Positions 1-64,000 of a stretch of 64,000 bases of DNA are shown here, one piece after another. This DNA comes from an uncultured Acidobacteriota bacterium (GTDB lineage: Bacteria; Acidobacteriota; CAIWXX01). A model generated the notes under the pieces. It was not told the origin of the DNA. It worked only from the letters and a program-made list of their open reading frames with translations, and did not search any database. Position numbers and translations under genes: made by a program. Where the stretch lies: positions 62,001 to 126,000 of the forward strand of contig CAIWXX010000137.1 of assembly GCA_903916735.1 (NCBI GenBank), given 5' to 3'. Position 1 is the first letter of the stretch. Every line of letters begins with the position of its first letter.

Positions 1-105
1 GAGCCTCACGCGCCAGTTGTGGCCGTGAAGGCCCGAGCATTTGCCAGGGTGGCCTTTGATGATATGCGCCGCGGCGAAAGTGACTTCTTTGCAGATCTCA
101 TACAT
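1..105 (-). CDS. queD: 6-carboxytetrahydropterin synthase QueD, N-terminal part (cut by window edge)
   Basis: Only the first 35 codons are inside the window. They begin at an ATG (103-105 on the complementary strand) preceded by GGAGG about 10 nt away. The fragment shows the family's zinc-site pattern, FAAAH followed by GKCSGLHGHNW, in which two histidines and the nearby Cys are typical of the PTPS/QueD fold. QueD converts dihydroneopterin triphosphate to 6-carboxytetrahydropterin, the first dedicated step of queuosine (7-deazaguanine) synthesis in the cytoplasm. queC lies 23 kb away on the other strand, so the pathway is split in this genome. A sepiapterin or pyruvoyl-tetrahydropterin synthase is the alternative within the family. 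The Cys in the motif favours QueD. Confidence 0.85.
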   Translation of the reverse strand, partial: MYEICKEVTFAAAHIIKGHPGKCSGLHGHNWRVRL

Positions 106-190
106 CGATGAAAGACCTCCTACGCCCCGTTCATTCCTGATGTTTATCGATAGCGATCGGTTCCCGGATGTGAGAAGGGTAGAGGATTAG

Positions 191-408
191 TATCTGACCA
201 GTCAACTCTGTGCACAAAATGGCAAGACCTCTGATAGGGCATAATCGCGAATTCCTCTCAGGAAGCCAGGAAGAAAGGAAACCAGGAACGAACCGACACC
301 ATTGCCGGCACACTACCTTCTGTTCCTCCCTTCCTGGCTTCCTGAGAGGTCCTGAGTCGCCCTGGTGGTGCGCCCCACCATCTTTGGTTCTGGCTCCGCC
401 AGGTTAGG
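191..408 (+). repeat. Dispersed intergenic repeat, copy 1
   Basis: About 215 bp that recur at 24505-24727 (inverted) and 44270-44475 (inverted). Shared blocks are GTGCACAAAATGGCAAGA, GATAGGGCATAATCG, CAGGAAGCCAGGAAG, CTTCCTGGCTTCCTGAGAGG and a TTTGGTTCTGGCTCCGCC-like end. The centre is an imperfect inverted repeat (CTCAGGAAGCCAGGAAG against CTTCCTGGCTTCCTGAG) that would fold into a long stem. It has no credible protein: the open frame over it is shared only with the other copies and changes where they diverge. It sits between queD and the transferase gene. Confidence 0.85.
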
Positions 409-434
409 TAGAAGAAGTATTCGTCTTTTCGATT

Positions 435-1205
435 CTATTCCGGCTTTACGACGTCCCAGGATTCCGGAAACTGCCTGATCATGAGGACCAATTCCTTATG
501 AGGCGTGCATGATGTTCCGTCACTCATCTTGGTGAACGCAACGGCAAGGCGGTGATGAGCGAGGGATGTCAGGTGTAGCAGCGACGGCTTGGCCGTCCCA
601 TCAGGGCTCCGCACCAGTCGCGGCTGTCTGTCGCCCAAATCGATTTCGATCTTCCGAAAATCGACGCCGACGCCGATTCCCCACGCCTTGGCGATTGCCT
701 CCTTCACGGTCCAATACTCGAAGAAACGTTCGCGGCCTTCTTCCGGCGGTAACACGATGAGACTCTTCTGTTCCTCATGGCTCAGCACCCGTTTCATCAC
801 CTCCTTCCAATCGGTTTTCCGGCAGACGGATTCTACGTCGACCCCGATTCGCCCGCTTCGAGTAAAGCCGCAGGCGACAATACCTTCAGTATGGGAGAGA
901 TTAAAATCCACCAAAGCGCGACCATCCTCAACGATGTGGGGACGCCCGTTGGGTTCAGTTTCAAAGCGCCAGGCACTCTCCGGACCTCCGAGATATCGAG
1001 TGCACATGATGCGAAGCAGCGAGTGTGCACAGACGTACAGCGTCTGATCCTTTTCGAAAAAAAACCGAGAAGATCGCTCACGCTCCTTCGCATCCAGGAT
1101 GCGGTGAAGTCTTTGAGCGGCTTCCGGTGATGGGGATGGATTGGTTCCAGCCCACCAGACATGGATTTCATGCTCGCCGATTTCGATCGCTCTGCTTGTC
1201 TGCAT
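435..1205 (-). CDS. 4'-phosphopantetheinyl transferase (Sfp/HetI type)
   Basis: A 256-aa cytoplasmic enzyme expected to transfer phosphopantetheine from CoA to a serine of acyl- or peptidyl-carrier proteins. The Sfp-type signatures are in order: GRPHI near residue 90, FNLSHTEG near 100, IGVDVE near 120 (the Mg-binding D and E) and the EYWTVKEAIAKAWGIG block near 165. Length fits the Sfp/Gsp group rather than the short AcpS group. Start ATG at 1205 has a GAAAGG element just upstream. No carrier-protein, NRPS or PKS gene is nearby, so the substrate is unknown. Fatty-acid ACP is possible if the genome has no AcpS. Confidence 0.88.
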   Translation of the reverse strand: MQTSRAIEIGEHEIHVWWAGTNPSPSPEAAQRLHRILDAKERERSSRFFFEKDQTLYVCAHSLLRIMCTRYLGGPESAWRFETEPNGRPHIVEDGRALVDFNLSHTEGIVACGFTRSGRIGVDVESVCRKTDWKEVMKRVLSHEEQKSLIVLPPEEGRERFFEYWTVKEAIAKAWGIGVGVDFRKIEIDLGDRQPRLVRSPDGTAKPSLLHLTSLAHHRLAVAFTKMSDGTSCTPHKELVLMIRQFPESWDVVKPE

Positions 1206-1228
1206 CGCCTTTCACTCGCTCTATGATG

Positions 1229-1660
1229 TCAAGGACCAGGAAAAAAGTAAAAGCCACAGTGCCTGCCTTTCATCAAGCTCATGTCGATGTTGACATGGTT
1301 GTAGTCGTCACGGCCATAAAAGAATTCGGCGGCTGTCAGCGCGTCTTGATCGTAGTGCCGCATCGCGAGACGATGCAGAACTGGGCTGTGCAGGCACCGT
1401 CGCGCGCCTGACGCGAGCAGGCGTTGTGCGGTCAAGTGATGAGAACAGTTTGAAGAATGGTGCGAAATAGGCCATCGGGTATTTCAGATCCTGCATGCGA
1501 CGCTCCAGGTCTTCAATCGACCTCGTCCGTTTTTGGCTCCCGACAGGCATTCGGTCAGGGGCCGGAGGCAGGACGACATCGCAATTCAGGAAGCGACCTT
1601 GCCAGGGGTCGTAGCAGTCATATGCTTCTCGCTTCAGATTTACGAGGATGAACGGCCTTC
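1229..1660 (-). pseudogene. Frameshifted remnant of an unidentified protein gene
   Basis: Two minus-strand frames carry protein-like sequence. The first (about 1655-1430) includes FILVNLKREAYDCYDPWQG and MQDLKYPMAYFAPFFKLFSS and ends in a low-complexity run. The second (about 1435-1229) includes HRLAMRHYDQDALTAAEFFY, NHVNIDMSLMKG and a stop. They read as consecutive parts of one protein separated by a frameshift near 1430. An in-frame TAG just upstream of the first part means the 5' end is also lost. I do not recognise the family. It lies downstream of no obvious promoter and has no ribosome-binding site. Confidence 0.35.
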
Positions 1661-1928
1661 CTTCCGAGCGAGTCGCCGCCTACCACTCGACAGCATCGTC
1701 ATCAGCCAGGCCTTCGCGATGCCTGGGATTGATGATGCATTACGGGCACTTTTGCGTATTCTGACCGTTTGTCGGGAAGATGCTGCCCGATGCTCGGACA
1801 TGCGTTAACTCATACATAAGGCAGGGGGAAAGAATAGGTTGTTCAGTTTCGTAAACAGGCATTTCCCGAGGAATATTTCTTCTGGCACGCCTGGTCCGTC
1901 ATCCGATGATACTGTGAAATAATAAACG

Positions 1929-1957
1929 TTGTTAATTTTTTCACAACTTGGTATGAT
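1929..1957 (+). promoter_or_regulatory. Sigma70-type promoter overlapped by a Rex-like operator
   Basis: TTGTTA (1929-1934) and TATGAT (1952-1957) are separated by 17 nt, a near-consensus promoter about 140 nt upstream of the hdr-flx operon. The -35 box is part of TTGTTAA-TTTT-TTCACAA (1929-1946), which differs at one base from the textbook Rex palindrome TTGTGAA-N4-TTCACAA. Rex is an NADH/NAD+-sensing repressor, so binding here would block RNA polymerase when NAD+ is high. That fits an operon encoding an NAD(H)-linked electron-bifurcating complex. The regulator gene itself is not in the window. Confidence 0.65.
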
Positions 1958-2099
1958 GTCAAGGTTCGAGGCGATGATGCTAAAAGGAATCTCGACTGAT
2001 TTCGATCATCCGGTAGAGTTTGCGTTTGCAGCGATCTGCCGATGTATTGCTCGTCCCACCACGAAACACGTGCGCAAGCACGAGAAGTGAGAGGTCCTC

Positions 2100-2486
2100 T
2101 TGTTCCGACTGCTGCTTGTCGATGACGACCCTGACATCCTTGCTCAGTATGAAACCGCGCTCGCATGCGTCGGCTACGACCTGGTAATGGCCAACTCGAC
2201 CAAGGAAACCCGGCAGAAACTTAAGACTGCCAGGCCCGATCTCGCGATCGTCGATGTCATGATGGAAAACGGTATTCCCGGATTCGACCTCGCGCGCGAA
2301 ATCCATCACGAATACCCCAAAATCCCAATCTTGATGATCTCTGCGCTCAACCAGGAGCTCAATGAGCCCATGAAGATTGAGCCCGATGAAAAACTGCCCA
2401 TCTTCAAGTTTCTCGACAAACCCATATCATCGCTGACGCTGCGGGTTGAAATCGAGAACGCTCTTCGATCAACGGGGAGTGCATAA
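2100..2486 (+). CDS. Stand-alone response regulator receiver protein
   Basis: A 128-aa single REC domain with no output domain. The acidic pocket DDD is at residues 8-10, the phospho-acceptor Asp in AIVDVMME near 52, the conserved Ser in MISAL near 80 and the Lys in FLDKP near 107. Start is TTG at 2100, behind GAGAGG. It is the first gene after the promoter at 1929-1957, only 2 nt before a small ORF that overlaps hdrC, so it is co-transcribed with the Hdr-Flx complex. Lone receivers near Hdr modules may act as protein-protein switches, but no partner kinase is visible here. Confidence 0.85.
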   Translation: MFRLLLVDDDPDILAQYETALACVGYDLVMANSTKETRQKLKTARPDLAIVDVMMENGIPGFDLAREIHHEYPKIPILMISALNQELNEPMKIEPDEKLPIFKFLDKPISSLTLRVEIENALRSTGSA

Positions 2487-2488
2487 TC

Positions 2489-2641
2489 TTGCACGCGCGA
2501 CGAAAATCCATTCTGTTCCTGTTTGATATGTGCCATATCAGCGAAGATGTCATCTCCCATGTTATCGCCGCTGTCTCAACGATGGACGGCTCTCACAGCC
2601 GAATCCAGTCGCTGGACATCATTCGAGTAATAAAGCTATGA
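2489..2641 (+). CDS. Small 50-aa protein coupled to hdrC
   Basis: A TTG at 2489, 9 nt after GGGGAG, opens a 50-codon frame whose stop overlaps the hdrC start (ATGA at 2638-2641). It begins 2 nt after the response regulator stop. The product (LHARRKSILFLFDMCHI at the N-terminus, MDGSHSRIQSLDIIRVIKL at the end) has no domain I recognise. The tight spacing on both sides and the same 4-nt overlap used throughout this operon are the evidence for translation. It could instead be a leader that only couples translation of hdrC to the regulator. Confidence 0.5.
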   Translation: MHARRKSILFLFDMCHISEDVISHVIAAVSTMDGSHSRIQSLDIIRVIKL

Positions 2642-3225
2642 CAAGCTCTCAATCCGTATCATCCCCGGAAAACGGCCGCAATTCAAGCGGTGATTCGCTG
2701 GCCCATGAAATCCATAACCTGACAGGCGTTGATCCAGCACGCTGCTATCAGTGCGGCAAGTGCACCGCCGGCTGCCCCATGGCCAATGAAATGGCCGTCG
2801 GGCCGCATGCAATGATCCGCCTGATCCAGCTCGACAGGCGCGACCGCCTCATGCGTGATGAGTCTAAGTGGCTCTGCCTGACGTGCGAAACCTGCACCAG
2901 CCGCTGCCCAAATGAAATCGACCCCGCGCGGCTCATTGACGGGCTTCGCGAAATCGCCTTTCGCGATCATCGTGAAAAGACGCCTGCCCGCATTCGCGCT
3001 TTTCATGAATCATTTCTCAACCAGATCCGCATGTTCGGGCGTATGTATGAACTGGGTCTCGTGATCTGGTACAAGACCAAGTCCGGTGCGCTGTTCGATG
3101 ATGTCGCCACCGCGCCCGGCCTCATCACGCGCGGCAAATTGAATTTTCTGCCCCATGGCAACCAGGACATCGCATCGATCCGCCGCATTTTTGAGGCATG
3201 CGTCGAGGGAAAGGATCACAAATGA
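2638..3225 (+). CDS. hdrC: Heterodisulfide reductase subunit C-like iron-sulfur protein
   Basis: A 195-aa protein with two [4Fe-4S] motifs, CYQCGKCTAGCP (about residues 39-50) and CLTCETCTSRCP (about 80-91). Each is followed by the Pro typical of ferredoxin clusters. It should carry electrons between HdrA and the catalytic subunit HdrB on the cytoplasmic side. The start at ATG 2638 overlaps the upstream small ORF by 4 nt; frames open further upstream lack a ribosome-binding site. The stop overlaps hdrB by 4 nt. The order hdrC-hdrB-hdrA-flxD matches bacterial FlxABCD-HdrABC loci. Confidence 0.93.
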   Translation: MTSSQSVSSPENGRNSSGDSLAHEIHNLTGVDPARCYQCGKCTAGCPMANEMAVGPHAMIRLIQLDRRDRLMRDESKWLCLTCETCTSRCPNEIDPARLIDGLREIAFRDHREKTPARIRAFHESFLNQIRMFGRMYELGLVIWYKTKSGALFDDVATAPGLITRGKLNFLPHGNQDIASIRRIFEACVEGKDHK

Positions 3226-4136
3226 AAATCGGCTTTTTCCCCGGCTGTTCGCTCCACGGAACCGGCAAGGAGTACGGCGAAAGCCTGCAAGCCATCACCG
3301 TGCCGCTGGGCATCGAGCTCGCCGAGATCCGTGACTGGGCATGTTGTGGCGCCACATCGGCTCACGCCACCAACCATCTGCTCGGGATCGCCCTCCCGGC
3401 GCGCACTTTGGCACAAGCGGAGGAGGAAAAACACGGCGAAGTGCTGGCCCCATGCGCGGCCTGCTACAGCCGCCTTGCCGCAGCTCGCGATGAGATTGCT
3501 CACGATCCGACCCTCGCCCAACGAGTCAACGGCATCCTCGGCAAGCCCTTTGCAAACTCGGTCGCCGTCCTCAACATCGTCGATCTTCTGGTCAAGATGG
3601 CCCCGGTCATCAAGCAAAAGACGACACACCCACTGACCGGCATGAAGGTCGCGTCCTATTATGGATGCCTGCTCGTGCGACCCCCCAAGGTCACGAATTG
3701 CGCCGAATTCGAATCGCCGCAAGTCATGGAGGAAGTCGTGCGGGCGACGGGCGCAACGCCGGTCGAATGGCCCAAGAAGCTCGATTGCTGCGGCGGCGGC
3801 TTCTCTCTCTCGCGATCGGCTTCGGTCGTGCGCCTCGGCCGCGAGATCCTCGAGAACGCGCGATCAGCCGGCGCCGACGTGCTGCTTGTTGCATGTCCCA
3901 TGTGTCAGTCGAATCTGGACATGCGACAGCAGGCGATGTCGCGGAGGAGCACCAAGCCGTTCGATATGCCTATCCTCTATATTACTCAGCTTGTGGGCAT
4001 GGCTCTCGGATGCGATTCCAAGAGCCTCGGCCTCGGCCGTCACTTCGTCAGCACTGCACCCGCCACCAAGTTTATGGCTGCAGCGTCGACTCCGGCGGCC
4101 CATACCAATCAACCAACTGCCACGAAGGAAGCATAA
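3222..4136 (+). CDS. hdrB: Heterodisulfide reductase subunit B-like (CCG-domain) protein
   Basis: A 304-aa protein with two cysteine-rich CCG domains. The first has DWACCGA and PCAACYSR; the second has YYGCLL, LDCCGGGF and CPMCQSN. In methanogen HdrB these cysteines ligate two non-cubane [4Fe-4S] clusters that cleave a disulfide. In bacteria the physiological disulfide, possibly a DsrC-like partner, is often unknown. Start ATG 3222 overlaps hdrC by 4 nt and follows GGGAAAGGA. The stop (TAATG) overlaps the hdrA start by one base. The C-terminal ~30 residues are Ala/Thr-rich and outside the conserved domain. Confidence 0.93.
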   Translation: MKIGFFPGCSLHGTGKEYGESLQAITVPLGIELAEIRDWACCGATSAHATNHLLGIALPARTLAQAEEEKHGEVLAPCAACYSRLAAARDEIAHDPTLAQRVNGILGKPFANSVAVLNIVDLLVKMAPVIKQKTTHPLTGMKVASYYGCLLVRPPKVTNCAEFESPQVMEEVVRATGATPVEWPKKLDCCGGGFSLSRSASVVRLGREILENARSAGADVLLVACPMCQSNLDMRQQAMSRRSTKPFDMPILYITQLVGMALGCDSKSLGLGRHFVSTAPATKFMAAASTPAAHTNQPTATKEA

Positions 4137-6154
4137 TGGCGCGCATAGGCGTATTCGTCTGTCACTGCGGCGAAAACATCGGCCGCACCGTGGACTGTGC
4201 ACGCGTGGCCCAGGCTCTTGGCGAATTGCCGGGAGTGGCTCACGCCGCAGACTACAAATACATGTGCTCCGATCCCGGCCAGGCTCTGGTCAAACAAGCC
4301 ATTGTCGAAAAAAAGCTGGATGGTGTGGTCGTGGCTGCCTGCTCGCCGCACATGCACGAAAAAACATTCAGGCGCACGGTATCTTCAGCGGGGCTCAACC
4401 CGTTCCTCTGCGAGATGGCCAACATCCGCGAACATTGTTCGTGGATTCATGAGGACTGTGAAGCTGCGACCGTCAAGGCCACCGACCTCGCCCGCTTCAT
4501 GATCGAGAAGGTGAAGCACAATGTCCCGCTTCAGCCGATTCGAATCCCGATCACGCGACGCGCACTCGTCATCGGAGCCGGCATTTCCGGCATCCAGGCC
4601 GCGCTCGATATCGCCGACGGCGGACGCGATGTGGTGCTGGTCGAAAAAGAACCTTCCATAGGCGGTCACATGAGCCAGCTCTCGGAAACTTTCCCGACGC
4701 TGGATTGCTCTCAATGCATCCTCACTCCGCGCATGGTCGAAGTCTACCAGCATCCGCGTATCAAACTTTATTCGTACAGCGAAGTGGATGCGGTCGAAGG
4801 TTACATCGGTTCCTTCACGGTGAGAATCAGGCGCAAGGCGCGCAGCGTCGACGAGAGCAAATGCAACGGATGCGGCGAATGCCAGAAGGTGTGCCCCAAC
4901 CGCAAAATCCCAAGCGAATTCGATGTGGGACTCGGCAAGCGCTCGGCGATCTACGTGCCTTTCCCGCAAGCGGTGCCCAACATCCCGGTCATTGATCGCG
5001 AAAATTGCGCCCTCTACAAGGGACGCGCGCGCGGAGCCAAGAAGCAGGCCTGCGGCCGATGCGCCGAAGCGTGCGGGCGTCAAGCCATCGATTATGATCA
5101 GCAGGACAGCTTCGTCACCGAGAAGGTCGGAGCGATCATCGTGGCTACGGGCTACCAGCTCTACTCGATTGGGAAACAACAGGAAGCCGAAAACCTGAAG
5201 GGTTATGGTGAATACGGCTACGGCAGGATTCCCGATGTGATCGACGGGCTGCAGTTCGAACGGCTGGCTTCGGCATCCGGCCCGACATCGGGCAAGATCC
5301 TGCGCCCATCCGACGGCAAAGAGCCCAAGACCATCGCCTTCCTTCAATGCATCGGTTCGCGTGATCCCGCCAAGGGCATGGAGTATTGTTCGAAAATCTG
5401 CTGCATGTACGTGGCGAAGCACACGATGCTTTATCACCACAAGGTCCATGATGGGAAGGCAGTCGTCTTCTACATGGACATCCGAGCCGCCGGCAAGGGC
5501 TATGACGAATTCGCCCGCCGGGCGATCGAAGAGAGCCACGCGCTCTATCTGCGTGGCCGCGTTTCCAAGATGTATCGTGAAGGCGACGTGATCAAGGTGT
5601 TCGGAGTCGACACGCTTTCGGGTGAACCCGTGGTGATCGACGCGGATATGGTCGTGCTGGCAACGGCGATGCGACCGCAACCCGGCATCGAAGCTCTGGC
5701 GCAGAAGCTCTCGATCTCCTACGACGGTCACGGCTTCATCAATGAAGCGCACCCGAAGCTGCGCCCTGTCGAAACCAACACGGCAGGCGTGTTTGTGGCC
5801 GGCGCGTGCCAGTCGCCGCGCGACATCCCGGATTCGGTGGCGATGGCGAGTGCCACGGCTTCGAAGGTGTTGGGCCTCTTCAGTGCGGAAGAGCTCGAGC
5901 GCGAACCGCTTGTCGCACACATCGATCCGGCTCTCTGCGTCGGCTGCTTTCATTGTGAACGCGTCTGCGCATACGGAGCGATCGAGCACAAGGAGATCAG
6001 GGATAAAAATGACAACCTCATCAAGATCGTGGCCGAAGTGAACTCGGGCGTCTGCCAGGGGTGCGGCACGTGCCAGGCCACCTGCCCATCGAAGGCGGAC
6101 GAGCTGGAAGGCTTCACCGACCAGCAGATCTATGCGGAGATCAATGCGTTTTGA
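4136..6154 (+). CDS. hdrA: Heterodisulfide reductase subunit A-like bifurcating flavoprotein
   Basis: A 672-aa subunit, normal length for HdrA. It has an N-terminal Cys motif (VCHCGENIG), the FAD-binding GAGISGIQAALD with VLVEKEPSIGG near residue 145-175, an internal cluster CNGCGECQKVCP, a second insertion with CGRCAEAC, and a C-terminal ferredoxin domain (CVGCFHCERVC and CQGCGTCQATCP). HdrA is the flavin site of electron bifurcation, splitting NADH-derived electrons between the HdrB disulfide site and ferredoxin. Reading frame is open upstream of 4136, but the TAATG overlap with hdrB and conserved N-terminus fix the start. No selenocysteine codon is seen at the cluster cysteines. Confidence 0.95.
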   Translation: MARIGVFVCHCGENIGRTVDCARVAQALGELPGVAHAADYKYMCSDPGQALVKQAIVEKKLDGVVVAACSPHMHEKTFRRTVSSAGLNPFLCEMANIREHCSWIHEDCEAATVKATDLARFMIEKVKHNVPLQPIRIPITRRALVIGAGISGIQAALDIADGGRDVVLVEKEPSIGGHMSQLSETFPTLDCSQCILTPRMVEVYQHPRIKLYSYSEVDAVEGYIGSFTVRIRRKARSVDESKCNGCGECQKVCPNRKIPSEFDVGLGKRSAIYVPFPQAVPNIPVIDRENCALYKGRARGAKKQACGRCAEACGRQAIDYDQQDSFVTEKVGAIIVATGYQLYSIGKQQEAENLKGYGEYGYGRIPDVIDGLQFERLASASGPTSGKILRPSDGKEPKTIAFLQCIGSRDPAKGMEYCSKICCMYVAKHTMLYHHKVHDGKAVVFYMDIRAAGKGYDEFARRAIEESHALYLRGRVSKMYREGDVIKVFGVDTLSGEPVVIDADMVVLATAMRPQPGIEALAQKLSISYDGHGFINEAHPKLRPVETNTAGVFVAGACQSPRDIPDSVAMASATASKVLGLFSAEELEREPLVAHIDPALCVGCFHCERVCAYGAIEHKEIRDKNDNLIKIVAEVNSGVCQGCGTCQATCPSKADELEGFTDQQIYAEINAF

Positions 6155-6194
6155 TCAGGGAATTCACCGCTGCTCGCGGTGAAGGAGAATAAGA

Positions 6195-6665
6195 ATGTCA
6201 TCGACTACAACATCAACAATAACGGCCAAGGCCGCTCAGGGGTTCGAGCCCCGGATCATGGCGTTCGTCTGCAACTGGTGCACCTACACCGGCGCCGATC
6301 TGGCCGGAACCAGCCGCTTGCACATGGCGCATAATGTGCGGATCGTCAGGCTGCCGTGCACCGGCCGCATCGATCCGCTGTTCATCATCAAGGCGTTCGA
6401 GCGGGGTGCAGATGGAGTGATCGTGAGCGGCTGTCACCCGGCCGACTGTCATTATTCAGTGGGCAACTACCATGCGCGCCGGCGCTTTGCCATCGGGCGC
6501 GGACTCTTGAAGTTTTTCGGCATCGATGAACGGCGGCTGACATTTTCATGGGTTTCAGCTTCGGAAGGCAAGAAATGGGCGGATGTGGTGAATGAGACCA
6601 CGGCGCGCATACAGGGGCTTGGCGCCTTTGATGCGTTCCGCAATCTCACGGAGGATTGGAAATGA
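6195..6665 (+). CDS. flxD: MvhD/FlxD-type iron-sulfur electron-transfer subunit
   Basis: A 156-aa MvhD-family protein. Its [2Fe-2S]-type cysteines are in CNWCTYTG (near residue 26), RLPCTGR (near 53) and SGCHPADCHY (near 80), the standard spacing. It links HdrA to the electron-input module, here the Flx subunits rather than an Mvh hydrogenase, since no [NiFe]-hydrogenase gene is present. It starts 40 nt after hdrA behind AAGGAGAAT, the only real gap inside the operon. The first 15 residues are Ser/Thr-rich and may be a linker. The stop overlaps the next gene by 4 nt. Confidence 0.92.
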   Translation: MSSTTTSTITAKAAQGFEPRIMAFVCNWCTYTGADLAGTSRLHMAHNVRIVRLPCTGRIDPLFIIKAFERGADGVIVSGCHPADCHYSVGNYHARRRFAIGRGLLKFFGIDERRLTFSWVSASEGKKWADVVNETTARIQGLGAFDAFRNLTEDWK

Positions 6666-7534
6666 AGGCCCTCCAGGAACTGGCCGCGAAACTACTCACC
6701 GAGAAGACGGTTCAAATTGTCATCGGTTACGAAGAAGGCCCGCGAGGCGTGCGCCCGGCCTTTATCACACGCGCGGAGGATGCGGATCGTCTCGTCTTCG
6801 ACTCGCGTTGCGTGCAGAACCTGGCAAGCTACCTCTCGCCTCGCAGAAACCATCTCGTGCCGCTCGGCAAAAAGGCCATTGTGGTGAAGGGATGCGATTC
6901 GCGAGCTGTGGCCGGACTCATCCGTGAGACGCAGGTGCGGCGTGAGGACGTCGTGCTGATCGGCGTTCGTTGCGGGGGGGTTGTCCGCGACCCGGCTGCC
7001 GACACGACACTGACGCCTGATACCGTGGCGGCGCGTTGCGCTGAGTGTGATATACGCGAACCCAAGCTGGTCGATCACCTGATCGGGGATCTGCCTCCGG
7101 CGCCGCCGGTCAATCGGAAGCGCGATGAGCTGATTGCGGCGCTCGATGCCATGAGCGCCGAAGAGCGCTGGGCGTTCTGGCAAGCCGAATTGGCCCGGTG
7201 CGTGCGATGCCATGCATGCCGCGAAGTCTGCCCCATGTGCTTCTGCGAACGCTGCATCGCCGACAAATCCCAGCCGCAATGGATTGAAAGCTCGGCGCAT
7301 CGGCAGGGCAATCTGTCGTGGCAGTTCAGCCGCGTCCTCCATCAAGCGGGACGTTGCGCGGATTGCAGCGAGTGCGAGCGCGTATGCCCGGCGAAAATCC
7401 CGCTCAGCCTCCTCATGCGCAAGACGTCACTCATTGTGCGGGAGCTTTTTAATTATCGTGTCACGGACGATCCTTCCGTGCCGGCGCCCATCGGCGCTTA
7501 CCGTCTTGACGACAAGCAGGAGTTCATTCTGTGA
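6662..7534 (+). CDS. flxC: FlxC-like iron-sulfur protein
   Basis: A 290-aa protein. The N-terminal ~140 residues carry a VVKGCDSRAVAGLI segment and CAECDI, seen in coenzyme F420 hydrogenase beta (FrhB)-like proteins. The C-terminal part has two [4Fe-4S] motifs, CVRCHACREVCPMCFCERC and CADCSECERVCP. Start ATG 6662 overlaps flxD by 4 nt with GGAGG 6 nt upstream; a TTG two codons earlier is too close to that site. In the Flx complex the two iron-sulfur subunits pass electrons from the NADH-oxidising FlxA towards FlxD and HdrA. Assignment to FlxC rather than FlxB is by operon order. Confidence 0.82.
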   Translation: MKALQELAAKLLTEKTVQIVIGYEEGPRGVRPAFITRAEDADRLVFDSRCVQNLASYLSPRRNHLVPLGKKAIVVKGCDSRAVAGLIRETQVRREDVVLIGVRCGGVVRDPAADTTLTPDTVAARCAECDIREPKLVDHLIGDLPPAPPVNRKRDELIAALDAMSAEERWAFWQAELARCVRCHACREVCPMCFCERCIADKSQPQWIESSAHRQGNLSWQFSRVLHQAGRCADCSECERVCPAKIPLSLLMRKTSLIVRELFNYRVTDDPSVPAPIGAYRLDDKQEFIL

Positions 7535-8616
7535 GAACGACCACATACCTGTCTCAGACCAATCTCCGCGGGCTCGCCGAAGATCTTCTGACCGCGGGCA
7601 CGCGTGTAGTGGCGCCGGCCAAGATCGGCCGGGCGCCTTATCAGCAGGTCGATTACCAGAGGATCGCCAAGGTTGAAGAATTGGCGATGGACGGCGCACT
7701 CCCGTCGCGCCCTCTCAAGCAGTTTTTCATGCCGCCGACGGAAATCCTGCTTCGTTGGAAGCAGAAAAAATCCGATGTGGAGATCGAAGAAATTTCAACA
7801 CAATTTCCCGCCACCGTCATCCTGGGCGCGCGGCCGTGTGACGCGGCAGCGCCGGGAATCGTCGATTGCGTCATGAATTGGGACTATCGCGACGAGCTCT
7901 ATTTCGGCCGGCGTGATGCGACAACCATCATCGGCCTTGCCTGCGGAGGTTTCGATAAGTCATGCTTCTGCACAGCCGTCGGCTTGGGTCCGGATGCGAC
8001 GGCCGGCAGCGATTTGTTCCTCACGCCTGTCGATGGGGGCTACCATGTTGATGTTCTGACGGAGAAAGGCGAATCGCTGGTGCAGGCTCATGCGGCGCGT
8101 TTTTCGGATTCCACTGGAATGGACGCGGCCAAACGCTTTCATGCCGATGCCAGAAAAAAGGTCGAAAGCAATCTCAACCCGGTTCCGCCGGCGGTGAGGC
8201 AGTGGCTTGAATCCAATTTCGAACATACGTTGTGGGAGAGCATCGCGCTGCGCTGCCATGGGTGCGGTGCCTGCGCGAGTGTGTGCCCGACGTGCCACTG
8301 TTTCGATATCGTGGATGAGGCGAGAGGCGTTGATCGCGGTGAACGTCGGCGCAATTGGGACACGTGCCAGACATCGCGCTTCACCGTACATGGCTCTGGG
8401 CACAATCCGCGTGCCAATCAGAATACGCGCTTCCGCCAGCGGGTGACTCACAAGTTTGCGATCTATCCGAAGAAATTCGAAAAAATCCTCTGCAGCGGCT
8501 GTGGTCGCTGCGCGCGAGCCTGCCCGGGCGGGATGGATTTGCCGGAGCTGCTCGCGGAAATCGAACGCCTTGCCACATCGGCTGAAGCTCCACAACTCCG
8601 CGGAGAAAGATCATGA
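7531..8616 (+). CDS. flxB: FlxB-like / sulfhydrogenase-beta-like iron-sulfur protein
   Basis: A 361-aa protein of the AsrA/HydB/FlxB family. It has an N-terminal domain with LGARPCDAAA (about residue 93) and GLACGGFDKSCFCTAVG (about 135), then two ferredoxin-type motifs, CHGCGACASVCPTCHC (about 245) and CSGCGRCARACP (about 320). The start is GTG 7531, overlapping the previous stop (GTGA). The stop overlaps flxA by 4 nt. It should connect FlxA to FlxC and FlxD in a cytoplasmic complex. A sulfite reductase subunit (AsrA) is the main alternative, but no AsrC-like sirohaem subunit follows. Confidence 0.85.
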   Translation: MRTTTYLSQTNLRGLAEDLLTAGTRVVAPAKIGRAPYQQVDYQRIAKVEELAMDGALPSRPLKQFFMPPTEILLRWKQKKSDVEIEEISTQFPATVILGARPCDAAAPGIVDCVMNWDYRDELYFGRRDATTIIGLACGGFDKSCFCTAVGLGPDATAGSDLFLTPVDGGYHVDVLTEKGESLVQAHAARFSDSTGMDAAKRFHADARKKVESNLNPVPPAVRQWLESNFEHTLWESIALRCHGCGACASVCPTCHCFDIVDEARGVDRGERRRNWDTCQTSRFTVHGSGHNPRANQNTRFRQRVTHKFAIYPKKFEKILCSGCGRCARACPGGMDLPELLAEIERLATSAEAPQLRGERS

Positions 8617-9443
8617 ACCTCTACCAACCGCACCTGGTGCGTATCGAAGATATCGTCGATGAAACCGTTGACACGCGCACATTGAATCTCGCGTTCAAGT
8701 CGCCCGAAACGGCGTCCGCCTTCGATTTCAAGGCCGGGCAGTTTGGGTTGTTTTCCGTTTTCGGCTCGGGCGAATGCACTTTCTGCATTGCTTCGCCACC
8801 GACGCGCAAGGGCTACATTGAATGCAGCTTCAAGCTGGTCGGCAAGGTCACGAAAGCCATGCGCGCACTCAATGTGGGTGACACCATGGGTTTCCGTGGT
8901 CCCTATGGAAATCATTTCCCGCTTGATGAGATGGCTGGCCAAAGTGTCGTCTTCATCGCCGGCGGCATCGGGCTGGCGCCAGTTCGCTGCGTCATCTGGA
9001 ATGTCCTCGATCAGCGGGATCGCTTCAAAGACGTGACGATCATCTACGGCGCGCGCAGCGTCGGGGATCTGGTGTATAAGCGCGAACTGGATGAATGGGC
9101 AAAGCGGAGTGATGTGAAGCTGTGGCAGACCGTCGATCCCGGCGGCCAGACCCCCGATTGGAAAGGCGAAATCGGATTCGTGCCCGCGATCGTTGAAAAA
9201 GCCGCGCCGTCGGCGAAGGACTCCTACGCCATCGTCTGCGGCCCGCCCATCATGATCAAATTCACGCTGCCGGTTTTGAAGAAGCTGGGATTCGCTGAAG
9301 ACCACGTTTTCACAACGCTGGAAAATCGGATGAAGTGCGGAGTCGGCAAATGCGGCCGCTGCAACTGCGGCCCGGTCTACGTCTGCAAAGACGGCCCGGT
9401 GTTTACCGCTGCCGATTTAGCTGCACTGCCCTCTGATTTTTAA
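8613..9443 (+). CDS. flxA: FlxA-like FAD/NAD(P)-binding oxidoreductase
   Basis: A 276-aa ferredoxin-NADP reductase-fold protein. It has an FAD domain (CTFCIASPPT as a variant of the RxYS motif), then a nucleotide domain with FIAGGIGLAPVR (about residue 112) and YAIVCGPPIMIKF (about 210). A C-terminal [2Fe-2S] loop, CGVGKCGRCNCG then C, starts near residue 247, as in dihydroorotate dehydrogenase B electron-transfer subunits. It is the NAD(H) entry point of the Flx-Hdr complex. Last gene of the run; 120 nt follow before an unrelated minus-strand fragment. The Rex-like operator at the operon start suits an NADH-linked role. Confidence 0.9.
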   Translation: MNLYQPHLVRIEDIVDETVDTRTLNLAFKSPETASAFDFKAGQFGLFSVFGSGECTFCIASPPTRKGYIECSFKLVGKVTKAMRALNVGDTMGFRGPYGNHFPLDEMAGQSVVFIAGGIGLAPVRCVIWNVLDQRDRFKDVTIIYGARSVGDLVYKRELDEWAKRSDVKLWQTVDPGGQTPDWKGEIGFVPAIVEKAAPSAKDSYAIVCGPPIMIKFTLPVLKKLGFAEDHVFTTLENRMKCGVGKCGRCNCGPVYVCKDGPVFTAADLAALPSDF

Positions 9444-9564
9444 TACGGATTGTGAGTGTTTGCGCGGCTTGAGGGGAGACCTTCCATCCGGCCAATAATC
9501 GCTTTGAGGCACTAGCGGGTGTGGCAATCTCACCCGGCCTCGAATCACCAGCTCCAATAGAATG

Positions 9565-9897
9565 CTATGCGGCTGCTCTCCACTTATAGAGCTTGAGTGA
9601 CGTGTTGCGTGCAATGTCTTCGAAGTCTTGGTCAATCGCAAAGAGCTCATGATTGCCGGCGATGGCAAGCGTTGCGATGAGACAGTCGGGACCTGACGCA
9701 TGGAGGCCGCTGGCAATGCACTTGTAGCGTAAACGAGCTGCTTCTACGTGGTCTCTTGTCATTGCGTGCAGGATCGAGAATGAGGCCAACAGCTGCCGCT
9801 CGATTTCGGCGAACTGCCTTTCGTTTCGAATCCCGCTCAGGACCTCTTGTAGGACCACTCCGGGCATTCCGAGGGTGGCCTTGCCCTTCCAAACCAT
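9565..9897 (-). pseudogene. VapC-like PIN-domain toxin, 5'-truncated
   Basis: The 110-aa frame matches the later part of a PIN ribonuclease: LQEVLSGI with the second acidic residue, ASGPDCLIATLA with the third, and LFAIDQDFEDIA with the fourth. The family's first segment, a hydrophobic beta strand with the first catalytic Asp (LDTNVLI-like), is missing. The sequence upstream in the same frame soon meets a stop and has no such motif. No VapB/antitoxin gene is adjacent. It is therefore probably inactive debris of a toxin-antitoxin pair. Confidence 0.7.
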
Positions 9898-10062
9898 CGA
9901 TCACGGAATGCTTGATATACGGAGGGGAGGGCTCGGCATCCTAGCGGATAGGGGGATGTCCTCTCAGCTTGACTTTCACCGGCGCCGGCCATACATTCAA
10001 TTCCTCAAACGTTTTCCGGATTGTTGACCACATCGGGACGTCATGTCGAAGGAGCAGGCATC

Positions 10063-10560
10063 ATGCCGAGACAGCCCGCGGAGAGACGCACCGTCAAGAG
10101 GGTCGAAGCACCTGTCGAAATGGACGCGCGAGTGAAGACAAACATTTCAGCCACAGTTGTGGATATCTCCAATCGCGGCACGCTGATTGAGGTGAAGCAT
10201 CAGCTTCCGATTCACACCTCCTGTGAAGTGCACATCCGGTATCAGGGCAAGGAGATCGTCGTGCATGCTCGCGTTCGCCACTGTTTCGTCAGCGGCGTCA
10301 TCCCCAACGAAAAGGGCGAAAAGGTGGTGCTGTACCGTGCGGGCCTCGAGTTCAAGGATTCTGACAATCAGGCACTGGAAAAGCTGACCCGGCTCATGTC
10401 GAAAAATACTAAGAAGAACGGAACGACGGATGCCCAACACGAAATTAAGGTTGGAATCGAGACCGATGAGATCGAACCGCCGAAACCCGATGCCAAAACC
10501 CCGAAACGCGATGCCCATGGAGAGACTCCCGGAAATTCATCAGGCGGCAGTTCCCGATAG
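10063..10560 (+). CDS. PilZ-domain protein
   Basis: A 165-aa protein whose first ~110 residues form a PilZ domain. The RRTVKR stretch (residues 7-12) corresponds to the RxxxR c-di-GMP contact and DISNRGTL (about 34) to the D/NxSxxG motif. Start ATG 10063 lies 7 nt after AAGGAG; an upstream TTG at 10021 has no such site. The last ~50 residues are Lys/Pro/Asp-rich and probably disordered. It stands alone between broken genes, so its effector target cannot be inferred. c-di-GMP binding is expected from the motifs but the second Arg spacing should be checked. Confidence 0.82.
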   Translation: MPRQPAERRTVKRVEAPVEMDARVKTNISATVVDISNRGTLIEVKHQLPIHTSCEVHIRYQGKEIVVHARVRHCFVSGVIPNEKGEKVVLYRAGLEFKDSDNQALEKLTRLMSKNTKKNGTTDAQHEIKVGIETDEIEPPKPDAKTPKRDAHGETPGNSSGGSSR

Positions 10561-10687
10561 GTCCATTTCTCTCACTCTGAAATCCCATCACAACCGCCGC
10601 CATATTCGGTGTCGCTGACATCAGGAAACCGAACACCTGATTCCTCCATGATCTATTCTGATTGCAGGAAATCTCACTGAGAAGGCT

Positions 10688-11154
10688 ATGGCATCCCCTT
10701 TACTAGATCTAAAACATGATCGCCGTGCTGAAGTTGGTCATCGTCCAGCCAAAAAGCCGGCAGGGCAGGTACGCGGTATTGCCATGGCCAAATTCACGAT
10801 TACTCCGGCACGTTTGAAAGTTGTCGATTTCACGGATCCCACGTCCATAAACAACAGCGAGATTGTTGTGACTGGGCCGGGAGCTCCTCCAATACGGCAG
10901 ATGATCTTTCCGGCCAGGAAGTGATCGTTCGCAAATCCTCCAGTTCTTATGAAAGCCTGACTGGATTCAATGCGCGTTTTCAAAAGGAAGGAAAGCAGCC
11001 GGTCAAGCTGCCTCCGGCGCCGGAGAACCTGGAGACTGAGGATTTCCGCGTCCACAGCAGAAAAGCAAATGCCCGGATCCCATCATCAAACTCTTGCGCC
11101 GCGACATCATTATCGCCGGAGGGTTTCATTGTGACACTCCCACGCAAAGAATAG
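10688..11154 (+). pseudogene. Frameshifted remnant of an MltF-like / solute-binding (SBP3) protein
   Basis: Two consecutive frames give fragments typical of the periplasmic-binding domain of membrane-bound lytic transglycosylase F-type proteins. The first holds FTITPARLKVVDFTDPT and SEIVVTGPGAPP. The second holds GQEVIVRKSSSSYESL, ARFQKEGKQPVKL and PENLE. A single base change near 10895-10915 would join them (the skipped frame reads TADDLSGQEV). The N-terminal signal region and the C-terminal transglycosylase domain are absent, and the frame decays after about 11060. It is clearly non-functional. Confidence 0.75.
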
Positions 11155-11246
11155 AATTATTCTCTTATTGCATTTTGCGTTATATTGTAATCTTGGAGTG
11201 ATGTGATAAACAATGAGCCTGGAGTTTTTCGATTGAATACTGTGAA

Positions 11247-12980
11247 ATGAGACCTGATACTGCCTTCCCGGATCGGCATCCGCTCGGAGTCAACGCAAAA
11301 ATCCTCTTGTCGAGCGTTTTCGGGCCATACGCTCAGGATGACGAATATGGGAGCCGGGCCATTAACCCGATGGAGCTATATCACAATCAGGTCACGAAAG
11401 TGCAGGGGGGATTTTCCCTGCGCATGTTCCACCGTTCCTTTGGATTGATGATGATCCAGAGTAACATCGATGCTCCGTGCACGCTCCTTGATTTTCCTTC
11501 CCTCGATCGGTTTGTCGATGAAATCAAAAACAACCACTATGACATCGTGGGCATCGGCTCAATCGTCCATAATATCGGAAAAGTCAAAGCCATGTGTGAT
11601 TTCATCAGGAAATATCTGCCGAAATGCACAATTATCATCGGCGGGCATATTACCAACCTGGATGCTGTTGAAGAAAAAATCGATGCGGATTACATCGTGA
11701 AAGGCGACGGTATACGGTGGTTCAGGCGATATCTCGGTCAGGAGGAAACAGTACCCATCCGTCATCCTCTTGTGATATCCGGGTTCGGAGCGAGAATCAT
11801 GGGACTAACTCTTCCCGACAGTAGCGCGGCCGCCACGCTGATCCCGTCGGTTGGATGCCCACTGGGATGCAACTTCTGCTCCACGTCGGCCCTCTTTGGC
11901 GGCAAGGGGCATTTTGTCAATTTCTACGAAACCGGAGATGAGCTCTTTTCCATCATGTCCCAGATCGAGCGGGATCTGAATGCCAATTCCTTCTTTGTTC
12001 TCGATGAAAATTTTCTTCTGCACAAGCCGAGAGCGCTCCGCCTGCTGGATTTGATGAAAGAGAAAGGGAAAAGCTGGAGCATCTATGTCTTCACATCAGC
12101 CCAGGTTCTCCAATCCTATACAATTGATCAGCTGATCGGTCTCGGCGTCGCATGGGTTTGGATGGGGTTGGAAGGCGAAGAGTGCCAATATCAAAAATTA
12201 AAGGGCATCGACACGCATTCATTGGTGAAGACCCTTCAATCCAATGGGATCCGGGTACTCGGGTCGTCGATTATCGGCCTGGAAACTCACACATTGGAGA
12301 ATATTGATGAGGTCGTCACGTACGCCGTCAATCACAATACGGATTTTCATCAGTTCATGTTATACATGCCGATTCCCTGCACCCCACTCTACATGGACCA
12401 CCAAAAAGACGGGTCCCTGATGCCCTTGTCGGAGTTTTCTTTAGCCGATTATCATGGACAGTACCGTTTCAACTACCGGCATAAGCATATTCCTCAGGGG
12501 CGCGAAGAACAGATTCTGGCAGATGCTTTTCGACGTGATTTTGAAGTCAATGGTCCGAGTCTCTTCCGATTAACTAGAACGATTCTCACCGGTTGGAAAA
12601 AATTTAAGAACCATCCAGATCCACGTATTCGAAATCGTTTCAAGGTTGGAGTCAGACCGCTACGCACTGTATATGCAGGTGCCTTGTGGGCAATGAAAAA
12701 ATCCTATCGGAGCAATAGACAAATAGCAGATAAAGTAGAGAATCTTTTGTCTGACATCTACGATGAATTCGGCTGGATGACAAAGTCCGTGGCGCCCATC
12801 ATCGGTCTCTTTCTCCATTTCATGCTGAAGATGGAAGAAAAGAGACTGGCAAAAGGATGGACCTACGAGCCGCAAACATTTTATGAAAAGAATGATGCGG
12901 CACTGGCCATGGACGCTACCAGGCGGGCTTCGAAAAATCGATGGGTTGCTACGACAAAAAATTACCACACCTCCTTCTGA
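11247..12980 (+). CDS. Radical SAM protein with N-terminal B12-binding-like domain
   Basis: A 577-aa protein of the class B radical SAM type. Residues ~75-150 form a cobalamin-binding-like domain (YDIVGIGSI, IIIGGHITN) without a clear DxHxxG cobalamin histidine. Residues ~195-400 are the radical SAM barrel with GCPLGCNFCSTS (CxxxCxxC) and downstream motifs DENFLL, VWMGLEG and IIGLETHT. Many relatives modify lipids or natural products, but the substrate here is unknown. Start ATG 11247 is in an AT-rich upstream stretch without a strong ribosome-binding site. Remnants of polysaccharide-type genes follow, so a cell-surface role is possible but unproven. Confidence 0.8.
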   Translation: MRPDTAFPDRHPLGVNAKILLSSVFGPYAQDDEYGSRAINPMELYHNQVTKVQGGFSLRMFHRSFGLMMIQSNIDAPCTLLDFPSLDRFVDEIKNNHYDIVGIGSIVHNIGKVKAMCDFIRKYLPKCTIIIGGHITNLDAVEEKIDADYIVKGDGIRWFRRYLGQEETVPIRHPLVISGFGARIMGLTLPDSSAAATLIPSVGCPLGCNFCSTSALFGGKGHFVNFYETGDELFSIMSQIERDLNANSFFVLDENFLLHKPRALRLLDLMKEKGKSWSIYVFTSAQVLQSYTIDQLIGLGVAWVWMGLEGEECQYQKLKGIDTHSLVKTLQSNGIRVLGSSIIGLETHTLENIDEVVTYAVNHNTDFHQFMLYMPIPCTPLYMDHQKDGSLMPLSEFSLADYHGQYRFNYRHKHIPQGREEQILADAFRRDFEVNGPSLFRLTRTILTGWKKFKNHPDPRIRNRFKVGVRPLRTVYAGALWAMKKSYRSNRQIADKVENLLSDIYDEFGWMTKSVAPIIGLFLHFMLKMEEKRLAKGWTYEPQTFYEKNDAALAMDATRRASKNRWVATTKNYHTSF

Positions 12981-13551
12981 AAACAAAGCCATCGAGCATT
13001 GGTATTCCTGCGAGGACGTCGAATCATTTTTCGAGGGCATGTCTATTAGTGTCCGTGGGACTGCGGCCGATCTCGAAATATACCCGCGTGATCCATACAT
13101 CCCGAGCCCATCAAGAGAAAGGTTGGGCCGTATCGCCTATGAGTTGTTGAAGGAAACTGATGATCTCCTACCGGCTCGCGACCTGGATCTTCTCGCGAAG
13201 CATTGGGTCGTTTTCGCGGAGCAAGGTGGATCGCCACAGCCGCATCGTGTGCCGTCCGATCCTGGACAGGCCCATCTGTTTGAATCGGCGTTGGGGCCTT
13301 GCGATGTCGACTGCCTTTCATTTGAAAGTCCCTGTGATGCTCGCGCCGGCGAGGAGTTCACTGTCATTCTGCTCATCCGGAATCGAGGATGGAAAACGTG
13401 GTCCAGTCATGTTGATCAACACCCGGTGCATATCAGCTATTACTTTGCTAATGGAACGGTCACGAAACATAACGCCTTTGAGCTGCAGTACACGATCGAT
13501 TGTTACTCAGGTCAAAGCGGCAGTGCTGTTTACGGGATCGACAAACAGTAG
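12952..13551 (+). pseudogene. Remnant: methyltransferase tail plus Wzt-C-like beta domain
   Basis: An open frame without a proper start overlaps the end of the radical SAM gene. Its first part (ENKAIEHWYSCEDVESFFEG) resembles the C-terminal end of SAM methyltransferases. Its second part (ARAGEEFTVILLIRNRGWKT, VHISYYF) resembles the beta-sandwich appended to O-antigen ABC transporter ATPases and some methyltransferases. A TTG at 12952 is the only start near the beginning of the homologous part and has no ribosome-binding site. Similarity may continue in another frame to about 13720. I treat it as a decayed fusion gene. Confidence 0.35.
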
Positions 13552-13716
13552 CAACCGCTGGACTTTCGCTGTTAATTCTCACTACAACTCCTCCAATACA
13601 ATGAACTACGGCACCTATATCGATAAAGCTAAATTCAACTGGATAATGGAATACGCCTGCCCTGAGAGGACAATAGAAATCAATTGGAGGCAACTCATTT
13701 TTTTGGACAGGCAATT

Positions 13717-14115
13717 TTAATTTTTTCCGGAGAAGAGATTAGTTAATCGGATGAATTGGCTGGAGCGAAAATTCGGCGAGTATCGGAATCGCACCTGGCG
13801 GAGAGCTTCACGGTAGATCTCCAGTGAAGCCTCCGCGACTGTTTCAGGAGTGAATTTGCGAACGAAAATCTTCGTTCGTTGGATCATCTGAGATCGGCTG
13901 CTGCGGTCGTCAAGTGCGTTGAGGATAACGCGAGTGAGATCCGCGGCATCTCCACGGCGAAATCCATAACCGCATCCTTCTTCCTGGATCAATTCTCCGC
14001 AGCCGCTGTCATCGGAGACAATTGGTACGATGCCTGCAACGAGAGATCAAGAGCCGGCCGCAAATCCGCAGATGGCGCGGATTCCATCTACCGCGCGGAT
14101 GCTCGAGCCCGGATC
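13717..14115 (-). pseudogene. Glycosyltransferase family 4 C-terminal remnant
   Basis: In one minus-strand frame the sequence reads IRAICGFAAGS, a stop (TGA), then VAGIVPIVSDDSGCGELI, QEEGCGYGFRRGDAADL and a terminal helix ending at 13717. This is the nucleotide-sugar site region of GT4 enzymes, normally A-A-G-x-P-V-I-A-S-D-x-G-G-x-x-E-L-I. The in-frame stop inside the motif and the missing N-terminal half show it is broken. Together with the preceding methyltransferase remnant it suggests a former polysaccharide gene cluster. Confidence 0.65.
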
Positions 14116-14160
14116 CGTTCCGACAACGTATCGGCAAGAATCGGGCGCCGACGTGCCTAT

Positions 14161-14736
14161 CTATGCCCTGCCCGCGAACTCCCGTGTCTCGGTGTGGACC
14201 TTGACCTTTTCCCCTTCCTTTATGAAGAGAGGCACACGGATCTGTAGGCCGGTCTCCAGGGTGGCAAGCTTGGTGACGTTACCGCTGGCCGTGTCACCCC
14301 GACTGCCTGGCTCGGTGTGGGTCACCACCAACTCAACGTGCGGCGGGAACTGAAGGCCGATAGGGCTGCCATTGAACTTCTCGATCTGGACGAGCGTGTT
14401 CTCCACGAGCAGCTGTTCGTCTTCGCCGACCACGTCGGGGCCGAGGCTGAGGGTTTCAAAGGTCTCCTGATCCATGAAGTTATGCCAGTTACTGTCGGAG
14501 TACAGGTAGGAAGCGGGGACCATCTCGAGATCCGGTTCCCTGAACTTCTCGCCGGCCTTGAAGGTCCTGTCGAAGACGGCGCGGGTGATCAGGTTCCGCA
14601 TCTTAACGCGCACGAGCGTCTGACCGCCCCTGGCTGTCGGCGTTGAGACTTCGACGTCGAGGCATTGATACGGAGCGTCTTGGTATTCGAAAAACGTCTT
14701 CCGCTTGATCTCTATGGCTTCAATCAGGGCTGCCAT
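14161..14736 (-). CDS. Elongation factor P family protein with unusual loop
   Basis: A 191-aa protein with all three EF-P domains: N-terminal KOW-like (IKRKTFFEYQDAPYQCLDVE), central OB (SYLYSDSNWHNFMDQETFE near 80) and C-terminal OB (TEPGSRGDTASGN, TLETGLQIRVPLFI, GEKVKVHTETREFAGR). EF-P rescues ribosomes stalled at polyproline. The loop that normally reads PGKG or PGRG, and whose tip Lys/Arg is modified, is TPTARGGQT here, with Arg at the tip and no preceding Pro-Gly. Start ATG 14736 follows AAGGGGGAGA. No EarP, EpmA or YmfI-like modifying gene is near. It could be the sole EF-P or a YeiP-type paralogue. Confidence 0.85.
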   Translation of the reverse strand: MAALIEAIEIKRKTFFEYQDAPYQCLDVEVSTPTARGGQTLVRVKMRNLITRAVFDRTFKAGEKFREPDLEMVPASYLYSDSNWHNFMDQETFETLSLGPDVVGEDEQLLVENTLVQIEKFNGSPIGLQFPPHVELVVTHTEPGSRGDTASGNVTKLATLETGLQIRVPLFIKEGEKVKVHTETREFAGRA

Positions 14737-14929
14737 GTTCTCCCCCTTAAGGATTGGTGTTGCGCGTCTCCCGGGCGCTCGTCACATGCGTCGCCATTCT
14801 ATCGGTCTCACTAGACTCGCGGCAAGGTTCTTGGTAACGCGTGCGTGGTCGGAGATACCGACGTCGTCTTGGGCCCGGAATGTTTCACTCTCATTTTCCA
14901 CATGATAGAATTTATGCGCTGGAGGATTC

Positions 14930-15763
14930 ATGCAAAGGCAAGTTATTCGGATCGATGAAGATAGGTGCACGGGATGTGCCGAATGCATTCCCAATTGTCC
15001 GGAAGGCGCCATTCAGATTATTGATGGAAAGGCCCGGCTCGTGAGTGATCTTTTTTGCGATGGGTTAGGCGCCTGCATTGGACACTGCCCCGAGGGGGCG
15101 ATCACGTTCGAGGAAAGAGAAGCCGCTGCCTATGATGAACGACAGGTCATCGAAAATATTGCGCGTCAGGGCACTGGAGTGATCACGGAGCATCTCAGAC
15201 ATTTGAAAGAACACGGCCAGACAGCTTATCTGAAAGAAGCGGTTGACTACCTGAAGGAAAAAGGAATCCTCTCTCAGATGGATGATGCCAACCCGGCTCC
15301 TTCAGGTTGCCCAGGCAGTCGATCGATTGCTTTTGCGGCACCGATCGAGAGATCAGGAGCGCGACCGCCAAGACGGCGGCCCTCTCAGCTCACGCACTGG
15401 CCCATCCAGATGCATCTCATCTCGCCGCATGCACAGCATTATCGCGGCGCTGATATCCTGCTTGCGGCCGACTGTGTTGCCTTTGCTGTTGGCGATTTTC
15501 ACAGGGATTACTTGAAGGGGAAAGCCCTCGCCGTCGCCTGCCCGAAACTGGATAGTGATCAAGAAATCTATGTCCAAAAACTGAAAGCTCTGATCGATGA
15601 AGCGAAAATCAATTCGGTCACGGTCATGATCATGCAGGTTCCCTGCTGCGGCGGGCTGCTCCGTCTCGCGCAAACGGCCGCCGCTGGTGCCGGTCGCAAG
15701 GTTCCCATCAAACTGATTGTCGTCGGGCTTCGGGGTGAAATTCTAAAAGAGGAATGGGCCTAA
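14930..15763 (+). CDS. Ferredoxin-domain protein of unknown function
   Basis: A 277-aa protein. Residues 8-60 form a 2[4Fe-4S] ferredoxin-like domain, with CTGCAECIPNCP complete and a second motif CDGLGACIGHCP. A helical middle (residues ~70-110) and a Pro/Arg-rich linker follow. Residues ~160-277 form a separate domain with LLAADCVAFAVG, VACPKLDS and QVPCCGGL, cysteines that could bind metal. Similar architecture is common in anaerobes as stand-alone proteins. Start ATG 14930 is behind GGAGG at a 5-nt spacing. It is monocistronic and divergent from the EF-P gene. Role: probably electron transfer or redox sensing. Confidence 0.72.
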   Translation: MQRQVIRIDEDRCTGCAECIPNCPEGAIQIIDGKARLVSDLFCDGLGACIGHCPEGAITFEEREAAAYDERQVIENIARQGTGVITEHLRHLKEHGQTAYLKEAVDYLKEKGILSQMDDANPAPSGCPGSRSIAFAAPIERSGARPPRRRPSQLTHWPIQMHLISPHAQHYRGADILLAADCVAFAVGDFHRDYLKGKALAVACPKLDSDQEIYVQKLKALIDEAKINSVTVMIMQVPCCGGLLRLAQTAAAGAGRKVPIKLIVVGLRGEILKEEWA

Positions 15764-16109
15764 AGCCTTCCGGCACAGCGGTTCGGCGAGCGGACCTGGT
15801 TCATCATGGGATTCGAGGGCCCTACTCAATCAGTTGTATGATAGATTGGTTGCTGCGAAAACTCGAGGTGTCGAGGTGGAATTCTCGTCAAGAAAGCAAC
15901 GAAAAAGGGAATCAGAGATGCACGTTTTCGCGAAGGCACTTCACAGCCAAGAATGAATGATAAGCGAAGTGTAGGTAACGGCCTTTTTATCTCTAGGATT
16001 TGACGACTGTCCAAAATCGTCAAGCGCATTCCACCAAAGGATTTCTCCGAAATATTTCCTCTGGGTTGCCACGGAACCAAATTGCCGGAGCGTCCGTATT
16101 AAGAGTGTG
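15764..16109. other. Intergenic stretch without recognised feature
   Basis: 346 nt between the ferredoxin gene and the ABC transporter. I see no hairpin followed by a T run, no conserved frame and no clear promoter match. Confidence 0.4.
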
Positions 16110-17063
16110 ATGGAACACATAATTTTTACCACAGGGCTTTGCAAGAATTTCCGGTCTTTGACCGGACGCAAAAACGTCCTCGCTCTGGATGGGCTCAACC
16201 TGGCCGTGGAGCGTGGCGAAATTTTCGGTCTCCTCGGACCGAATGGAGCGGGCAAGACGACGACCGTCAAGCTTCTTCTGGGCCTCACGCATCCGACCGC
16301 CGGCTCGGCCGAGTTGATGGGGATTCCGGTGAACAACCCCGAGAGCCGTCGCCAGGTCGGCTACCTTCCCGAAGGGCATCGTTTCCCGGGCTATTTGACC
16401 GCGCGGCAGACGCTTTCAATTTTTGGGCGAATGTCGGGAGTGCGCTCTGCAACGCTCAAGGCCCGTATTCCAGAGCTCCTCGAAAAGTTGCGTCTGACCG
16501 AATGGATCGATGTTCGCGTCAAGAAATTTTCCAAAGGCATGATCCAGCGGCTGGGGCTTGCAGCCGCGCTCATTCACGACCCGCAGGTGCTTCTTCTCGA
16601 TGAGCCCACTGATGGAGTTGATCCAGTGGGGCGTCGCGAGATCCGGGACCTGCTGCTCGACGAAGCCCACAAAGGGAAGACGATTCTTATGAATTCGCAT
16701 CTGCTCTCGGAGATCGAATTGACCTGCAGTCGAGTGGCGGTTCTGCGAAAAGGCAAGACGGTTGCTATAGGCCGGATCGAAGATCTGACTCGCACTGAGT
16801 CCCAATACAAAATGGTTGCCTCTCAGATCGATGATCGGCTACTGGATGTTTTTCGCGAATCCGGAGCCGGTGTCAATTGCCAAAATGGCCACATTCTGCT
16901 TTCGACGCGTGACGTGGCTCATTTGAACACGCTCATCGATCTGCTGCGCGCTCACGGCGGATTGCTGTCTGAATTGACGCCGGTTCGGTCGTCGCTGGAG
17001 GATGTCTTTGTCGATCTCATACAGACCGGCGAAGCGGGCAAGAAAATCGGAGTGAAACAATGA
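16110..17063 (+). CDS. ABC transporter ATP-binding protein (ABC-2 type)
   Basis: A 317-aa nucleotide-binding subunit. Walker A is GLLGPNGAGKTT (about residues 38-49), the signature region is KKFSKGMIQRLGLA (about 134), and Walker B is VLLLDEPTDGVDP with the H-loop in MNSHLLSE. The C-terminal ~90 residues are the variable extension usual for ABC-2 exporters. I chose ATG 16110 over the GTG just before it. The stop overlaps the permease by 4 nt, and a secreted protein follows with a 1-nt overlap, so the three form one operon. The exported substrate is unknown. Confidence 0.92.
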   Translation: MEHIIFTTGLCKNFRSLTGRKNVLALDGLNLAVERGEIFGLLGPNGAGKTTTVKLLLGLTHPTAGSAELMGIPVNNPESRRQVGYLPEGHRFPGYLTARQTLSIFGRMSGVRSATLKARIPELLEKLRLTEWIDVRVKKFSKGMIQRLGLAAALIHDPQVLLLDEPTDGVDPVGRREIRDLLLDEAHKGKTILMNSHLLSEIELTCSRVAVLRKGKTVAIGRIEDLTRTESQYKMVASQIDDRLLDVFRESGAGVNCQNGHILLSTRDVAHLNTLIDLLRAHGGLLSELTPVRSSLEDVFVDLIQTGEAGKKIGVKQ

Positions 17064-17914
17064 AAGTTCTCTGCGCCAATATTGAAGAGGTTTTTCGAGA
17101 AGCCGCTGCCCGGTGGACTCTTATCGCCTATTTCACACTCTCGACATTCTTCATTCTGATCTTCGCCTTTGCCATCAACCTTGACATCATTGATGGTGTC
17201 ATCGCAGGCGCCAAAATATTCGGGCAGGCCGTCCAGATGGGCCGCCAGCAGGTGGAAATCGACTCGCTTGTCCTCGGCTTCGAATCCGGTTTTTCCGGCG
17301 TCCTTTACGTTGTCGGTATATTCTTGGCAATATTCGCCACATCTCATCTGGTCCCGCGTCTTCAGGAAAAGGGCACTGTCGATCTATACCTTTCGCGGCC
17401 TGTCAGCCGGATCGGGCTACTTCTTTCGCGTTTCATTGGCGGCCTGACGCTGGCTTCAGCCAACCTGGTCTACCTTATCGGATCGATCTGGCTGATAGTC
17501 ATCTGGAAAACAAAAGTGGTTCATCCACGCTTTCTGCTGGGCGGCGCGGTGATCCTTTTTATGATTGCCGCCATGATGGCGTTCGCTTTCCTGATCGGAG
17601 TCGTCACGTCGTCGACGAATGTATCCGTCATGAGTTCCTATGCCATTTTCTTCTTTTCCTCGATCCTGGCCGCTCATGACAGGATCGAAGCGGCTGTGGC
17701 AAGCGAATGGACGGCGCGCACAATTCAGCTCTTGTATTGGATTTTTCCGAAAACTGCCGAGCTCGGCCAGGCGGTCGTTGTCGCCGTCGCTGGAAACGAA
17801 GCGCCAGGGAGACTCGCAGAAAGCATCGGCATCGCCCCCTTTGCCACGACGGCGGCATTTGGTCTGGCTTGTCTTGCTCTGGCCTCGTGGCTTTTTCAAA
17901 GAAAGGATTTCTAA
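17060..17914 (+). CDS. ABC-2 type membrane permease
   Basis: A 284-aa integral membrane protein with about six hydrophobic segments: near residues 18-40 (WTLIAYFTLSTFFILIFAFA), 85-105, 132-160, 165-185, 195-215 and 255-275. There is a large soluble loop after the first segment and a basic end (LFQRKDF). This is the permease of an ABC-2 exporter of the NosY/YhaN-like group. It overlaps its ATPase at ATGA 17060 and shares a base with the next start. DLYLSRPVSRIGLLLSRFIG resembles the coupling helix of the family. Confidence 0.85.
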   Translation: MKVLCANIEEVFREAAARWTLIAYFTLSTFFILIFAFAINLDIIDGVIAGAKIFGQAVQMGRQQVEIDSLVLGFESGFSGVLYVVGIFLAIFATSHLVPRLQEKGTVDLYLSRPVSRIGLLLSRFIGGLTLASANLVYLIGSIWLIVIWKTKVVHPRFLLGGAVILFMIAAMMAFAFLIGVVTSSTNVSVMSSYAIFFFSSILAAHDRIEAAVASEWTARTIQLLYWIFPKTAELGQAVVVAVAGNEAPGRLAESIGIAPFATTAAFGLACLALASWLFQRKDF

Positions 17915-18954
17915 TGAACGCACCACGCCTCTCGCGATCGTTTCTCCTGGTTCTCTGTGCCGGCCTTCTCATCATGCCGGCATCACGAGCCTCGGGCCGA
18001 AGCCCGGATCTGCTCGAGCTGGTTCCATCGGATGCGACCGCTGTTGGGGTCATTCATCTGACGGATCTGAGAACTAGTCCGCTGGCGCCGACGTTTTTGG
18101 ATGAGACCGACCGAGTCGCTATGCACGGGGAAGCCGAACACTTCCTGGAGGAATCCGGCATCAAGCCAGGTAAAGATGTCGATACGATCGTCTTTTCGAT
18201 GAGGTCGTCGGGAAAGATCGGCGATGCGGATGCCGAGGTTCTCATTGCATTGGAAGGGCGCTTTCAAGTCAAGATATTGGGCAGCGCCCTCTTGTCCCGA
18301 GGTTGCAAGCTGCAAACCAACCCGAAGGGCGCTTACTATCTTCTGCCAGAAAAAAATGTTTCTTTTGATAAGGAAAAAGGTCACCCGGGCGGCGTCATGG
18401 CCATCGTCGATTCGCATCTGATTCTCTTGGGAAGCGAATCCGCCGTGGTCTCGGCGCTCGCACGACGTTCGGCCGGGGGCTCCTCAGGTTTCTCCGTGGG
18501 ACAGGGCATCGGCCGCGAATTACACCGCGTCAAGCAAGATGCGACGGCGTGGGTTCTCGTCGACACATCCAAACAGGAACAGTTGCAACAAACAGCGGGG
18601 CTCCAGGAACATCCCAAACACGGCGATGATAGCCCAGTGAGCGGGATGGTCTCTGCCATGAAAAACATCCAGCTGCTCGTGGTTGAAGCCGGCATCCAAA
18701 AAGAGGACCTGATGTTTTCGTTGACAGGCCTGACGTCGGATGAACCGACCCGCGATTTGATGGAAGATACTTTGCATGGAATGATGGCCATCTGGAGGCT
18801 GGCTGTGAATGAGAAATCCCCTGAAATGCTTCCTGTCCTGCGAAAATTCACGATCGTAAAGGATGAAGCAGGAGTCAGCATATCCGGAGCCATTCCCATG
18901 GAGCTTCTGAACAAGATGATTGATGAGAGGTGCAAGAACCACACCAAAACATAG
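17914..18954 (+). CDS. Secreted protein of unknown function, ABC operon partner
   Basis: A 346-aa protein with a Sec signal peptide (RSFLLVLCAGLLIMPASRASG, cleavage near residue 28). The mature part begins PDLLELVPSDATAVGVIH, the kind of start seen in DUF3352-like proteins, and continues as alternating beta/alpha segments without cysteine motifs. One Cys (SRGCKL) is in the middle. The start ATG overlaps the permease stop (TAATG). Translation is coupled to the exporter, so it probably works with it in the periplasm. Family assignment is uncertain and I claim no enzymatic activity. Confidence 0.7.
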   Translation: MNAPRLSRSFLLVLCAGLLIMPASRASGRSPDLLELVPSDATAVGVIHLTDLRTSPLAPTFLDETDRVAMHGEAEHFLEESGIKPGKDVDTIVFSMRSSGKIGDADAEVLIALEGRFQVKILGSALLSRGCKLQTNPKGAYYLLPEKNVSFDKEKGHPGGVMAIVDSHLILLGSESAVVSALARRSAGGSSGFSVGQGIGRELHRVKQDATAWVLVDTSKQEQLQQTAGLQEHPKHGDDSPVSGMVSAMKNIQLLVVEAGIQKEDLMFSLTGLTSDEPTRDLMEDTLHGMMAIWRLAVNEKSPEMLPVLRKFTIVKDEAGVSISGAIPMELLNKMIDERCKNHTKT

Positions 18955-19086
18955 TCGTCACGGTCGTCGCCAGGATTTCCTTCTTTGTACAATCGCCACA
19001 TCGATCGGATCGAACATCGAGCCGGCCGGCTTCGCTCGCTATGCGGATTCAGAGATGGAGACTCCGCAAGCCCTTCTTCCAGATAA

Positions 19087-19112
19087 AAAAGGGGCCCTCG
19101 GGATGGGGGCCC
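19087..19112 (-). terminator. Rho-independent terminator behind TonB receptor remnant
   Basis: Read on the minus strand, GGGCCCCCATCCCGAGGGCCCC is followed by six T. The GGGCCC arms pair. It sits 15 nt after the stop of the receptor fragment and so once ended that gene. Confidence 0.7.
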
Positions 19113-19127
19113 ACAAGGATTGGATGA

Positions 19128-19461
19128 TCAGAAGCTGTAGCGCAGCCCGAGACGACATGTACGTGGGTACATCAGATCCCCGACTCTGCTGGCGACGCCA
19201 GAATCGAGCGCTTCTTCGACGTGCAATGGAGTGTTCTTGTTGAAGAGGTTGAAGACGTCCATATCCGGATTGAGGGTGCTCTTGTCGCCGAGTGAAACTT
19301 CCTTGGAAACGCGGAAATCGAGCTCGTACATGGTGGGCAACTTTTTGTCGTAAGCGCTGATGCGAACGTTCTTGGTATCGTAGTTGTTGTCATCGCCCGT
19401 CAGGTCGTAGGTGAAGCCCAATCGTGGAGTGATATCGTTCCAGGTGAAAGGCGCCTTCTAA
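19128..19461 (-). pseudogene. Oar-like TonB-dependent receptor, C-terminal fragment
   Basis: The last ~110 residues of a large outer-membrane receptor: FTWNDITPRLGFTYDLTG, LPTMYELDFRVSKEVSLG, MDVFNLFNKNT and the final strand RTCRLGLRYSF ending in Phe, as barrels do. In the same frame a stop lies just before KAPFTWND, and the other several hundred residues are absent. An internal deletion is likely after DLTGDDNN. This is a genuine 3' remnant with its terminator still in place. Confidence 0.75.
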
Positions 19462-19771
19462 CCCATGGCACCAGGGCGAAAAATTTCGTTTTAATGAAGC
19501 AGGGTAACCTCAGACTCAAGCCGGTTCCTGATCAGGAAATCTAAATTGATGAAGCTTAAGTAAAAAGTCAAAAGGAACCCCTCAATCAAAGCATTTCCGG
19601 ATATTTTTTTCACTTTTTACTTTGCAAAATCATCTTATTTTTTCCGACTCTGACGTGGTCTTGGAGAACGATGCGGGAGCAAGTCAAGAGGAGCAACCCA
19701 CTTCTTCGCTGCTTTTTGCCTGTGACGGGATCTGATACGATATCGATGCAATCCATGGTGATCACACATCT
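19462..19771. other. Intergenic stretch upstream of the kinase gene
   Basis: 310 nt, AT-richer than its surroundings near 19590-19650. No gene, no clear hairpin and no convincing promoter pair. It presumably holds the kinase promoter. Confidence 0.4.
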
Positions 19772-22700
19772 ATGATCGGCAAGCACATTGGTAACTACCT
19801 GATCCTCGAAAAGATCGGGGAAGGCGGGATGGGGGTCGTCTATCGCGCTGAAGATCAGGTGCTGAAGAGAACCGTGGCGATCAAGGTGATGAATCCTCGT
19901 GACGCCGCTCAATCGGACCTTAAAAAGCGGTTCCTTCGCGAAGCGAAGACAGCTTCATCGCTCAACCATCGCCATATCACGCAGATCTACCAGATGATCG
20001 AGCAGGATGGCATCAATTATATCGTCATGGAATATGTGAACGGGCCTTCGCTGCATGCTCGATTAAAGAAAGAAGGTACGATTTCATTCGCGGAAGCCAT
20101 TTCCATCGCGCGGCAAGTCGCTCAGGCACTCGATGCCGCTCAGGCCGAAGGTCTCGTGCACAGGGACATCAAGCCCGGCAACATCGCATTCGACCAGAAT
20201 GGTGTCGTGAAACTACTCGACTTCGGCCTCGCCAAGTGGCACAAACCATCCAAATCACGGGATGTTTACGAGACGACTACCGGGGAGACTGTTGTTGGAA
20301 CGGTTTCCTATATGTCACCGGAGATCGCCCTGCAGGGCCAGGTCGATGTGCGAAGTGACCTGTTTTCTCTGGGGATTGTTCTTTATGAAATGGTCACAGG
20401 CAAAACACCTTTCCAAGGGAATAATAATATCGAAGTGCTTTACGAGATCACGCGCCCTCAGCCTCCGATTCTCGAAGTCCAGGGCTTGCCGCCTGATATC
20501 ATCACGATCATCTCGCGGATGCTCGAAAAGGATCCTCGTGATCGTTATCAATCGGCTCAAGCGCTCCTGCTCGATTTAGAAAAAGTTGAGCAGGCGCTCT
20601 TGACGGGAAGGACACGCTTGCGGCGAAAGCTCTTTCGCCGCCGGCGTCTTGTCGTATGGCTCCTGACCTCCTCTGCTGTCATCGTGCTTGGCCTCACGGC
20701 ATTTTATTTTCTGACATGGGAGCCACGCCGGATGCCTTCTACTCCGATGACTGCGATGGTCTCTCCGGCTGTGACCGTTCTTCCTATCATCAATAAGACT
20801 GGTGATGAAAGCCTCTCGAAACTTTCGCTCCCACTGACTCACCTGTTGCTCGCCGGGCTCCGACATCTCCGTTCCGTCGACGTGCTGGATTTCGATCGAT
20901 TGGTCGCGCTTCCCGATATCCTGAACAAGTCGGCGGAAGACAGGCCCGATCCAGGGCTTTACCGGACACTGCGTCAGATCCGAGTGACGGCCATGATTGT
21001 GCGGCCGCTTATTTTCAGGATTGGGGGCACATGGCAGGCGATTGTCGAATTCCGTGATCCGAGCAACGGAGCTCTGCTGGATTCCCGAACATGCCGGCAG
21101 GTGGCGGGAGATGATCCGGAGGCGAGTTTGGGGCCGTTGCTGGATTGCATCACGCGCGAGATCGCTGGAAAATTCGGGGGAGCGACGGGCGAGACGCCAT
21201 TAGCACCAGTGTCCCTCCCGCCCGAGCGTCTTCGAGCGCAACAGTATTTTGCAGAGGGAGTTCAATCGGCGCTGTTGCAGGAACACCTCAAGGCTCGAGA
21301 CGCCTTTCAGAAAGCGCTGCAGGCTGACCCCAAGGATCCCATTACCATGATCCGGCTCTCGGAAGAATCGCGTGTGCTCGGCTATGAAGAAGAATCGGTG
21401 CGCTATGCCCGGATGGCCAGCGGCCTCATCAATGAATCCATGAATATTGCTCAAGGATACGAAATTGACGCGCAGCTGGCTGTCGTGACCTATCAGTATG
21501 ACCGAGCGCGGGAGATACTCCAAAAGCTGGTCGCGCTCTATCCACAACGACCGGAATATCCCTATCGTCTCGGCGAGGTCGAACACATGGTGGGACGATA
21601 CAAACAGGCTGAAGAACAATGGCAATCCACCGTCAAGATATCGCCGGAATACACACCATCGATTCTTGCGCTGGCCGGCATCTGCTCTGAACAGGCCCGT
21701 TTTGCCGAGAGCATAGGCTGGTACCAAAAAGCAGCGAAAATATTCGAAGCTGCTGCTAATCAGGAGGGTCAGGCGGCCGTTCTCTGCGGCATGAGCGATG
21801 TCGATTATGGTCAGAGTAAGTTCGAAGATGGACGTAAGAAATTAGAAATAGCATTGGAAATCTACAAGAAGCGGAACCACCCGTTCGGGATAGCAACATG
21901 TACCAGCGCGATTGGATTGGGATATTACAAAATGGGGGACAGTGAGCGTAGCCGGCAATTGTTCCTAGCCGCCATCGCCATCTTCCGGTCGGTAGGGAAT
22001 ATTAAAGCGACTATTGAACAACAGCTGAGGTGGTGTAGCCAGCTACTGTCTGTTGAAGATGACACGGGCACTCTAAAGGTCTGCGAAAATTCTCTTCTTC
22101 TTGCTCAGAAGTTGAACAGTCGCCCCCTGATTGCACAATGCAAGCTGCAACTCGGTCGTGTGTTGTATTATCTCAATCGATTTGAAGAGTCCGAAAAAAA
22201 CATCCGAGAGACAATTGATGTTTTTCGTGAAATCGGGTCGAAGAGAGATGAAGTCTCTGCAATATGCGAGTTGGTTTCTCTATACTATCTATGGGGCCAT
22301 TTCGATAGGTGCCTGGATTTGGCATCAAAAGGCATTTTCCTTGCACAATCAATTGGTGAAGATGAAAAGCGACAGTACTTTCTAACAACAATATCAGAAG
22401 TCTCCTACTTCAGATCGGCATATGTTGCTTCTTTAAAAATCCGGAATGAAGATTTGGCAAAATTTCGTACTGCCAATGATCTTGATGACGTTGCTTGGGG
22501 AGCTTTCAATACGGCGCGCGTCTCACTGGCGCTAGGGGACTTAATAAGGTGCGCTTCACTTCTTGATGAAGCGAAAAAATACTTCCTCAAAATTGACAAT
22601 AAAAAAATGCTTGGCCTCGCGCTCATATGTCAGGTGGAAATATTGAGAGAACAGGTTGGGGATTCTGCAATTGGCATCCCAGCAGTGGTGAATGCCGCGG

Positions 22701-23161
22701 CTAAAAATCTTGATTCGAGCGCTAACAAGGCTGAAGCCCTTCTGGGCCGCAGCTATAGAAGTCTCCTCTGTGGACCAATTGCCGATGAGCGGATGATTCT
22801 GCATGAATTAAAATCTTTTCTTGAAGCTGGAAGCGGGGACATCTTTTTTGATGTGGATTTGCACTATGTCATGGGAGATCTCTGCCTTAAATTGGATGAT
22901 CGCATGATGGGCTTGTGGACTGTTACAGGAATGCTCGATACTGCAAATAAGCTCGGAATGCCGGAATATGGGGCAAGGGCGAGTCTCCTAAAGCTGCGTA
23001 TCGCAGATCGGAATAGAGATCGAATTATGCGTGAGAATGCACTTCGTACAGGACGAGTCTGGTATCAGCAACTCCTTAACAATATTCCAAAAGAGAACCG
23101 ACCGGCCTTTTTCTCTCGCAGGAGAATTGCTGAATTGAATGCTGCTTTCAGTCTACACTAA
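19772..23161 (+). CDS. Transmembrane Ser/Thr protein kinase with TPR sensor region
   Basis: An 1129-aa protein. The N-terminal Hanks-type kinase (residues ~9-275) has the Gly loop IGEGGMGVV, the ATP Lys in VAIKVM (K38), HRDIKPGN (catalytic D132), DFG at 150-152, the GTVSYMSPE activation segment and RSDLFSLG. All catalytic residues are present. A basic stretch and one membrane helix (RRLVVWLLTSSAVIVLG) near 290-312 follow. Then comes a domain opening AVTVLPIINKTGDESLSKLS, like CsgG/TolB-type nucleotide-free folds. From about residue 500 there are many TPR-like repeats to the end. The topology puts the kinase in the cytoplasm and the TPRs outside. Monocistronic. Confidence 0.9.
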   Translation: MIGKHIGNYLILEKIGEGGMGVVYRAEDQVLKRTVAIKVMNPRDAAQSDLKKRFLREAKTASSLNHRHITQIYQMIEQDGINYIVMEYVNGPSLHARLKKEGTISFAEAISIARQVAQALDAAQAEGLVHRDIKPGNIAFDQNGVVKLLDFGLAKWHKPSKSRDVYETTTGETVVGTVSYMSPEIALQGQVDVRSDLFSLGIVLYEMVTGKTPFQGNNNIEVLYEITRPQPPILEVQGLPPDIITIISRMLEKDPRDRYQSAQALLLDLEKVEQALLTGRTRLRRKLFRRRRLVVWLLTSSAVIVLGLTAFYFLTWEPRRMPSTPMTAMVSPAVTVLPIINKTGDESLSKLSLPLTHLLLAGLRHLRSVDVLDFDRLVALPDILNKSAEDRPDPGLYRTLRQIRVTAMIVRPLIFRIGGTWQAIVEFRDPSNGALLDSRTCRQVAGDDPEASLGPLLDCITREIAGKFGGATGETPLAPVSLPPERLRAQQYFAEGVQSALLQEHLKARDAFQKALQADPKDPITMIRLSEESRVLGYEEESVRYARMASGLINESMNIAQGYEIDAQLAVVTYQYDRAREILQKLVALYPQRPEYPYRLGEVEHMVGRYKQAEEQWQSTVKISPEYTPSILALAGICSEQARFAESIGWYQKAAKIFEAAANQEGQAAVLCGMSDVDYGQSKFEDGRKKLEIALEIYKKRNHPFGIATCTSAIGLGYYKMGDSERSRQLFLAAIAIFRSVGNIKATIEQQLRWCSQLLSVEDDTGTLKVCENSLLLAQKLNSRPLIAQCKLQLGRVLYYLNRFEESEKNIRETIDVFREIGSKRDEVSAICELVSLYYLWGHFDRCLDLASKGIFLAQSIGEDEKRQYFLTTISEVSYFRSAYVASLKIRNEDLAKFRTANDLDDVAWGAFNTARVSLALGDLIRCASLLDEAKKYFLKIDNKKMLGLALICQVEILREQVGDSAIGIPAVVNAAAKNLDSSANKAEALLGRSYRSLLCGPIADERMILHELKSFLEAGSGDIFFDVDLHYVMGDLCLKLDDRMMGLWTVTGMLDTANKLGMPEYGARASLLKLRIADRNRDRIMRENALRTGRVWYQQLLNNIPKENRPAFFSRRRIAELNAAFSLH

Positions 23162-23248
23162 CAATGATAAGATTTCCCCGCTGATCTTCTCTCGGATTGA
23201 CATCTGTTGAGCTGTTCGGTACTCTCTTTGTAAGAAAAGGAGTTGGAA

Positions 23249-23488
23249 ATGCCACACCACCACCCACCTGTGTTCCTCTCCCACAAACTGGCAGGGTCGC
23301 TATTTGGCCACCTTTTGCCAAAGAAAAAGGGGAAACCAGTAGGGATCGCTCAGGCATACCAAGAGCATGAGGGAAAGGCGGCCTATAAAACGATTCGTGG
23401 AAAACTCACCGATGGTACACCCGTGGCCATCCGCTTCAACCTTGTCGATGGGACAGCATTCATTGGGATGGATGACGAAGTAGAATAG
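23249..23488 (+). CDS. Small conserved-looking hypothetical protein (79 aa)
   Basis: ATG 23249 follows AAAAGGAG at 7-nt spacing, a good ribosome-binding site. The product starts [18 protein letters not shown] and ends with a beta-rich part ([30 protein letters not shown]). Three consecutive histidines near the N-terminus could bind metal. There is no signal peptide or membrane helix. I recognise no family. It sits alone between the kinase and queC in the same direction. Confidence 0.6.
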
Positions 23489-23582
23489 CGCTTCATCCTG
23501 CCAATCGGATCATTCACGGCAGTCTATCGATGCCCAAGAAGGCCATATTACGCCTCATTGGATATCATGCTTAACATGGAAT

Positions 23583-24275
23583 ATGGATCAAAGACGACGC
23601 GCGGTTCTTCTCCTCTCCGGTGGGCTTGATTCTTACACGGCGGGCGCGATGGCCCGAGAACAAGGGTATGATCTCTATGCGCTGACGGTGAGCTATGGGC
23701 AGAGGCATGCCGTCGAACTGGCGGCCGCACGACGAGTTGCCCGGACTCTCGGTGTCATCGACCATTTCTTTCAGCGAATTGATCTTCGAGCATGGGGCGG
23801 ATCGGCGCTGACCGCTGATGCCATCGTGCCGAAGGGCCGCCGACACATCAGCCGGGAGATCCCCGTCACGTATGTCCCAGCAAGAAACACCATTTTCCTA
23901 TCGCTTGCATTGGGTCTTGCTGAAGCCAGGCGGTCTTTCGATATTTACATAGGAGTGAATGCCATCGACTACAGCGGCTACCCGGATTGCCGGTCCAATT
24001 TCATTCGCGCGTTTGAAAAAACGGCGCGGCTGGCGACAAAGGCCGGAGTCGAAGGCGTCGGCGAGTTTCGTATTCACACGCCGCTTATTCGAATGACGAA
24101 GGCAAAAATCATCCGAGAAGGAGCGCGGCTCGGCTGCAACTACGCTCTCACGTGGAGCTGCTACGATCCGCAGCCGGCTGGACCGAAGAGCTACAAACCC
24201 TGCGGCCGCTGTGACAGTTGTATTCTGCGCGCCAAAGGTTTCCGTGAAGCCGGGATCGCAGATCCGTCGCTTTGA
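23583..24275 (+). CDS. queC: 7-cyano-7-deazaguanine synthase QueC
   Basis: A 230-aa ATP-dependent enzyme that converts 7-carboxy-7-deazaguanine to preQ0 in the queuosine pathway. The PP-loop [10 protein letters not shown] is at residues 12-21, followed by YGQRH. The substrate region is PARNTIFLS and [14 protein letters not shown], and [12 protein letters not shown] follows. A zinc site is formed by C near SWSCY and [10 protein letters not shown] at the C-terminus. Normal length. Start ATG 23583 has only a weak upstream site. The queD fragment at the window's left edge belongs to the same pathway; queE and queF are not in the window. Confidence 0.95.
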
Positions 24276-24504
24276 TGCTACGTTTCTGAATTTCCACAAA
24301 GAGAGTGGCAGTGCTTCGCACGCCCGCCGTGATGGACCGGCAAAGGTTCCGGGGACCGGTGATGCTTCTTCGCATTGATCGGTCGGTCCGGAGATCCACC
24401 TTGAGCTTTTCAGCCGAAGGTCAACGTGGCGGGGCGAAAACCTTTGGCGACAGGATCTGTGTATATCGGGATTCCTCATTGGTTTTCTTTTCCATCCCCA
24501 ACGC

Positions 24505-24727
24505 GGCATAGCCGCAGTCAAACAAGATGGCTTCAACAACCATCGCTTCCGAACCTCTCAGGAATACAGGAAGAGAAGAAAGCAAAAACGGAATTTTATT
24601 CCAACCAGCGGTGGTTTCATAAGTCATTCCTGCACTCCTTTCTTCCTGGCCTTCCTGCGAGGAATTCACGATCCTGCCCTATCACAACTTTTGCCGTTTT
24701 GTGCACAGATTTCACCGATCAGATACC
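24505..24727 (-). repeat. Dispersed intergenic repeat, copy 3 (diverged)
   Basis: Read on the minus strand it follows copy 1 through GGTATCTGAT, CTGTGCACAAAACGGCAA, GTGATAGGGCAGGATCG, GAATTCCTCGCAGGAAGGCC and AGGAAGAAAGGA. It then diverges in the middle (a different ~50-nt insert) and rejoins at CTTCCTGTATTCCTGAGAGG and a degenerate right end. It fills most of the gap between queC and the acvB-like gene. Confidence 0.8.
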
Positions 24728-24747
24728 AAGGAATCCTGCGCAGTCTT

Positions 24748-26157
24748 TTACTTTGTGGTTTCCTTGGCGAGCCCGGCTTCCTGCAAGATCTGCCGGGCCA
24801 TGTCGTCATATTTTCCACCCATATGATGCGCGCCGGGCATGACGACTGTTTTCGCGATCGATGGTTCTAATTTTCTGCAGAGAGAATCGGTTTCCTCCTC
24901 TCCGCAGAAGCACAGGATCTTCATGCCCTTGAGCTTCTCGACTTCGGGTTTGACCGGGAGTTCATCCTTGGATGAAGACCCAAGCCATTCGGTGAAATGG
25001 AATTCGAATGCAACGGTCTCTTCCAGCCCGAGTAGCGCGATTTCCCGCGTGTGTTTGATCAGATCCGCCGGCAAACGGCTGACCATAAAGGGAAGAACAT
25101 CGGCGCCGAGTGAATAGCCGATAAGGATGATCTTATCTTTTTTCCAGGTCTCCATATAGTAATGAATCATCCGCTCCAGATCCTTGGCGGTTTCATCGGG
25201 TGTTTTCTTGTGCCAGAAATACTGCAATGAATTCAACCCTGCGACGGGGATCCCTTCGGTGGCAAGAGCATCTCCCAGTTGCCGATCGATTCCGGCCCAG
25301 CCGCCGTCTCCAGAGATGATGATTGCAAGCGTGCCCGTATCGTGGCCGCCCGCCGCCGGCACTTCCACTATCGGCAGATCTTTGATCGGCTCGGGGTGCG
25401 GCAAGTCCACGGTTTTTGTTTTTTCAGTGAGATTGATGTAGCTATCTTTGAAATTCGGCACCCAATTGGACATTTTTCCGAAACCGTGTCCGACGCGCGG
25501 CAAAATCACGATTTCGCCCCCATGCACCTTTTTGACAAAGTCCTCGGTCACCTGGTCGTTGCACACCATATCGGTCGTCCCCTGGAAGGCGATCCATGGG
25601 GCGCTTATACTGGTTGCCGGCTCAAAAATGAATCCCTGCTTGGGGGTTCCTCGCGTCCATTCCAGTCCATTCCCACGGCACAATGGCTTCGGGAGCAGCA
25701 AATCAGGACAGAATCCAAAGCTGATGGCCCCACGGAACGTCGTGGGCGGGGCCTGCACAAGCACCGCATAAGCCAGCGTTGCTCCCGAAGAATATCCGAC
25801 AATGATGGGAGGAACATATTTCGAATAGTTCAATTTTTTTTGAACAAAGTGACTCAAGTCCTCCAGATCGGCCGCCGGGTAGGCACACTCGGCCGCTGAT
25901 TCCTTCATGGATTTAATATACGTGTTGATGCTGAATCCGATGACCAGAGTGTCCATTGACATGAGAATGTGCGCCATGTCGAGGACTCCCTTGCGCCACC
26001 CGCCGTCCCCTGAAATGAACAAGACCACATTTGAAGGTGTTGCCGACGAATAATAGAGTGTGATTTCGCCAAAAGGACCAAAGGTCGTGGTTTCCTCGGT
26101 TGCATATAACATCCTGACAGTCAACAGTATCAACAAAACCGCCCCGCACCATTTCAT
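24748..26157 (-). CDS. AcvB/VirJ-family periplasmic hydrolase
   Basis: A 469-aa exported protein (signal peptide MKWCGAVLLILLTVRMLYA). It has two alpha/beta-hydrolase-like halves, each opening with an SGDGGW motif (VLFISGDGGWRKG near 45; AIIISGDGGWAGI near 275). The nucleophile elbows are IVGYSSGA and LIGYSLGAD. The end motif GAHHMGGKYD carries the likely catalytic His. In Agrobacterium, AcvB is known to hydrolyse lysyl-phosphatidylglycerol. Here the gene lies 17 nt behind an mprF homologue on the same strand, which supports that role: MprF makes the lipid, AcvB removes it. Stop is at 24748. Confidence 0.88.
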   Translation of the reverse strand: MKWCGAVLLILLTVRMLYATEETTTFGPFGEITLYYSSATPSNVVLFISGDGGWRKGVLDMAHILMSMDTLVIGFSINTYIKSMKESAAECAYPAADLEDLSHFVQKKLNYSKYVPPIIVGYSSGATLAYAVLVQAPPTTFRGAISFGFCPDLLLPKPLCRGNGLEWTRGTPKQGFIFEPATSISAPWIAFQGTTDMVCNDQVTEDFVKKVHGGEIVILPRVGHGFGKMSNWVPNFKDSYINLTEKTKTVDLPHPEPIKDLPIVEVPAAGGHDTGTLAIIISGDGGWAGIDRQLGDALATEGIPVAGLNSLQYFWHKKTPDETAKDLERMIHYYMETWKKDKIILIGYSLGADVLPFMVSRLPADLIKHTREIALLGLEETVAFEFHFTEWLGSSSKDELPVKPEVEKLKGMKILCFCGEEETDSLCRKLEPSIAKTVVMPGAHHMGGKYDDMARQILQEAGLAKETTK

Positions 26158-26174
26158 TTAAAACCCCCTCTTTC

Positions 26175-28733
26175 TTATTTGGTCACAACCCCTTTGATGC
26201 TGCCCGAAATCAATGCCGAGATATCAGCGAAAATGGGTGGTAGCGAGAGCCCGCCTGGGGATGCAAGATATTTCGGTTCCCAGACTGGAATGAATTTATC
26301 TTTGTAATGCCGGAGGCCCTGGAAATTGTAATAGTGCTCGCCGAACCGATAGATCAATGCGCCGAGTCGGTTCCAGGTCGATGCCAGAGCGCGGTTTTCG
26401 AGCCCCGAGAGAGGCGCCATTCCGAGGTTAAACCAGCGATATCCCTCCTGCTTCCCCCACATCATCAACTTGATGAACAGGTATTCCATGATGCCGCTCG
26501 GCGCCTCTGATAAGTATCGCATCAGATCAACGGAAAGCTCCTCCTTTCCGCCGCCCATCCATATATTAGCGAATGCCATGATCCTGTTTTCCCGCAGGAC
26601 GAGGGCGGCTGGGAATCGCGTCAAGTACGCTTCGCTGAAAAACCCGAGTGAGAAGCCTTTTTCCCGAGTATTTTTTTGGGAGAGCCATGCGTCGGAGATG
26701 AGTCTGAACTCTTCAAGGAGCGCCGGGATATCGCCGGTTGGTCGAATCTCAAACGAGCATCCTTCTTTTTCTTCAAATCGCCGATCAATATAGCGCAGCC
26801 ATTTTCGCGGCCTCCCGTCAAGCGAGAAATCGTCCAATGGCACGCGCGCCTCTTCTCCCAGCTTTAATAATGTCAATCCCAGATCGAGATATATCGGTAA
26901 GTTGGCGGCGTGGACCTGGTAAAAAATGGGCCAGCCGTCATGCAGGTCGCAGAGCTCTCGGAACTTCCAGATCACATCGACTTTCTCTTCTTCCAGGCCG
27001 ATTGGATCGCCGAGTGCCACCCAGCTCCGGCCTCTCACTCCGTACATGATGAACGAGTTGCCTGTGTCACTGAAAAGGAGTTTCTTGTCTCCGAGAAGAG
27101 CAAGAGAAGCGTAGGTGCTTTTACACGATCCGGCGATCGAATTGGCTTTCTCCAATTCCTCTTCCCCGGCAAAGGCGATCTCGGGTGGAGCCGCTCGGAG
27201 CAGACGTGCGATAGCAAAAATGAGGATTGTGCCGGTTGTGCCGACCAGCGCGCGGAGGAATCGAGGAGCATCGCCGTGAAATGTAAACTGCCACCAGAGC
27301 TCTTGTGAATAGGGAGTTTTCTTGTGCGCGAAGAACCCCAACCATGTGGAACTGATCAGGATGAAGATGATGGCGGCCACCCAGCCTGCCGTGAACCGTT
27401 CACTGAAGAGAGAGGCCTTTCGGTAGAAATGCTTCCGGCAGGGGGCGAGAGCTGCGAGCATGATGGCGAGCGCGATCGCTTCTTCAAAGTCGAACCCCTT
27501 GAGTAGTGAAACTGCGATTCCCGCGATCAGAACGAGTATTGTCAGGTGATACGCCGCATCCAATCTCCTCTGGAGTCCGCGCGCCAGAATAAGAAGGCCG
27601 ACGCCGGCGATGCTCCCGACGAAATGCGATACCTCCAGCACCGGCAGCGGAAGGAAATTATGCAACCAGGCCATTCGATGGCTGACAGCCGGTGTCGCGC
27701 CGGAGAAAAGCAGGATGGTTCCGGCAAGAAGTGTAGTGAACGCGAAGACCTGCGGCACCAGCTGAGGTGCCCATGTTCCGAAAAAGCGCAACACACGAAC
27801 CAAACTATGGCGTCTTGCGACAACTTCATGTGTTCCAAGCATGATCGCTGCGATGCACAAAGGGAGGATATAGTAAATGCCACGGTAGGCGAGAAGCGAT
27901 CCAAGAACAGCGGAAACCGGCATATAAGGAGAAAGCAGGAGAATGGCGATGGTCTCAAAGACGCCAAGCCCGCCGGGAACCTGACTCAGAACACCTGAAA
28001 CCTGTGCCAGCAAGAAAAGGCCGAGAAATCCGAAAAAAGACAATCCTTCGACGCGAGGGAGCAGCGAATAGAGGACGCCGGCGGAGATCGCCCAATCAAG
28101 GGATGCGACGGTGAGCTGCCCTAGAACAAGCGGCTTGGATGGGGGAGGAAATGTCCATTCACGAATTTTCAGAGGACGTCTGCCGGAAAAAGCGAACACG
28201 ACGTAGCTGATGACGATCGCAAGAAAAATGAAGCCGAGCGGGCGAACCGTTCCGAAGGGCAGATGAAGCAGCCCCGGCACGACGAACGGCTCCGTCGAAA
28301 ATGCGATTCCGGCCAGAGTCAGATACCCCAGCCAGAAAGTCAGACTGCCGAAGGCTACCATATTGGTGATTTCGATCGCGGAAAGACCCCATGCTGAATA
28401 GAGCCTGTAGCGAATCGGCGCGCCTGTCAGGAGTGCAAAACCGAGGTTATTGCTGAAGGCGTAACTGATGAAGGATGCCATGGCAATTTTTGGATAGCCC
28501 AGCGAGTGCTGTACGTAATGCGTGGCGAGAGTGTCGTATCCCGTGAGGACAATGTAGCCGGCGATCGTGAGCATTATGGCGAGAAGAATTTGCCGGAGAG
28601 GAATCGCGGCAAATTCGCGCGCGATGTCGTGGTAATGATACTGGCGGAGTTCGTGATGGAGGACTAGGAGCGCGAGTGCGAAAAGGATGAGCCCCAGGAA
28701 CGGAGCGATGTTATGTAAAATCCTTTTCTTCAT
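26175..28733 (-). CDS. mprF: Phosphatidylglycerol lysyltransferase/flippase MprF
   Basis: An 852-aa membrane protein. Residues ~1-540 contain about 14 hydrophobic helices (flippase domain). The C-terminal ~300 residues are the cytoplasmic DUF2156 aminoacyl-tRNA transferase domain, with NSFIMYGVRGRSWVALGDP, SVDLMRYLSEAPSGIMEYLF, WFNLGMAPLSGL, FQGLRHYKDKF and W-P-KY near the end. It uses Lys-tRNA (or Ala-tRNA) to add a positive charge to phosphatidylglycerol and flips it outward, giving resistance to cationic peptides. It is first in an operon with the acvB-like gene. ATG 28733 follows GGAGG. Confidence 0.93.
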   Translation of the reverse strand: MKKRILHNIAPFLGLILFALALLVLHHELRQYHYHDIAREFAAIPLRQILLAIMLTIAGYIVLTGYDTLATHYVQHSLGYPKIAMASFISYAFSNNLGFALLTGAPIRYRLYSAWGLSAIEITNMVAFGSLTFWLGYLTLAGIAFSTEPFVVPGLLHLPFGTVRPLGFIFLAIVISYVVFAFSGRRPLKIREWTFPPPSKPLVLGQLTVASLDWAISAGVLYSLLPRVEGLSFFGFLGLFLLAQVSGVLSQVPGGLGVFETIAILLLSPYMPVSAVLGSLLAYRGIYYILPLCIAAIMLGTHEVVARRHSLVRVLRFFGTWAPQLVPQVFAFTTLLAGTILLFSGATPAVSHRMAWLHNFLPLPVLEVSHFVGSIAGVGLLILARGLQRRLDAAYHLTILVLIAGIAVSLLKGFDFEEAIALAIMLAALAPCRKHFYRKASLFSERFTAGWVAAIIFILISSTWLGFFAHKKTPYSQELWWQFTFHGDAPRFLRALVGTTGTILIFAIARLLRAAPPEIAFAGEEELEKANSIAGSCKSTYASLALLGDKKLLFSDTGNSFIMYGVRGRSWVALGDPIGLEEEKVDVIWKFRELCDLHDGWPIFYQVHAANLPIYLDLGLTLLKLGEEARVPLDDFSLDGRPRKWLRYIDRRFEEKEGCSFEIRPTGDIPALLEEFRLISDAWLSQKNTREKGFSLGFFSEAYLTRFPAALVLRENRIMAFANIWMGGGKEELSVDLMRYLSEAPSGIMEYLFIKLMMWGKQEGYRWFNLGMAPLSGLENRALASTWNRLGALIYRFGEHYYNFQGLRHYKDKFIPVWEPKYLASPGGLSLPPIFADISALISGSIKGVVTK

Positions 28734-28866
28734 TTGCCTCCTTAGTGGCGCCCAATCGCTATTGTATCGCTTCCACGATTTCGCTCTCTGTGCTTCATCA
28801 ATTGAACTGATGCTGACAATTGGTTTGACATCTCAGAAGCGGCCAGAAATGAAACAGCTGACTCCG

Positions 28867-30684
28867 TCAGAACAGCCAGACGCAGATCAGGAAGATGACT
28901 GTGGCGGCCATCAGGGATTTGGCTATGCGCGTGGCTCTCTTCGCTTTCATCATAATGGCATCAGGCAATTCGACATGCATCGCCCTTTTCGCTCTGGCAA
29001 GGACCTCCGGACAGAGCAATGCGGCATTAATAATGAGGGGCACCGTGAGCCACCATGAATTGACGAACCACCAGTGGAACGGCGCCTTGTCTCCCAATCG
29101 CAGCACATCGGCGACACGTGTGATGATCAGCAGTGCGACTCCAGCCAGAGCCAGGCAGGCTCCGGTGTGAGCCGACTGTGCATCATGGAGCTCCAGTTTC
29201 TCCGCCAGAGCGCGTCCTGTGAGGCGGCTCTTCAGGCTACCGTAGCTTGCGTAGATGACGAAACCGATATTCAGCCAGGTTGCGAATCGCAACCAAGAGG
29301 TCGGAGGCAGATAGGCAATCAGGACAAGGCAGCCCACTATCCCAAGCACCGGGAGGACCAGGCCAAAGGGAACACGGAAGGGTCGCTTTCGATCGGGATC
29401 CTTCACGCGGAGGATCATGACACCAAGGCAGACGAGGATGAAAGCAAACAGCGTCCCGATATTTGTGAGGTCCACCATCTCGTCCAGACTTGTGACCATC
29501 GCCGCAACACCGACTCCGACGCCGGTGAGGATCGTTGATCCCCATGGTGTCCGGAACCTGGGATGCACTTTGGCGAACATGGAGGGCAGGAGGCCATCGC
29601 GCGCCATTGAGAAGAAGATGCGCGGCTGACCTAACTGAAAGACGAAGAGCACGGCCGTGTGCGCAATGACCGAGCCCGCGGCCACGATGGTGATAATCCA
29701 ACCGCTGAGCTTCGCATAGTCCAGGGCAAGCGTGAGCGGCTCGGCTTGCTGATTCGACAGTGTCTTCACCAGGGCCTGGTAAGGAATCATGCCCGTGAAA
29801 ACCGCCGCGATAATGACATAGAAAATCGTGCACACGATCAGCGACGCGATGATGCCGATCGGCATGTCCTTCTGCGGATTCTTCGCCTCCTCGGCGACGG
29901 TCGAGACCGCGTCAAACCCGATGTACGCGAAGAAGATGACGGCGGCTCCGTTGAGTACACCCACCCAGCCGTTTGGCATGAATGGGTGCCAATTGCCTGA
30001 ATGGACGGCCTTGAAGCTGACGAAGATGAAGAAGATCAGCACCACAAGCTTGATCATGACCATTCCGGCGTTGAACCATGCGCTTTCACGGATGCCGATC
30101 AACAGGATAACTGTAATGGCGGCCACAATCGAAAAGGCCAGGATGTTGAAAACGATTGGAACCCCGAATATGTGAGGCGCGTTATCGATAAGGCCGGGGA
30201 TTTTGCGCGCCGTCTGGTAGTCGATCGAGAGCCAGTCGGGAATGTTGAACCCGGCTTCATGCATCAGCGTCTTAAAGTAGTTGGCCCAACTGATCGCAAC
30301 GGCAACGTTCCCCACCGCATACTCGATAATCAAGTCCCAGCCGATGATCCACGCTATCAGTTCTCCCATCGTTGCATATGTGTATGTGTATGCAGAGCCG
30401 GAAATGGGAACCATAGCGGCGATCTCTGCATAGCAGAGCGCGACGAAGGCGCAGACAATCGCGGCGAAGACGAACGAGAGCATCAGCCCCGGCCCGGCTC
30501 CAACTCGGTGAGCATCTCCGGCAGCCGCCGTGCCCACCGTGGCGAAAATGCCGGCTCCGATGATCGCACCGATGCCCAGCAATGTTATTTGGACGGGCCC
30601 GAGCACGCGTCTCAACGAGTATTCGGGCCTCTCGGAATCTTTGAGGATGTCATCCAGGCTTTTGGTTGCGAAAACGCCCCGCAT
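28867..30684 (-). CDS. Amino acid permease (APC superfamily)
   Basis: A 605-aa protein with 12 or more membrane helices. Helix 1 carries GIGAIIGAGIFATVG, the unwound substrate-binding stretch of APC transporters, and helix 6 carries IFFAYIGFDAVSTVAEE. It resembles cationic amino-acid transporters (YfnA/CAT group). ATG 30684 follows GGAGGAAAC. hutU lies 200 nt upstream on the same strand, so histidine or a related amino acid is a plausible substrate. A separate promoter candidate sits between the two genes. The specificity cannot be read from sequence. Confidence 0.88.
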   Translation of the reverse strand: MRGVFATKSLDDILKDSERPEYSLRRVLGPVQITLLGIGAIIGAGIFATVGTAAAGDAHRVGAGPGLMLSFVFAAIVCAFVALCYAEIAAMVPISGSAYTYTYATMGELIAWIIGWDLIIEYAVGNVAVAISWANYFKTLMHEAGFNIPDWLSIDYQTARKIPGLIDNAPHIFGVPIVFNILAFSIVAAITVILLIGIRESAWFNAGMVMIKLVVLIFFIFVSFKAVHSGNWHPFMPNGWVGVLNGAAVIFFAYIGFDAVSTVAEEAKNPQKDMPIGIIASLIVCTIFYVIIAAVFTGMIPYQALVKTLSNQQAEPLTLALDYAKLSGWIITIVAAGSVIAHTAVLFVFQLGQPRIFFSMARDGLLPSMFAKVHPRFRTPWGSTILTGVGVGVAAMVTSLDEMVDLTNIGTLFAFILVCLGVMILRVKDPDRKRPFRVPFGLVLPVLGIVGCLVLIAYLPPTSWLRFATWLNIGFVIYASYGSLKSRLTGRALAEKLELHDAQSAHTGACLALAGVALLIITRVADVLRLGDKAPFHWWFVNSWWLTVPLIINAALLCPEVLARAKRAMHVELPDAIMMKAKRATRIAKSLMAATVIFLICVWLF

Positions 30685-30713
30685 ACGGTTTCCTCCTATT
30701 CGAGAGTGCGATT

Positions 30714-30741
30714 ACTATATCAGAGTTTGGCGCATTGTCCG
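30714..30741 (-). promoter_or_regulatory. Promoter candidate for the amino acid permease
   Basis: On the minus strand CGGACA and TATAGT are separated by 16 nt, 30 nt upstream of the permease ATG. The -10 is good; the -35 matches only in GACA. Confidence 0.4.
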
Positions 30742-30885
30742 ACTGAAACGGCGCGCTTCTGAAGAGGCCGCGGCGGAGTCTGCGGTGATGAACTGAAAGG
30801 CGGCGTCAGAAGGAAAAAGTCAGAAGCAAAATGCTGAGTGTCTCCGGTGTTGCCTGACCCCGCGCTCCGAACGCTCGTGTTAATC

Positions 30886-32559
30886 CTATTCGCCCGCTAT
30901 CTTTTCGCGTGCCGGTAGAAACGGAATTTTCACTTTCCCTCGATACGCTGCATCGATCGCTTCCGGATACCCAGCGTCGGCGTGGCGCATGATTCCCGTC
31001 CCGGGATCTGTTGTCAGGACCCGCTGGAGTCTCCTGCCTGCTCCCTTTGTTCCATCCGCGACAACGACCATGCCGGCGTGAATTGAATTGCCGATGCCAA
31101 CTCCACCTCCGTGGTGAACGGAAACCCAGGTCGCTCCGCTCACAGCATTCAGAAGTGCATTCAGGACCGGCCAATCGGCGATGGCGTCCGATCCGTCTCT
31201 CATGCCTTCTGTTTCGCGGTTGGGTGACGCGACGGATCCGCTATCCAGATGGTCGCGGCCGATGACGATTGGGGCTGAGATGCGGCCCTTGCGCACGAGT
31301 CTGTTGATGACATCACCGAAAGAGGCGCGTTCGCCATACCCCAGCCAGCAGATGCGAGCGGGCAGGCCCTGGAACTTCACGCGCTCTCGCGCCATCTTGA
31401 TCCATCGCCCGAGCGCTTCGTCCTGGGGGAACTCCTTCAGGATGGCATCGTCGGTTATGTAGATGTCGCGAGGATTTCCCGAAAGTGCCACCCAGCGAAA
31501 CGGGCCCTTGCCTTCACAAAAAAGCGGCCGGATGTATTCCGGAACAAATCCTGGAATCTCGAATGCATCCATGACGCCGGCATCTTTTGCCTGCCCGCGC
31601 AAATTGTTGCCGTAGTCGAATGTGACGGCGCCGCGCCGCTTGAGCTCAATCATCGCATGACAATGATCCGCCATCGCCCGCATCGATCTGGATATATATT
31701 CGGATGGATTGTCTTTGCGCAGGCGGAGCGCATCTTCGTACGATATTCCATTTGGAACATAGCCATTGAGGGCATCGTGCGCGGATGTTTGGTCCGTCAG
31801 AATATCGGGGATGATGTTCCGCCTGACAAACTCTGGCACGATATCGGCGGCGTTCCCCAGCAGTGCGATCGACAGAGGTTTCTTCGCGTTCTTGGCTGCA
31901 TAGGCCTTTTCGAGTGCCTGATCGAGGCTCTCGCACATGATGTCGCAATATTCCGTCTTCAGGCGCTTCTCAATGCGGCTCCTGTCGACTTCAACACAGA
32001 TGGCCACACCGTCGTTCATGGTAACGGCGAGTGGTTGAGCGCCACCCATGCCACCAAGGCCTGCTGTGAGCGTGATCGTCCCGGCAAGCGACCCGGAGAA
32101 TCGTTTACGCCCCACGGAAGCCAGCGTCTCGTATGTTCCCTGCAGGATTCCTTGCGTCCCGATGTAGATCCAGCTTCCAGCGGTCATCTGGCCGTACATC
32201 GTGAGTCCGAGTGCTTCCAAGCGGCGAAATTCATCCCAACGCGCCCAGGCTGGAACGAGCATTGAATTGGATATCAGCACACGCGGCGCCTCTCGATGTG
32301 TGCGAAAGATGCCGACCGGCTTTCCGGATTGAACCAGCAGTGTTTCGTCTTTTTTCAGATTCTTCAAGCATTCAATGATCTTGTAAAAGCAATCCCAATT
32401 TCGAGCGGCCTTGCCGCTGCCGCCGTAAACAATGAGATCATCCGGCTTCTCGGCGACCTCGCGGTCAAGGTTGTTCATCAACATCCGCATGGCAGCTTCT
32501 TGCTGCCAGCCGCGGCATGTCAACGCCGTCCCGCGCGGAGCCCGAATTTCTTCAGCCAT
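30886..32559 (-). CDS. hutU: Urocanate hydratase
   Basis: A 557-aa enzyme, exactly the usual length. It converts urocanate to imidazolonepropionate in histidine breakdown using tightly bound NAD+. Features are [12 protein letters not shown] near the N-terminus, [14 protein letters not shown] (the NAD-binding glycine-rich stretch near residue 180), and [27 protein letters not shown] and [16 protein letters not shown] (catalytic region). Start ATG 32559 follows AAAGGAGGAAC at 4-5 nt; an upstream in-frame ATG lacks a site. hutH, hutI and hutG are absent here. Two palindromes upstream may control it. Confidence 0.97.
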
Positions 32560-32578
32560 GGTTGTTCCTCCTTTGACA

Positions 32579-32597
32579 CGTCGTCTGTGAGACGACG
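32579..32597. promoter_or_regulatory. Perfect palindrome in the hutU leader
   Basis: CGTCGTCT-GTG-AGACGACG: 8-bp arms and a 3-nt centre, 20 nt upstream of the hutU start and just before its ribosome-binding site. It could be a repressor site or an RNA hairpin. It does not look like the HutC-type TGTATA palindrome. Confidence 0.5.
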
Positions 32598-32612
32598 GTT
32601 GTATCCATTTCA

Positions 32613-32632
32613 AAGCGATGGTTTGATCGCTT
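32613..32632. promoter_or_regulatory. Second palindrome upstream of hutU
   Basis: AAGCGAT-GGTTTG-ATCGCTT: perfect 7-bp arms, 6-nt spacer, centred 54-73 nt upstream of the hutU start. Its different sequence from the palindrome at 32579 suggests a second protein or a distinct function. Confidence 0.5.
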
Positions 32633-32645
32633 CAATGCGTTTCGC

Positions 32646-33539
32646 CTAAAACCGGGAAGTGAAAATATTTTCTGCACTAACGATTAACGGCGCCTGACGC
32701 GTCGGACGTAAGTATGTCGGAGTGTCTCTGCAGGGGATCCCTTTATGGCCGTCGTGTGCCGCGCAGCAGTCTGCACGGATTGCATGCCTAGAAGTTTGTT
32801 GGACGGAGACTAAAGTGCGACCCGCCTTGAATATCTCCTCGACCCCGGTGCACTGCAGATCGCTTTGGATGCACATCCCGATACCGGCATCAGCCGCCCT
32901 TCTCATGACCATCGGGCAGAGTGTGGCGGGATTCATGCGGCGAGACATAGCCCCCTCAATGAAATCTCCCTTGGGTGCGGAAAGCGGTATGAACATTGGA
33001 CCACTCTGAGGACCGCGCACAATGAGCCAGTTGTCTAAAGCTTCAGCGGTGCCACCCGTGACGCTAACTTGGCGTATATGACCTCTCCGTCCTGTGACAG
33101 TGAGAAGGTGCGAAGGCGGATCATAGGAATCGGTTTCCAGACGTGTGACTTCGACCGGCTGAAATCCGGCCGCGTAAAGAAACGGCACCGAGCAGCATCC
33201 AGGGCCGCCGTTGTAGGCAAAGGTGATCGGCCGGCGGCCGGGATTGGCGACATCGTTCCTGGTGTAGGCAATGTACCCCATGCTGGCATAAGGAAGATCC
33301 TTCTCGTTGCGAACGATCAGAGTCCCCGCCGTTGCCGTGTAGGGGATGAACACCCCGCCCATGACGATTTTATGCTGGGTCACCGACTGCTCGGCCTTGG
33401 GTATGCTGACTGACTTGTTCCCGGTCGATGCATCTGCTTCATTGGTCAGCCCGGCGGAGCCGATGGCCGCGTGGCTGCTGACCGTAAATAGAAACAACGT
33501 GATGAAACTGAAAAACATTACGAAGAACTTTGTTTTCAT
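32646..33539 (-). pseudogene. Chimera: exported S10 carboxypeptidase start joined to a decayed integrase end
   Basis: The 297-codon frame opens with a good start (ATG 33539, poly-G ribosome site) and a signal peptide ending SSHA. It continues as the N-terminus of an S10 serine carboxypeptidase-like protein (TATAGTLIVRNEKDLPYASM, RPITFAYNGGPG). Right after GGPGCCSV it changes to the C-terminal catalytic domain of a tyrosine recombinase: FLYAAGFQPVEVTRLE, LLTVTGRRGHIRQVSV, AEALDNWLIVRGPQSGPMF, DLQCTGVEEIFKAGRTLVSV. All recombinase catalytic positions look lost (GLRxxE became GFQPVE, PHDLRRT became QSDLQCT). The peptidase also lacks its catalytic domain after the oxyanion motif. Probably non-functional. 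Confidence 0.65.
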
Positions 33540-33585
33540 GAAATTTCCCCCCCTGCCGACACTTTTAGGAAATAATTTTGTAATG

Positions 33586-33800
33586 TCAACCGGCAGCAGT
33601 GGTTTTCTTTCCTGAGTGTCCCTGGCATTGAACGTCAAAGCTTGCTGGATCAAGCGTGCCCATGTCTTCTTTCGATTCTTGTATCCGGTCCTCCTCGGAT
33701 TCGGCAGCCACGGTTTCCACGGAAGTGTCGGGACATGGTGTTGAGCGAGTCTCTGATGCCTTGCTGCGATGAGTGTTCGAACACACACCAAAGTAAAGTG
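33586..33800 (-). mobile_element. Possible IS91-type transposase C-terminal remnant
   Basis: Adjacent frames give RTGYKNRKKTWARLIQQAL and then SFDVQCQG. This resembles the (K)(S/T)WARLIxKVYEVDPLxCPxCxG zinc-ribbon end of IS91-family transposases, broken by a frameshift. It lies directly upstream of the integrase chimera. The match is short and the call tentative. Confidence 0.3.
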
Positions 33801-33949
33801 GAGGAGATGCATCCGCTCAACGGGAGCGGCGAAAAACTTGATGTGCGCGGGGGCTCCTTTCATATGCCGGGGGCCCTAAGACGATATACACCCCGGCTGG
33901 ACCGCAGCGGCTCGCATGCATACGAACTTAGAATGATGCCTTCAGTGTC

Positions 33950-35593
33950 TCACCTCGGCAGCAGGATGTCGTATGCGCGGCCGTCCATGCGCGCCTTCGG
34001 CAAGATGCCCATGGCTTTCAAGACAGTTGGCATGATGTCGACAAGTCGCATTGCCGACTTATCCGTCACATGCCTCATTCCCGGCATATAGATCGCCATC
34101 GGGATGCGTTGTCCATCCTCCTGGGCGCCGCCATGGTCACCGTAGGCTCCGTAACTCGTGGAGTCGGCGAGCAAACCAACCACGTCGGCCGCACCGGAGA
34201 AAGCCATAGTATTGACGAGCTCTTGCCCGTGGGCTATCCACCAGGAATGCTCAGCCCGCGTCATCTTGCTGCTCGACGACATCAGGATGTAGTGGTCGTT
34301 CTTCTTCACATAAGTGGCAATGACGCCTGGCAGCGCGCTCACGACCTGTGCGGCCTGCACTTTCTTGTCCCATGAAAAATCGGTAAGCCACGTCGTGATG
34401 GCGTTGCAATTATAGCTGAACGCCACATTGCCCAGATCTTCGAGTGGCTTGAGGTTGGGATTACCACCGCCGTTTTCAGGTCCCGTGGGCGAGTATCCGA
34501 GATACCAATTGTGGTTGGTGCTGGCGTCCAACTCATTAACCCCGTAGAAGTTCTTTCCCCATGTCGAGCCATGGTCGGCTGTGAGCACAATCAGCGTTTC
34601 GTTGAACTGTCCGAGCGCCTGGAGCTTGGCGAGGAGCTTACCCAGTTGCGCATCGGCGTTCTGGGCGGCGAATCTCATATGAACCTGGTCGTAGATTGAG
34701 GTCGGGTCCCAGTGATAGTTAGCCTCGGTGTCCACCGCGCCGCCGCCCCACATGTGACCGATTTTGTCGATGGCACTGAACGTGACCCACAGCCCCGACC
34801 AGTTCTCATGTTCCATGATTGCCATTGTGGCATCGGCCACCCAGTTGTCTCCGCTCTCGTGACCAGGGATGTTGCCGGGGGCGTAGCGTCCGTCTTCGGG
34901 GTAAATCCAAGCCGGCTGAGTTGTATTGGTGCTGTATGCATTGTACGCTGAATCGGAGCTGATATAGAAGCGGCCGCCGAGGGGTTCCGAAATGTAGGTT
35001 GGGACATTAAGTCCAGCCGGGCCGCGCCATTTGCCGGGCAACGGCGGCAGGGGTGTGCTCTTGCGTGAACCCATGCGCACGGCGATGTCGGAGCTCGACG
35101 CCGCCATCGACTCGACTTGATAGCTCTTCTCCCCCACATTGGCGACAATGGTGCCAGGGAACTTGGAATGCAGATAGTTCCCGAGCTTGAAATAGCCGGC
35201 GTTTTGGATCAGCGTGAGGAACTGGTTGAGGCTGAAGTCACCCGGCGTGACGATTGTGCCGGCTCCGTATCCAAGCAGGTTGTTCACATCGCGAAAGACC
35301 TCGTCCGACCATCCCATGTGCTTGGGGAAAAGGCCGCTGACCATCACGTTGTGGCTCACAACAGTCTCAGCTGTCATGTGGCCGGTGTAAGCCTTTGGGA
35401 AGTTGACGCCGTGGCTCTGGAGCCACAGCACGTTCTGCATATTGTAGAGCGTAGCGTAGCCCGGCTGCATCTGGTCCATGACCACGATCATGACCCGTTT
35501 TGGGCGTTTGACAGCCAGTGCAGGATGGGCGGCGGTCAAGACGCCGAAAACGCCCGCCATCACAATCGACAAGTAGCGTACTCGAATTTTCAT
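33950..35593 (-). CDS. Exported type I phosphodiesterase / alkaline phosphatase-superfamily protein
   Basis: A 547-aa protein with a signal peptide (LSIVMAGVFGVLTAAHPALA). It shows the alkaline-phosphatase-superfamily metal sites: VVMDQMQPGY (first Asp), the nucleophile Thr in HMTAETVVSHNVM, DKIGHMWGG, LTADHGSTWG, and the last His in GDHGGAQEDGQRIP. It should hydrolyse phosphate or sulfate esters in the periplasm; substrate unknown. Start ATG 35593 lies 6 nt after GGAGGAAT. In-frame ATG/GTG further upstream lacks a site. It is monocistronic with no terminator seen. Confidence 0.85.
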   Translation of the reverse strand: MKIRVRYLSIVMAGVFGVLTAAHPALAVKRPKRVMIVVMDQMQPGYATLYNMQNVLWLQSHGVNFPKAYTGHMTAETVVSHNVMVSGLFPKHMGWSDEVFRDVNNLLGYGAGTIVTPGDFSLNQFLTLIQNAGYFKLGNYLHSKFPGTIVANVGEKSYQVESMAASSSDIAVRMGSRKSTPLPPLPGKWRGPAGLNVPTYISEPLGGRFYISSDSAYNAYSTNTTQPAWIYPEDGRYAPGNIPGHESGDNWVADATMAIMEHENWSGLWVTFSAIDKIGHMWGGGAVDTEANYHWDPTSIYDQVHMRFAAQNADAQLGKLLAKLQALGQFNETLIVLTADHGSTWGKNFYGVNELDASTNHNWYLGYSPTGPENGGGNPNLKPLEDLGNVAFSYNCNAITTWLTDFSWDKKVQAAQVVSALPGVIATYVKKNDHYILMSSSSKMTRAEHSWWIAHGQELVNTMAFSGAADVVGLLADSTSYGAYGDHGGAQEDGQRIPMAIYMPGMRHVTDKSAMRLVDIMPTVLKAMGILPKARMDGRAYDILLPR

Positions 35594-35902
35594 ATGATTC
35601 CTCCTTACAACATGGCTCCCTACTATTACTTTCTCAGGCGGGGCGTGGGAGAAGCCCAACCTGAGCTCCCTGATGGATAGATGAAGCGTATTATTCAGAA
35701 AATTTTCAATGTGTCAAATGTTCCCGATCCCGAAGGCTCCACTTGCACCTACGATAATGATATCGAGGCGATACTTTGGAACGTATGAGGCGATCCTTGA
35801 TAGAACAATCAATGCCGCTTGTCAAGAAAAAAGGGGGCAGAGCGGTTGACTCGTGGAGGTTTCCAGGCTACCGTGATTGGAGCGTGCGGCAGGGGAGGTA
35901 CA
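35594..35902. other. Intergenic stretch between divergent genes
   Basis: 309 nt between the phosphodiesterase and the DUF2284 remnant. No conserved frame, strong hairpin or promoter match that I would defend. Confidence 0.35.
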
Positions 35903-36473
35903 ATGCCGATAACTCCGCAATCGATAGCAGCATTCATTCTGTCCCAAGGGGCCACGTGCTGCCGGTTCATCCCGGCTACAATGCTGAGGCCGGAGGAACG
36001 AATCCGGTTGTATTGCTACGAGAACAAGTGCGGCTGTTATGGAAAGCAGCTTACCTGCCCGCCAGACAGTGGAACGGTCTTGGAAATCCAGGCGAAGCTT
36101 GCTTCTTTTCGGACCGGCATTTTGATCCAGTACTCCGAAGCCATCGCAGTGCGGGAAGATCAGGAAGGAGTGCAACGGACCAAACTGCGGCTGCATTAAA
36201 TGGTGCCCTCGATATGGAAAACTACCTGAAGGAAGCGGGCGTGGCAGAGGTGTGGGGCTTTATCGGAGAAGTTGCGGCCTGTGCGCGGAGTGTGCCGGAT
36301 ACCGGGATGCGCCGTGCCCTTATCCGGAAAAGGCCTGCGCTTCCCTGGAAGCGGCGGCGATTGATGTACTCTCCATGCTCGAAAAGCTGGGCTTAGATCG
36401 CAGATTTCACCCCGACTGGATCAGCTGGACCGGCATGGTGCTCATAAGGGAAGGCTGGGGCGAATCACAATAA
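35903..36473 (+). pseudogene. DUF2284 metal-binding protein, interrupted by two frameshifts
   Basis: ATG 35903 follows GGGGAGG. Frame A gives MPITPQSIAAFILSQG and CYENKCGCYGKQLTCPPDSG, the Cys-rich start of DUF2284. A stop occurs at 36199, where frame B continues GALDMENYLKEAGVAEVWGF. Frame C completes the family's end, CGLCAECAGYRDAPCPYPEK, EAAAIDVLSMLEKLGL and WTGMVLIREGW, stopping at 36473. All parts of the protein are present, so only two small indels separate it from an intact ~190-aa gene. It is either a young pseudogene or a site of sequencing error. Confidence 0.8.
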
Positions 36474-36567
36474 GTGTTGATGAAGGTCGAAAATTATCCG
36501 GGATTTTCTAAATTATCATGCTCTCTACCCCCTGGTTCGGGATAACCATTTTTGCAGGAAGGGTGTT

Positions 36568-37056
36568 ATGAACGCGTGCATTCTGAGTGCAGGTCTGATG
36601 ATTGGATCATTGACAATGCTTCTTTATGGCTGTGCGGGAAAGGAATTTCGTTCGCCGATTGCATCCGGCTCACCAGTGGCGGAGAAGGAGCCGGGAAAGA
36701 GTCCGGTCGCGGTCGCTTCTGCCCCGACCAAGGAGACGACTTTATCGACGGAGATTAATCCTCCGGAGACGGTTATCTTCTCGACCAGGTTTGGTCCGGT
36801 CACCTTTCTCCATGCAAAGCATCAAGCATTTGCCCCCCAACAGTGCGCCACTTGCCATCACCAGACGGCGCAGGGAACGACCCACGCCTGCCGTAGCTGC
36901 CATAAGGGAAGCACGGAAACCAAGGAAGGCGACCCGCTGTCTTTCTCGGAGGTAAAGATGAAGTTCTGCCGGGGTTGCCACGCCCGGAGAAAAGACGAAG
37001 ACCAGACTTCAAAGGCACCGGTCGCCTGTGAAGAGTGCCATCGCGTGAAGGAGTAA
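36568..37056 (+). CDS. Tetrahaem class III cytochrome c-type lipoprotein
   Basis: A 162-aa exported protein. The signal sequence ends in lipobox LLYGC, so it should be a membrane-anchored lipoprotein. A Pro/Ser/Thr-rich linker (residues ~25-70) is followed by a small domain with four CxxCH motifs (CATCH, CRSCH, CRGCH, CEECH) and the class III signature FGPVTFLHAKHQAFAPQQC, where the two His are distal ligands. It should carry electrons in the periplasm or at the membrane. ATG 36568 follows AGGAAGGG. No quinone-interacting or reductase gene is adjacent, so the partner is unknown. Confidence 0.9.
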   Translation: MNACILSAGLMIGSLTMLLYGCAGKEFRSPIASGSPVAEKEPGKSPVAVASAPTKETTLSTEINPPETVIFSTRFGPVTFLHAKHQAFAPQQCATCHHQTAQGTTHACRSCHKGSTETKEGDPLSFSEVKMKFCRGCHARRKDEDQTSKAPVACEECHRVKE

Positions 37057-37366
37057 TGATGAGATCAATTCCTACAATCATGCATCTTATCTGAGAGGGG
37101 TTTGATCATGTGGCGTCCGCTTGAATTATGCATGGCGGCATAAATAATTGCGGATTAATTAGATAAGGTATTCATCTCGACGACGGCACGATTGGTGGAG
37201 CCTTTGGGCTGCACCTCACTTCCGAGCTGAGTTTCCAGCCGGCTGGCGCAGCGCCGTCATCGAACTCCAACATCGGATGCTGCCGTCATATCGCGGGATC
37301 ACCCCACGAGGCCATCCATACAAGGAGGGCTACCCATCCTGCCGGATAGGGACGAACAGGAAAACC
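37057..37366. other. Intergenic stretch after the cytochrome
   Basis: 310 nt between convergent genes. No gene is visible. The terminator of the minus-strand binding-protein gene closes it on the right. Confidence 0.4.
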
Positions 37367-37392
37367 GGGGAAGCCCCAAGTGGGACTTCCCC
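37367..37392 (-). terminator. Terminator hairpin of the binding-protein gene
   Basis: On the minus strand GGGGAAGTCCC-ACTT-GGGGCTTCCCC forms a stem of about 11 bp, followed by GGTTTTCC. It lies 12 nt after the stop of the PotD-like gene and ends the long minus-strand gene series. Confidence 0.65.
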
Positions 37393-37403
37393 AGTGAGAA
37401 TAG

Positions 37404-38540
37404 CTATTTGCGGAGCTTCAGTGACGCTTCCCAGATTTCGCCGAAAGCTTTTTCGGTTTCCGGAGTCATAACCCGCCAAATGGCCTGGGTTTTGAAGTAC
37501 TCATTATCTCCAACGTGGAACATTTTTGTTTCATCTGGTGTAACCAGACCGCCCACGTTATCGACGACGGGCGAAACGCCCTGATTTTTGACCACCTCAG
37601 CCTGGAACTGTGGTGAAAGCTGGAGGTTGATCCACTCTTCGCAGAGCGTCTTCTTCAATCCCGTGGCAGCCTTGGTCATTAACCAGTAATCGATCCACGC
37701 CGTGCCGCCTTCTTTCGGTGCAGCCAGCTTCCAGTGACCACCCTTTTGGTTGGCAGCCGCTGCTGCAAATCCCCATGTCGTGCCGATGGCTAAACCAGGA
37801 AATTCGTTGGCGTCGGCATCCGCAGTCAGCCAGACGCTCTTGGCATTCTTGGCCAAAGCATTCACTTTTTTCTCCAATTTGGCCCTATCCAGCTTGGAAA
37901 TGTCGAAAATGTCTTCATACTTATAGCCCATAGCGAGCGCGGCAATCCAGAAATTGCACTTGGGGAACGTGCCGGTAATGGTATATTTACCAGCGTACTT
38001 GGCATCCCAGAGGATATTCCAGCTGGTCGGCTCTTGCTTGACGACGTCGGTGTTGTAAGCAAGGCCATACGGTCCGCAATTGTACGGAACGCCATAGCGT
38101 TTGCCGTTTTGAATCAAGGATGTATCTTCCGCAAAAAACGGGAGAAGGTGCTGCAGGTTCGGGATGTTTTTGGGATCGATCTCGGCGAGCAGGAGATCCC
38201 CTTCGTTGAAGCAAAAAAACCTTGGGGTTTTTGCCAGGTCGGCGGGGGGAGAAATCAGGTCCGCAGTGCCGTTCTTCGCTGCCTGATAGAACTCATCCTG
38301 CATTGTTGGGTAGAAAGGCTTCACCTCCACATCGACTTTGTACTTCTCTTTCACCAAAGCTTTGAAAGCCGCAATGACATTGGGATTGGAGTAACCTTCC
38401 CAGCATGTGATGTTGATGGTTACACTGGTTTCCTTGGCCACTTCGGGTGCCGGGGTTACCTCGGGTTCCTTCTTGCACGATGTAAAAAACGCGACCATCG
38501 TGAACGCCGCACCGATAAGAAACAGAGTAGATCTTTTCAT
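37404..38540 (-). CDS. PotD-like substrate-binding lipoprotein
   Basis: A 378-aa lipoprotein (signal FLIGAAFTMVAFFTSC, lipidated Cys near residue 21). The fold is that of family 1 binding proteins for polyamines or iron: INITCWEGYSNPNVIAAF, GTADLISPPAD, YGVPYNCGPYGLAYNTD, SWNILWDAKYAGKY and TAWIDYWLMTKAA. No permease or ATPase for it is adjacent. It is the last gene of the minus-strand series ending with the MxaL-like gene, 218 nt behind it. Binding an amine such as ethanolamine, or a role like MxaJ (a binding-protein homologue in methanol operons), are both inferences. A hairpin encloses its ribosome-binding site. Confidence 0.82.
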   Translation of the reverse strand: MKRSTLFLIGAAFTMVAFFTSCKKEPEVTPAPEVAKETSVTINITCWEGYSNPNVIAAFKALVKEKYKVDVEVKPFYPTMQDEFYQAAKNGTADLISPPADLAKTPRFFCFNEGDLLLAEIDPKNIPNLQHLLPFFAEDTSLIQNGKRYGVPYNCGPYGLAYNTDVVKQEPTSWNILWDAKYAGKYTITGTFPKCNFWIAALAMGYKYEDIFDISKLDRAKLEKKVNALAKNAKSVWLTADADANEFPGLAIGTTWGFAAAAANQKGGHWKLAAPKEGGTAWIDYWLMTKAATGLKKTLCEEWINLQLSPQFQAEVVKNQGVSPVVDNVGGLVTPDETKMFHVGDNEYFKTQAIWRVMTPETEKAFGEIWEASLKLRK

Positions 38541-38561
38541 TTACTCCTCCTAGTGAGTAAA
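38540..38561 (-). promoter_or_regulatory. Hairpin enclosing the ribosome-binding site of the PotD-like gene
   Basis: In the mRNA, UUUACUC-ACUAGGAG-GAGUAAA pairs over 7 bp and runs into the start codon (its A is the last paired base). The Shine-Dalgarno AGGAGG lies in loop and stem. The AU-rich stem could hinder translation reversibly. Confidence 0.45.
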
Positions 38562-38757
38562 AAGGTTAAGAATACACGCATAAAATCGGCTCAAGCCTAC
38601 CCTTCAACCAATCGTACCGATCACTTCCTTTCGTTGCAAAACAGGCTTTGCGCTTCATCCCTAGGTCTCTGTGAAATTAGCAACCGATAACACGAAGAGC
38701 TTCCTCCAAGGGGACAAAGTACCCGAATGATACTCCCGCTTCAGGCATCAGGTCAAG

Positions 38758-39774
38758 TCAGCATCGGGAGAAGAGCCCACCTGTTGCAAAGCACACTAAT
38801 CCCGCCCCAAGAAAGAAAGCGGAGAGATCGAGCCAGGCAAGCTCCACGCTCTTCGTTTCTTCCAGGTCTTTCGCTTCCTGAAGTATAGCATCCAACAACT
38901 GTTCAGGGGCCCTTTCTTCGTTCACCCGATAGTATCTCCCTCCTGTCGTCGCGGCAATCTGTTTCAAGGTGTCCGGTACCAGGCTGCTTTTCAGGTACGA
39001 CCCGTCCTCGTCTAAATAGTAACCTGCAATAAATGATTCGTCCGCGCTGCGAATCGGGATCAACACCTGTTGGCTTGTCCCGATTCCCACCGTGTAAATC
39101 CTTACCTTTTGCTCTGCCGCCTGCTGGGCTGATTCATAGAGAGGGGATTTATCCAGGCTGATGTCTTCTCCATCGGAGAGTAAGATCATGATCTTCGCAC
39201 CCTTTTCGCGAGATGCGTTCAGCATGGTGGTGCCGGCCATGATTGCTTCGCCCAAATTGCTTCCCGGCACCGAAATGGTCGCATCGTTGATATGGGTGAG
39301 CACATAGCGGTAATATCCATAATCCCTCGTGAGAGGAACGATCTCGATCGCTTGGTTGGCAAACATAAAGAGCCCGACCCGCTCACCATGAAGCAAGGAC
39401 AAAAGTTCCAAGGCGAAGTAGCGCGCGCGGTTCAATCGATGGGAGACAGAGAAAAGTCCTTCAGACTCAGGTGGGAAGGCGACGTCTTCGGCGAGCATGG
39501 ACTTGGAGACATCGATCCCGATGGTTACGACGATACCACCGCGATTGAAGTATGTCTTGTGGAATTGGATCTTCGGCCCGGCAAGCGAGATGATCACTAA
39601 GATCAATGCCGAGGCAAGCAGAAAGAGGTTCAGTAGATAGACCCCCAAGCGCTTCTTTTCCCGGGAAAAAGAGAAGAGCCATCGACTGGATTTCCGGTGT
39701 GAGTATATTGAAACCAGACAAAGAACAGGAGCCAGGAACAAAAGCCAGAGGTAGTGAATGTTTTCAAATGCCAT
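38758..39774 (-). CDS. mxaL: VWA-domain membrane protein, MxaL/BatB-like
   Basis: A 338-aa protein. Two N-terminal membrane helices (residues ~8-26 and ~48-68) are followed by a VWA domain with the MIDAS motif DVSKSM (near 93), the Thr in AGTTML, and LLSDGEDIS. A C-terminal helix (LDLSAFFLGAGLVCFATGGL) closes it. The VWA domain should face the periplasm. It is the sixth gene in the order AAA+, DUF58, MxaA/BatD-like, VWA, MxaK-like, VWA, the same as mxaR-S-A-C-K-L of methylotrophs, whose products insert Ca2+ into methanol dehydrogenase. BatB of the aerotolerance operon is the related alternative. The symbol is by synteny. Confidence 0.72.
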   Translation of the reverse strand: MAFENIHYLWLLFLAPVLCLVSIYSHRKSSRWLFSFSREKKRLGVYLLNLFLLASALILVIISLAGPKIQFHKTYFNRGGIVVTIGIDVSKSMLAEDVAFPPESEGLFSVSHRLNRARYFALELLSLLHGERVGLFMFANQAIEIVPLTRDYGYYRYVLTHINDATISVPGSNLGEAIMAGTTMLNASREKGAKIMILLSDGEDISLDKSPLYESAQQAAEQKVRIYTVGIGTSQQVLIPIRSADESFIAGYYLDEDGSYLKSSLVPDTLKQIAATTGGRYYRVNEERAPEQLLDAILQEAKDLEETKSVELAWLDLSAFFLGAGLVCFATGGLFSRC

Positions 39775-39839
39775 ACCGACTGTCCATTGAGGAATTCACT
39801 CATTCCGGGGGTGAGCACCCCCGCATGTTTCCTTCTTCA

Positions 39840-40592
39840 CTACTTCAGTACTATTGTTTGGAGCGGTTCTCCGGGGGCGTAGCCGCCTTTTTCCGAAATA
39901 ATAGCCTCCAGATTGTTTTTAATGTCCATACGCTCCATCTCTTCAACCTTAACAAGTTCGAATTTTCTTACCTGTTCCTCCGCGTGTAGAAGCTCCAAGT
40001 TCCAGCGGGGGATGTTTTTTTCAAAGGTTGCCGCGCGGTTTTTATCCACCGCGTCGATTGAAAGCTTCAGATCGGAGATCGCCTCCTTCATCATTCCCAT
40101 TGCTTTCTCCCAGGTTCTTTCCGTTTCCAAAAGGACAAAGCACTTCAACAACCTTACGGCGCCTCGTAGATTATAGGTGCGCCATGCGATAGTATCCGGT
40201 AGAGACTCACTCTCGGCCAAGACAAGGTTACACCGTTCCTGCATGTCACTGAGGTGGTCATTAAGTGCGGCGTAGAGTTTGGATCGGTCGCTTTCCAGGG
40301 AAGGATTGTAACGTGCCGTCGCGATCTGATGGAGCAGGTCGAGGCTGATGGCATACTGTCGCTGGAGGATCCTCAGGTTAACCTCCGGGGTGGATGGCGC
40401 GAGGGCTTTATAGAGCCTCACTGCTTCCCGGTCATCAGCCATATGTTCCACACTCTCAACTCCGCGCTGGAGCTGACAGCTTTGGAGTTCCAGCTTCTTG
40501 AAATACCTATATTGTGATACGCACCGTATGCCATAGGCAAACAAAACAACAGCAGCCACTGTTGGGAACAGAAGAAAGACGATCTTTTTCAT
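39840..40592 (-). CDS. mxaK: MxaK-like single-helix membrane protein
   Basis: A 250-aa protein with one N-terminal membrane helix (IVFLLFPTVAAVVLFAYGI). A long alpha-helical region follows, with TPR-like character and no cysteine or metal motif (YRYFKKLELQSCQL, EAVRLYKALAPSTPEVNL, WEKAMGMMKEAISDL). It sits between two VWA genes with gaps of 31 and 65 nt. MxaK of methanol operons has the same position and general design: small, one helix, poorly conserved. The identification rests mainly on gene order. It would act as a periplasmic scaffold in the VWA complex. Confidence 0.6.
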   Translation of the reverse strand: MKKIVFLLFPTVAAVVLFAYGIRCVSQYRYFKKLELQSCQLQRGVESVEHMADDREAVRLYKALAPSTPEVNLRILQRQYAISLDLLHQIATARYNPSLESDRSKLYAALNDHLSDMQERCNLVLAESESLPDTIAWRTYNLRGAVRLLKCFVLLETERTWEKAMGMMKEAISDLKLSIDAVDKNRAATFEKNIPRWNLELLHAEEQVRKFELVKVEEMERMDIKNNLEAIISEKGGYAPGEPLQTIVLK

Positions 40593-40623
40593 AGACTCGC
40601 TCCTAATAATCGAGAGAACCCCC

Positions 40624-41733
40624 TCATATTCTTCGAAACCAGGGGGTCAGTTGTAGCCCCCAGTATGCAACTAGAAACCCGGCAGCAAGCCATGAACACA
40701 GCCACCGTGTTTCCTTCTTTTTCTTGAAAATCTTTACCAATAGCCGGTTTTTCTCCATTTCGTTGATTTTGCCATACACTTCCTTGATCTTTTCCACATC
40801 TAAGGTAAGGGGCATATAGAATATTTGGCCACTCCGCTGCCCCCGTTCGGAGGTATTGATCGCGGTTCGGACTTCTTCGTCCACCTCTCCGCCTACCACA
40901 ATGAGATAGATCCTCACGTCCAGCTTCTTCAGCAACTGAATAACGTTGACGAAGTTCGGCAGCCCTTTCTTGACGTCCTCGTCGCTCTTGTTCGCCTCGA
41001 TGCGACCATCAGTGAAGAGTACGATGGCCATGCCATGGCCGAATTTTGTCTTGGTGAGCTTCTCGGGAACATCGAGTTTCCCAAGAGTCTCCCCCATCAG
41101 GGAATAACGAAAATCGGTCAGTTCTTCGAAAGAAAGCCGGCTTTCTTCCGGAAGCAGCATAAAGAAAGTACAAAGCGCTAACCACGTGGCATAGGAAGCA
41201 TTGGTTGCCCCCCCCACCGTCAGATCACGAAACACGAAGGAATCGGACCTGCGACTGAGCAGTTCGAGCTTCTCCTTCAGGATATCCCGGTCAAAGGTTG
41301 GCGGAGCGATGAGCTTGGCATAGCTCGAAAAGCCGATCACGCCGATCAGGTCGTCTTGGTGCCTCAACCCAACGAAGGTTCTTGCCCCCTCGATCGCAAC
41401 ATCGCCGAGAGTGGACACTCGGTCTTCGCTCGACCGATTCATGGATCCGGAGAGGTCCTGCACAATCATGATCCACTTTGATTCCATAAAGCTCTGCTGC
41501 CACACACTCGAGTACTGAATATTAGTGATGCCCAGTATCGCGAAGAGGAGAAAGAGTGCCGCGAGCGTGTCGATTCCATACCGCTTGAAAAGGTTCGGCT
41601 CGAGTTCCTTGGTGATGAATGCAACTGCTGAAAATCTGGTTTTGTCTTCGTGCCGGCGTTTCCAATAAACCAAGCCTGGAATCACGATAAGGAGCAGTAG
41701 CGCCCACGGAAACTCGAGCTCGACATCATTCAT
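40624..41733 (-). CDS. mxaC: VWA-domain membrane protein, MxaC/BatA-like
   Basis: A 369-aa protein with two N-terminal helices (WALLLLIVIPGLVYW; TLAALFLLFAILGI) and a VWA domain. The MIDAS residues are in VQDLSGSMNRS (about residue 94) and VLFTDGRIEANK (about 225). An inserted helical part (LCTFFMLLPEESRLSFEEL) lies within the domain, and a last helix (WLCSWLAAGFLVAYWGLQL) ends it. It is the partner VWA protein of the mxaL-like gene. The N-terminal Leu-rich helices match BatA. MoxR-type ATPases work through such VWA proteins to mature or remodel client enzymes. Gap to the upstream gene is 24 nt. Confidence 0.75.
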   Translation of the reverse strand: MNDVELEFPWALLLLIVIPGLVYWKRRHEDKTRFSAVAFITKELEPNLFKRYGIDTLAALFLLFAILGITNIQYSSVWQQSFMESKWIMIVQDLSGSMNRSSEDRVSTLGDVAIEGARTFVGLRHQDDLIGVIGFSSYAKLIAPPTFDRDILKEKLELLSRRSDSFVFRDLTVGGATNASYATWLALCTFFMLLPEESRLSFEELTDFRYSLMGETLGKLDVPEKLTKTKFGHGMAIVLFTDGRIEANKSDEDVKKGLPNFVNVIQLLKKLDVRIYLIVVGGEVDEEVRTAINTSERGQRSGQIFYMPLTLDVEKIKEVYGKINEMEKNRLLVKIFKKKKETRWLCSWLAAGFLVAYWGLQLTPWFRRI

Positions 41734-41757
41734 AAATGATCGTCGTCCTTGCTTCGG

Positions 41758-43359
41758 CTATGAAGCCGGGAAATCGATGAGGTGCAACACATCGGCCTTG
41801 TATGTATTCAGCTCAGGAAACGGGTGGACTTCGAGCGCCACGGTCTCATCCGTTCGGGTGAGGACTCGTTTCAGAATCTCCGCCAGGTTCTCAGGGATTT
41901 GGTTGCTAACGGCCGCGAAAAATACATCCCCGCTTCCGCCGGATGGGACATTACTGATGCGATATTTAACCACCAGATATGCACGCACCAGCCGGCTTGC
42001 CTCTGCGAGATAGGACCAGTGGGGTTCGTCGGGCTCTTGCTGCAGGAGCTTTCGGAGCTTATCCGCAATAGCGTCTTCTTGGGTCTGTGCCTTGAGTCGC
42101 ATCTCTCGTTGCTTGTTCCGGCAAAGCCTTCCAATCAACCATCCCGTACAACCGAGCCCCGCGGCAAAGAAAAGTATTGCCCGCAAAAGCCATGTGAGTG
42201 CCTTTCGATGGTACGGCATGATGTTGTACTCGGGCGTCATCAGATCCATCGGGATGATTAGGCTGCTTTCCGGCTGCTTGGCAGGCACGAGGGAAGAGAC
42301 CCTGAACTGCAATGCAACGGTCTCAATTGAGCGGTCTTGAGCGCCGGAACATCCCGGGCAGGAATAGCGGATGGTTACCGGGGGAATGACAAAATCCCCG
42401 GGAGCATAACAGCGCAGCCATCCAGTGATCGTGATGGGGCTTTGGGCGGATATCTTGACATAATCGTATGGCTCAATGTGGATCTCAAAAAGTTCTTTTT
42501 CGATCTCAAAGGGTTTAAGATTGATGTTGGCAAATGAACCGGGATCGATGTGAACCCGATCCGTAAAAGCGACCCTGAGGATAAAGGGTATTTTTTCTCC
42601 CATCGCACTGCCGGGTATCGCCAGGGTTAACTTCGCCTGGATTGAGCGCATTAGTTCAACAAGGTAAGGAGAAGCCTGCGCCACGCGAATGTCTTCTGCC
42701 AGGAGGTTGAGAGCCGTAAAGAAAGGCGTCTTGAATATATCGACCCGATAAATGGCATCCGTTCCATCAAAAGAGGCTGCAGCCTGGCTTAGTAGAAGGT
42801 CCTTCTGTTGCTGATCGACCGCGCTTTTCCATCCCAGTTCAAAGGCGTTGAAGAACGCGTAGGTTTTGCCTCCACGCGTGAGAGTCGGGTGAGCATACGC
42901 GATCGTGTCTTCGGCGTTCAACTGAGCGATCAGGCTCTGGATCTGCCCCTTGTTCATACCCTCCCGAAGCTGCAAGAAACAAGCACGTTCGGCGAGCGCC
43001 GGGTCGTACAGGTAATCGACCACCTCGTTGTATTTGTCGACAATCGCCCGGGCAGTCGAGAGAAGGATTGCCTCATTGGCTGGAGTCTCCTTGTTGTCAA
43101 ATGTGGTCTCAAAGAGGTTCGGACGAAACACGATGGTGACCCAAGTGCTATCCAGGTCCGGGATCACCTTGACGTGTTCGTGATCATAGAACCAAATGTT
43201 ATCAAGGTTGATTGGAACAGGCGCGAGCTTTTTCTTAGGGTCAGGGGTGAAGCGAGTGACGGCCCAGGCCGATGTACCGCATTCAAGAAAAAGCAAGGCG
43301 GTCAGGGCAATGAGAAGGAAATGTTTTCCGCAATCAAGACAGGAGAGATGGTGTCGCAT
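41758..43359 (-). CDS. mxaA: MxaA/BatD-like exported membrane protein
   Basis: A 533-aa protein with a signal sequence (LLIALTALLFLECGTSAWA). A long periplasmic part follows, ending in beta-sandwich segments (FEIHIEPYDYVKISAQSPIT, LRCYAPGDFVIPPVTIRYSC). One membrane helix (LTWLLRAILFFAAGLGCTGW) lies near residue 395. The cytoplasmic tail is helical and DUF4381-like (WSYLAEASRLVRAYLVVKY). The architecture and position match MxaA of methanol operons and BatD of Bat operons. It should anchor the maturation complex across the membrane. It is longer than usual MxaA (about 300-350 aa) because of an extra N-terminal domain. Confidence 0.65.
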   Translation of the reverse strand: MRHHLSCLDCGKHFLLIALTALLFLECGTSAWAVTRFTPDPKKKLAPVPINLDNIWFYDHEHVKVIPDLDSTWVTIVFRPNLFETTFDNKETPANEAILLSTARAIVDKYNEVVDYLYDPALAERACFLQLREGMNKGQIQSLIAQLNAEDTIAYAHPTLTRGGKTYAFFNAFELGWKSAVDQQQKDLLLSQAAASFDGTDAIYRVDIFKTPFFTALNLLAEDIRVAQASPYLVELMRSIQAKLTLAIPGSAMGEKIPFILRVAFTDRVHIDPGSFANINLKPFEIEKELFEIHIEPYDYVKISAQSPITITGWLRCYAPGDFVIPPVTIRYSCPGCSGAQDRSIETVALQFRVSSLVPAKQPESSLIIPMDLMTPEYNIMPYHRKALTWLLRAILFFAAGLGCTGWLIGRLCRNKQREMRLKAQTQEDAIADKLRKLLQQEPDEPHWSYLAEASRLVRAYLVVKYRISNVPSGGSGDVFFAAVSNQIPENLAEILKRVLTRTDETVALEVHPFPELNTYKADVLHLIDFPAS

Positions 43360-43371
43360 GGTTTCTTGTCC

Positions 43372-44256
43372 TCAGTAGAGGTGGTCCTTTTGCATAAAGG
43401 CATTGATCTTCTGCGCAAAATCCTCTGTGGGGGTCATCAGCAGTGAGTCAATGCCGGCTCTTAGCAGCGCATCCTTAGTATCTTCCAGGTGCGCGCGCAT
43501 CTTTTCGTTGTATTGTCTCCACTTGTTGAGATCGAGGAGAATGCTTTTCCCGCTTTCGTAATCTACAAGTGGAATGAGACCCCGGGAGTGAGCGGGAAGC
43601 ATGACTTCCCAATCTTCGACTATCTGGAGCGCTTTTACTTCATGTTTGTTGGTGCCGTGGGAAGCGCGCTGAAAGCTATATTCAGTCTTGAAGGCGAACA
43701 TAAAATCAGAAAGGATAAAAGTCAGGCTCTCCGGCAGTTCGTTCATTAGTTTCCGAATCGCCCGATTCAGGTTGGTGTCGTCGCAGGCAATCGGTGTCGC
43801 CTCGGCAATGGCGGCGACAATCTGCGTGAAATGCGACCATCCCATGCGCGGAGGAATATACAGGATCACATCGTCGGCGAACATGATGAGGCCGCAGCCG
43901 TTATTCCCGGCAATAGCGGTATAGGCGAGCGAAACGGCGATGTTGGCGGCAAAGAGCTCCTTGCGGCCGAAGGCGACCGAGGAGCTGAGGTCGTAAAGTA
44001 TCATGAGGTTGAAATAGCTTTCCGCCAGGTACTCCCGCACATAGTACTTACCGGTCTTGGCTCTGGCCTTCCAATCAATATTTTTGAAAGGATCAGTAGG
44101 TCCTAGTTCTCGCAAAGACCAAAACTCATACCCCACGCCCTTGAAGACGCTCTCCCAATCACCCGGAAACGGCGAATCCACCCTGTGGTGGACAAAGATA
44201 TCGAGAAGCTCCTTCTTGGAAAGCAGACTTTTTTCAGTTTTGCTCATTGTCGGCAC
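43372..44256 (-). CDS. mxaS: DUF58 (VWA-like) protein, MxaS-like
   Basis: A 294-aa soluble protein of the DUF58 family. It has the signature GPTDPFKNIDWKARAKTG (about residues 54-71), then a degenerate MIDAS strand ILYDLSSSVAFG and FILSDFMFAF. DUF58 proteins almost always accompany a MoxR ATPase and are thought to connect it to the VWA proteins. Start ATG 44256, 13 nt before the next gene. The dispersed repeat copy 2 sits between it and the AAA+ gene, an insertion into what is otherwise a compact operon. Confidence 0.85.
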   Translation of the reverse strand: MPTMSKTEKSLLSKKELLDIFVHHRVDSPFPGDWESVFKGVGYEFWSLRELGPTDPFKNIDWKARAKTGKYYVREYLAESYFNLMILYDLSSSVAFGRKELFAANIAVSLAYTAIAGNNGCGLIMFADDVILYIPPRMGWSHFTQIVAAIAEATPIACDDTNLNRAIRKLMNELPESLTFILSDFMFAFKTEYSFQRASHGTNKHEVKALQIVEDWEVMLPAHSRGLIPLVDYESGKSILLDLNKWRQYNEKMRAHLEDTKDALLRAGIDSLLMTPTEDFAQKINAFMQKDHLY

Positions 44257-44269
44257 TAACGGGTATCCC

Positions 44270-44475
44270 CTAGCCTGGCGGAGTCAGAACCAAAGACGGT
44301 GGCCGCACCACCTGCGACTCCAGACCTCTCAGGAAGCCATGAAGGGAGGAATGCAGGAACGGAAGGTAGTGTGCCGGCAATTGTCGGTTCGTTCCTGGTT
44401 TCCTCACTTCCTGCATTCCCAGGAGGAACGGATGGGATTTTGCATGTTCCGAAGATCTTGCCATTTCGTGTCGAC
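44270..44475 (-). repeat. Dispersed intergenic repeat, copy 2
   Basis: On the minus strand it matches copy 1 nearly end to end: AAATGGCAAGATCTTC, GAAACCAGGAACGAACCGAC, ATTGCCGGCACACTACCTTC, GGCTTCCTGAGAGGTC and GTCTTTGGTTCTGACTCCGCC. It lies in the only large gap inside the AAA+/VWA operon, between the MoxR stop (44493) and the DUF58 start (44256). Confidence 0.85.
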
Positions 44476-44492
44476 ATATCGCCGTTTAGAAC

Positions 44493-45515
44493 CTAATAGG
44501 GAGCAACGATCCCGAGTATCTGTTTGACGATCATGTCCGAGGTCACCTGCTTCGCGAGGGCGGTGCTGTTCAGCAGAATGCGATGTCTCAGAACATGGAC
44601 CGCACACTGATTGACGTCATCAAAGGTTACAGCAGCACGGCCATGACAACACGCAACGGCCTTGGAGAGGGCCAGGAGGAATTCAGTCGCCCGAGGCGAA
44701 GCGCCGAGCCGGATGAACCTATAGATTTCCAAATCAGCATGTTTATTGTGGTAGGTTGCCGGCGGTCTGGTGATCGTGCAAATGTTAATAATATAGTCCA
44801 TCACCTTGGCGCTTACCCGTACTCGTTCGTGAATAAGCTGCTGCATGGCGAGGATATCCCGCGTGGTTGTAACGGTCTGCAGGGAGGCTTTCAGTTCTTC
44901 AAAGTTGAAATTCTTCCGCTTGATCAGCTCCGTCTCTTCATCTCTGTCCGGATAGTCGACCTCGTATTTTACCATGAAGCGGTCAGTTTGTGCTTCGGCC
45001 AGAGGGTAGGTACCGATCTGTTCGATGGGATTTTGGGTGGCGAGCACCATAAAGGGGTTGGGTATGTCATAGCGCAGGCACTCGACATCCACACGCTTTT
45101 CTTGCATCGCTTGAAGCAATGCGGACTGCACTTTCGGTGAAGCGCGGTTGATTTCGTCGGCAAGGAAGACATTGCAGAAAATGGGACCAAAATAGTAGTT
45201 GAACTTCTTCTCCTTTTCACTATAAATCATTGTACCGGTAATATCGCTGGGCATCTTGTCCGGAGTGAACTGAAAGCGCTTAAAGTCACCCCCGATCACC
45301 TTCGCAAAGGTTTCGACGGCCAAGCTCTTGGCAAGGCCGGGCACTCCCTCAAGAAGAATATGTCCTTTGGATAGGAGGGTATAGATCATTAAATCGATCA
45401 TCTTCTCCTGGCCGACCACCACTTTGGCGATTTCAGACTTTATTGCGTGAAATTGGATGGAGAATTCCTTGAAGCTGCTTTCCTGTAGCGCTTCGGGTGA
45501 CGATATTGCCTGCAT
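44493..45515 (-). CDS. mxaR: MoxR-family AAA+ ATPase, MxaR-like
   Basis: A 340-aa cytoplasmic ATPase. Walker A is LLEGVPGLAKS (near residue 55), Walker B VFLADEINRASPKVQSALL (near 117), sensor 1 LATQNPIEQIGTYPLAEAQT, with the lid domain after. All ATPase residues are present. MoxR proteins drive remodelling or cofactor insertion of client enzymes together with VWA proteins. It begins 22 nt after the BtuC-like permease stop, so B12 transport and the AAA+/VWA set are probably one transcript. Gene order downstream matches mxaR-S-A-C-K-L. No methanol dehydrogenase is present in the window. Confidence 0.9.
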   Translation of the reverse strand: MQAISSPEALQESSFKEFSIQFHAIKSEIAKVVVGQEKMIDLMIYTLLSKGHILLEGVPGLAKSLAVETFAKVIGGDFKRFQFTPDKMPSDITGTMIYSEKEKKFNYYFGPIFCNVFLADEINRASPKVQSALLQAMQEKRVDVECLRYDIPNPFMVLATQNPIEQIGTYPLAEAQTDRFMVKYEVDYPDRDEETELIKRKNFNFEELKASLQTVTTTRDILAMQQLIHERVRVSAKVMDYIINICTITRPPATYHNKHADLEIYRFIRLGASPRATEFLLALSKAVACCHGRAAVTFDDVNQCAVHVLRHRILLNSTALAKQVTSDMIVKQILGIVAPY

Positions 45516-45537
45516 AGCGGGTTCCTTTGTACAGCGT

Positions 45538-46587
45538 TTATATGTATTCGAACCGTTTCCGGTATTTTATGAGCAAGTATAGGAAGAAGGGTCCTCCCAT
45601 CAGTGAAGTGAGGATACCGACTCGTAAATCGACCTTAAACACCAACCGCACCACCAAGTCGGCATAGATGACAAACGCCGCCCCCAGCAGACCGGCAAAG
45701 GGGATCAGCTTTCGGTTGTCGGGGCCGATCAGGCCCCGCATTATATGTGGAGCGATGAGACCCACGAATCCGATGACGCCGGATACCGCGATTGCGCCCC
45801 CGGTCTGCAGGGAGGAGAAGAAAAGCAGTGCATTCCGGGCGAACTTGATGTTGACGCCCAGATTGGCGGCGGTTTCTTCGCCGATCATAAGGACGTTGAG
45901 GTCTCTGACAAAAAAAAGCGTTCCGAACAGCGCCAACAAAGTGGTCGGCACGACAATGCGTACGTGCTCCCAAGAGCGATTGTTCAGATCCCCCATGAGC
46001 CAGGTAACGATCACCCGCCCCACCTCGAATTCGCGGGTGCCCAAGGTAATGATAAAAGAGGTCATGGCGCCAAAAATCAAGTTAAGGGCGATACCGCAAA
46101 GGAGCAGCGTAGAAATCGAAGTATGCCCCCGGGAGGTAGCGATGGCAAAGACCATGATCAGCGTCAGCAGGGAAAATATGATCGCCATGAGCGGCAGGGC
46201 AAGAAGCGATTTGGCCGCGAGCCCGAGGTAAATGGCGAGGACTGCTCCGAGGGCTGCTCCCGAGTCGATGCCGATAACCCCCGGGCTGGCCATGGGGTTT
46301 TTAAAAACAGCCTGCATAATGCACCCCGCAACGGCCAAGGAAAAGCCTACCAGGAAGGCCACGATAAGCCGGGGCATTCTTCCGTCCCAAACAATGGTAG
46401 CTTCGACGTCGTCTATCTTGCCGGAGAAAAGCCCGAGCTTCTGGAAGACGATCTTGAATACATGGTCCACCTCGATGTGCCAGGAACCGGAAGTAATTGA
46501 CAATATGGCGCCGAGCGCGAGCAAGGTCACCAAGGTGGCGAGCAGAAGGACGTCTTTCTTGGGAAGACCGTTAAAAAGCGCTTTCAT
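45538..46587 (-). CDS. btuC: FecCD/BtuC-family ABC permease
   Basis: A 349-aa membrane protein with about ten helices, normal for permeases of siderophores, haem or cobalamin. Family features are FLVGFSLAVAGCIMQAVFKNPMASP (helix 2-3, here given in part: MQAVFKNPMASPGVIGI), GGAIAVSGVIGFVGLIAPH (coupling loop) and HIMRGLIGPDNRKLIP. Its start overlaps the end of the binding-protein gene by 17 nt. Substrate B12 rather than iron is inferred from the neighbouring B12-dependent lyase and the cobalamin riboswitch/btuB on the other side. The family itself does not decide. Confidence 0.82.
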   Translation of the reverse strand: MKALFNGLPKKDVLLLATLVTLLALGAILSITSGSWHIEVDHVFKIVFQKLGLFSGKIDDVEATIVWDGRMPRLIVAFLVGFSLAVAGCIMQAVFKNPMASPGVIGIDSGAALGAVLAIYLGLAAKSLLALPLMAIIFSLLTLIMVFAIATSRGHTSISTLLLCGIALNLIFGAMTSFIITLGTREFEVGRVIVTWLMGDLNNRSWEHVRIVVPTTLLALFGTLFFVRDLNVLMIGEETAANLGVNIKFARNALLFFSSLQTGGAIAVSGVIGFVGLIAPHIMRGLIGPDNRKLIPFAGLLGAAFVIYADLVVRLVFKVDLRVGILTSLMGGPFFLYLLIKYRKRFEYI

Positions 46588-47602
46588 AAACGACGCCAGC
46601 CAGAAGATTAGCGCTCAGAACCATGTACTGAGAGGCAACCCTCAGGTAGACCCCAGGCACATAATACACCTTGCCGCTCTGAATTGCACTGACATGGGAA
46701 AGCATTTGATTGCCCATGAGCTGTTCTTTGAGGCCGCTTTCTTTGGGCACCACAATGATATCCGGGTTCCACTTGAGCAGGGTTTCGTAGTCAATCTGGG
46801 ACCAGGATTTTATTCCCTGCTCTGCGCCCACATTGACCACGTGGATGATCTCGCAAATGGAGTCGAAATTGGAAGACTTGCCGGGAACATACCCTCCCTG
46901 ATCGTAGTAAAGCACCCGAAGGGGGCGACTGACTTTTGGCAGCTTCGCTTGTAGGTTCCGCATTTGTGTATCGACGGTCTTAACCAGGGCTTCGGCATTT
47001 CGCTCTTCGCCGATAAGCTTTCCGATCAGCAGTATCTGCTTGTTGATGGAGTCAATGGTTCCGAAATATCCGAGGTCGAAATAGGGTATCTTTGCCTGGT
47101 TCAGCTTTTCCTTAAAATCCGCCCCTGAATAGAAGACCGTAAAGACCAAATCAGGACGATAGCCGATCACCAGCTCGGTCTGCTTCGATTGGAACACCGG
47201 CCCGGCCTTTTTTACCTGGTCGGCGATAAAACAGGACTCCGAATCTGCCGCAAACTCATTGAAGGCGACTATCCTTTCCCGGGGACAGATTGCCCAGAGG
47301 ATTTCGGCAACTCCCACGGCATGAGGGATGATGCGCAGTGGCTTTGCCTTTACCACAAAGGTTCGCTCTTCCACTCTTAAGGCGTCGCTCCGGAAATCGT
47401 ATTCTTCCTGTTGGCATGTCACTGTTCTCGGCCAGGCCCCTTCCGGACCGGATCCTCCGCGAGCCAGGCTGAGCTGCTCTCTTAGTTTCACGGCATCGAG
47501 CGGAGTCTTAGGCGCATGCTCCTCTTGAGATTCTCCGTACGATACCTGGGAGAATAATAGACAGCCCGCAATCAGCAATGACAGTGAGAAAAAATGTTTC
47601 AT
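46571..47602 (-). CDS. btuF: FecB/BtuF-family periplasmic binding protein
   Basis: A 343-aa exported protein (signal MKHFFSLSLLIAGCLLFSQ). It has two lobes joined by a helix. RIIPHAVGVAEILWAICPRE and RIVAFNEFAA mark the first lobe, QTELVIGYRPDLVFTVFY the ligand cleft, and YETLLKWNPDIIVVPKE the second. Start ATG 47602 follows GAGGTAAGG; frame open further upstream overlaps the ATPase gene and is not needed. It delivers its ligand to the BtuC/D-like pair. Class III binding proteins serve cobalamin, haem and siderophores; cobalamin is favoured by context. Confidence 0.82.
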   Translation of the reverse strand: MKHFFSLSLLIAGCLLFSQVSYGESQEEHAPKTPLDAVKLREQLSLARGGSGPEGAWPRTVTCQQEEYDFRSDALRVEERTFVVKAKPLRIIPHAVGVAEILWAICPRERIVAFNEFAADSESCFIADQVKKAGPVFQSKQTELVIGYRPDLVFTVFYSGADFKEKLNQAKIPYFDLGYFGTIDSINKQILLIGKLIGEERNAEALVKTVDTQMRNLQAKLPKVSRPLRVLYYDQGGYVPGKSSNFDSICEIIHVVNVGAEQGIKSWSQIDYETLLKWNPDIIVVPKESGLKEQLMGNQMLSHVSAIQSGKVYYVPGVYLRVASQYMVLSANLLAGVVYESAF

Positions 47603-47612
47603 ACACCTTACC

Positions 47613-48377
47613 TCAGTCTTTAGAAAAGTAAAGAAAGCTCTGAGAGTCATTTTTAATTTCCGCCATATTGACGTTAAAGACCGCTTGGATGTTTTCTCGG
47701 GAAAAGGCCTCATCAGGAGAGCCGATGAAGAACACTTTCCCTTTGTGAAGAATTAAAATGGTGTCGCAATATCGTTTGGCAAGGTTCAAATCATGAATGC
47801 TCACCAAAATGGTTTTTTCTTTTTTCTTTAAATCTTCCAACAGATCCATAATGGTGAGGGTGTGGCGAATATCGAGGTCAGAGGTAGGTTCATCCAGAAG
47901 AATGAGCGACGCCTCGGTAGCTAAAGCCCGGGCGAGAATCGCCAGCTGACTTTCACCACCGGAGAGTTCGTTGATGTTCCGATCTCTTAGATCAGAGACA
48001 TTCGTTGTCCTCAAAGCCCTGTCGATGATTTCCCGATCTCTGGTGCCGAGCGCCTGAAAACGCCCGAGATGGGGATGGCGGCCCATGGCAACCACTTCAT
48101 ACACGGAGATCGGAAAGCCGATAGCAGTATCTTGGGGAACCAGGGTGACCATGGTGCTCAATGCTTTCCGCGAGATGGTCCGGTAATCTTTGCCGTCGAG
48201 AAAGACAGCGCCTTCCTGCGGTTCCCAAATCCGGCTGATGTTTTTTAAAAGCGTTGATTTGCCCGAGCCGTTCGGACCCACGATGCCATGAATCTTGCCT
48301 GCTTCGAACCGTGCAGTAATGCCGTGCAATATTTTTTTCTCAGCAAAGGAAAAGTGGAGATTATCTATGGCTATCAT
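47613..48377 (-). CDS. btuD: ABC transporter ATPase, FecE/BtuD type
   Basis: A 254-aa ATPase with Walker A GIVGPNGSGKST (about residues 31-42), Q-loop VPQDTAIG, signature ELSGGESQLAILARAL, Walker B LILLDEPTSDLDI and H-loop SIHDLN. Typical of class II importers that pair with FecCD-type permeases. It lies 10 nt before the binding-protein gene and 29 nt after an unknown membrane protein. The order ATPase, binding protein, permease is continuous with the AAA+/VWA genes. Confidence 0.9.
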   Translation of the reverse strand: MIAIDNLHFSFAEKKILHGITARFEAGKIHGIVGPNGSGKSTLLKNISRIWEPQEGAVFLDGKDYRTISRKALSTMVTLVPQDTAIGFPISVYEVVAMGRHPHLGRFQALGTRDREIIDRALRTTNVSDLRDRNINELSGGESQLAILARALATEASLILLDEPTSDLDIRHTLTIMDLLEDLKKKEKTILVSIHDLNLAKRYCDTILILHKGKVFFIGSPDEAFSRENIQAVFNVNMAEIKNDSQSFLYFSKD

Positions 48378-48406
48378 GCTGCGCAGAAATAAAAAGTCTC
48401 ACTTCG

Positions 48407-49222
48407 TTAAGCACAGAGCTTGAGCCTATACGCGATCGGGAGAATGAATTTGGAAACAACGACGCACACCAAACCAAAGCAAACGGTACCGGTGAGCAAA
48501 GGGCTGGTGAGCGTGGAGGAGAACTCGGCCGTAATTCCCAAGGCGCTCCAAATAAACAACTGACCTAAGATGAGCTGAAAATTCTGAGAAAGGGCATAAA
48601 TGACCCAAAAATTATGGGAGAGTCTTTGGTCCGCCCCCCTGCGAATTTTTATTTCAATAATCTTGAACCAGGTGCGGCCCTCAACGATCTGAGCTGATCC
48701 ATCACAGAGGTGATGCAGGAAATAGAGGAGGATGATGATGAAGCCCTTATGGGGGAAGTCAGAAAAACAGTACTTAAACACCGGAGGGAAACACGAGAAA
48801 AGAAAAACCGCCCCCAGCGCCTGCCCGCCGGCGATTCCCACATGGGCCTTAATCAGTTTGCCGATCTGGTTCTGGCTTTCCCTGAAAGCCTCCAAGTGGT
48901 CGATGAATCCGGAAGTATAGGTGCTGCTCACAATGGTTATGCTGGGATACACATATTTTACCACAAGCCCCAAGATCGCGGCGACCTTCAGCTCCTTTTC
49001 CGCCATCGAGAACATGGCAAAGAGAATCACTCCGTCAAGAATGTTCTTGCCGATGGTGTAAACGATATTCCCGATTTCGCCGTATCGGTAGAAGGGTACG
49101 CTCGTAAAAGCCAGGATGTATAGTTTAATCTTTTCGGCAAGCGGCGGAGGCTTATGTTCATACCCCCTGGTTATCTGATCTTGGGTCAGAGAACCGTCTT
49201 CTCGGAAGCTCAAGTTAGACAC
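48407..49222 (-). CDS. Multi-pass membrane protein of unknown function
   Basis: A 271-aa protein beginning at GTG 49222. It has a soluble N-terminus (~50 residues, SLTQDQITRGYEHKPPPL) and about five or six hydrophobic helices: NILDGVILFAMFSMA, VAAILGLVVKYVYPSITIVS, ALGAVFLFSCFPPVF, FIIILLYFLHHLCDG and LLTGTVCFGLVCVVVSKFIL. I recognise no family. It is first in the run with the B12-type transporter and lies directly downstream of the eutBC terminator. Possible roles are substrate or product passage, or a transporter component. A palindrome overlaps its upstream region. Confidence 0.7.
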   Translation of the reverse strand: MSNLSFREDGSLTQDQITRGYEHKPPPLAEKIKLYILAFTSVPFYRYGEIGNIVYTIGKNILDGVILFAMFSMAEKELKVAAILGLVVKYVYPSITIVSSTYTSGFIDHLEAFRESQNQIGKLIKAHVGIAGGQALGAVFLFSCFPPVFKYCFSDFPHKGFIIILLYFLHHLCDGSAQIVEGRTWFKIIEIKIRRGADQRLSHNFWVIYALSQNFQLILGQLFIWSALGITAEFSSTLTSPLLTGTVCFGLVCVVVSKFILPIAYRLKLCA

Positions 49223-49225
49223 TGG

Positions 49226-49243
49226 GGATAACTTGACTTATCC
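49226..49243. promoter_or_regulatory. Palindrome next to the membrane-protein start
   Basis: GGATAA-CTTGAC-TTATCC, perfect 6-bp arms and a 6-nt centre, ending 4 nt before the GTG start at 49222. Either an operator or a small hairpin affecting translation. Confidence 0.4.
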
Positions 49244-49302
49244 TCTCCGGGGTAACACATTGCGCCCTAGTTCCCAGATAATCACACCAGAAGGGAAAAT
49301 GG

Positions 49303-49328
49303 AAAAGGGCACCAGATGGTGCCCTTTT
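49303..49328. terminator. Bidirectional terminator behind eutBC
   Basis: AAAAGGGCACC-AGAT-GGTGCCCTTTT is a perfect 11-bp stem with a 4-nt loop and T-tails in both directions. It follows the eutBC stop (49366) by about 40 nt on the minus strand, so it separates eutBC from the transporter/AAA+ operon, which must have its own promoter or rely on read-through. Confidence 0.9.
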
Positions 49329-49365
49329 CATTAGGATCATAGTAATAAACTGGCAACAAGCCCGA

Positions 49366-51666
49366 CTACGGATTTGTTTTGCCGGTCATCTCTTTGAGAA
49401 TTCTAACCGTTTGTTGGGCTCCAACCTCCGGCCTGGTAGCCATCACGGAGACACCGCAGACAACCTTGACGATGTCGTGGTCGCATTTTTTCTCCGCCCA
49501 CACCTGTGCCTTGGGAGCGGCGATGTAGATCGAAAATGCGTCCTGTCCGGTTCCCGGCCGCTCGCCGATGATGTGTAGGACAGCCTTAGGCTGAGTCGGA
49601 TCGGATTTTCCAAAGAGCACGCTGCCGATTGCATATCCGGCCCGCACTCGGCCCTCTTTGACAATGATGTTTTTATCGTCCACCGTGTAGCCGGCTTCCT
49701 TCAGGTCCTTCCGGACTTCGTTCAAGTAGGGCAGAAGATGTCCTTCCCTCATGATCGAGTTCGCATTCAGACCATCGGAAATGACGATCTGTACATCAGG
49801 AGCCTTACCAGCCCAGGAATCCCTAAGCTTCTCCATGCTTGCCACCGCCTCAGTGCTCAGCACTTCGCCGGAAGAGGGGTGAAGGATATAGTCCTCGCGG
49901 TCCTTGGACTGGGTGTTGATCACCACAGCATTGGGAACGGTGTTGACAAACGTCGGGCTTAATTCGGCCCAAATCGCCTTCTTGGCGTCTTCGTAAAGGC
50001 CGTGGATTTTCGCGTCCAGCTCTGGATTCAGGTCCCATAGATTCTTGCCATGGCCAGCTGCCAGAGGCACCCGGTTGCAGGTTTTGAGCCACGTGCCGTG
50101 GATATCGTCGAACTTCTTCTTGCCTTCGGCCATGATTTCGGCCTGGGAGCGTGTGTCGCCATTGGCCTTGCAGAACTGGTAATACACCCAGGTCGGATCG
50201 CCGAAGTGCTCCGTGTACTTGTTGTCGGCGCCAACGATCCCGATACGCTTATAGAAATCCCACATGGCATCGTTGATCTTGAAGCCGAATTTTTCCCGGA
50301 GCCGAATGTGGTCCTGATAAGAAGTGGTGAGGTAGCTCAGCATCGGGTCATTCTTGGTGGGAAGCGCCATCAAGTAGGCCGGACCAGCCGGCATGATCTG
50401 GTCGAGGCACCAGTCGAGATCATCCAGGCTGACTGCCATATGAAGGGTGGAGCAAACATCCAATCCTGAGGCCAATCCATGGAGCTTGCCCATGCAGATG
50501 TCCTCGAGGCAGCAGCGAACCAACTGATCGCGGGTTCTGAACACTTCGGGCCCGATGAATCCAGCGACATCGTTAAAGTGGGTCCAAACGCCTTTGGGCA
50601 TCACCTTGGCGAGTTCTTGTTTCAGGCCGCGGGCAAATCCGTACTTGCGCGATTCGAGGACCACCATGTCAACACCTTCAGCCGCGCCGTTGGTGAAGTC
50701 AGATCCCTGGCCGGTCTCATAATAGAGTCCATACTTTTGGCCCACACGGGATTTGGCCAGGTTGACCATTTGGTCGACCTTGACACCGAATGTGTCATTG
50801 CACTTTTCCGTTCCTGCCAGGCTCTGGAAGAGCTCCATCACGAGCCCTGGGTCTTTATCAAACACTGCCTTCTGGATATCGATAAAGGCGAGTACGCAGG
50901 ATGGAACCACTTCTTCAAGCTTGAAAGTTTTTACAATGCCCGTGAGGCATTTTTCCAAGTTAACGATGTTCGACTCGGTACTATCCACTGGGTTGGTGCC
51001 GATGACGATGTCGCCCACTGCATAGGAAAACGCGCTGAACACCTGCCAGCTGATTTCGTCGACGTCGTCAGTGGGTGAGTTGGGTTGAATCCGGGCGCTC
51101 AGGTAGCCCTTGGCTCCGATCTTGCTACCCGGCAGCGGGTTCCAGATCGTGGAGTCAATTTTGATCAATTCTGTATTGCTCATCAGTTTGGGCACACAGC
51201 CGATGATGTCGCTGTTCAAGCCGCCCATGATCCCTTTGATTTCCGCTTCCGGTTTGGTCAAAAGGAAAGTCTTCAGCTCGCCCATGGTCCAGCCCTTGAT
51301 TTTTTCGTACTGGGCCTTGTCGGTGCTTGCCCAAATGAATTTCTGCACTGAATCTACGAGGAGCGGATGCTCATGGAGAGCCTGGATCTTGGTGTTGGAA
51401 AGCAGCATCCGGGCATTGGCTCTCGTCGCTTCATCATTAGCCGCCACGCCCAAGGCCTCGTCGCCTTCCTTATAGGCATTGGCGGAACCGATCACTTGCT
51501 GATACAGAGTCAGGTCAAATTGCCCTTTGACTCTTTGGACGTACTGGAATACATCCTCGCCAGGTTTGACATCTTTGATAGTGACGGCACTGGCAAGGGT
51601 GCTCAAGGAGAGAATCGTCAGACAGGCTAAGGTTACAGAAAGTATTCTTTTCGTGAGGTTGATCAT
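49366..51666 (-). CDS. eutBC: Exported ethanolamine ammonia-lyase, EutB-EutC fusion
   Basis: A 766-aa protein. Residues 1-27 form a Sec-type signal peptide ending LASA. Residues ~35-500 are EutB, the (beta/alpha)8 barrel. The family's active-site residues are kept: Arg192 and Gln194 in SARIQPN, Asn225 in GTNPVD, Glu317 in YYETGQGSD, Asp403 in GLDVCSTLH. Residues ~600-760 are EutC, with ISDGLNANSI (631 onward), GRVRAGYAIG and IGERPGTGQDAFSIYIA. A ~100-residue linker joins them. The enzyme splits ethanolamine into acetaldehyde and ammonia using adenosylcobalamin. Known enzymes are separate cytoplasmic subunits; a signal peptide and fusion are unusual. No eutA, eutE, eutH or shell genes are here. 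RBS AGGAGGGGGGG. Confidence 0.9.
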   Translation of the reverse strand: MINLTKRILSVTLACLTILSLSTLASAVTIKDVKPGEDVFQYVQRVKGQFDLTLYQQVIGSANAYKEGDEALGVAANDEATRANARMLLSNTKIQALHEHPLLVDSVQKFIWASTDKAQYEKIKGWTMGELKTFLLTKPEAEIKGIMGGLNSDIIGCVPKLMSNTELIKIDSTIWNPLPGSKIGAKGYLSARIQPNSPTDDVDEISWQVFSAFSYAVGDIVIGTNPVDSTESNIVNLEKCLTGIVKTFKLEEVVPSCVLAFIDIQKAVFDKDPGLVMELFQSLAGTEKCNDTFGVKVDQMVNLAKSRVGQKYGLYYETGQGSDFTNGAAEGVDMVVLESRKYGFARGLKQELAKVMPKGVWTHFNDVAGFIGPEVFRTRDQLVRCCLEDICMGKLHGLASGLDVCSTLHMAVSLDDLDWCLDQIMPAGPAYLMALPTKNDPMLSYLTTSYQDHIRLREKFGFKINDAMWDFYKRIGIVGADNKYTEHFGDPTWVYYQFCKANGDTRSQAEIMAEGKKKFDDIHGTWLKTCNRVPLAAGHGKNLWDLNPELDAKIHGLYEDAKKAIWAELSPTFVNTVPNAVVINTQSKDREDYILHPSSGEVLSTEAVASMEKLRDSWAGKAPDVQIVISDGLNANSIMREGHLLPYLNEVRKDLKEAGYTVDDKNIIVKEGRVRAGYAIGSVLFGKSDPTQPKAVLHIIGERPGTGQDAFSIYIAAPKAQVWAEKKCDHDIVKVVCGVSVMATRPEVGAQQTVRILKEMTGKTNP

Positions 51667-51782
51667 TAACCCCCCCTCCTAAAATTGTTGTTATGTTGTA
51701 CACCCAATCGGAATCGCCTGCTTTTTAATTGCCCGCTCGCCGCCTCCTTTGCATCTTTAAGTTTTTCCACACGCTAAGTGCC

Positions 51783-51817
51783 CTCTGAGTCCCCGTTCCT
51801 GAATAGGGGAGTCAGAG
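51783..51817. promoter_or_regulatory. Hairpin between the porin and eutBC genes
   Basis: CTCTGAGTCCCC and GGGGAGTCAGAG pair with one mismatch around an 11-nt loop. No T run follows on either strand, so it is more likely an RNA-processing or stability element, or a protein site, than a terminator. It would let porin and eutBC be cut apart or be expressed differently. Confidence 0.5.
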
Positions 51818-51860
51818 AGCGCAATTGTTGCAGACTGACCCTGCAAAATGGTGTGGCAAG

Positions 51861-52772
51861 CTAGAATGACATTTTAAATGCTACGCCGCCGTACACGAAA
51901 CGAGAACTGTTTCCGTCGAAGCTCACAGCCTTGAGAAAATCATCGGCCTTATCAGTCAACGGGAACGAGTAGTTGATGGATGGAGCGAGCGAGCACCAGT
52001 CATTGACCGGGATGGTCAAACCGCCAGAGATGAACCCATCATGCCACGCACTATAGTCAGCGCCAGGTTCAGAGCTCGGGATGTTATAGTGACCGAACGT
52101 GGTGGCCAAATCAACGCTCCAGCCTTTCGTCTTGGGGGACAGACTGTCCATGGCAAAGCTGTGAGCAAAGGAGAGATTGATGTACGTGGCAGCCGGGTCA
52201 TACATGACTCCCCGCCATATGCTTATCGAGGGAGAGACAATCTTGTTGATCTGAGGATTCGTCAAACCGAAAATGAAAAACAGTTCCTGATCTTCTGCGC
52301 CGTCTACATCGTAGTTAATCCACCCGAATGTGCAGTCCAAACTGCTATCCTCGGAGAAGGGAATGGAGTTGGCGTAGGTTAGAACCCAGTCGGTTTCCCA
52401 CCATGTGGCGGTATCATGCTGGTCGCCGGCTCCTTTGTACTTCATGTCGTAATCACCCCACATATTGATGCCGAAAGCTCCGTACTTTCCAGCATCCAGC
52501 CCGACGGTGACGTTGGGAAACATGACCATACTGCCTTTGCTCAACTCGTAGCCGCGCCACACATACTTGGAAAAGAACGTCATTGAAAAATCGCAAGTCG
52601 GCTTAATGGCCGGTTCCTTGGCTTCTTCCGCAGCCGTTTCCTTGGCTTCTGCCTTGGCCGTTTCCTCGGTTGTAACCGGTTTCTCTTTCTCCTGGGCGTA
52701 GACGAACGAGCCGCACATGGCGAAAGCCATGAGGAGGAGGGCCATTCCCACTAAAATTCTATTGATCCTCAT
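51861..52772 (-). CDS. Outer-membrane porin of the TorF type
   Basis: A 303-aa protein. A signal peptide (ILVGMALLLMAFAMCGSFVYA) is followed by an Ala/Glu/Lys-rich linker (residues ~28-55) and a beta-barrel. The barrel starts TFFSKYVWRGYELSKGSMV, the signature of TIGR02001/TorF-like putative porins, and ends VYGGVAFKMSF with a terminal Phe. I use ATG 52772 because AAAAGGAGA is 8 nt away; the GTG two codons earlier is too close. It lies 194 nt upstream of eutBC on the same strand and could admit ethanolamine or serve an outer-membrane role in the same system. Confidence 0.78.
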   Translation of the reverse strand: MRINRILVGMALLLMAFAMCGSFVYAQEKEKPVTTEETAKAEAKETAAEEAKEPAIKPTCDFSMTFFSKYVWRGYELSKGSMVMFPNVTVGLDAGKYGAFGINMWGDYDMKYKGAGDQHDTATWWETDWVLTYANSIPFSEDSSLDCTFGWINYDVDGAEDQELFFIFGLTNPQINKIVSPSISIWRGVMYDPAATYINLSFAHSFAMDSLSPKTKGWSVDLATTFGHYNIPSSEPGADYSAWHDGFISGGLTIPVNDWCSLAPSINYSFPLTDKADDFLKAVSFDGNSSRFVYGGVAFKMSF

Positions 52773-52841
52773 CAGCACATCTCCTTTTATTGATTGTTTA
52801 TAATCGACAATATGAGGAAATTGTTCGCAAAAACTAGTAAC

Positions 52842-52920
52842 GATCTCGGCAGCAGAGTGCTGATATCACCTCCTTTCCTAAGGATCTCCGCAGCAGAGTA
52901 CTGTTTTCACCTCCCTTCCC
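52842..52920 (-). repeat. Tandem 41-bp duplication in the porin leader
   Basis: Two imperfect copies, beginning at 52842 and 52883, each contain GATCTC(G/C)GCAGCAGAGT(G/A)CTG and TCACCTCC(T/C)TTCC. On the minus strand each copy presents GGAGGTGA, an ideal match to the ribosomal anti-Shine-Dalgarno, without a good start codon after it. The duplication is 70-150 nt upstream of the porin start. Confidence 0.6.
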
Positions 52921-53326
52921 ATTTTTGTCTCATTTTGTGAATGCATGTGTACCTCTGTTGGGATGGTCGAATATAAAACGCGCAAAAGGCCCCTTCGAGA
53001 GAACAGCGTAAATGCTCTCTCGCGCACGCTTATTCACCCTCCTTTGCCTGCCAGTATATAACAGGATAGAGGCTTGTCAAGTTGAGGTACTGGTTTCAAT
53101 ACGTTGGTAGACACATTGAGCAATACGCAACTTGTGTTCTGGAGACCCAGCATAACTTCTATGATCCTCCGGGCGACAGCCATGCCTTGCCGTCGGCTAA
53201 GCTCGCTGATGAGCCTTCCATTGAATGCTCTGCACGCACCTCTACATTTCGATAGAAGGCTTGAGAGAACACACGCCACTGGAATCCAAGGCGTGTCCGG
53301 CCCGGATTTGGTGCGATTTTTTTCAT
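52921..53326. other. Divergent intergenic region between porin and btuB
   Basis: About 400 nt. A ~110-codon frame runs over part of it on the minus strand but has no ribosome-binding site or recognisable motif, so I call it non-coding. Promoters for both directions should lie at its two ends. Confidence 0.4.
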
Positions 53327-53354
53327 TTGACATTCGCTTGGATATTAGTAAAGT
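53327..53354 (+). promoter_or_regulatory. Promoter of the cobalamin riboswitch transcript
   Basis: Consensus TTGACA (53327-53332), 16-nt spacer, TAAAGT (53349-53354). Placed about 30 nt before the riboswitch begins. Confidence 0.55.
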
Positions 53355-53384
53355 GGAAGAGCACGACATTGCACGGGAGGATAA

Positions 53385-53567
53385 TCAGAAGGTACTGAAA
53401 TCAGTTCAATGATCGCGATCGGCGAAGGGAAGTCCGTCGAAGCGGACGCTGCCCCGCAACTGTAAGCGGTGATGAAAGCTGCAGAAAGCCACTGTTCACC
53501 GGAAGGGTGAATGGGAAGGCGCAGCGAGTAAGAAGACCCGTGAGCCAGGAGACCTGCCGGAAGCAAT
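53385..53567 (+). ncRNA. Cobalamin (AdoCbl) riboswitch
   Basis: The conserved core elements appear in order: GGCGAAGGGAAGTCCG, GCTGCCCCGCAACTGTAAGC, AAAGCCACTG, GGGAAGGCG, and the B12 box GAGCCAGGAGACCTGCC (53542-53559). The RNA binds cobalamin and here precedes a transcription terminator. B12 would therefore switch off the btuB-like receptor downstream. It is on the opposite strand from eutBC, so it does not control the lyase directly. Confidence 0.95.
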
Positions 53568-53596
53568 GAAAAATCCTTCGAGGGTGGGGTGATAAT

Positions 53597-53627
53597 GGCC
53601 CAGTCCCACGAGGGATGGGGCCTTTTT
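53597..53627 (+). terminator. Riboswitch expression-platform terminator
   Basis: GGCCC-AG-TCCC-ACGA-GGGA-TG-GGGCC followed by five T. The segment GGGTGGGG at 53582-53589 could pair with the TCCCAC arm as an antiterminator. It gives premature termination when cobalamin is bound. Confidence 0.85.
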
Positions 53628-53744
53628 ATTTAAGTACAAAATGATGATCAGTGGGAGCAGTGATCAGGGATTCGAGTTCCGTTACCGATACGCCTTTGCC
53701 GGCCTCTGCATAGCCATCCAATGAGAAAAACGCATTACCATTTT

Positions 53745-53935
53745 TTCATAGCCGCCGTCACGGCGGCCTTGTTCTCCTCGACGGACAGCCCATGAGCGCC
53801 CGCTCACGGATCGATATCGCCGTCGAAAATGGATCGGTGATCATCGTTTCGCATGACATACGTTTCCTAAATAAAATCTGTAAGGCTCTCTACCAACTCG
53901 GGGACGGCGCCCTCCGGGGAATGCATACGACCTGA
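53745..53935 (+). pseudogene. ABC-F ATPase C-terminal remnant in the btuB leader
   Basis: One frame reads RHGGLVLLDGQPMSARSR, then ENGSVIIVSHDIRFLNKICK and YQLGDGAL, stopping at 53935. This is the Walker B to H-loop end of an ABC-F protein (normal LLDEPTNHLD...SHDR.FL), with a short deletion in Walker B. It is only the last ~60 residues and lies between the riboswitch terminator and btuB. It has no start or ribosome-binding site of its own. Confidence 0.7.
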
Positions 53936-53962
53936 GGTGACAAGAGAAAGGAGCACGACACC

Positions 53963-55951
53963 ATGAAAACATTTCCTGTTCTCGTTCTCATCGTCGGATC
54001 CACCCTTTCAGCAGCCGATGAAGAACAGGTTCAGATCCCGAAGCCATCCGTGGAGGTACAAGTGGTGGCATCCCGGCTTTCCGGCCACACAGTCGATGCA
54101 GACAAAGTCCCTGTCGCTTCGGTTGTCATCACACGTGAGGAGATCGAAAAGAGCGCAGCCACAACCGTGGCGGATATACTCGCTGAGCAACCTGAAGTCG
54201 TTGCCTATGATCTGGCAGGCAACGGAAAAGAAGCCGTCCTCGATCTCCGGGGGTTCAATGAAGGAAGAGCCGCCGCTATTTTTCTGGACGACGTCCGGAT
54301 CAACGAGCCCGATGATAACCGGACTCTACTTTCCCAGATCCCTCTTGAGTGGGTCGATCGGATAGAAATCTTCAAAGGAGCCTCATCGAGTGTACTGGGA
54401 GGCGGGGCTTTATCGGGCGCAATCCGCATCTACTCCACCCGCGACGAAGGGAACCGGGTCAAATTGACGGGAGGATCGTACTCGAGCGGCAGGATGGCTG
54501 CAGAACACAACCAGTCTGTTTCATTCGGCAAAATCAGCATTGGCGCCGGATACGATCGCAGCGACGGATTCCGCGAAAACAGCGAATCCCGTCAAGGATG
54601 GCTACGCACGGGATTACATCGTTCCTTCGGGTCGGGCACAATGGGTCTTGCCTATTCCTATTCCTCATCACGTTTCGGATTGCCCAGTGCGCTGACAGCC
54701 GCTGAATTGGAACAGGATCGATACGCATCACCTTACAACAAAGTCGATGAAGATTCCTTCAAAACGCATCTTTTTTCAGCCGATTTTCAGGTGGCCCGGA
54801 AAGCGACGCTTTTCAGTGGGAATGCCTTTTTACGAAGCAACGGGGCGGATGCTCTGACCACCGGCCGGTATGCGCAGATGTATGGAGGGTTCGCCACTCA
54901 AGCTCGCAATACAAGCGGCGGAACGACTCTGCAAATGAGCACCCCGATCATCAATGACCAGACGACTCTCACCGCCGGCACCGAACTCTCATGGATCAAG
55001 CTGGATGCGGACGGATTCTATACAGATGTCACCGGTAAGAGGACAGGGCCGGCATCATCCACCAAGACAACTGAAAACTGGCAGGCGGCTTTCGCACAAA
55101 TCGAAACCACATTGATGGACCGCGTAAGCATTTTCGCGAGCGGCCGATACGATTGGCAATCGATCGATTTCGATGACATCATGACGAAATACTCGGCGGC
55201 TCGCACCTTCGACAAGGGGACGTTCAAGGCGGGGACTAGCTTTTCATGGGACTCTTATTCAACCTCATTCGTGTCCTATTCAACTGCATTCCAAACTCCA
55301 ACCATACTGGATCTTTTCGCGTACCCCCTTTTCGGAAGCAATCCGGACCTGCGACCCTCGATCGCCCGAACTCTGGAAGTCGGGCAGCGCTTCAAGCAGA
55401 AGCATCTTTCATTCGAAATCTCCGTTTTTGATATGAAGGTCACGGACGAGGTCATTTATGTGATGACGGACCCCATCCATTTCATCGGGCGCAACGAAAA
55501 CGCCGGGCAGAGCCTTCGACACGGACTGGACGTGTCATTCGTCGGACGACCACGGGCAGGGACAACACTGCAGGCCAGTTGCAGCTACATCACCGCCCGT
55601 TTCGATGCCGGCGAATATGCCGGGAACGACTTGACCATGATCCCGAAACTGAAATTCAATTTCGGCGCTTCACATGATCTCACATCACAACTGCGGCTCA
55701 GCAGCCAGATTGTGTGCACGGGCGCACAGTATGTGATCAGCGACGAATCCAACACACTCTTGAAACTCCCGGCCTACTGGCGGGCCGATCTCCGGGCGCG
55801 CTATTCAGTCCGGAAATGGGCCGTGGAAGGGGCGATCCGCAATCTCACGAACAACAAATATTCAACGAGGGCGATTACCGACGGCTTTATGACTTACTTC
55901 ACTCCTGCCGCCGGAATCAACGCCGAAGTGGCCGTCAACTATCAATTCTGA
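53963..55951 (+). CDS. btuB: TonB-dependent outer-membrane receptor, BtuB-like
   Basis: A 662-aa protein with a signal peptide (MKTFPVLVLIVGSTLSAADE). The N-terminal region PSVEVQVVASRLSG leads into the plug (SVVITREEIEKSAATTVADI, GKEAVLDLRGFNEGRAAAIF, VDRIEIFKGASSSVLGGGAL). The 22-strand barrel ends INAEVAVNYQF. ATG 53963 follows GAGAAAGGAG. Cobalamin is the likely ligand because a cobalamin riboswitch and its terminator are directly upstream. Together with the BtuF/C/D-like genes on the other strand this provides a complete B12 uptake route. Confidence 0.9.
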   Translation: MKTFPVLVLIVGSTLSAADEEQVQIPKPSVEVQVVASRLSGHTVDADKVPVASVVITREEIEKSAATTVADILAEQPEVVAYDLAGNGKEAVLDLRGFNEGRAAAIFLDDVRINEPDDNRTLLSQIPLEWVDRIEIFKGASSSVLGGGALSGAIRIYSTRDEGNRVKLTGGSYSSGRMAAEHNQSVSFGKISIGAGYDRSDGFRENSESRQGWLRTGLHRSFGSGTMGLAYSYSSSRFGLPSALTAAELEQDRYASPYNKVDEDSFKTHLFSADFQVARKATLFSGNAFLRSNGADALTTGRYAQMYGGFATQARNTSGGTTLQMSTPIINDQTTLTAGTELSWIKLDADGFYTDVTGKRTGPASSTKTTENWQAAFAQIETTLMDRVSIFASGRYDWQSIDFDDIMTKYSAARTFDKGTFKAGTSFSWDSYSTSFVSYSTAFQTPTILDLFAYPLFGSNPDLRPSIARTLEVGQRFKQKHLSFEISVFDMKVTDEVIYVMTDPIHFIGRNENAGQSLRHGLDVSFVGRPRAGTTLQASCSYITARFDAGEYAGNDLTMIPKLKFNFGASHDLTSQLRLSSQIVCTGAQYVISDESNTLLKLPAYWRADLRARYSVRKWAVEGAIRNLTNNKYSTRAITDGFMTYFTPAAGINAEVAVNYQF

Positions 55952-56517
55952 GGCTTGTAGAAAAGGGGAAAGAGAGTAGAGGGCTTGATCTGAATTCCTC
56001 GGTTTTTTATCCGACTTATCTTGCGCCAGTGCACTAACTCTGATAAAATCCCTTGCAAATGGCCGGCCAGGGGACTCCGAGATCGGAATTGGGGAAGGTA
56101 TCACCTTGGGTCTTCAATAAGCTTTTGAGCATCTAACTTTGAGTGAAGGAAAAATGGGAATGAGTAATGTTGGGTGCATTCGTAAGAAACTAAAATCCAG
56201 CACGGAGGGACTGAGACACGGAGAGAAAAATCCTGATCATAAGCAGGGTTTGCACCAAGTCTTCTCCGGCGTATGCCCCATAGGGCAGGAGGCGACTTCG
56301 CTCTCATTGTTCATGGCGAAGTTTGCGAGAGGGAGGGAGCCTTCGGCGAGGCGGCTTCAGCACCCATTGTTTTCGTCTTTTCGCAGCTACATCACAGCAA
56401 TAGAGAGAGCCGGCAAGGGCTTCTTTCAGCCCAGACCCCGATCCTTTGACGGATTCAACGAACGGTGACGGACTTTACATAATTTTTAATGACACATTAT
56501 TAAGAAGGAGGTGTTGT
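55952..56517. other. Intergenic stretch between btuB and the AOR gene
   Basis: 566 nt with a frame open into the AOR start but no conserved protein sequence, strong terminator or promoter I can name. The GGAGGTGTTGT just before 56518 is the AOR ribosome-binding site. Confidence 0.4.
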
Positions 56518-58254
56518 ATGGACAAGATTTTGAGGATTGACATGGGCGCCGATGGAGGGCCCAAAATTACTGAAACACCACTTGGCGATTACGCCGGACT
56601 GGGCGGACGGGCCATGACGACAACCGTTGTGTCGCGGGAAGTCCCGCCGCTTTGCCACCCCCTGAGCGCAGAAAACAAACTGGTCATTGCGCCCGGCCTT
56701 CTGAGCGGAACGATTGCTGCCATGTCCGGCAGGCTCTCCGTCGGCTGCAAAAGCCCTCTCACAGGCGGGATCAAAGAGTCGAACTCCGGAGGCCAGGCGG
56801 CGCAAGTGCTTGCTCGACTCGGCTACGCCGCAATCATTCTTGAAGGCAAGCCCAAAACCGATGATATTTATAAAATACTCATTGACAAAAACGGCGTCAA
56901 AATTGTTATCGACAACAGCCTTAAGATGCTTCCGAATTACGACCTTGTTACAAAAATAAGATCGGAATTCGGTGACAAGATTGCCTGCATGTCTATCGGG
57001 CCCGCCGGCGAGATGATGATGAACATTGCTTCAATCGCCTGCACCGACATGGAACTCCGCCCAACCCGGCATGCAGGCCGTGGCGGTGTTGGAGCGGTCA
57101 TGGGCTCAAAAAGGGTCAAGGCGATCGTTCTCGACGATTCGGGCATGCCGATGCGCACACCAAAAGATCCCGTGAAATTCAAAGCTGCCAACAAGGTATT
57201 TACCGAGGGACTCCTGAAGCACCCGGTTACCGGACAGGCGCTTCCAGCATACGGTACAAATGTGTTGACCAATATTCTCAACGAGGCCGGAGGATATCCG
57301 ACAAACAATTTTAAAGAGGGCCGCTTTGCAGGCGCTGCGAAAATCAGCGGCGAGGCCCAAGCCGAGCTCGAAGTCAAGCGGGGAGGCCTTGCGACGCATG
57401 GCTGTCATCGCGGCTGTGTCATCCGCTGCTCCGGTATCTATAACGATAAGGACGGCCATTTCCTTTCCAAACAGCCTGAATACGAGACGGTCTGGTCACA
57501 TGGCGGCCACTGCGGCATCGACGATCTTGATTCCATTGCCATGCTCGATTTTCTCGATGACAATTACGGTGTTGACACCATTGAAATGGGCGTCACTATT
57601 GGAGTTGCAATGGATGCAGGTCTCGCCAAGTTTGGCGATGCCGAGGCGGCTATCAATCTTGTGAAAGAAGTGGGCAAAGGCTCACCTCTTGGCCGCATCC
57701 TCGGCAGCGGCGCAGGGGTTACAGGCAGGGTGTATGGTGTCGAACGCGTTCCCGTGGTCAAGAACCAAGCGATGCCTGCCTACGATCCGCGGGCGGTGAA
57801 AGGAATCGGGGTCACCTATGCCACGTCGACCATGGGAGCTGACCACACTGCCGGATACTGTATCGCAACCAACATCCTCAAGGTCGGCGGCTTTGTCGAT
57901 CCGCTCAAGCCAGAAGGGCAAATTGAGCTTTCGCGCAATCTCCAGATCGCAACTGCGGCGATTGACTCCACTGGCATGTGCCTCTTTATAGCATTTGCGA
58001 TTCTCGATCAGCCTGAGACATTCCAGGCCCTTCTCGACCTGCTCAATTCTTTTTATGGTCTGAGTCTCACCGGCGATAGCGTTGTAGAACTCGGTAAAAA
58101 GGTGCTCAGCACGGAGCGGGATTTTAATACCCGGGCCGGGTTTACCGCGATGCACGACCGTCTGCCCCGGTATTTTTCTACCGAACCCGTCGCACCGCAT
58201 AACGTAACATTCGGCGTTAAGGACGAGGACCTCGATAAGGTATTCGCCTGGTAA
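56518..58254 (+). CDS. aor: Aldehyde:ferredoxin oxidoreductase (tungsten type)
   Basis: A 578-aa enzyme oxidising aldehydes to acids and reducing ferredoxin. The N-terminal domain has MDKILRIDMGADGG and the pterin-binding GYAAIILEGKP. The cluster and pterin-binding region has THGCHRGCVIRCSGIY (about residues 296-311) with the C-x3-C-x3-C pattern. The C-terminal DSTGMCLFIAFAILDQ supplies the last Cys. I chose ATG 56518, behind AAGGAGGTG, rather than the upstream in-frame ATG. A MoaD-like gene and a radical SAM gene nearby fit cofactor supply. It could oxidise acetaldehyde from the ethanolamine lyase, an inference from neighbourhood only. Confidence 0.93.
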   Translation: MDKILRIDMGADGGPKITETPLGDYAGLGGRAMTTTVVSREVPPLCHPLSAENKLVIAPGLLSGTIAAMSGRLSVGCKSPLTGGIKESNSGGQAAQVLARLGYAAIILEGKPKTDDIYKILIDKNGVKIVIDNSLKMLPNYDLVTKIRSEFGDKIACMSIGPAGEMMMNIASIACTDMELRPTRHAGRGGVGAVMGSKRVKAIVLDDSGMPMRTPKDPVKFKAANKVFTEGLLKHPVTGQALPAYGTNVLTNILNEAGGYPTNNFKEGRFAGAAKISGEAQAELEVKRGGLATHGCHRGCVIRCSGIYNDKDGHFLSKQPEYETVWSHGGHCGIDDLDSIAMLDFLDDNYGVDTIEMGVTIGVAMDAGLAKFGDAEAAINLVKEVGKGSPLGRILGSGAGVTGRVYGVERVPVVKNQAMPAYDPRAVKGIGVTYATSTMGADHTAGYCIATNILKVGGFVDPLKPEGQIELSRNLQIATAAIDSTGMCLFIAFAILDQPETFQALLDLLNSFYGLSLTGDSVVELGKKVLSTERDFNTRAGFTAMHDRLPRYFSTEPVAPHNVTFGVKDEDLDKVFAW

Positions 58255-58384
58255 CATCATGAACGAGAGAAGGGAGAGGACCCGGGTCGGTCTCTCCCTT
58301 CATTAAAACCGGATCGTTTTGTGGAAATGCGCCCGATTCCTCGATGCCGATTTCTAAGAGGATCGCCCGAGCGATAGCAGCACC

Positions 58385-59020
58385 GTGCCGGAGAGAAAAT
58401 TAAATCCCCTCATCCTCTCCTTTTCCATGGAGGAGTTTCCTGCCTCACTGGTTTCTCAGATCGCTCAAGACGGCATTTTCTTAGAGGCGCGGGCCGGTTG
58501 CTCACTGAGGGCTTTCCTTTCCGGGGAATGCTGTATATCTCCCGAATATATAGACAATAGGATCAGCACCATCTTTCTTGACAGCAGCCCCGTTGACGAT
58601 ATTGATTCAGCCATGATCAAGGATGGGTCGATCATCGCTCTTTCCGCTGCAATGCCGGGATTGGTTGGTGCGGCAATGAGACGCGGAGGCGCCTATGCGG
58701 CCATCAGGAGTTCCATTACCCATGCGGAAAAAGAGGAGTACTGCCGTCAGGGAACTGTGATCGTCCGTTTGAAGCTTTTCAATATGGTATTGAAGGAGCT
58801 CGGGCCGGGCTTTTTCGAAAAGGGCGTTTATGTGAAATGCCATGACCTTGCCCGCTCTCTTGCAGAGCAAACGGATGATTTTTGGGAAAAGTGCAAGGAG
58901 CTCATCATCAACGGTGAACAGATCGAATGCCTGAGATTGCGGCGAGGGCATTACGATTTTAACTGCGAAACGGCACTGTTGACAATAACGGTTTCAGGCC
59001 TCTCTCATACTGTTCCCTGA
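58385..59020 (+). CDS. Unknown protein in the AOR operon
   Basis: A 211-aa cytoplasmic protein without membrane helices. GTG 58385 is the first start; ATG 58429 is an alternative and neither has a strong ribosome site. DDIDSAMIKDGSIIALSAAM and GLVGAAMRRGGAYAAIRSSI look like a conserved core. The second half is helical (VIVRLKLFNMVLKELGPGF, EQTDDFWEKCKEL). I do not recognise the family. It lies between the AOR gene and a MoaD-like gene, which points to tungstopterin assembly or AOR maturation. Confidence 0.7.
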   Translation: MPERKLNPLILSFSMEEFPASLVSQIAQDGIFLEARAGCSLRAFLSGECCISPEYIDNRISTIFLDSSPVDDIDSAMIKDGSIIALSAAMPGLVGAAMRRGGAYAAIRSSITHAEKEEYCRQGTVIVRLKLFNMVLKELGPGFFEKGVYVKCHDLARSLAEQTDDFWEKCKELIINGEQIECLRLRRGHYDFNCETALLTITVSGLSHTVP

Positions 59021-59062
59021 TCGCAAAATGAGTGACCTATGCTTCAGACATGGGGGCGAGAT

Positions 59063-59287
59063 ATGCAGATAACGATTAAGCTGTTTGCAATGCTGAAAAA
59101 CGGACGGTTCGACAGCGCACAACGGGAATGTCCTGACAACACGACAATCCAGGATATCTTAAATGGCCTCGCCATTCCCGTCAGCGAGGCTGCTATTATT
59201 TTTGTCAATGGACGCCATGCGAACCCTGAGGACGACCTTCATCATGCAGACACGGTTTCGATTTTTCCTCCTATCGGCGGAGGGTAA
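59063..59287 (+). CDS. MoaD/ThiS-like small sulfur carrier
   Basis: A 74-aa ubiquitin-fold protein: MQITIKLFAMLKNG at the start, NTTIQDILNGLAIPVSEA in the middle, VSIFPPIGGG at the end. The C-terminal Gly-Gly is where sulfur is carried as a thiocarboxylate for molybdopterin (tungstopterin) synthesis. ATG 59063 follows GGGGCGAGAT; the ORF opens 8 codons earlier without support. Such a MoaD is a common AOR neighbour. No E1-like MoeB or MoaE is in the window. Confidence 0.9.
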   Translation: MQITIKLFAMLKNGRFDSAQRECPDNTTIQDILNGLAIPVSEAAIIFVNGRHANPEDDLHHADTVSIFPPIGGG

Positions 59288-59474
59288 CATGGAACACCTG
59301 CGGCATTTTCTGCCGGCCCATGCCTTCGGCAATCTTGTGCATCAGAGCGTTCTTGCGGACAGAAGAAACCCCGATTGTCAGATAGACGATAATGCCGATC
59401 GTGCCCTCCTTCTTCTTTCTGAAAGTTGAGTTCTTTCTGAGAACATCGCAGCAGATTCCGCGAACCTCTTTCAT
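59271..59474 (-). CDS. Possible small protein following the radical SAM gene
   Basis: A 67-codon frame on the minus strand starting 27 nt after the radical SAM stop, behind a weak CAGGAAT. The product begins MKEVRGICCDVLRKNSTF and includes GTIGIIVYLTIGVSSVRKNA and KMPQVFHVTLRR, basic with one hydrophobic stretch. Its 3' end overlaps the MoaD 3' end by 17 nt. No family is recognised. The codon pattern is reasonable but the overlap is a warning. Confidence 0.35.
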   Translation of the reverse strand: MKEVRGICCDVLRKNSTFRKKKEGTIGIIVYLTIGVSSVRKNALMHKIAEGMGRQKMPQVFHVTLRR

Positions 59475-59501
59475 GATTCCTGATGCTTTGTACTATCTTT
59501 T

Positions 59502-60836
59502 CTACCGAAGACACTGAAACAAACCCGTGCACCAAAGGCATGCGGCACATGGGACCGTGCTGATATAACAGTCCTGTTCGAAATCTTCGAACTGTACATA
59601 GTCACACAATGCAACATTGCAGTCATAACAGAAGGGAAAGTCATATCTGAGAACGGCATTCCGAAAAGAGCTGAAGCGTTCGCTGTTCCAGATGGATTGA
59701 ATGTTCTGGTCCATCAGATTGCCAAATGAATGAGGCTTAACGAACTTTTCCACGCCTCCGAGGTAACAGCGATAACTGTGCCAGAGGAAGTAACACGGAT
59801 GCACATTGCCGTCCCATGATATGAAGGCCCCGCCTTCTTCGATGAATTCGCAGCGCCGCGTCCGAGTTGGCACCATAGCCGGCAAATGCAATTCGATCCC
59901 CTTCCGGCCGGCGATCTCCTCAGCTTCCGCAAATGCTTCTTTAACTTGCTGGATCATCGGTGCATTGAGCCGGGGCAGGTTCTTGGCATTCAGAAGAATA
60001 CCCTGCGCCCATGCATCTGCAGTCATCTGCTTGACGTAGTCGACAATGCGATCCTCATCGGGTGTTCTGTGGTATTTCATGAAAACCTCGAAATACCGCC
60101 CGATATCAACGCCATCTGCTGCAGCCTTGGCCTTCCAATCCTGAAAGATCTGCAGCGGCACGTCTGTGTTGATATCGAAGGCAACATTGTCTGTCATTTC
60201 CTTATTATATGGAAGCATATGGGTCACAATGATAAATCCTAATTTTTTTCGTGCAGCCCACTGTACAAGCTGCGGAAGCTCATGCACATTGTTCTGCATT
60301 ACCACAAACTCGACACCGATCGATATATGTCGCCCATAGTGGCGCATTGCATCGTGCAACGATGCAACAGCCGTCTCGATAGCCTCCTGATTTCCGCCAA
60401 GACGCAACGTTTGAAAGATATCTTCTGAAACAGCGTCTGATGATATGCAGATGCGATCGACTCCTGCCCTGAGCAGCGACCTGGAGCGCTTCCGGTCTAG
60501 CAGGTGGCCGTTAGTCTGGAAGCCTATCAATCCTGCAGCCGGCATAGTGTTCTTTGCCTTCTCGATGAATCGCTCCAGATGCGGATGTAATAAGGGTTCG
60601 CCGATACCGTTCAGGATCAATGCGTCAAGCTGAGGGAAAGCAGGCGCAAGGCGCGCAAAGGTCTTATCGCTCATGTCTCCCTCGACGATTCCGTTCCCCG
60701 GCGACTGCTTGATGCACATCGGACAATGCAAATTGCAGCGCGTTGTCACCTCAACAAAAAGTTTCGAAGGATACTGGCGGCGCGTCGGATGCCCTGCAGC
60801 ATTGTCTATCAACTGTTCACTATTGTTCACATTCAT
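59502..60836 (-). CDS. Radical SAM/SPASM protein, AOR cofactor-modifying type
   Basis: A 444-aa protein. The radical SAM motif VTTRCNLHCPMCIKQ (CxxxCxxC) is at about residues 31-45, followed by LILNGIGEPLLHPHLERF and GFQTNGHLLD. A C-terminal SPASM-like auxiliary cluster region has RRCEFIEEGGAFISWDGNVH, PCYF, YDFPFCYDCNVALCD and a final CAACLWC. Proteins of this kind are routinely found beside tungsten AOR genes and annotated as cofactor-modifying. ATG 60836 lacks a strong ribosome site. It is convergent with the AOR-MoaD genes, so it is a separate transcript. Confidence 0.85.
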   Translation of the reverse strand: MNVNNSEQLIDNAAGHPTRRQYPSKLFVEVTTRCNLHCPMCIKQSPGNGIVEGDMSDKTFARLAPAFPQLDALILNGIGEPLLHPHLERFIEKAKNTMPAAGLIGFQTNGHLLDRKRSRSLLRAGVDRICISSDAVSEDIFQTLRLGGNQEAIETAVASLHDAMRHYGRHISIGVEFVVMQNNVHELPQLVQWAARKKLGFIIVTHMLPYNKEMTDNVAFDINTDVPLQIFQDWKAKAAADGVDIGRYFEVFMKYHRTPDEDRIVDYVKQMTADAWAQGILLNAKNLPRLNAPMIQQVKEAFAEAEEIAGRKGIELHLPAMVPTRTRRCEFIEEGGAFISWDGNVHPCYFLWHSYRCYLGGVEKFVKPHSFGNLMDQNIQSIWNSERFSSFRNAVLRYDFPFCYDCNVALCDYVQFEDFEQDCYISTVPCAACLWCTGLFQCLR

Positions 60837-61451
60837 CGTGGTGCTTTTAATGGTGATGACATCCTGTCTGTACCGGTAGAGGAGGCCGAGAGTAGATGCC
60901 GATTACGATCTGGATCATCATTTTGGCGGATGTCCCAATGGGCAAGCGCATGTTCGAATGTGGCGTGGATGCGATGCGCCGCCTCAATTGACCGCCCTGC
61001 AGCCTGCACACGCGCCGAAAATGCCGGCACGCCTTGGCCGAAAAAGATCGGGAATCCAGTTTTTTTTCCGGATCGCGCCTGGCAATAGGAACGTGGTTTT
61101 CGGGATGTTAATATCCGAACCGATCGAGGGGGCAAATACCACCAACGAAGACGACATTCCGTCCCATTTGGACTACCGGTTGTCCAAATGGCGAGGGGAT
61201 GCTGCATCGGCTGGACGGCCCGAGTCCCAAACATGCCGAAAAGATAGAATGCCAGGGGCGATGTGTCAAGTTTTCCTGCGTTTTTCAGGTGTGGGGGGAA
61301 GGGCGCACCTCGGGCCTGTGGCCTCGGGAGAGTGTGGGCCGTGTACCCCGTGTGGGCCCACATGTCATAGCAGTTGGCCGGGCCGGAGTCATGCTCTGAA
61401 GAGCCGAGCGACAGGCGGAGGGTATTGTGCTGGGAACTGAAGGACATCTAA
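60837..61451. other. Intergenic stretch with a strong palindrome
   Basis: 615 nt without a convincing gene: long frames exist on both strands but give no protein-like sequence and lack ribosome sites. The one clear structure is the palindrome at 61165-61190. Confidence 0.45.
61165..61190. promoter_or_regulatory. 26-bp near-perfect palindrome
   Basis: CATTTGGAC-TACCGGTT-GTCCAAATG: perfect 9-bp arms whose spacer itself centres on palindromic ACCGGT, so only one base pair is unpaired. It lies about 330 nt upstream of the radical SAM start and 260 nt upstream of the methyltransferase remnant. Likely a dimer-binding operator. Confidence 0.55.
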
Positions 61452-62138
61452 GAGGAACTTTATGCTCGCGGTGGTTTTGTCGCCGACATCCGACTGCGAC
61501 AGTGGGTCGATAGCGGAAATCACACACTGTGCGAGCGAGAGCGGGCATCGATCACGCTGATTGATGTCGGTTGCCTATCCGGGGATTTTTTCGAAGTCTG
61601 TCGTGATCAAGGGATCGTCCACGCTCTTGGCTACGAGATCAGTCGGCATGGGCGGGAGATTGCGATCGAGAAGGGCTTGATTGTGCTGATGGAGCCGTCC
61701 CCGGAATCGAATGCGGTTCCGGCCGAAAGCGTGGACGTCATATGTATGCTGGATGATGTCGAGCACCTTCCCGACCCCATGGCCTATTTAAGCCAAGCCT
61801 TTAAGCTGCTTCGCGCCGGCGGTTTGTTGGTCCTGACGACTCCCGATGACTTATCGATCCTGGATCGCCTGTTGGGCGGTCGCTGGGCTGTCTTTGATGG
61901 GCAGGAACACATCCACATATTCAGCTGCCAAGGCTTGGTTCGCCTTCTGGAACAAATTGAATTCCATGTCATTCGCAGCGGCCGACTGTGGAAGCGAACC
62001 ACACTGCACTACCTACTGTCCATCATAGGAGCCTGGGTGAGTCGTGACTCAAGTCATTACAGATCGACGATTCGGCTGGGCCGCTTGAGCATCACTTTCT
62101 ACGCAGGAGAGTGGTATCTGATATTGATGAAGCCGTGA
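61452..62138 (+). pseudogene. SAM-dependent methyltransferase lacking its 5' end
   Basis: The frame is open from a TAA at 61449. It reads EELYARGGFVADIRLRQWV, then motif I ITLIDVGCLSGDFFEVC, ALGYEISRHG (motif II), ICMLDDVEHLPDP (motif III region) and LLRAGGLLVLTTPD, ending at 62138. No ATG, GTG or TTG occurs until 61677, inside the binding domain, and relatives have ~80 more N-terminal residues. It is therefore truncated or frameshifted upstream of 61449. The conserved part is class I methyltransferase type 11/12. Confidence 0.7.
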
Positions 62139-62149
62139 AAAGCTTGAAC

Positions 62150-62540
62150 AGTCCCGCGCTGCGTATAGTGGGAACCTCACGCCGTCGAGCCTGGAAGTAC
62201 GAGCTGCAGAACATGGTTTCCAGCCCGCACGGCCTGGAGGTGACGCTGTGCCACTACCCACCCGGCGCCTCAAAGTGAAACCCCATCGAGCATCTGCTCT
62301 TCAGCCAAGTCAGCAAGAACTCTTGCAGACGAGCCGCTCGTCGACTTCGAAACCATGCTCAAGTTCATCCGCACGACCAAAACAAAAACGGGCCTACGCG
62401 TCAGGGCCACGCTGATGAAAGGGGATTACCCAACGGGCATCACCGTCCCCGCCAATCGGATGGCGAGCGTGAATACTATCCCTCACGAAGTCCTGCCTGC
62501 ATGGAACTACACCATTGTTCCCGACACACCGAAAATATGA
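62150..62540 (+). mobile_element. ISAzo13-type (Rhodopirellula) transposase remnant
   Basis: Three frames in order give RAWKYELQNMVSSPHGLEVT with LCHYPPGASK, NPIEHLLFSQVSKN after a stop, and MLKFIRTTKTKTGLRVRA, PTGITV, HEVLPAWNYTIVP ending at 62540. This is the DDE end of the ISAzo13-family transposase. Two frameshifts and a stop make it inactive. I find no terminal inverted repeats around it. Confidence 0.8.
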
Positions 62541-62729
62541 ATTGGTTCTTGCGCCGCCCCTAAGACGATTGCATGATATGGTTCTGGGGCAGAAGCTGTC
62601 AGGAGCGGGAAGTGGCGATGCTGTTGCTATTGACTAAATCGTGGGGCACGCGCAGGGCTAGGGGCTGATTGTTCCGGTCCAGTCCCCATCTCCTCATCCA
62701 ACATTGACGAGCGAAGCAAGCTCATATTA

Positions 62730-63439
62730 ATGGAGAATACCATGACTCAATTAATGATATCCGAATTGCCTGGTTTGGACTGCGGATTGTGCGGCTATCG
62801 CACATGTGTCGAATTGGCGGAGAAACTGATAACCGAGCCTCAACTGCTGAACGCTGCATCCATCTTTCGGAAGATAAAGTACCCGCGCAACCACGAACAA
62901 CAACGACGGAACCGTGCGCTTCATCTTCATGCTGGACATGCCCGGCAGGAGAAACTACCAGCTAGGGCTTCTCGAAAGCGTCGTGGAGAGACAGTTAGAA
63001 TCGGGAGTTCGACTTTTATCCGGAGCATTTTCCGGAAGAGCCGGGGCCGCGTGAGATTATCCTGCCGCATAATCCTTTGCTGACTCGCGAGATCGATGTT
63101 CAGCCAGGGGAAATCCTTATTGGGCGACCACTGGGAATGTCCAGCGGTTGTCCGATTACACATTGCGGCGTCGCAATGGATGTGGATCGTCGCACGGGTG
63201 TCATTGTCTGGTGTGTGACCGGCCCGCTGCAACCTCGCCAGCAAGGTTTCAAAGATCTCGGTTACTATATAGCTGAAAGATATGAAGGATTAATCACTGA
63301 AGCGCGATGTGATATAAGAATCGGAATGCGCCACTTTTTTCAGCCGCGATTGTGCATGCTGCAGTGGCGGCATAGTGGATTGGTCAATTACCTCAACCGG
63401 ACCTCAACCGGACTCCAGGTGCGCGTCGAAGGGCTATGA
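62730..63439 (+). pseudogene. (Fe-S)-binding protein gene with several frameshifts
   Basis: The start ELPGLDCGLCGYRTCVELAE is the four-Cys cluster domain of a known family of anaerobe Fe-S proteins. The frame then shifts (near 62850 and 62880) to VRFIFMLDMPGRRNYQLGLL, again near 62995 to EFDFYPEHFPEEPGPREIIL, and ends with LTREIDVQPGEILIGRPLGM, CPITHCGVAMDV, VIVWCVTGPLQPRQQGFKDL and LNRTSTGLQVRVEGL, stopping at 63439. The whole protein (~235 aa) can be assembled, so the indels are recent or artefacts. Confidence 0.75.
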
Positions 63440-63527
63440 ATTGGATGAATTTTGATTCCGGCCCGATTAAAATGAAGAGAGACTGGAGAACGAAGATGAC
63501 AATCGAAAAATCAGAGGAAACCTAAGC

Positions 63528-64000
63528 ATGAAAATCGCAAATGACGTGACTGAGTTGATTGGCAACACCCCGTTGGTACGCCTTCGGCGTCTGACCAAGG
63601 GGTGTGTCGCTGATGTCGTTGCCAAGCTGGAATTCTACAACCCTGCGCACAGCGTGAAAGACCGCATCGGCATCTCGATGATCGAAGCCGCCGAGAAAGC
63701 GGGGTTGATGAAGCCTGATACGATCGTCCTGGAACCGACGAGTGGTAATACTGGGATCGCGTTGGCCATGGTTTGCGCGGCGCGTGGCTATAAATGTGCT
63801 TTTACCATGCCGGAGACGATGAGCAAGGAGAGACGAATATTGCTGCGCGCCTATGGCGCCGAATTGGTGCTGACACCGGGCAGTGAAGGAATGCCGGGAG
63901 CGATCCGAAAAGCTGAAGAGATGGCCGCTGCCGATTCACGCTACTTTATCCCGCAGCAGTTCAGGAATCCGGCAAATCCCGAAATTCATCGAAAGACAAC
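63528..64000 (+). CDS. cysK: Cysteine synthase (O-acetylserine sulfhydrylase), N-terminal part
   Basis: 158 codons up to the window edge. The PLP Lys is in [11 protein letters not shown] (near residue 42), [10 protein letters not shown] (near 70) binds the cofactor phosphate and substrate, and IGNTPLVRL opens the protein. It makes cysteine from O-acetylserine and sulfide. ATG 63528 follows AGAGGAAA. The rest of the gene lies to the right. Cystathionine beta-synthase-like relatives share these motifs, but the compact N-terminus without a haem or CBS domain favours CysK. Confidence 0.92.

Follow-up and report, generated by a model that had tools for sequence, protein, structure and literature searches.

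A fused EutB-EutC ethanolamine ammonia-lyase with a predicted Sec export signal in an uncultured Acidobacteriota bacterium

The lyase gene and its surroundings

Reading the open reading frames of the window, by which we mean the whole 64-kb stretch of DNA analysed, revealed an ORF of 766 amino acids plus stop on the minus strand (49366..51666) that encodes a EutB-EutC fusion with an N-terminal signal. Its ATG start at 51666 is preceded by an AGGAGG Shine-Dalgarno site. A genome-wide search for a second, canonical ethanolamine ammonia-lyase (EAL) found none, so that the fusion is the sole EAL of a genome that is 98.7% complete. The features of the locus are as follows:

37404..38540, minus strand: lipoprotein-type solute-binding protein (SBP_bac_6)
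38758..39774, minus strand: second VWA protein with membrane segments, BatA/BatB-like
39840..40592, minus strand: 250-aa protein with an N-terminal membrane segment, MxaK-like in position only
40624..41733, minus strand: VWA protein with membrane segments, BatA-like
41758..43359, minus strand: 533-aa protein with an N-terminal signal, a large presumed periplasmic part and one later transmembrane segment, MxaA-like in position only
43372..44256, minus strand: DUF58 protein in an MxaS-like position
44493..45515, minus strand: MoxR-type AAA ATPase
45538..46587, minus strand: BtuC-like permease (FecCD family)
46571..47713, minus strand: BtuF-like periplasmic binding protein, the true start being probably internal (MKHFFSL...)
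47613..48377, minus strand: BtuD/FecE-like ABC ATPase (Pfam/NCBIfam)
48407..49222, minus strand: multi-helix membrane protein of 271 aa, without a sequence match in Pfam, NCBIfam or the PDB
49302..49329, minus strand: strong intrinsic terminator immediately after the lyase, its stem 12 bp long
49366..51666, minus strand: EutB-EutC fusion, 766 aa (Pfam, NCBIfam, residues, model)
51586..51666, minus strand: signal-peptide coding part, residues 1 to ~27 (MINLTKRILSVTLACLTILSLSTLASA), assigned from the sequence and homologues
51861..52778, minus strand: 305-aa predicted outer-membrane protein upstream of the lyase, relatives of which match Gcw_chp
53403..53575, plus strand: cobalamin riboswitch (RF00174, 94.5 bits)
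53963..55951, plus strand: TonB-dependent receptor (BtuB/siderophore receptor type)
56446..58254, plus strand: aldehyde ferredoxin oxidoreductase

Much of this gene set was found again beside the fused lyase in Desulfuromonadales, where SBP_bac_6 homologues lie directly upstream of it. Homologues of the 305-aa outer-membrane protein adjoin the lyase in several relatives, and aldehyde ferredoxin oxidoreductase homologues are directly downstream in three loci (L015, L016 and L024). The original prediction was silent on the adjacent B12-uptake genes, the riboswitch and the oxidoreductase. Other surroundings were also seen: nine rhizobial loci (L021, L023, L025, L028, L029, L034, L037, L050 and L053), whose lyases carry Tat-type signals, lie near genes for a zinc alcohol dehydrogenase, a phosphoketolase, a CBS-BON protein and a GH94-type protein, which points to a conserved cluster, and an alpha/beta hydrolase gene directly precedes the lipoprotein-type lyases of Bacteroidota (L045-L047). 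Elsewhere in the window (59502-61447), a radical SAM/SPASM protein adjoins a 204-aa protein that belongs to no known family.

The EutB domain is matched by Pfam at residues 55-486 (E 1e-138) and by NCBIfam PRK15067 at residues 40-503, above its cut-off. Residues 535-761 match Pfam EutC above cut-off (E 2e-30), but the NCBIfam EutC equivalog PRK05465 gives only 78.9 bits against a cut-off of 230, and the claim made here is therefore of a divergent EAL lineage and not of an equivalog EutC. The presence of EutB and EutC in one polypeptide, as originally predicted, is thus upheld by Pfam for both domains and by PRK15067 for EutB, whereas the predicted linker of ~100 residues is too long: the domain matches leave only ~30-50 residues between them, and this joint is partly helical in the AlphaFold2 model.

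Counterparts of E. coli R160, Q162, N193, E287, F329 and D362, which from EAL structures we take to be the substrate and active-site residues of EutB, are present in the window lyase by alignment, and all six are invariant across 52 fused proteins and three canonical EutBs. The EutC parts of the fused proteins share DGL, GRV and GERPG-type motifs with canonical EutC. An AlphaFold2 model built on a 42-sequence alignment reached pLDDT 86 and pTM 0.85, with residues 1-25 at low confidence, and Foldseek placed its EutB part on solved EutB 3abo_A (TM 0.86) and its EutC part on solved EutC 5ysr_D (TM 0.73). The structure prediction and comparison proposed earlier thus bear out a complete EutB with its substrate and active-site residues in place, and the best reading of sequence and model is a catalytically competent EAL.

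It is unlikely, though conceivable, that the exported protein serves mainly another substrate, such as a small amino alcohol, or binds or stores B12 in the periplasm in place of EAL catalysis. Such a role would fit the divergent EutC, which falls below the PRK05465 cut-off, the class V aminotransferase gene near the lyase in three loci, and the two paralogues of Pelobacter carbinolicus, for which ethanolamine and choline were suggested as substrates (PMC3543383). Against it are the invariance of the six residues in 52 proteins and the aldehyde oxidoreductase directly downstream in three loci. The aminotransferase loci are L014, L017 and L022.

Export signals in the fused family

AdoCbl-dependent radical enzymes have been studied as cytoplasmic or microcompartment enzymes. 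The N-terminus of the window lyase, MINLTKRILSVTLACLTILSLSTLASA followed by VT, has a charged n-region, a hydrophobic core and an ASA cleavage motif, an arrangement conserved in 15 relatives; the twin-arginine motif of Tat signals is absent, KR standing in place of RR. Judged by its sequence, this is a textbook Sec signal. The signal peptide had been predicted, and both its n-, h- and c-regions with the ASA motif and the export signals of nearly all fused homologues support it; the accompanying remark that the n-region has KR and no clear Tat RR is right for the window protein, though most relatives use Tat. A chance hydrophobic N-terminus or a wrong start, with the true protein beginning later and remaining cytoplasmic, is highly improbable: nothing specific speaks for it, only a TTG being found downstream before the conserved core, and it is opposed by the strong Shine-Dalgarno site and by a signal position conserved in nearly all homologues. 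A start-codon artefact was rejected on the same grounds, AGGAGG at the ATG and conservation of the signal.

A genome-contig scan together with a search for relatives gave 54 fused EutB-EutC proteins, the window one included, spread over several bacterial phyla; 53 had a readable start. The original prediction had proposed looking for fusions with signal peptides in other genomes, and 52 of these 53, counting the window protein, carry one (16 Sec, 33 Tat and 3 lipoprotein), the classes being assigned by eye and by a crude rule, and L002 and L017 being put in the Tat class by eye. Tat-type lyases occur in rhizobia, deltas and planctomycetes, with motifs such as SRRDLLVMAG, SRRRFLGILG and LTRRKILQTG, and the three lipoprotein signals are all in Bacteroidota (L045-L047). 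The sole readable-start member without a signal is L004 (G009), a divergent fusion of 38% identity and possibly a cytoplasmic relative of the exported lineage. The crude rule was positive in 49 of the 53 fused proteins and in none of four canonical EutBs, but also in 30% of neighbouring ORFs. What carries weight is therefore the conservation and the unlikeness of the signal types.

In a maximum-likelihood tree of the mature parts, a large Tat clade is nested inside the Sec types. Apart from it stands another Tat group (planctomycetes, L002 and L003). A single Sec clade was rejected (p-AU 0.0086), indicating that the export route has switched while export itself was kept. Two to three unrelated signal types across the fused homologues would be hard to explain unless the mature enzyme lies outside the inner membrane. 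As read from these signals, an exported EAL is a family-wide trait, with Sec, Tat and lipoprotein signals as alternative routes; the implication is that a radical B12 enzyme regarded as intracellular may work outside the inner membrane.

There is also a slim chance that the N-terminal segment stays on the protein as an anchor or a helix for membrane targeting, which would hold the EAL at the cytoplasmic side of the inner membrane without a microcompartment. The handling of acetaldehyde and AdoCbl would then be cytoplasmic, and the EAL of Acinetobacter baumannii is indeed membrane-associated in the absence of a metabolosome or EutA (PMC9426561). However, the cleavage motifs (ASA, AxA) come after the hydrophobic core, and the canonical SRRxFL Tat motifs or lipoboxes of many relatives would make no sense in a cytoplasmic protein. 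We therefore consider it likely, from the sequences and the model, that the window protein is an AdoCbl-dependent EAL made as one chain, exported by Sec to the periplasm, and supplied with its cofactor after export. The envelope proteins and B12-import genes around the lyase also favour this reading, while the divergent EutC and the signal-less L004 speak against it.

Cofactor supply and accessory genes

A search of the lyase's own genome for CbiC did not find it, so the corrin ring is very likely not built and the corrinoid is salvaged. CbiC is found in nearly all of the rhizobial Tat-type relatives searched and is mixed in other groups. The same genome has a BtuR-type adenosyltransferase, while a search for one of PduO type found none in it. 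Cobalamin is probably imported via the periplasm and adenosylated in the cytoplasm; since the adenosyltransferase is presumed to be cytoplasmic, AdoCbl for a periplasmic lyase would need either to be exported or to be taken up as AdoCbl, which counts against that location.

Full-length EutA is present in three of 39 fused-EAL genomes and absent from 36. Its presence in most genomes was considered and rejected: the weak matches cover ~45-150 of 475 positions and, being short, were taken as other actin-fold ATPases. The lack of EutA in 36 of the 39 means that the spent cofactor must be replaced in some other way or that the enzyme resists inactivation, as has been suggested for A. baumannii (PMC9426561). 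Shell genes likewise occur in three of the 39 genomes. As to the claim that no eutA, shell or eutE gene is near the lyase, this stands within the 64-kb window, where none accompanies it as in a microcompartment eut operon, but the genome does have shell-protein genes on three other contigs (L067, L068 and L069, on G000 contigs C96, C62 and C22). One of these contigs has a class II aldolase beside the shell gene and another an aldehyde dehydrogenase-like protein; with such neighbours, and on other contigs, these genes are unsupported as a home for the EAL.

At Sec-type loci, btuDFC-like genes and a MoxR/DUF58/VWA operon often accompany the lyase. Genome-wide searching found the 271-aa membrane protein in 13 of 14 Sec-type genomes and in none of 34 others, 29 of which have a fusion of Tat or lipoprotein type. 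The 533-aa protein of the MoxR operon was present in 10 genomes, all Sec-type, three of these matches being weak. This split of accessory genes by export route is striking, and on the tree it comprises only two independent contrasts. By sequence, the 271-aa protein has no relative among solved structures; a half-MFS-like fold was considered from weak matches (E 0.1 or worse), among them FLVCR1 bound to choline and to ethanolamine, and was not relied on. Among the genomes, G084 has two lyase loci (L036/L041), and in G086 the gene for the 271-aa membrane protein is present twice (contigs C51 and C37), which recalls P. carbinolicus, where the locus is also duplicated. Two of these contigs carry matches to a BtuR-type adenosyltransferase.

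MoxR and VWA proteins are encoded together beside the lyase, as in an mxa-type operon, in a gene order that we take to be the mxaRSACKL layout. The 533-aa and 250-aa proteins have MxaA/MxaK-like positions and plausible topology, and match no named families. MoxR ATPases with VWA partners are maturation chaperones, including for methanol dehydrogenase (PMC3893208). Given this maturation role and the mxaRSACKL-like layout, the MoxR/VWA operon is the best candidate for loading or reactivation, and from gene order and co-occurrence it may, together with the 271-aa membrane protein, load or reactivate the lyase.

The periplasmic lyase would split ethanolamine into acetaldehyde and ammonia, and the acetaldehyde would enter the cytoplasm, where the aldehyde ferredoxin oxidoreductase encoded nearby would oxidise it. 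Tat-type members would probably bind AdoCbl while still in the cytoplasm and be exported in folded form. The window lyase, being of Sec type, would have to obtain its cofactor once outside; the likely source is cobalamin that enters through the TonB receptor associated with the riboswitch or that the cell releases, and the 271-aa membrane protein, the Btu-like ABC system and the MoxR/VWA operon may help in this acquisition. A more far-reaching proposal, which we put forward tentatively and regard as doubtful, is a Sec-type periplasmic AdoCbl-enzyme system in which the lyase crosses unfolded and these three (membrane protein, transporter and MoxR/VWA complex) form a dedicated apparatus that would load and reactivate it outside, take the place of EutA and possibly move AdoCbl outward. 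We know of no AdoCbl radical enzyme that is loaded or reactivated in the periplasm.

Known systems and meaning

With canonical EutBC (E. coli 3abo, and EutB of Listeria, 2qez) the window lyase shares both domains, the fold and the invariant catalytic residues, but it is one fused chain with an export signal, a divergent EutC and no eutA or shell genes beside it. The fusion is not itself new, having been reported in 2012 for P. carbinolicus, some strains of which grow on ethanolamine and whose EALs are given as two fused genes, eutBC1 and eutBC2 (PMC3543383). The neighbours described there match those of the window: a membrane protein, a solute-binding protein, a corrinoid-type ABC transporter, VWFA proteins, an ATPase, an outer-membrane cobalamin channel and an aldehyde ferredoxin oxidoreductase, with no eutA. 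The ethanolamine section of that paper does not mention export, whereas here export signals are recognised as a family-wide trait with several routes. Our literature search for an exported EAL or exported AdoCbl enzyme found no report, and rhizobial and alpha-proteobacterial papers on Tat or secretion do not mention an exported EAL in their main text.

The nearest precedent is PceA, a corrinoid reductive dehalogenase whose Tat signal is bound by a dedicated maturation chaperone, PceT (PMC8905343). Both enzymes are B12-dependent and carry an export signal, but that of PceA is Tat and that of the window lyase Sec, and PceA has no AdoCbl radical chemistry; homology is not expected. The A. baumannii EAL, like the window lyase, does without a microcompartment or EutA, but is reported as membrane-associated, with no export described (PMC9426561). 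What the window operon has in common with mxaRSACKL is its gene order: MoxR and DUF58, then a signal-bearing protein, a VWA protein, a small membrane protein and a second VWA protein, with the gene for an exported cofactor enzyme alongside. MoxR is important for activation of periplasmic methanol dehydrogenase (PMC3893208), and the link of the window operon to EAL is drawn from synteny only, the 533-aa and 250-aa proteins being without a named-family match.

A periplasmic B12-loading system is a plausible proposal. It would offer a candidate function for the 271-aa membrane protein and for one type of MoxR/VWA operon. The occurrence of one enzyme in Sec and Tat versions lets the site of AdoCbl insertion, and folded loading before export, be asked about directly. 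The exported family also raises the questions of how the lyase would exchange a spent cofactor when outside the cytoplasm, and of whether export may be an alternative to the microcompartment for keeping acetaldehyde from the cytoplasm.
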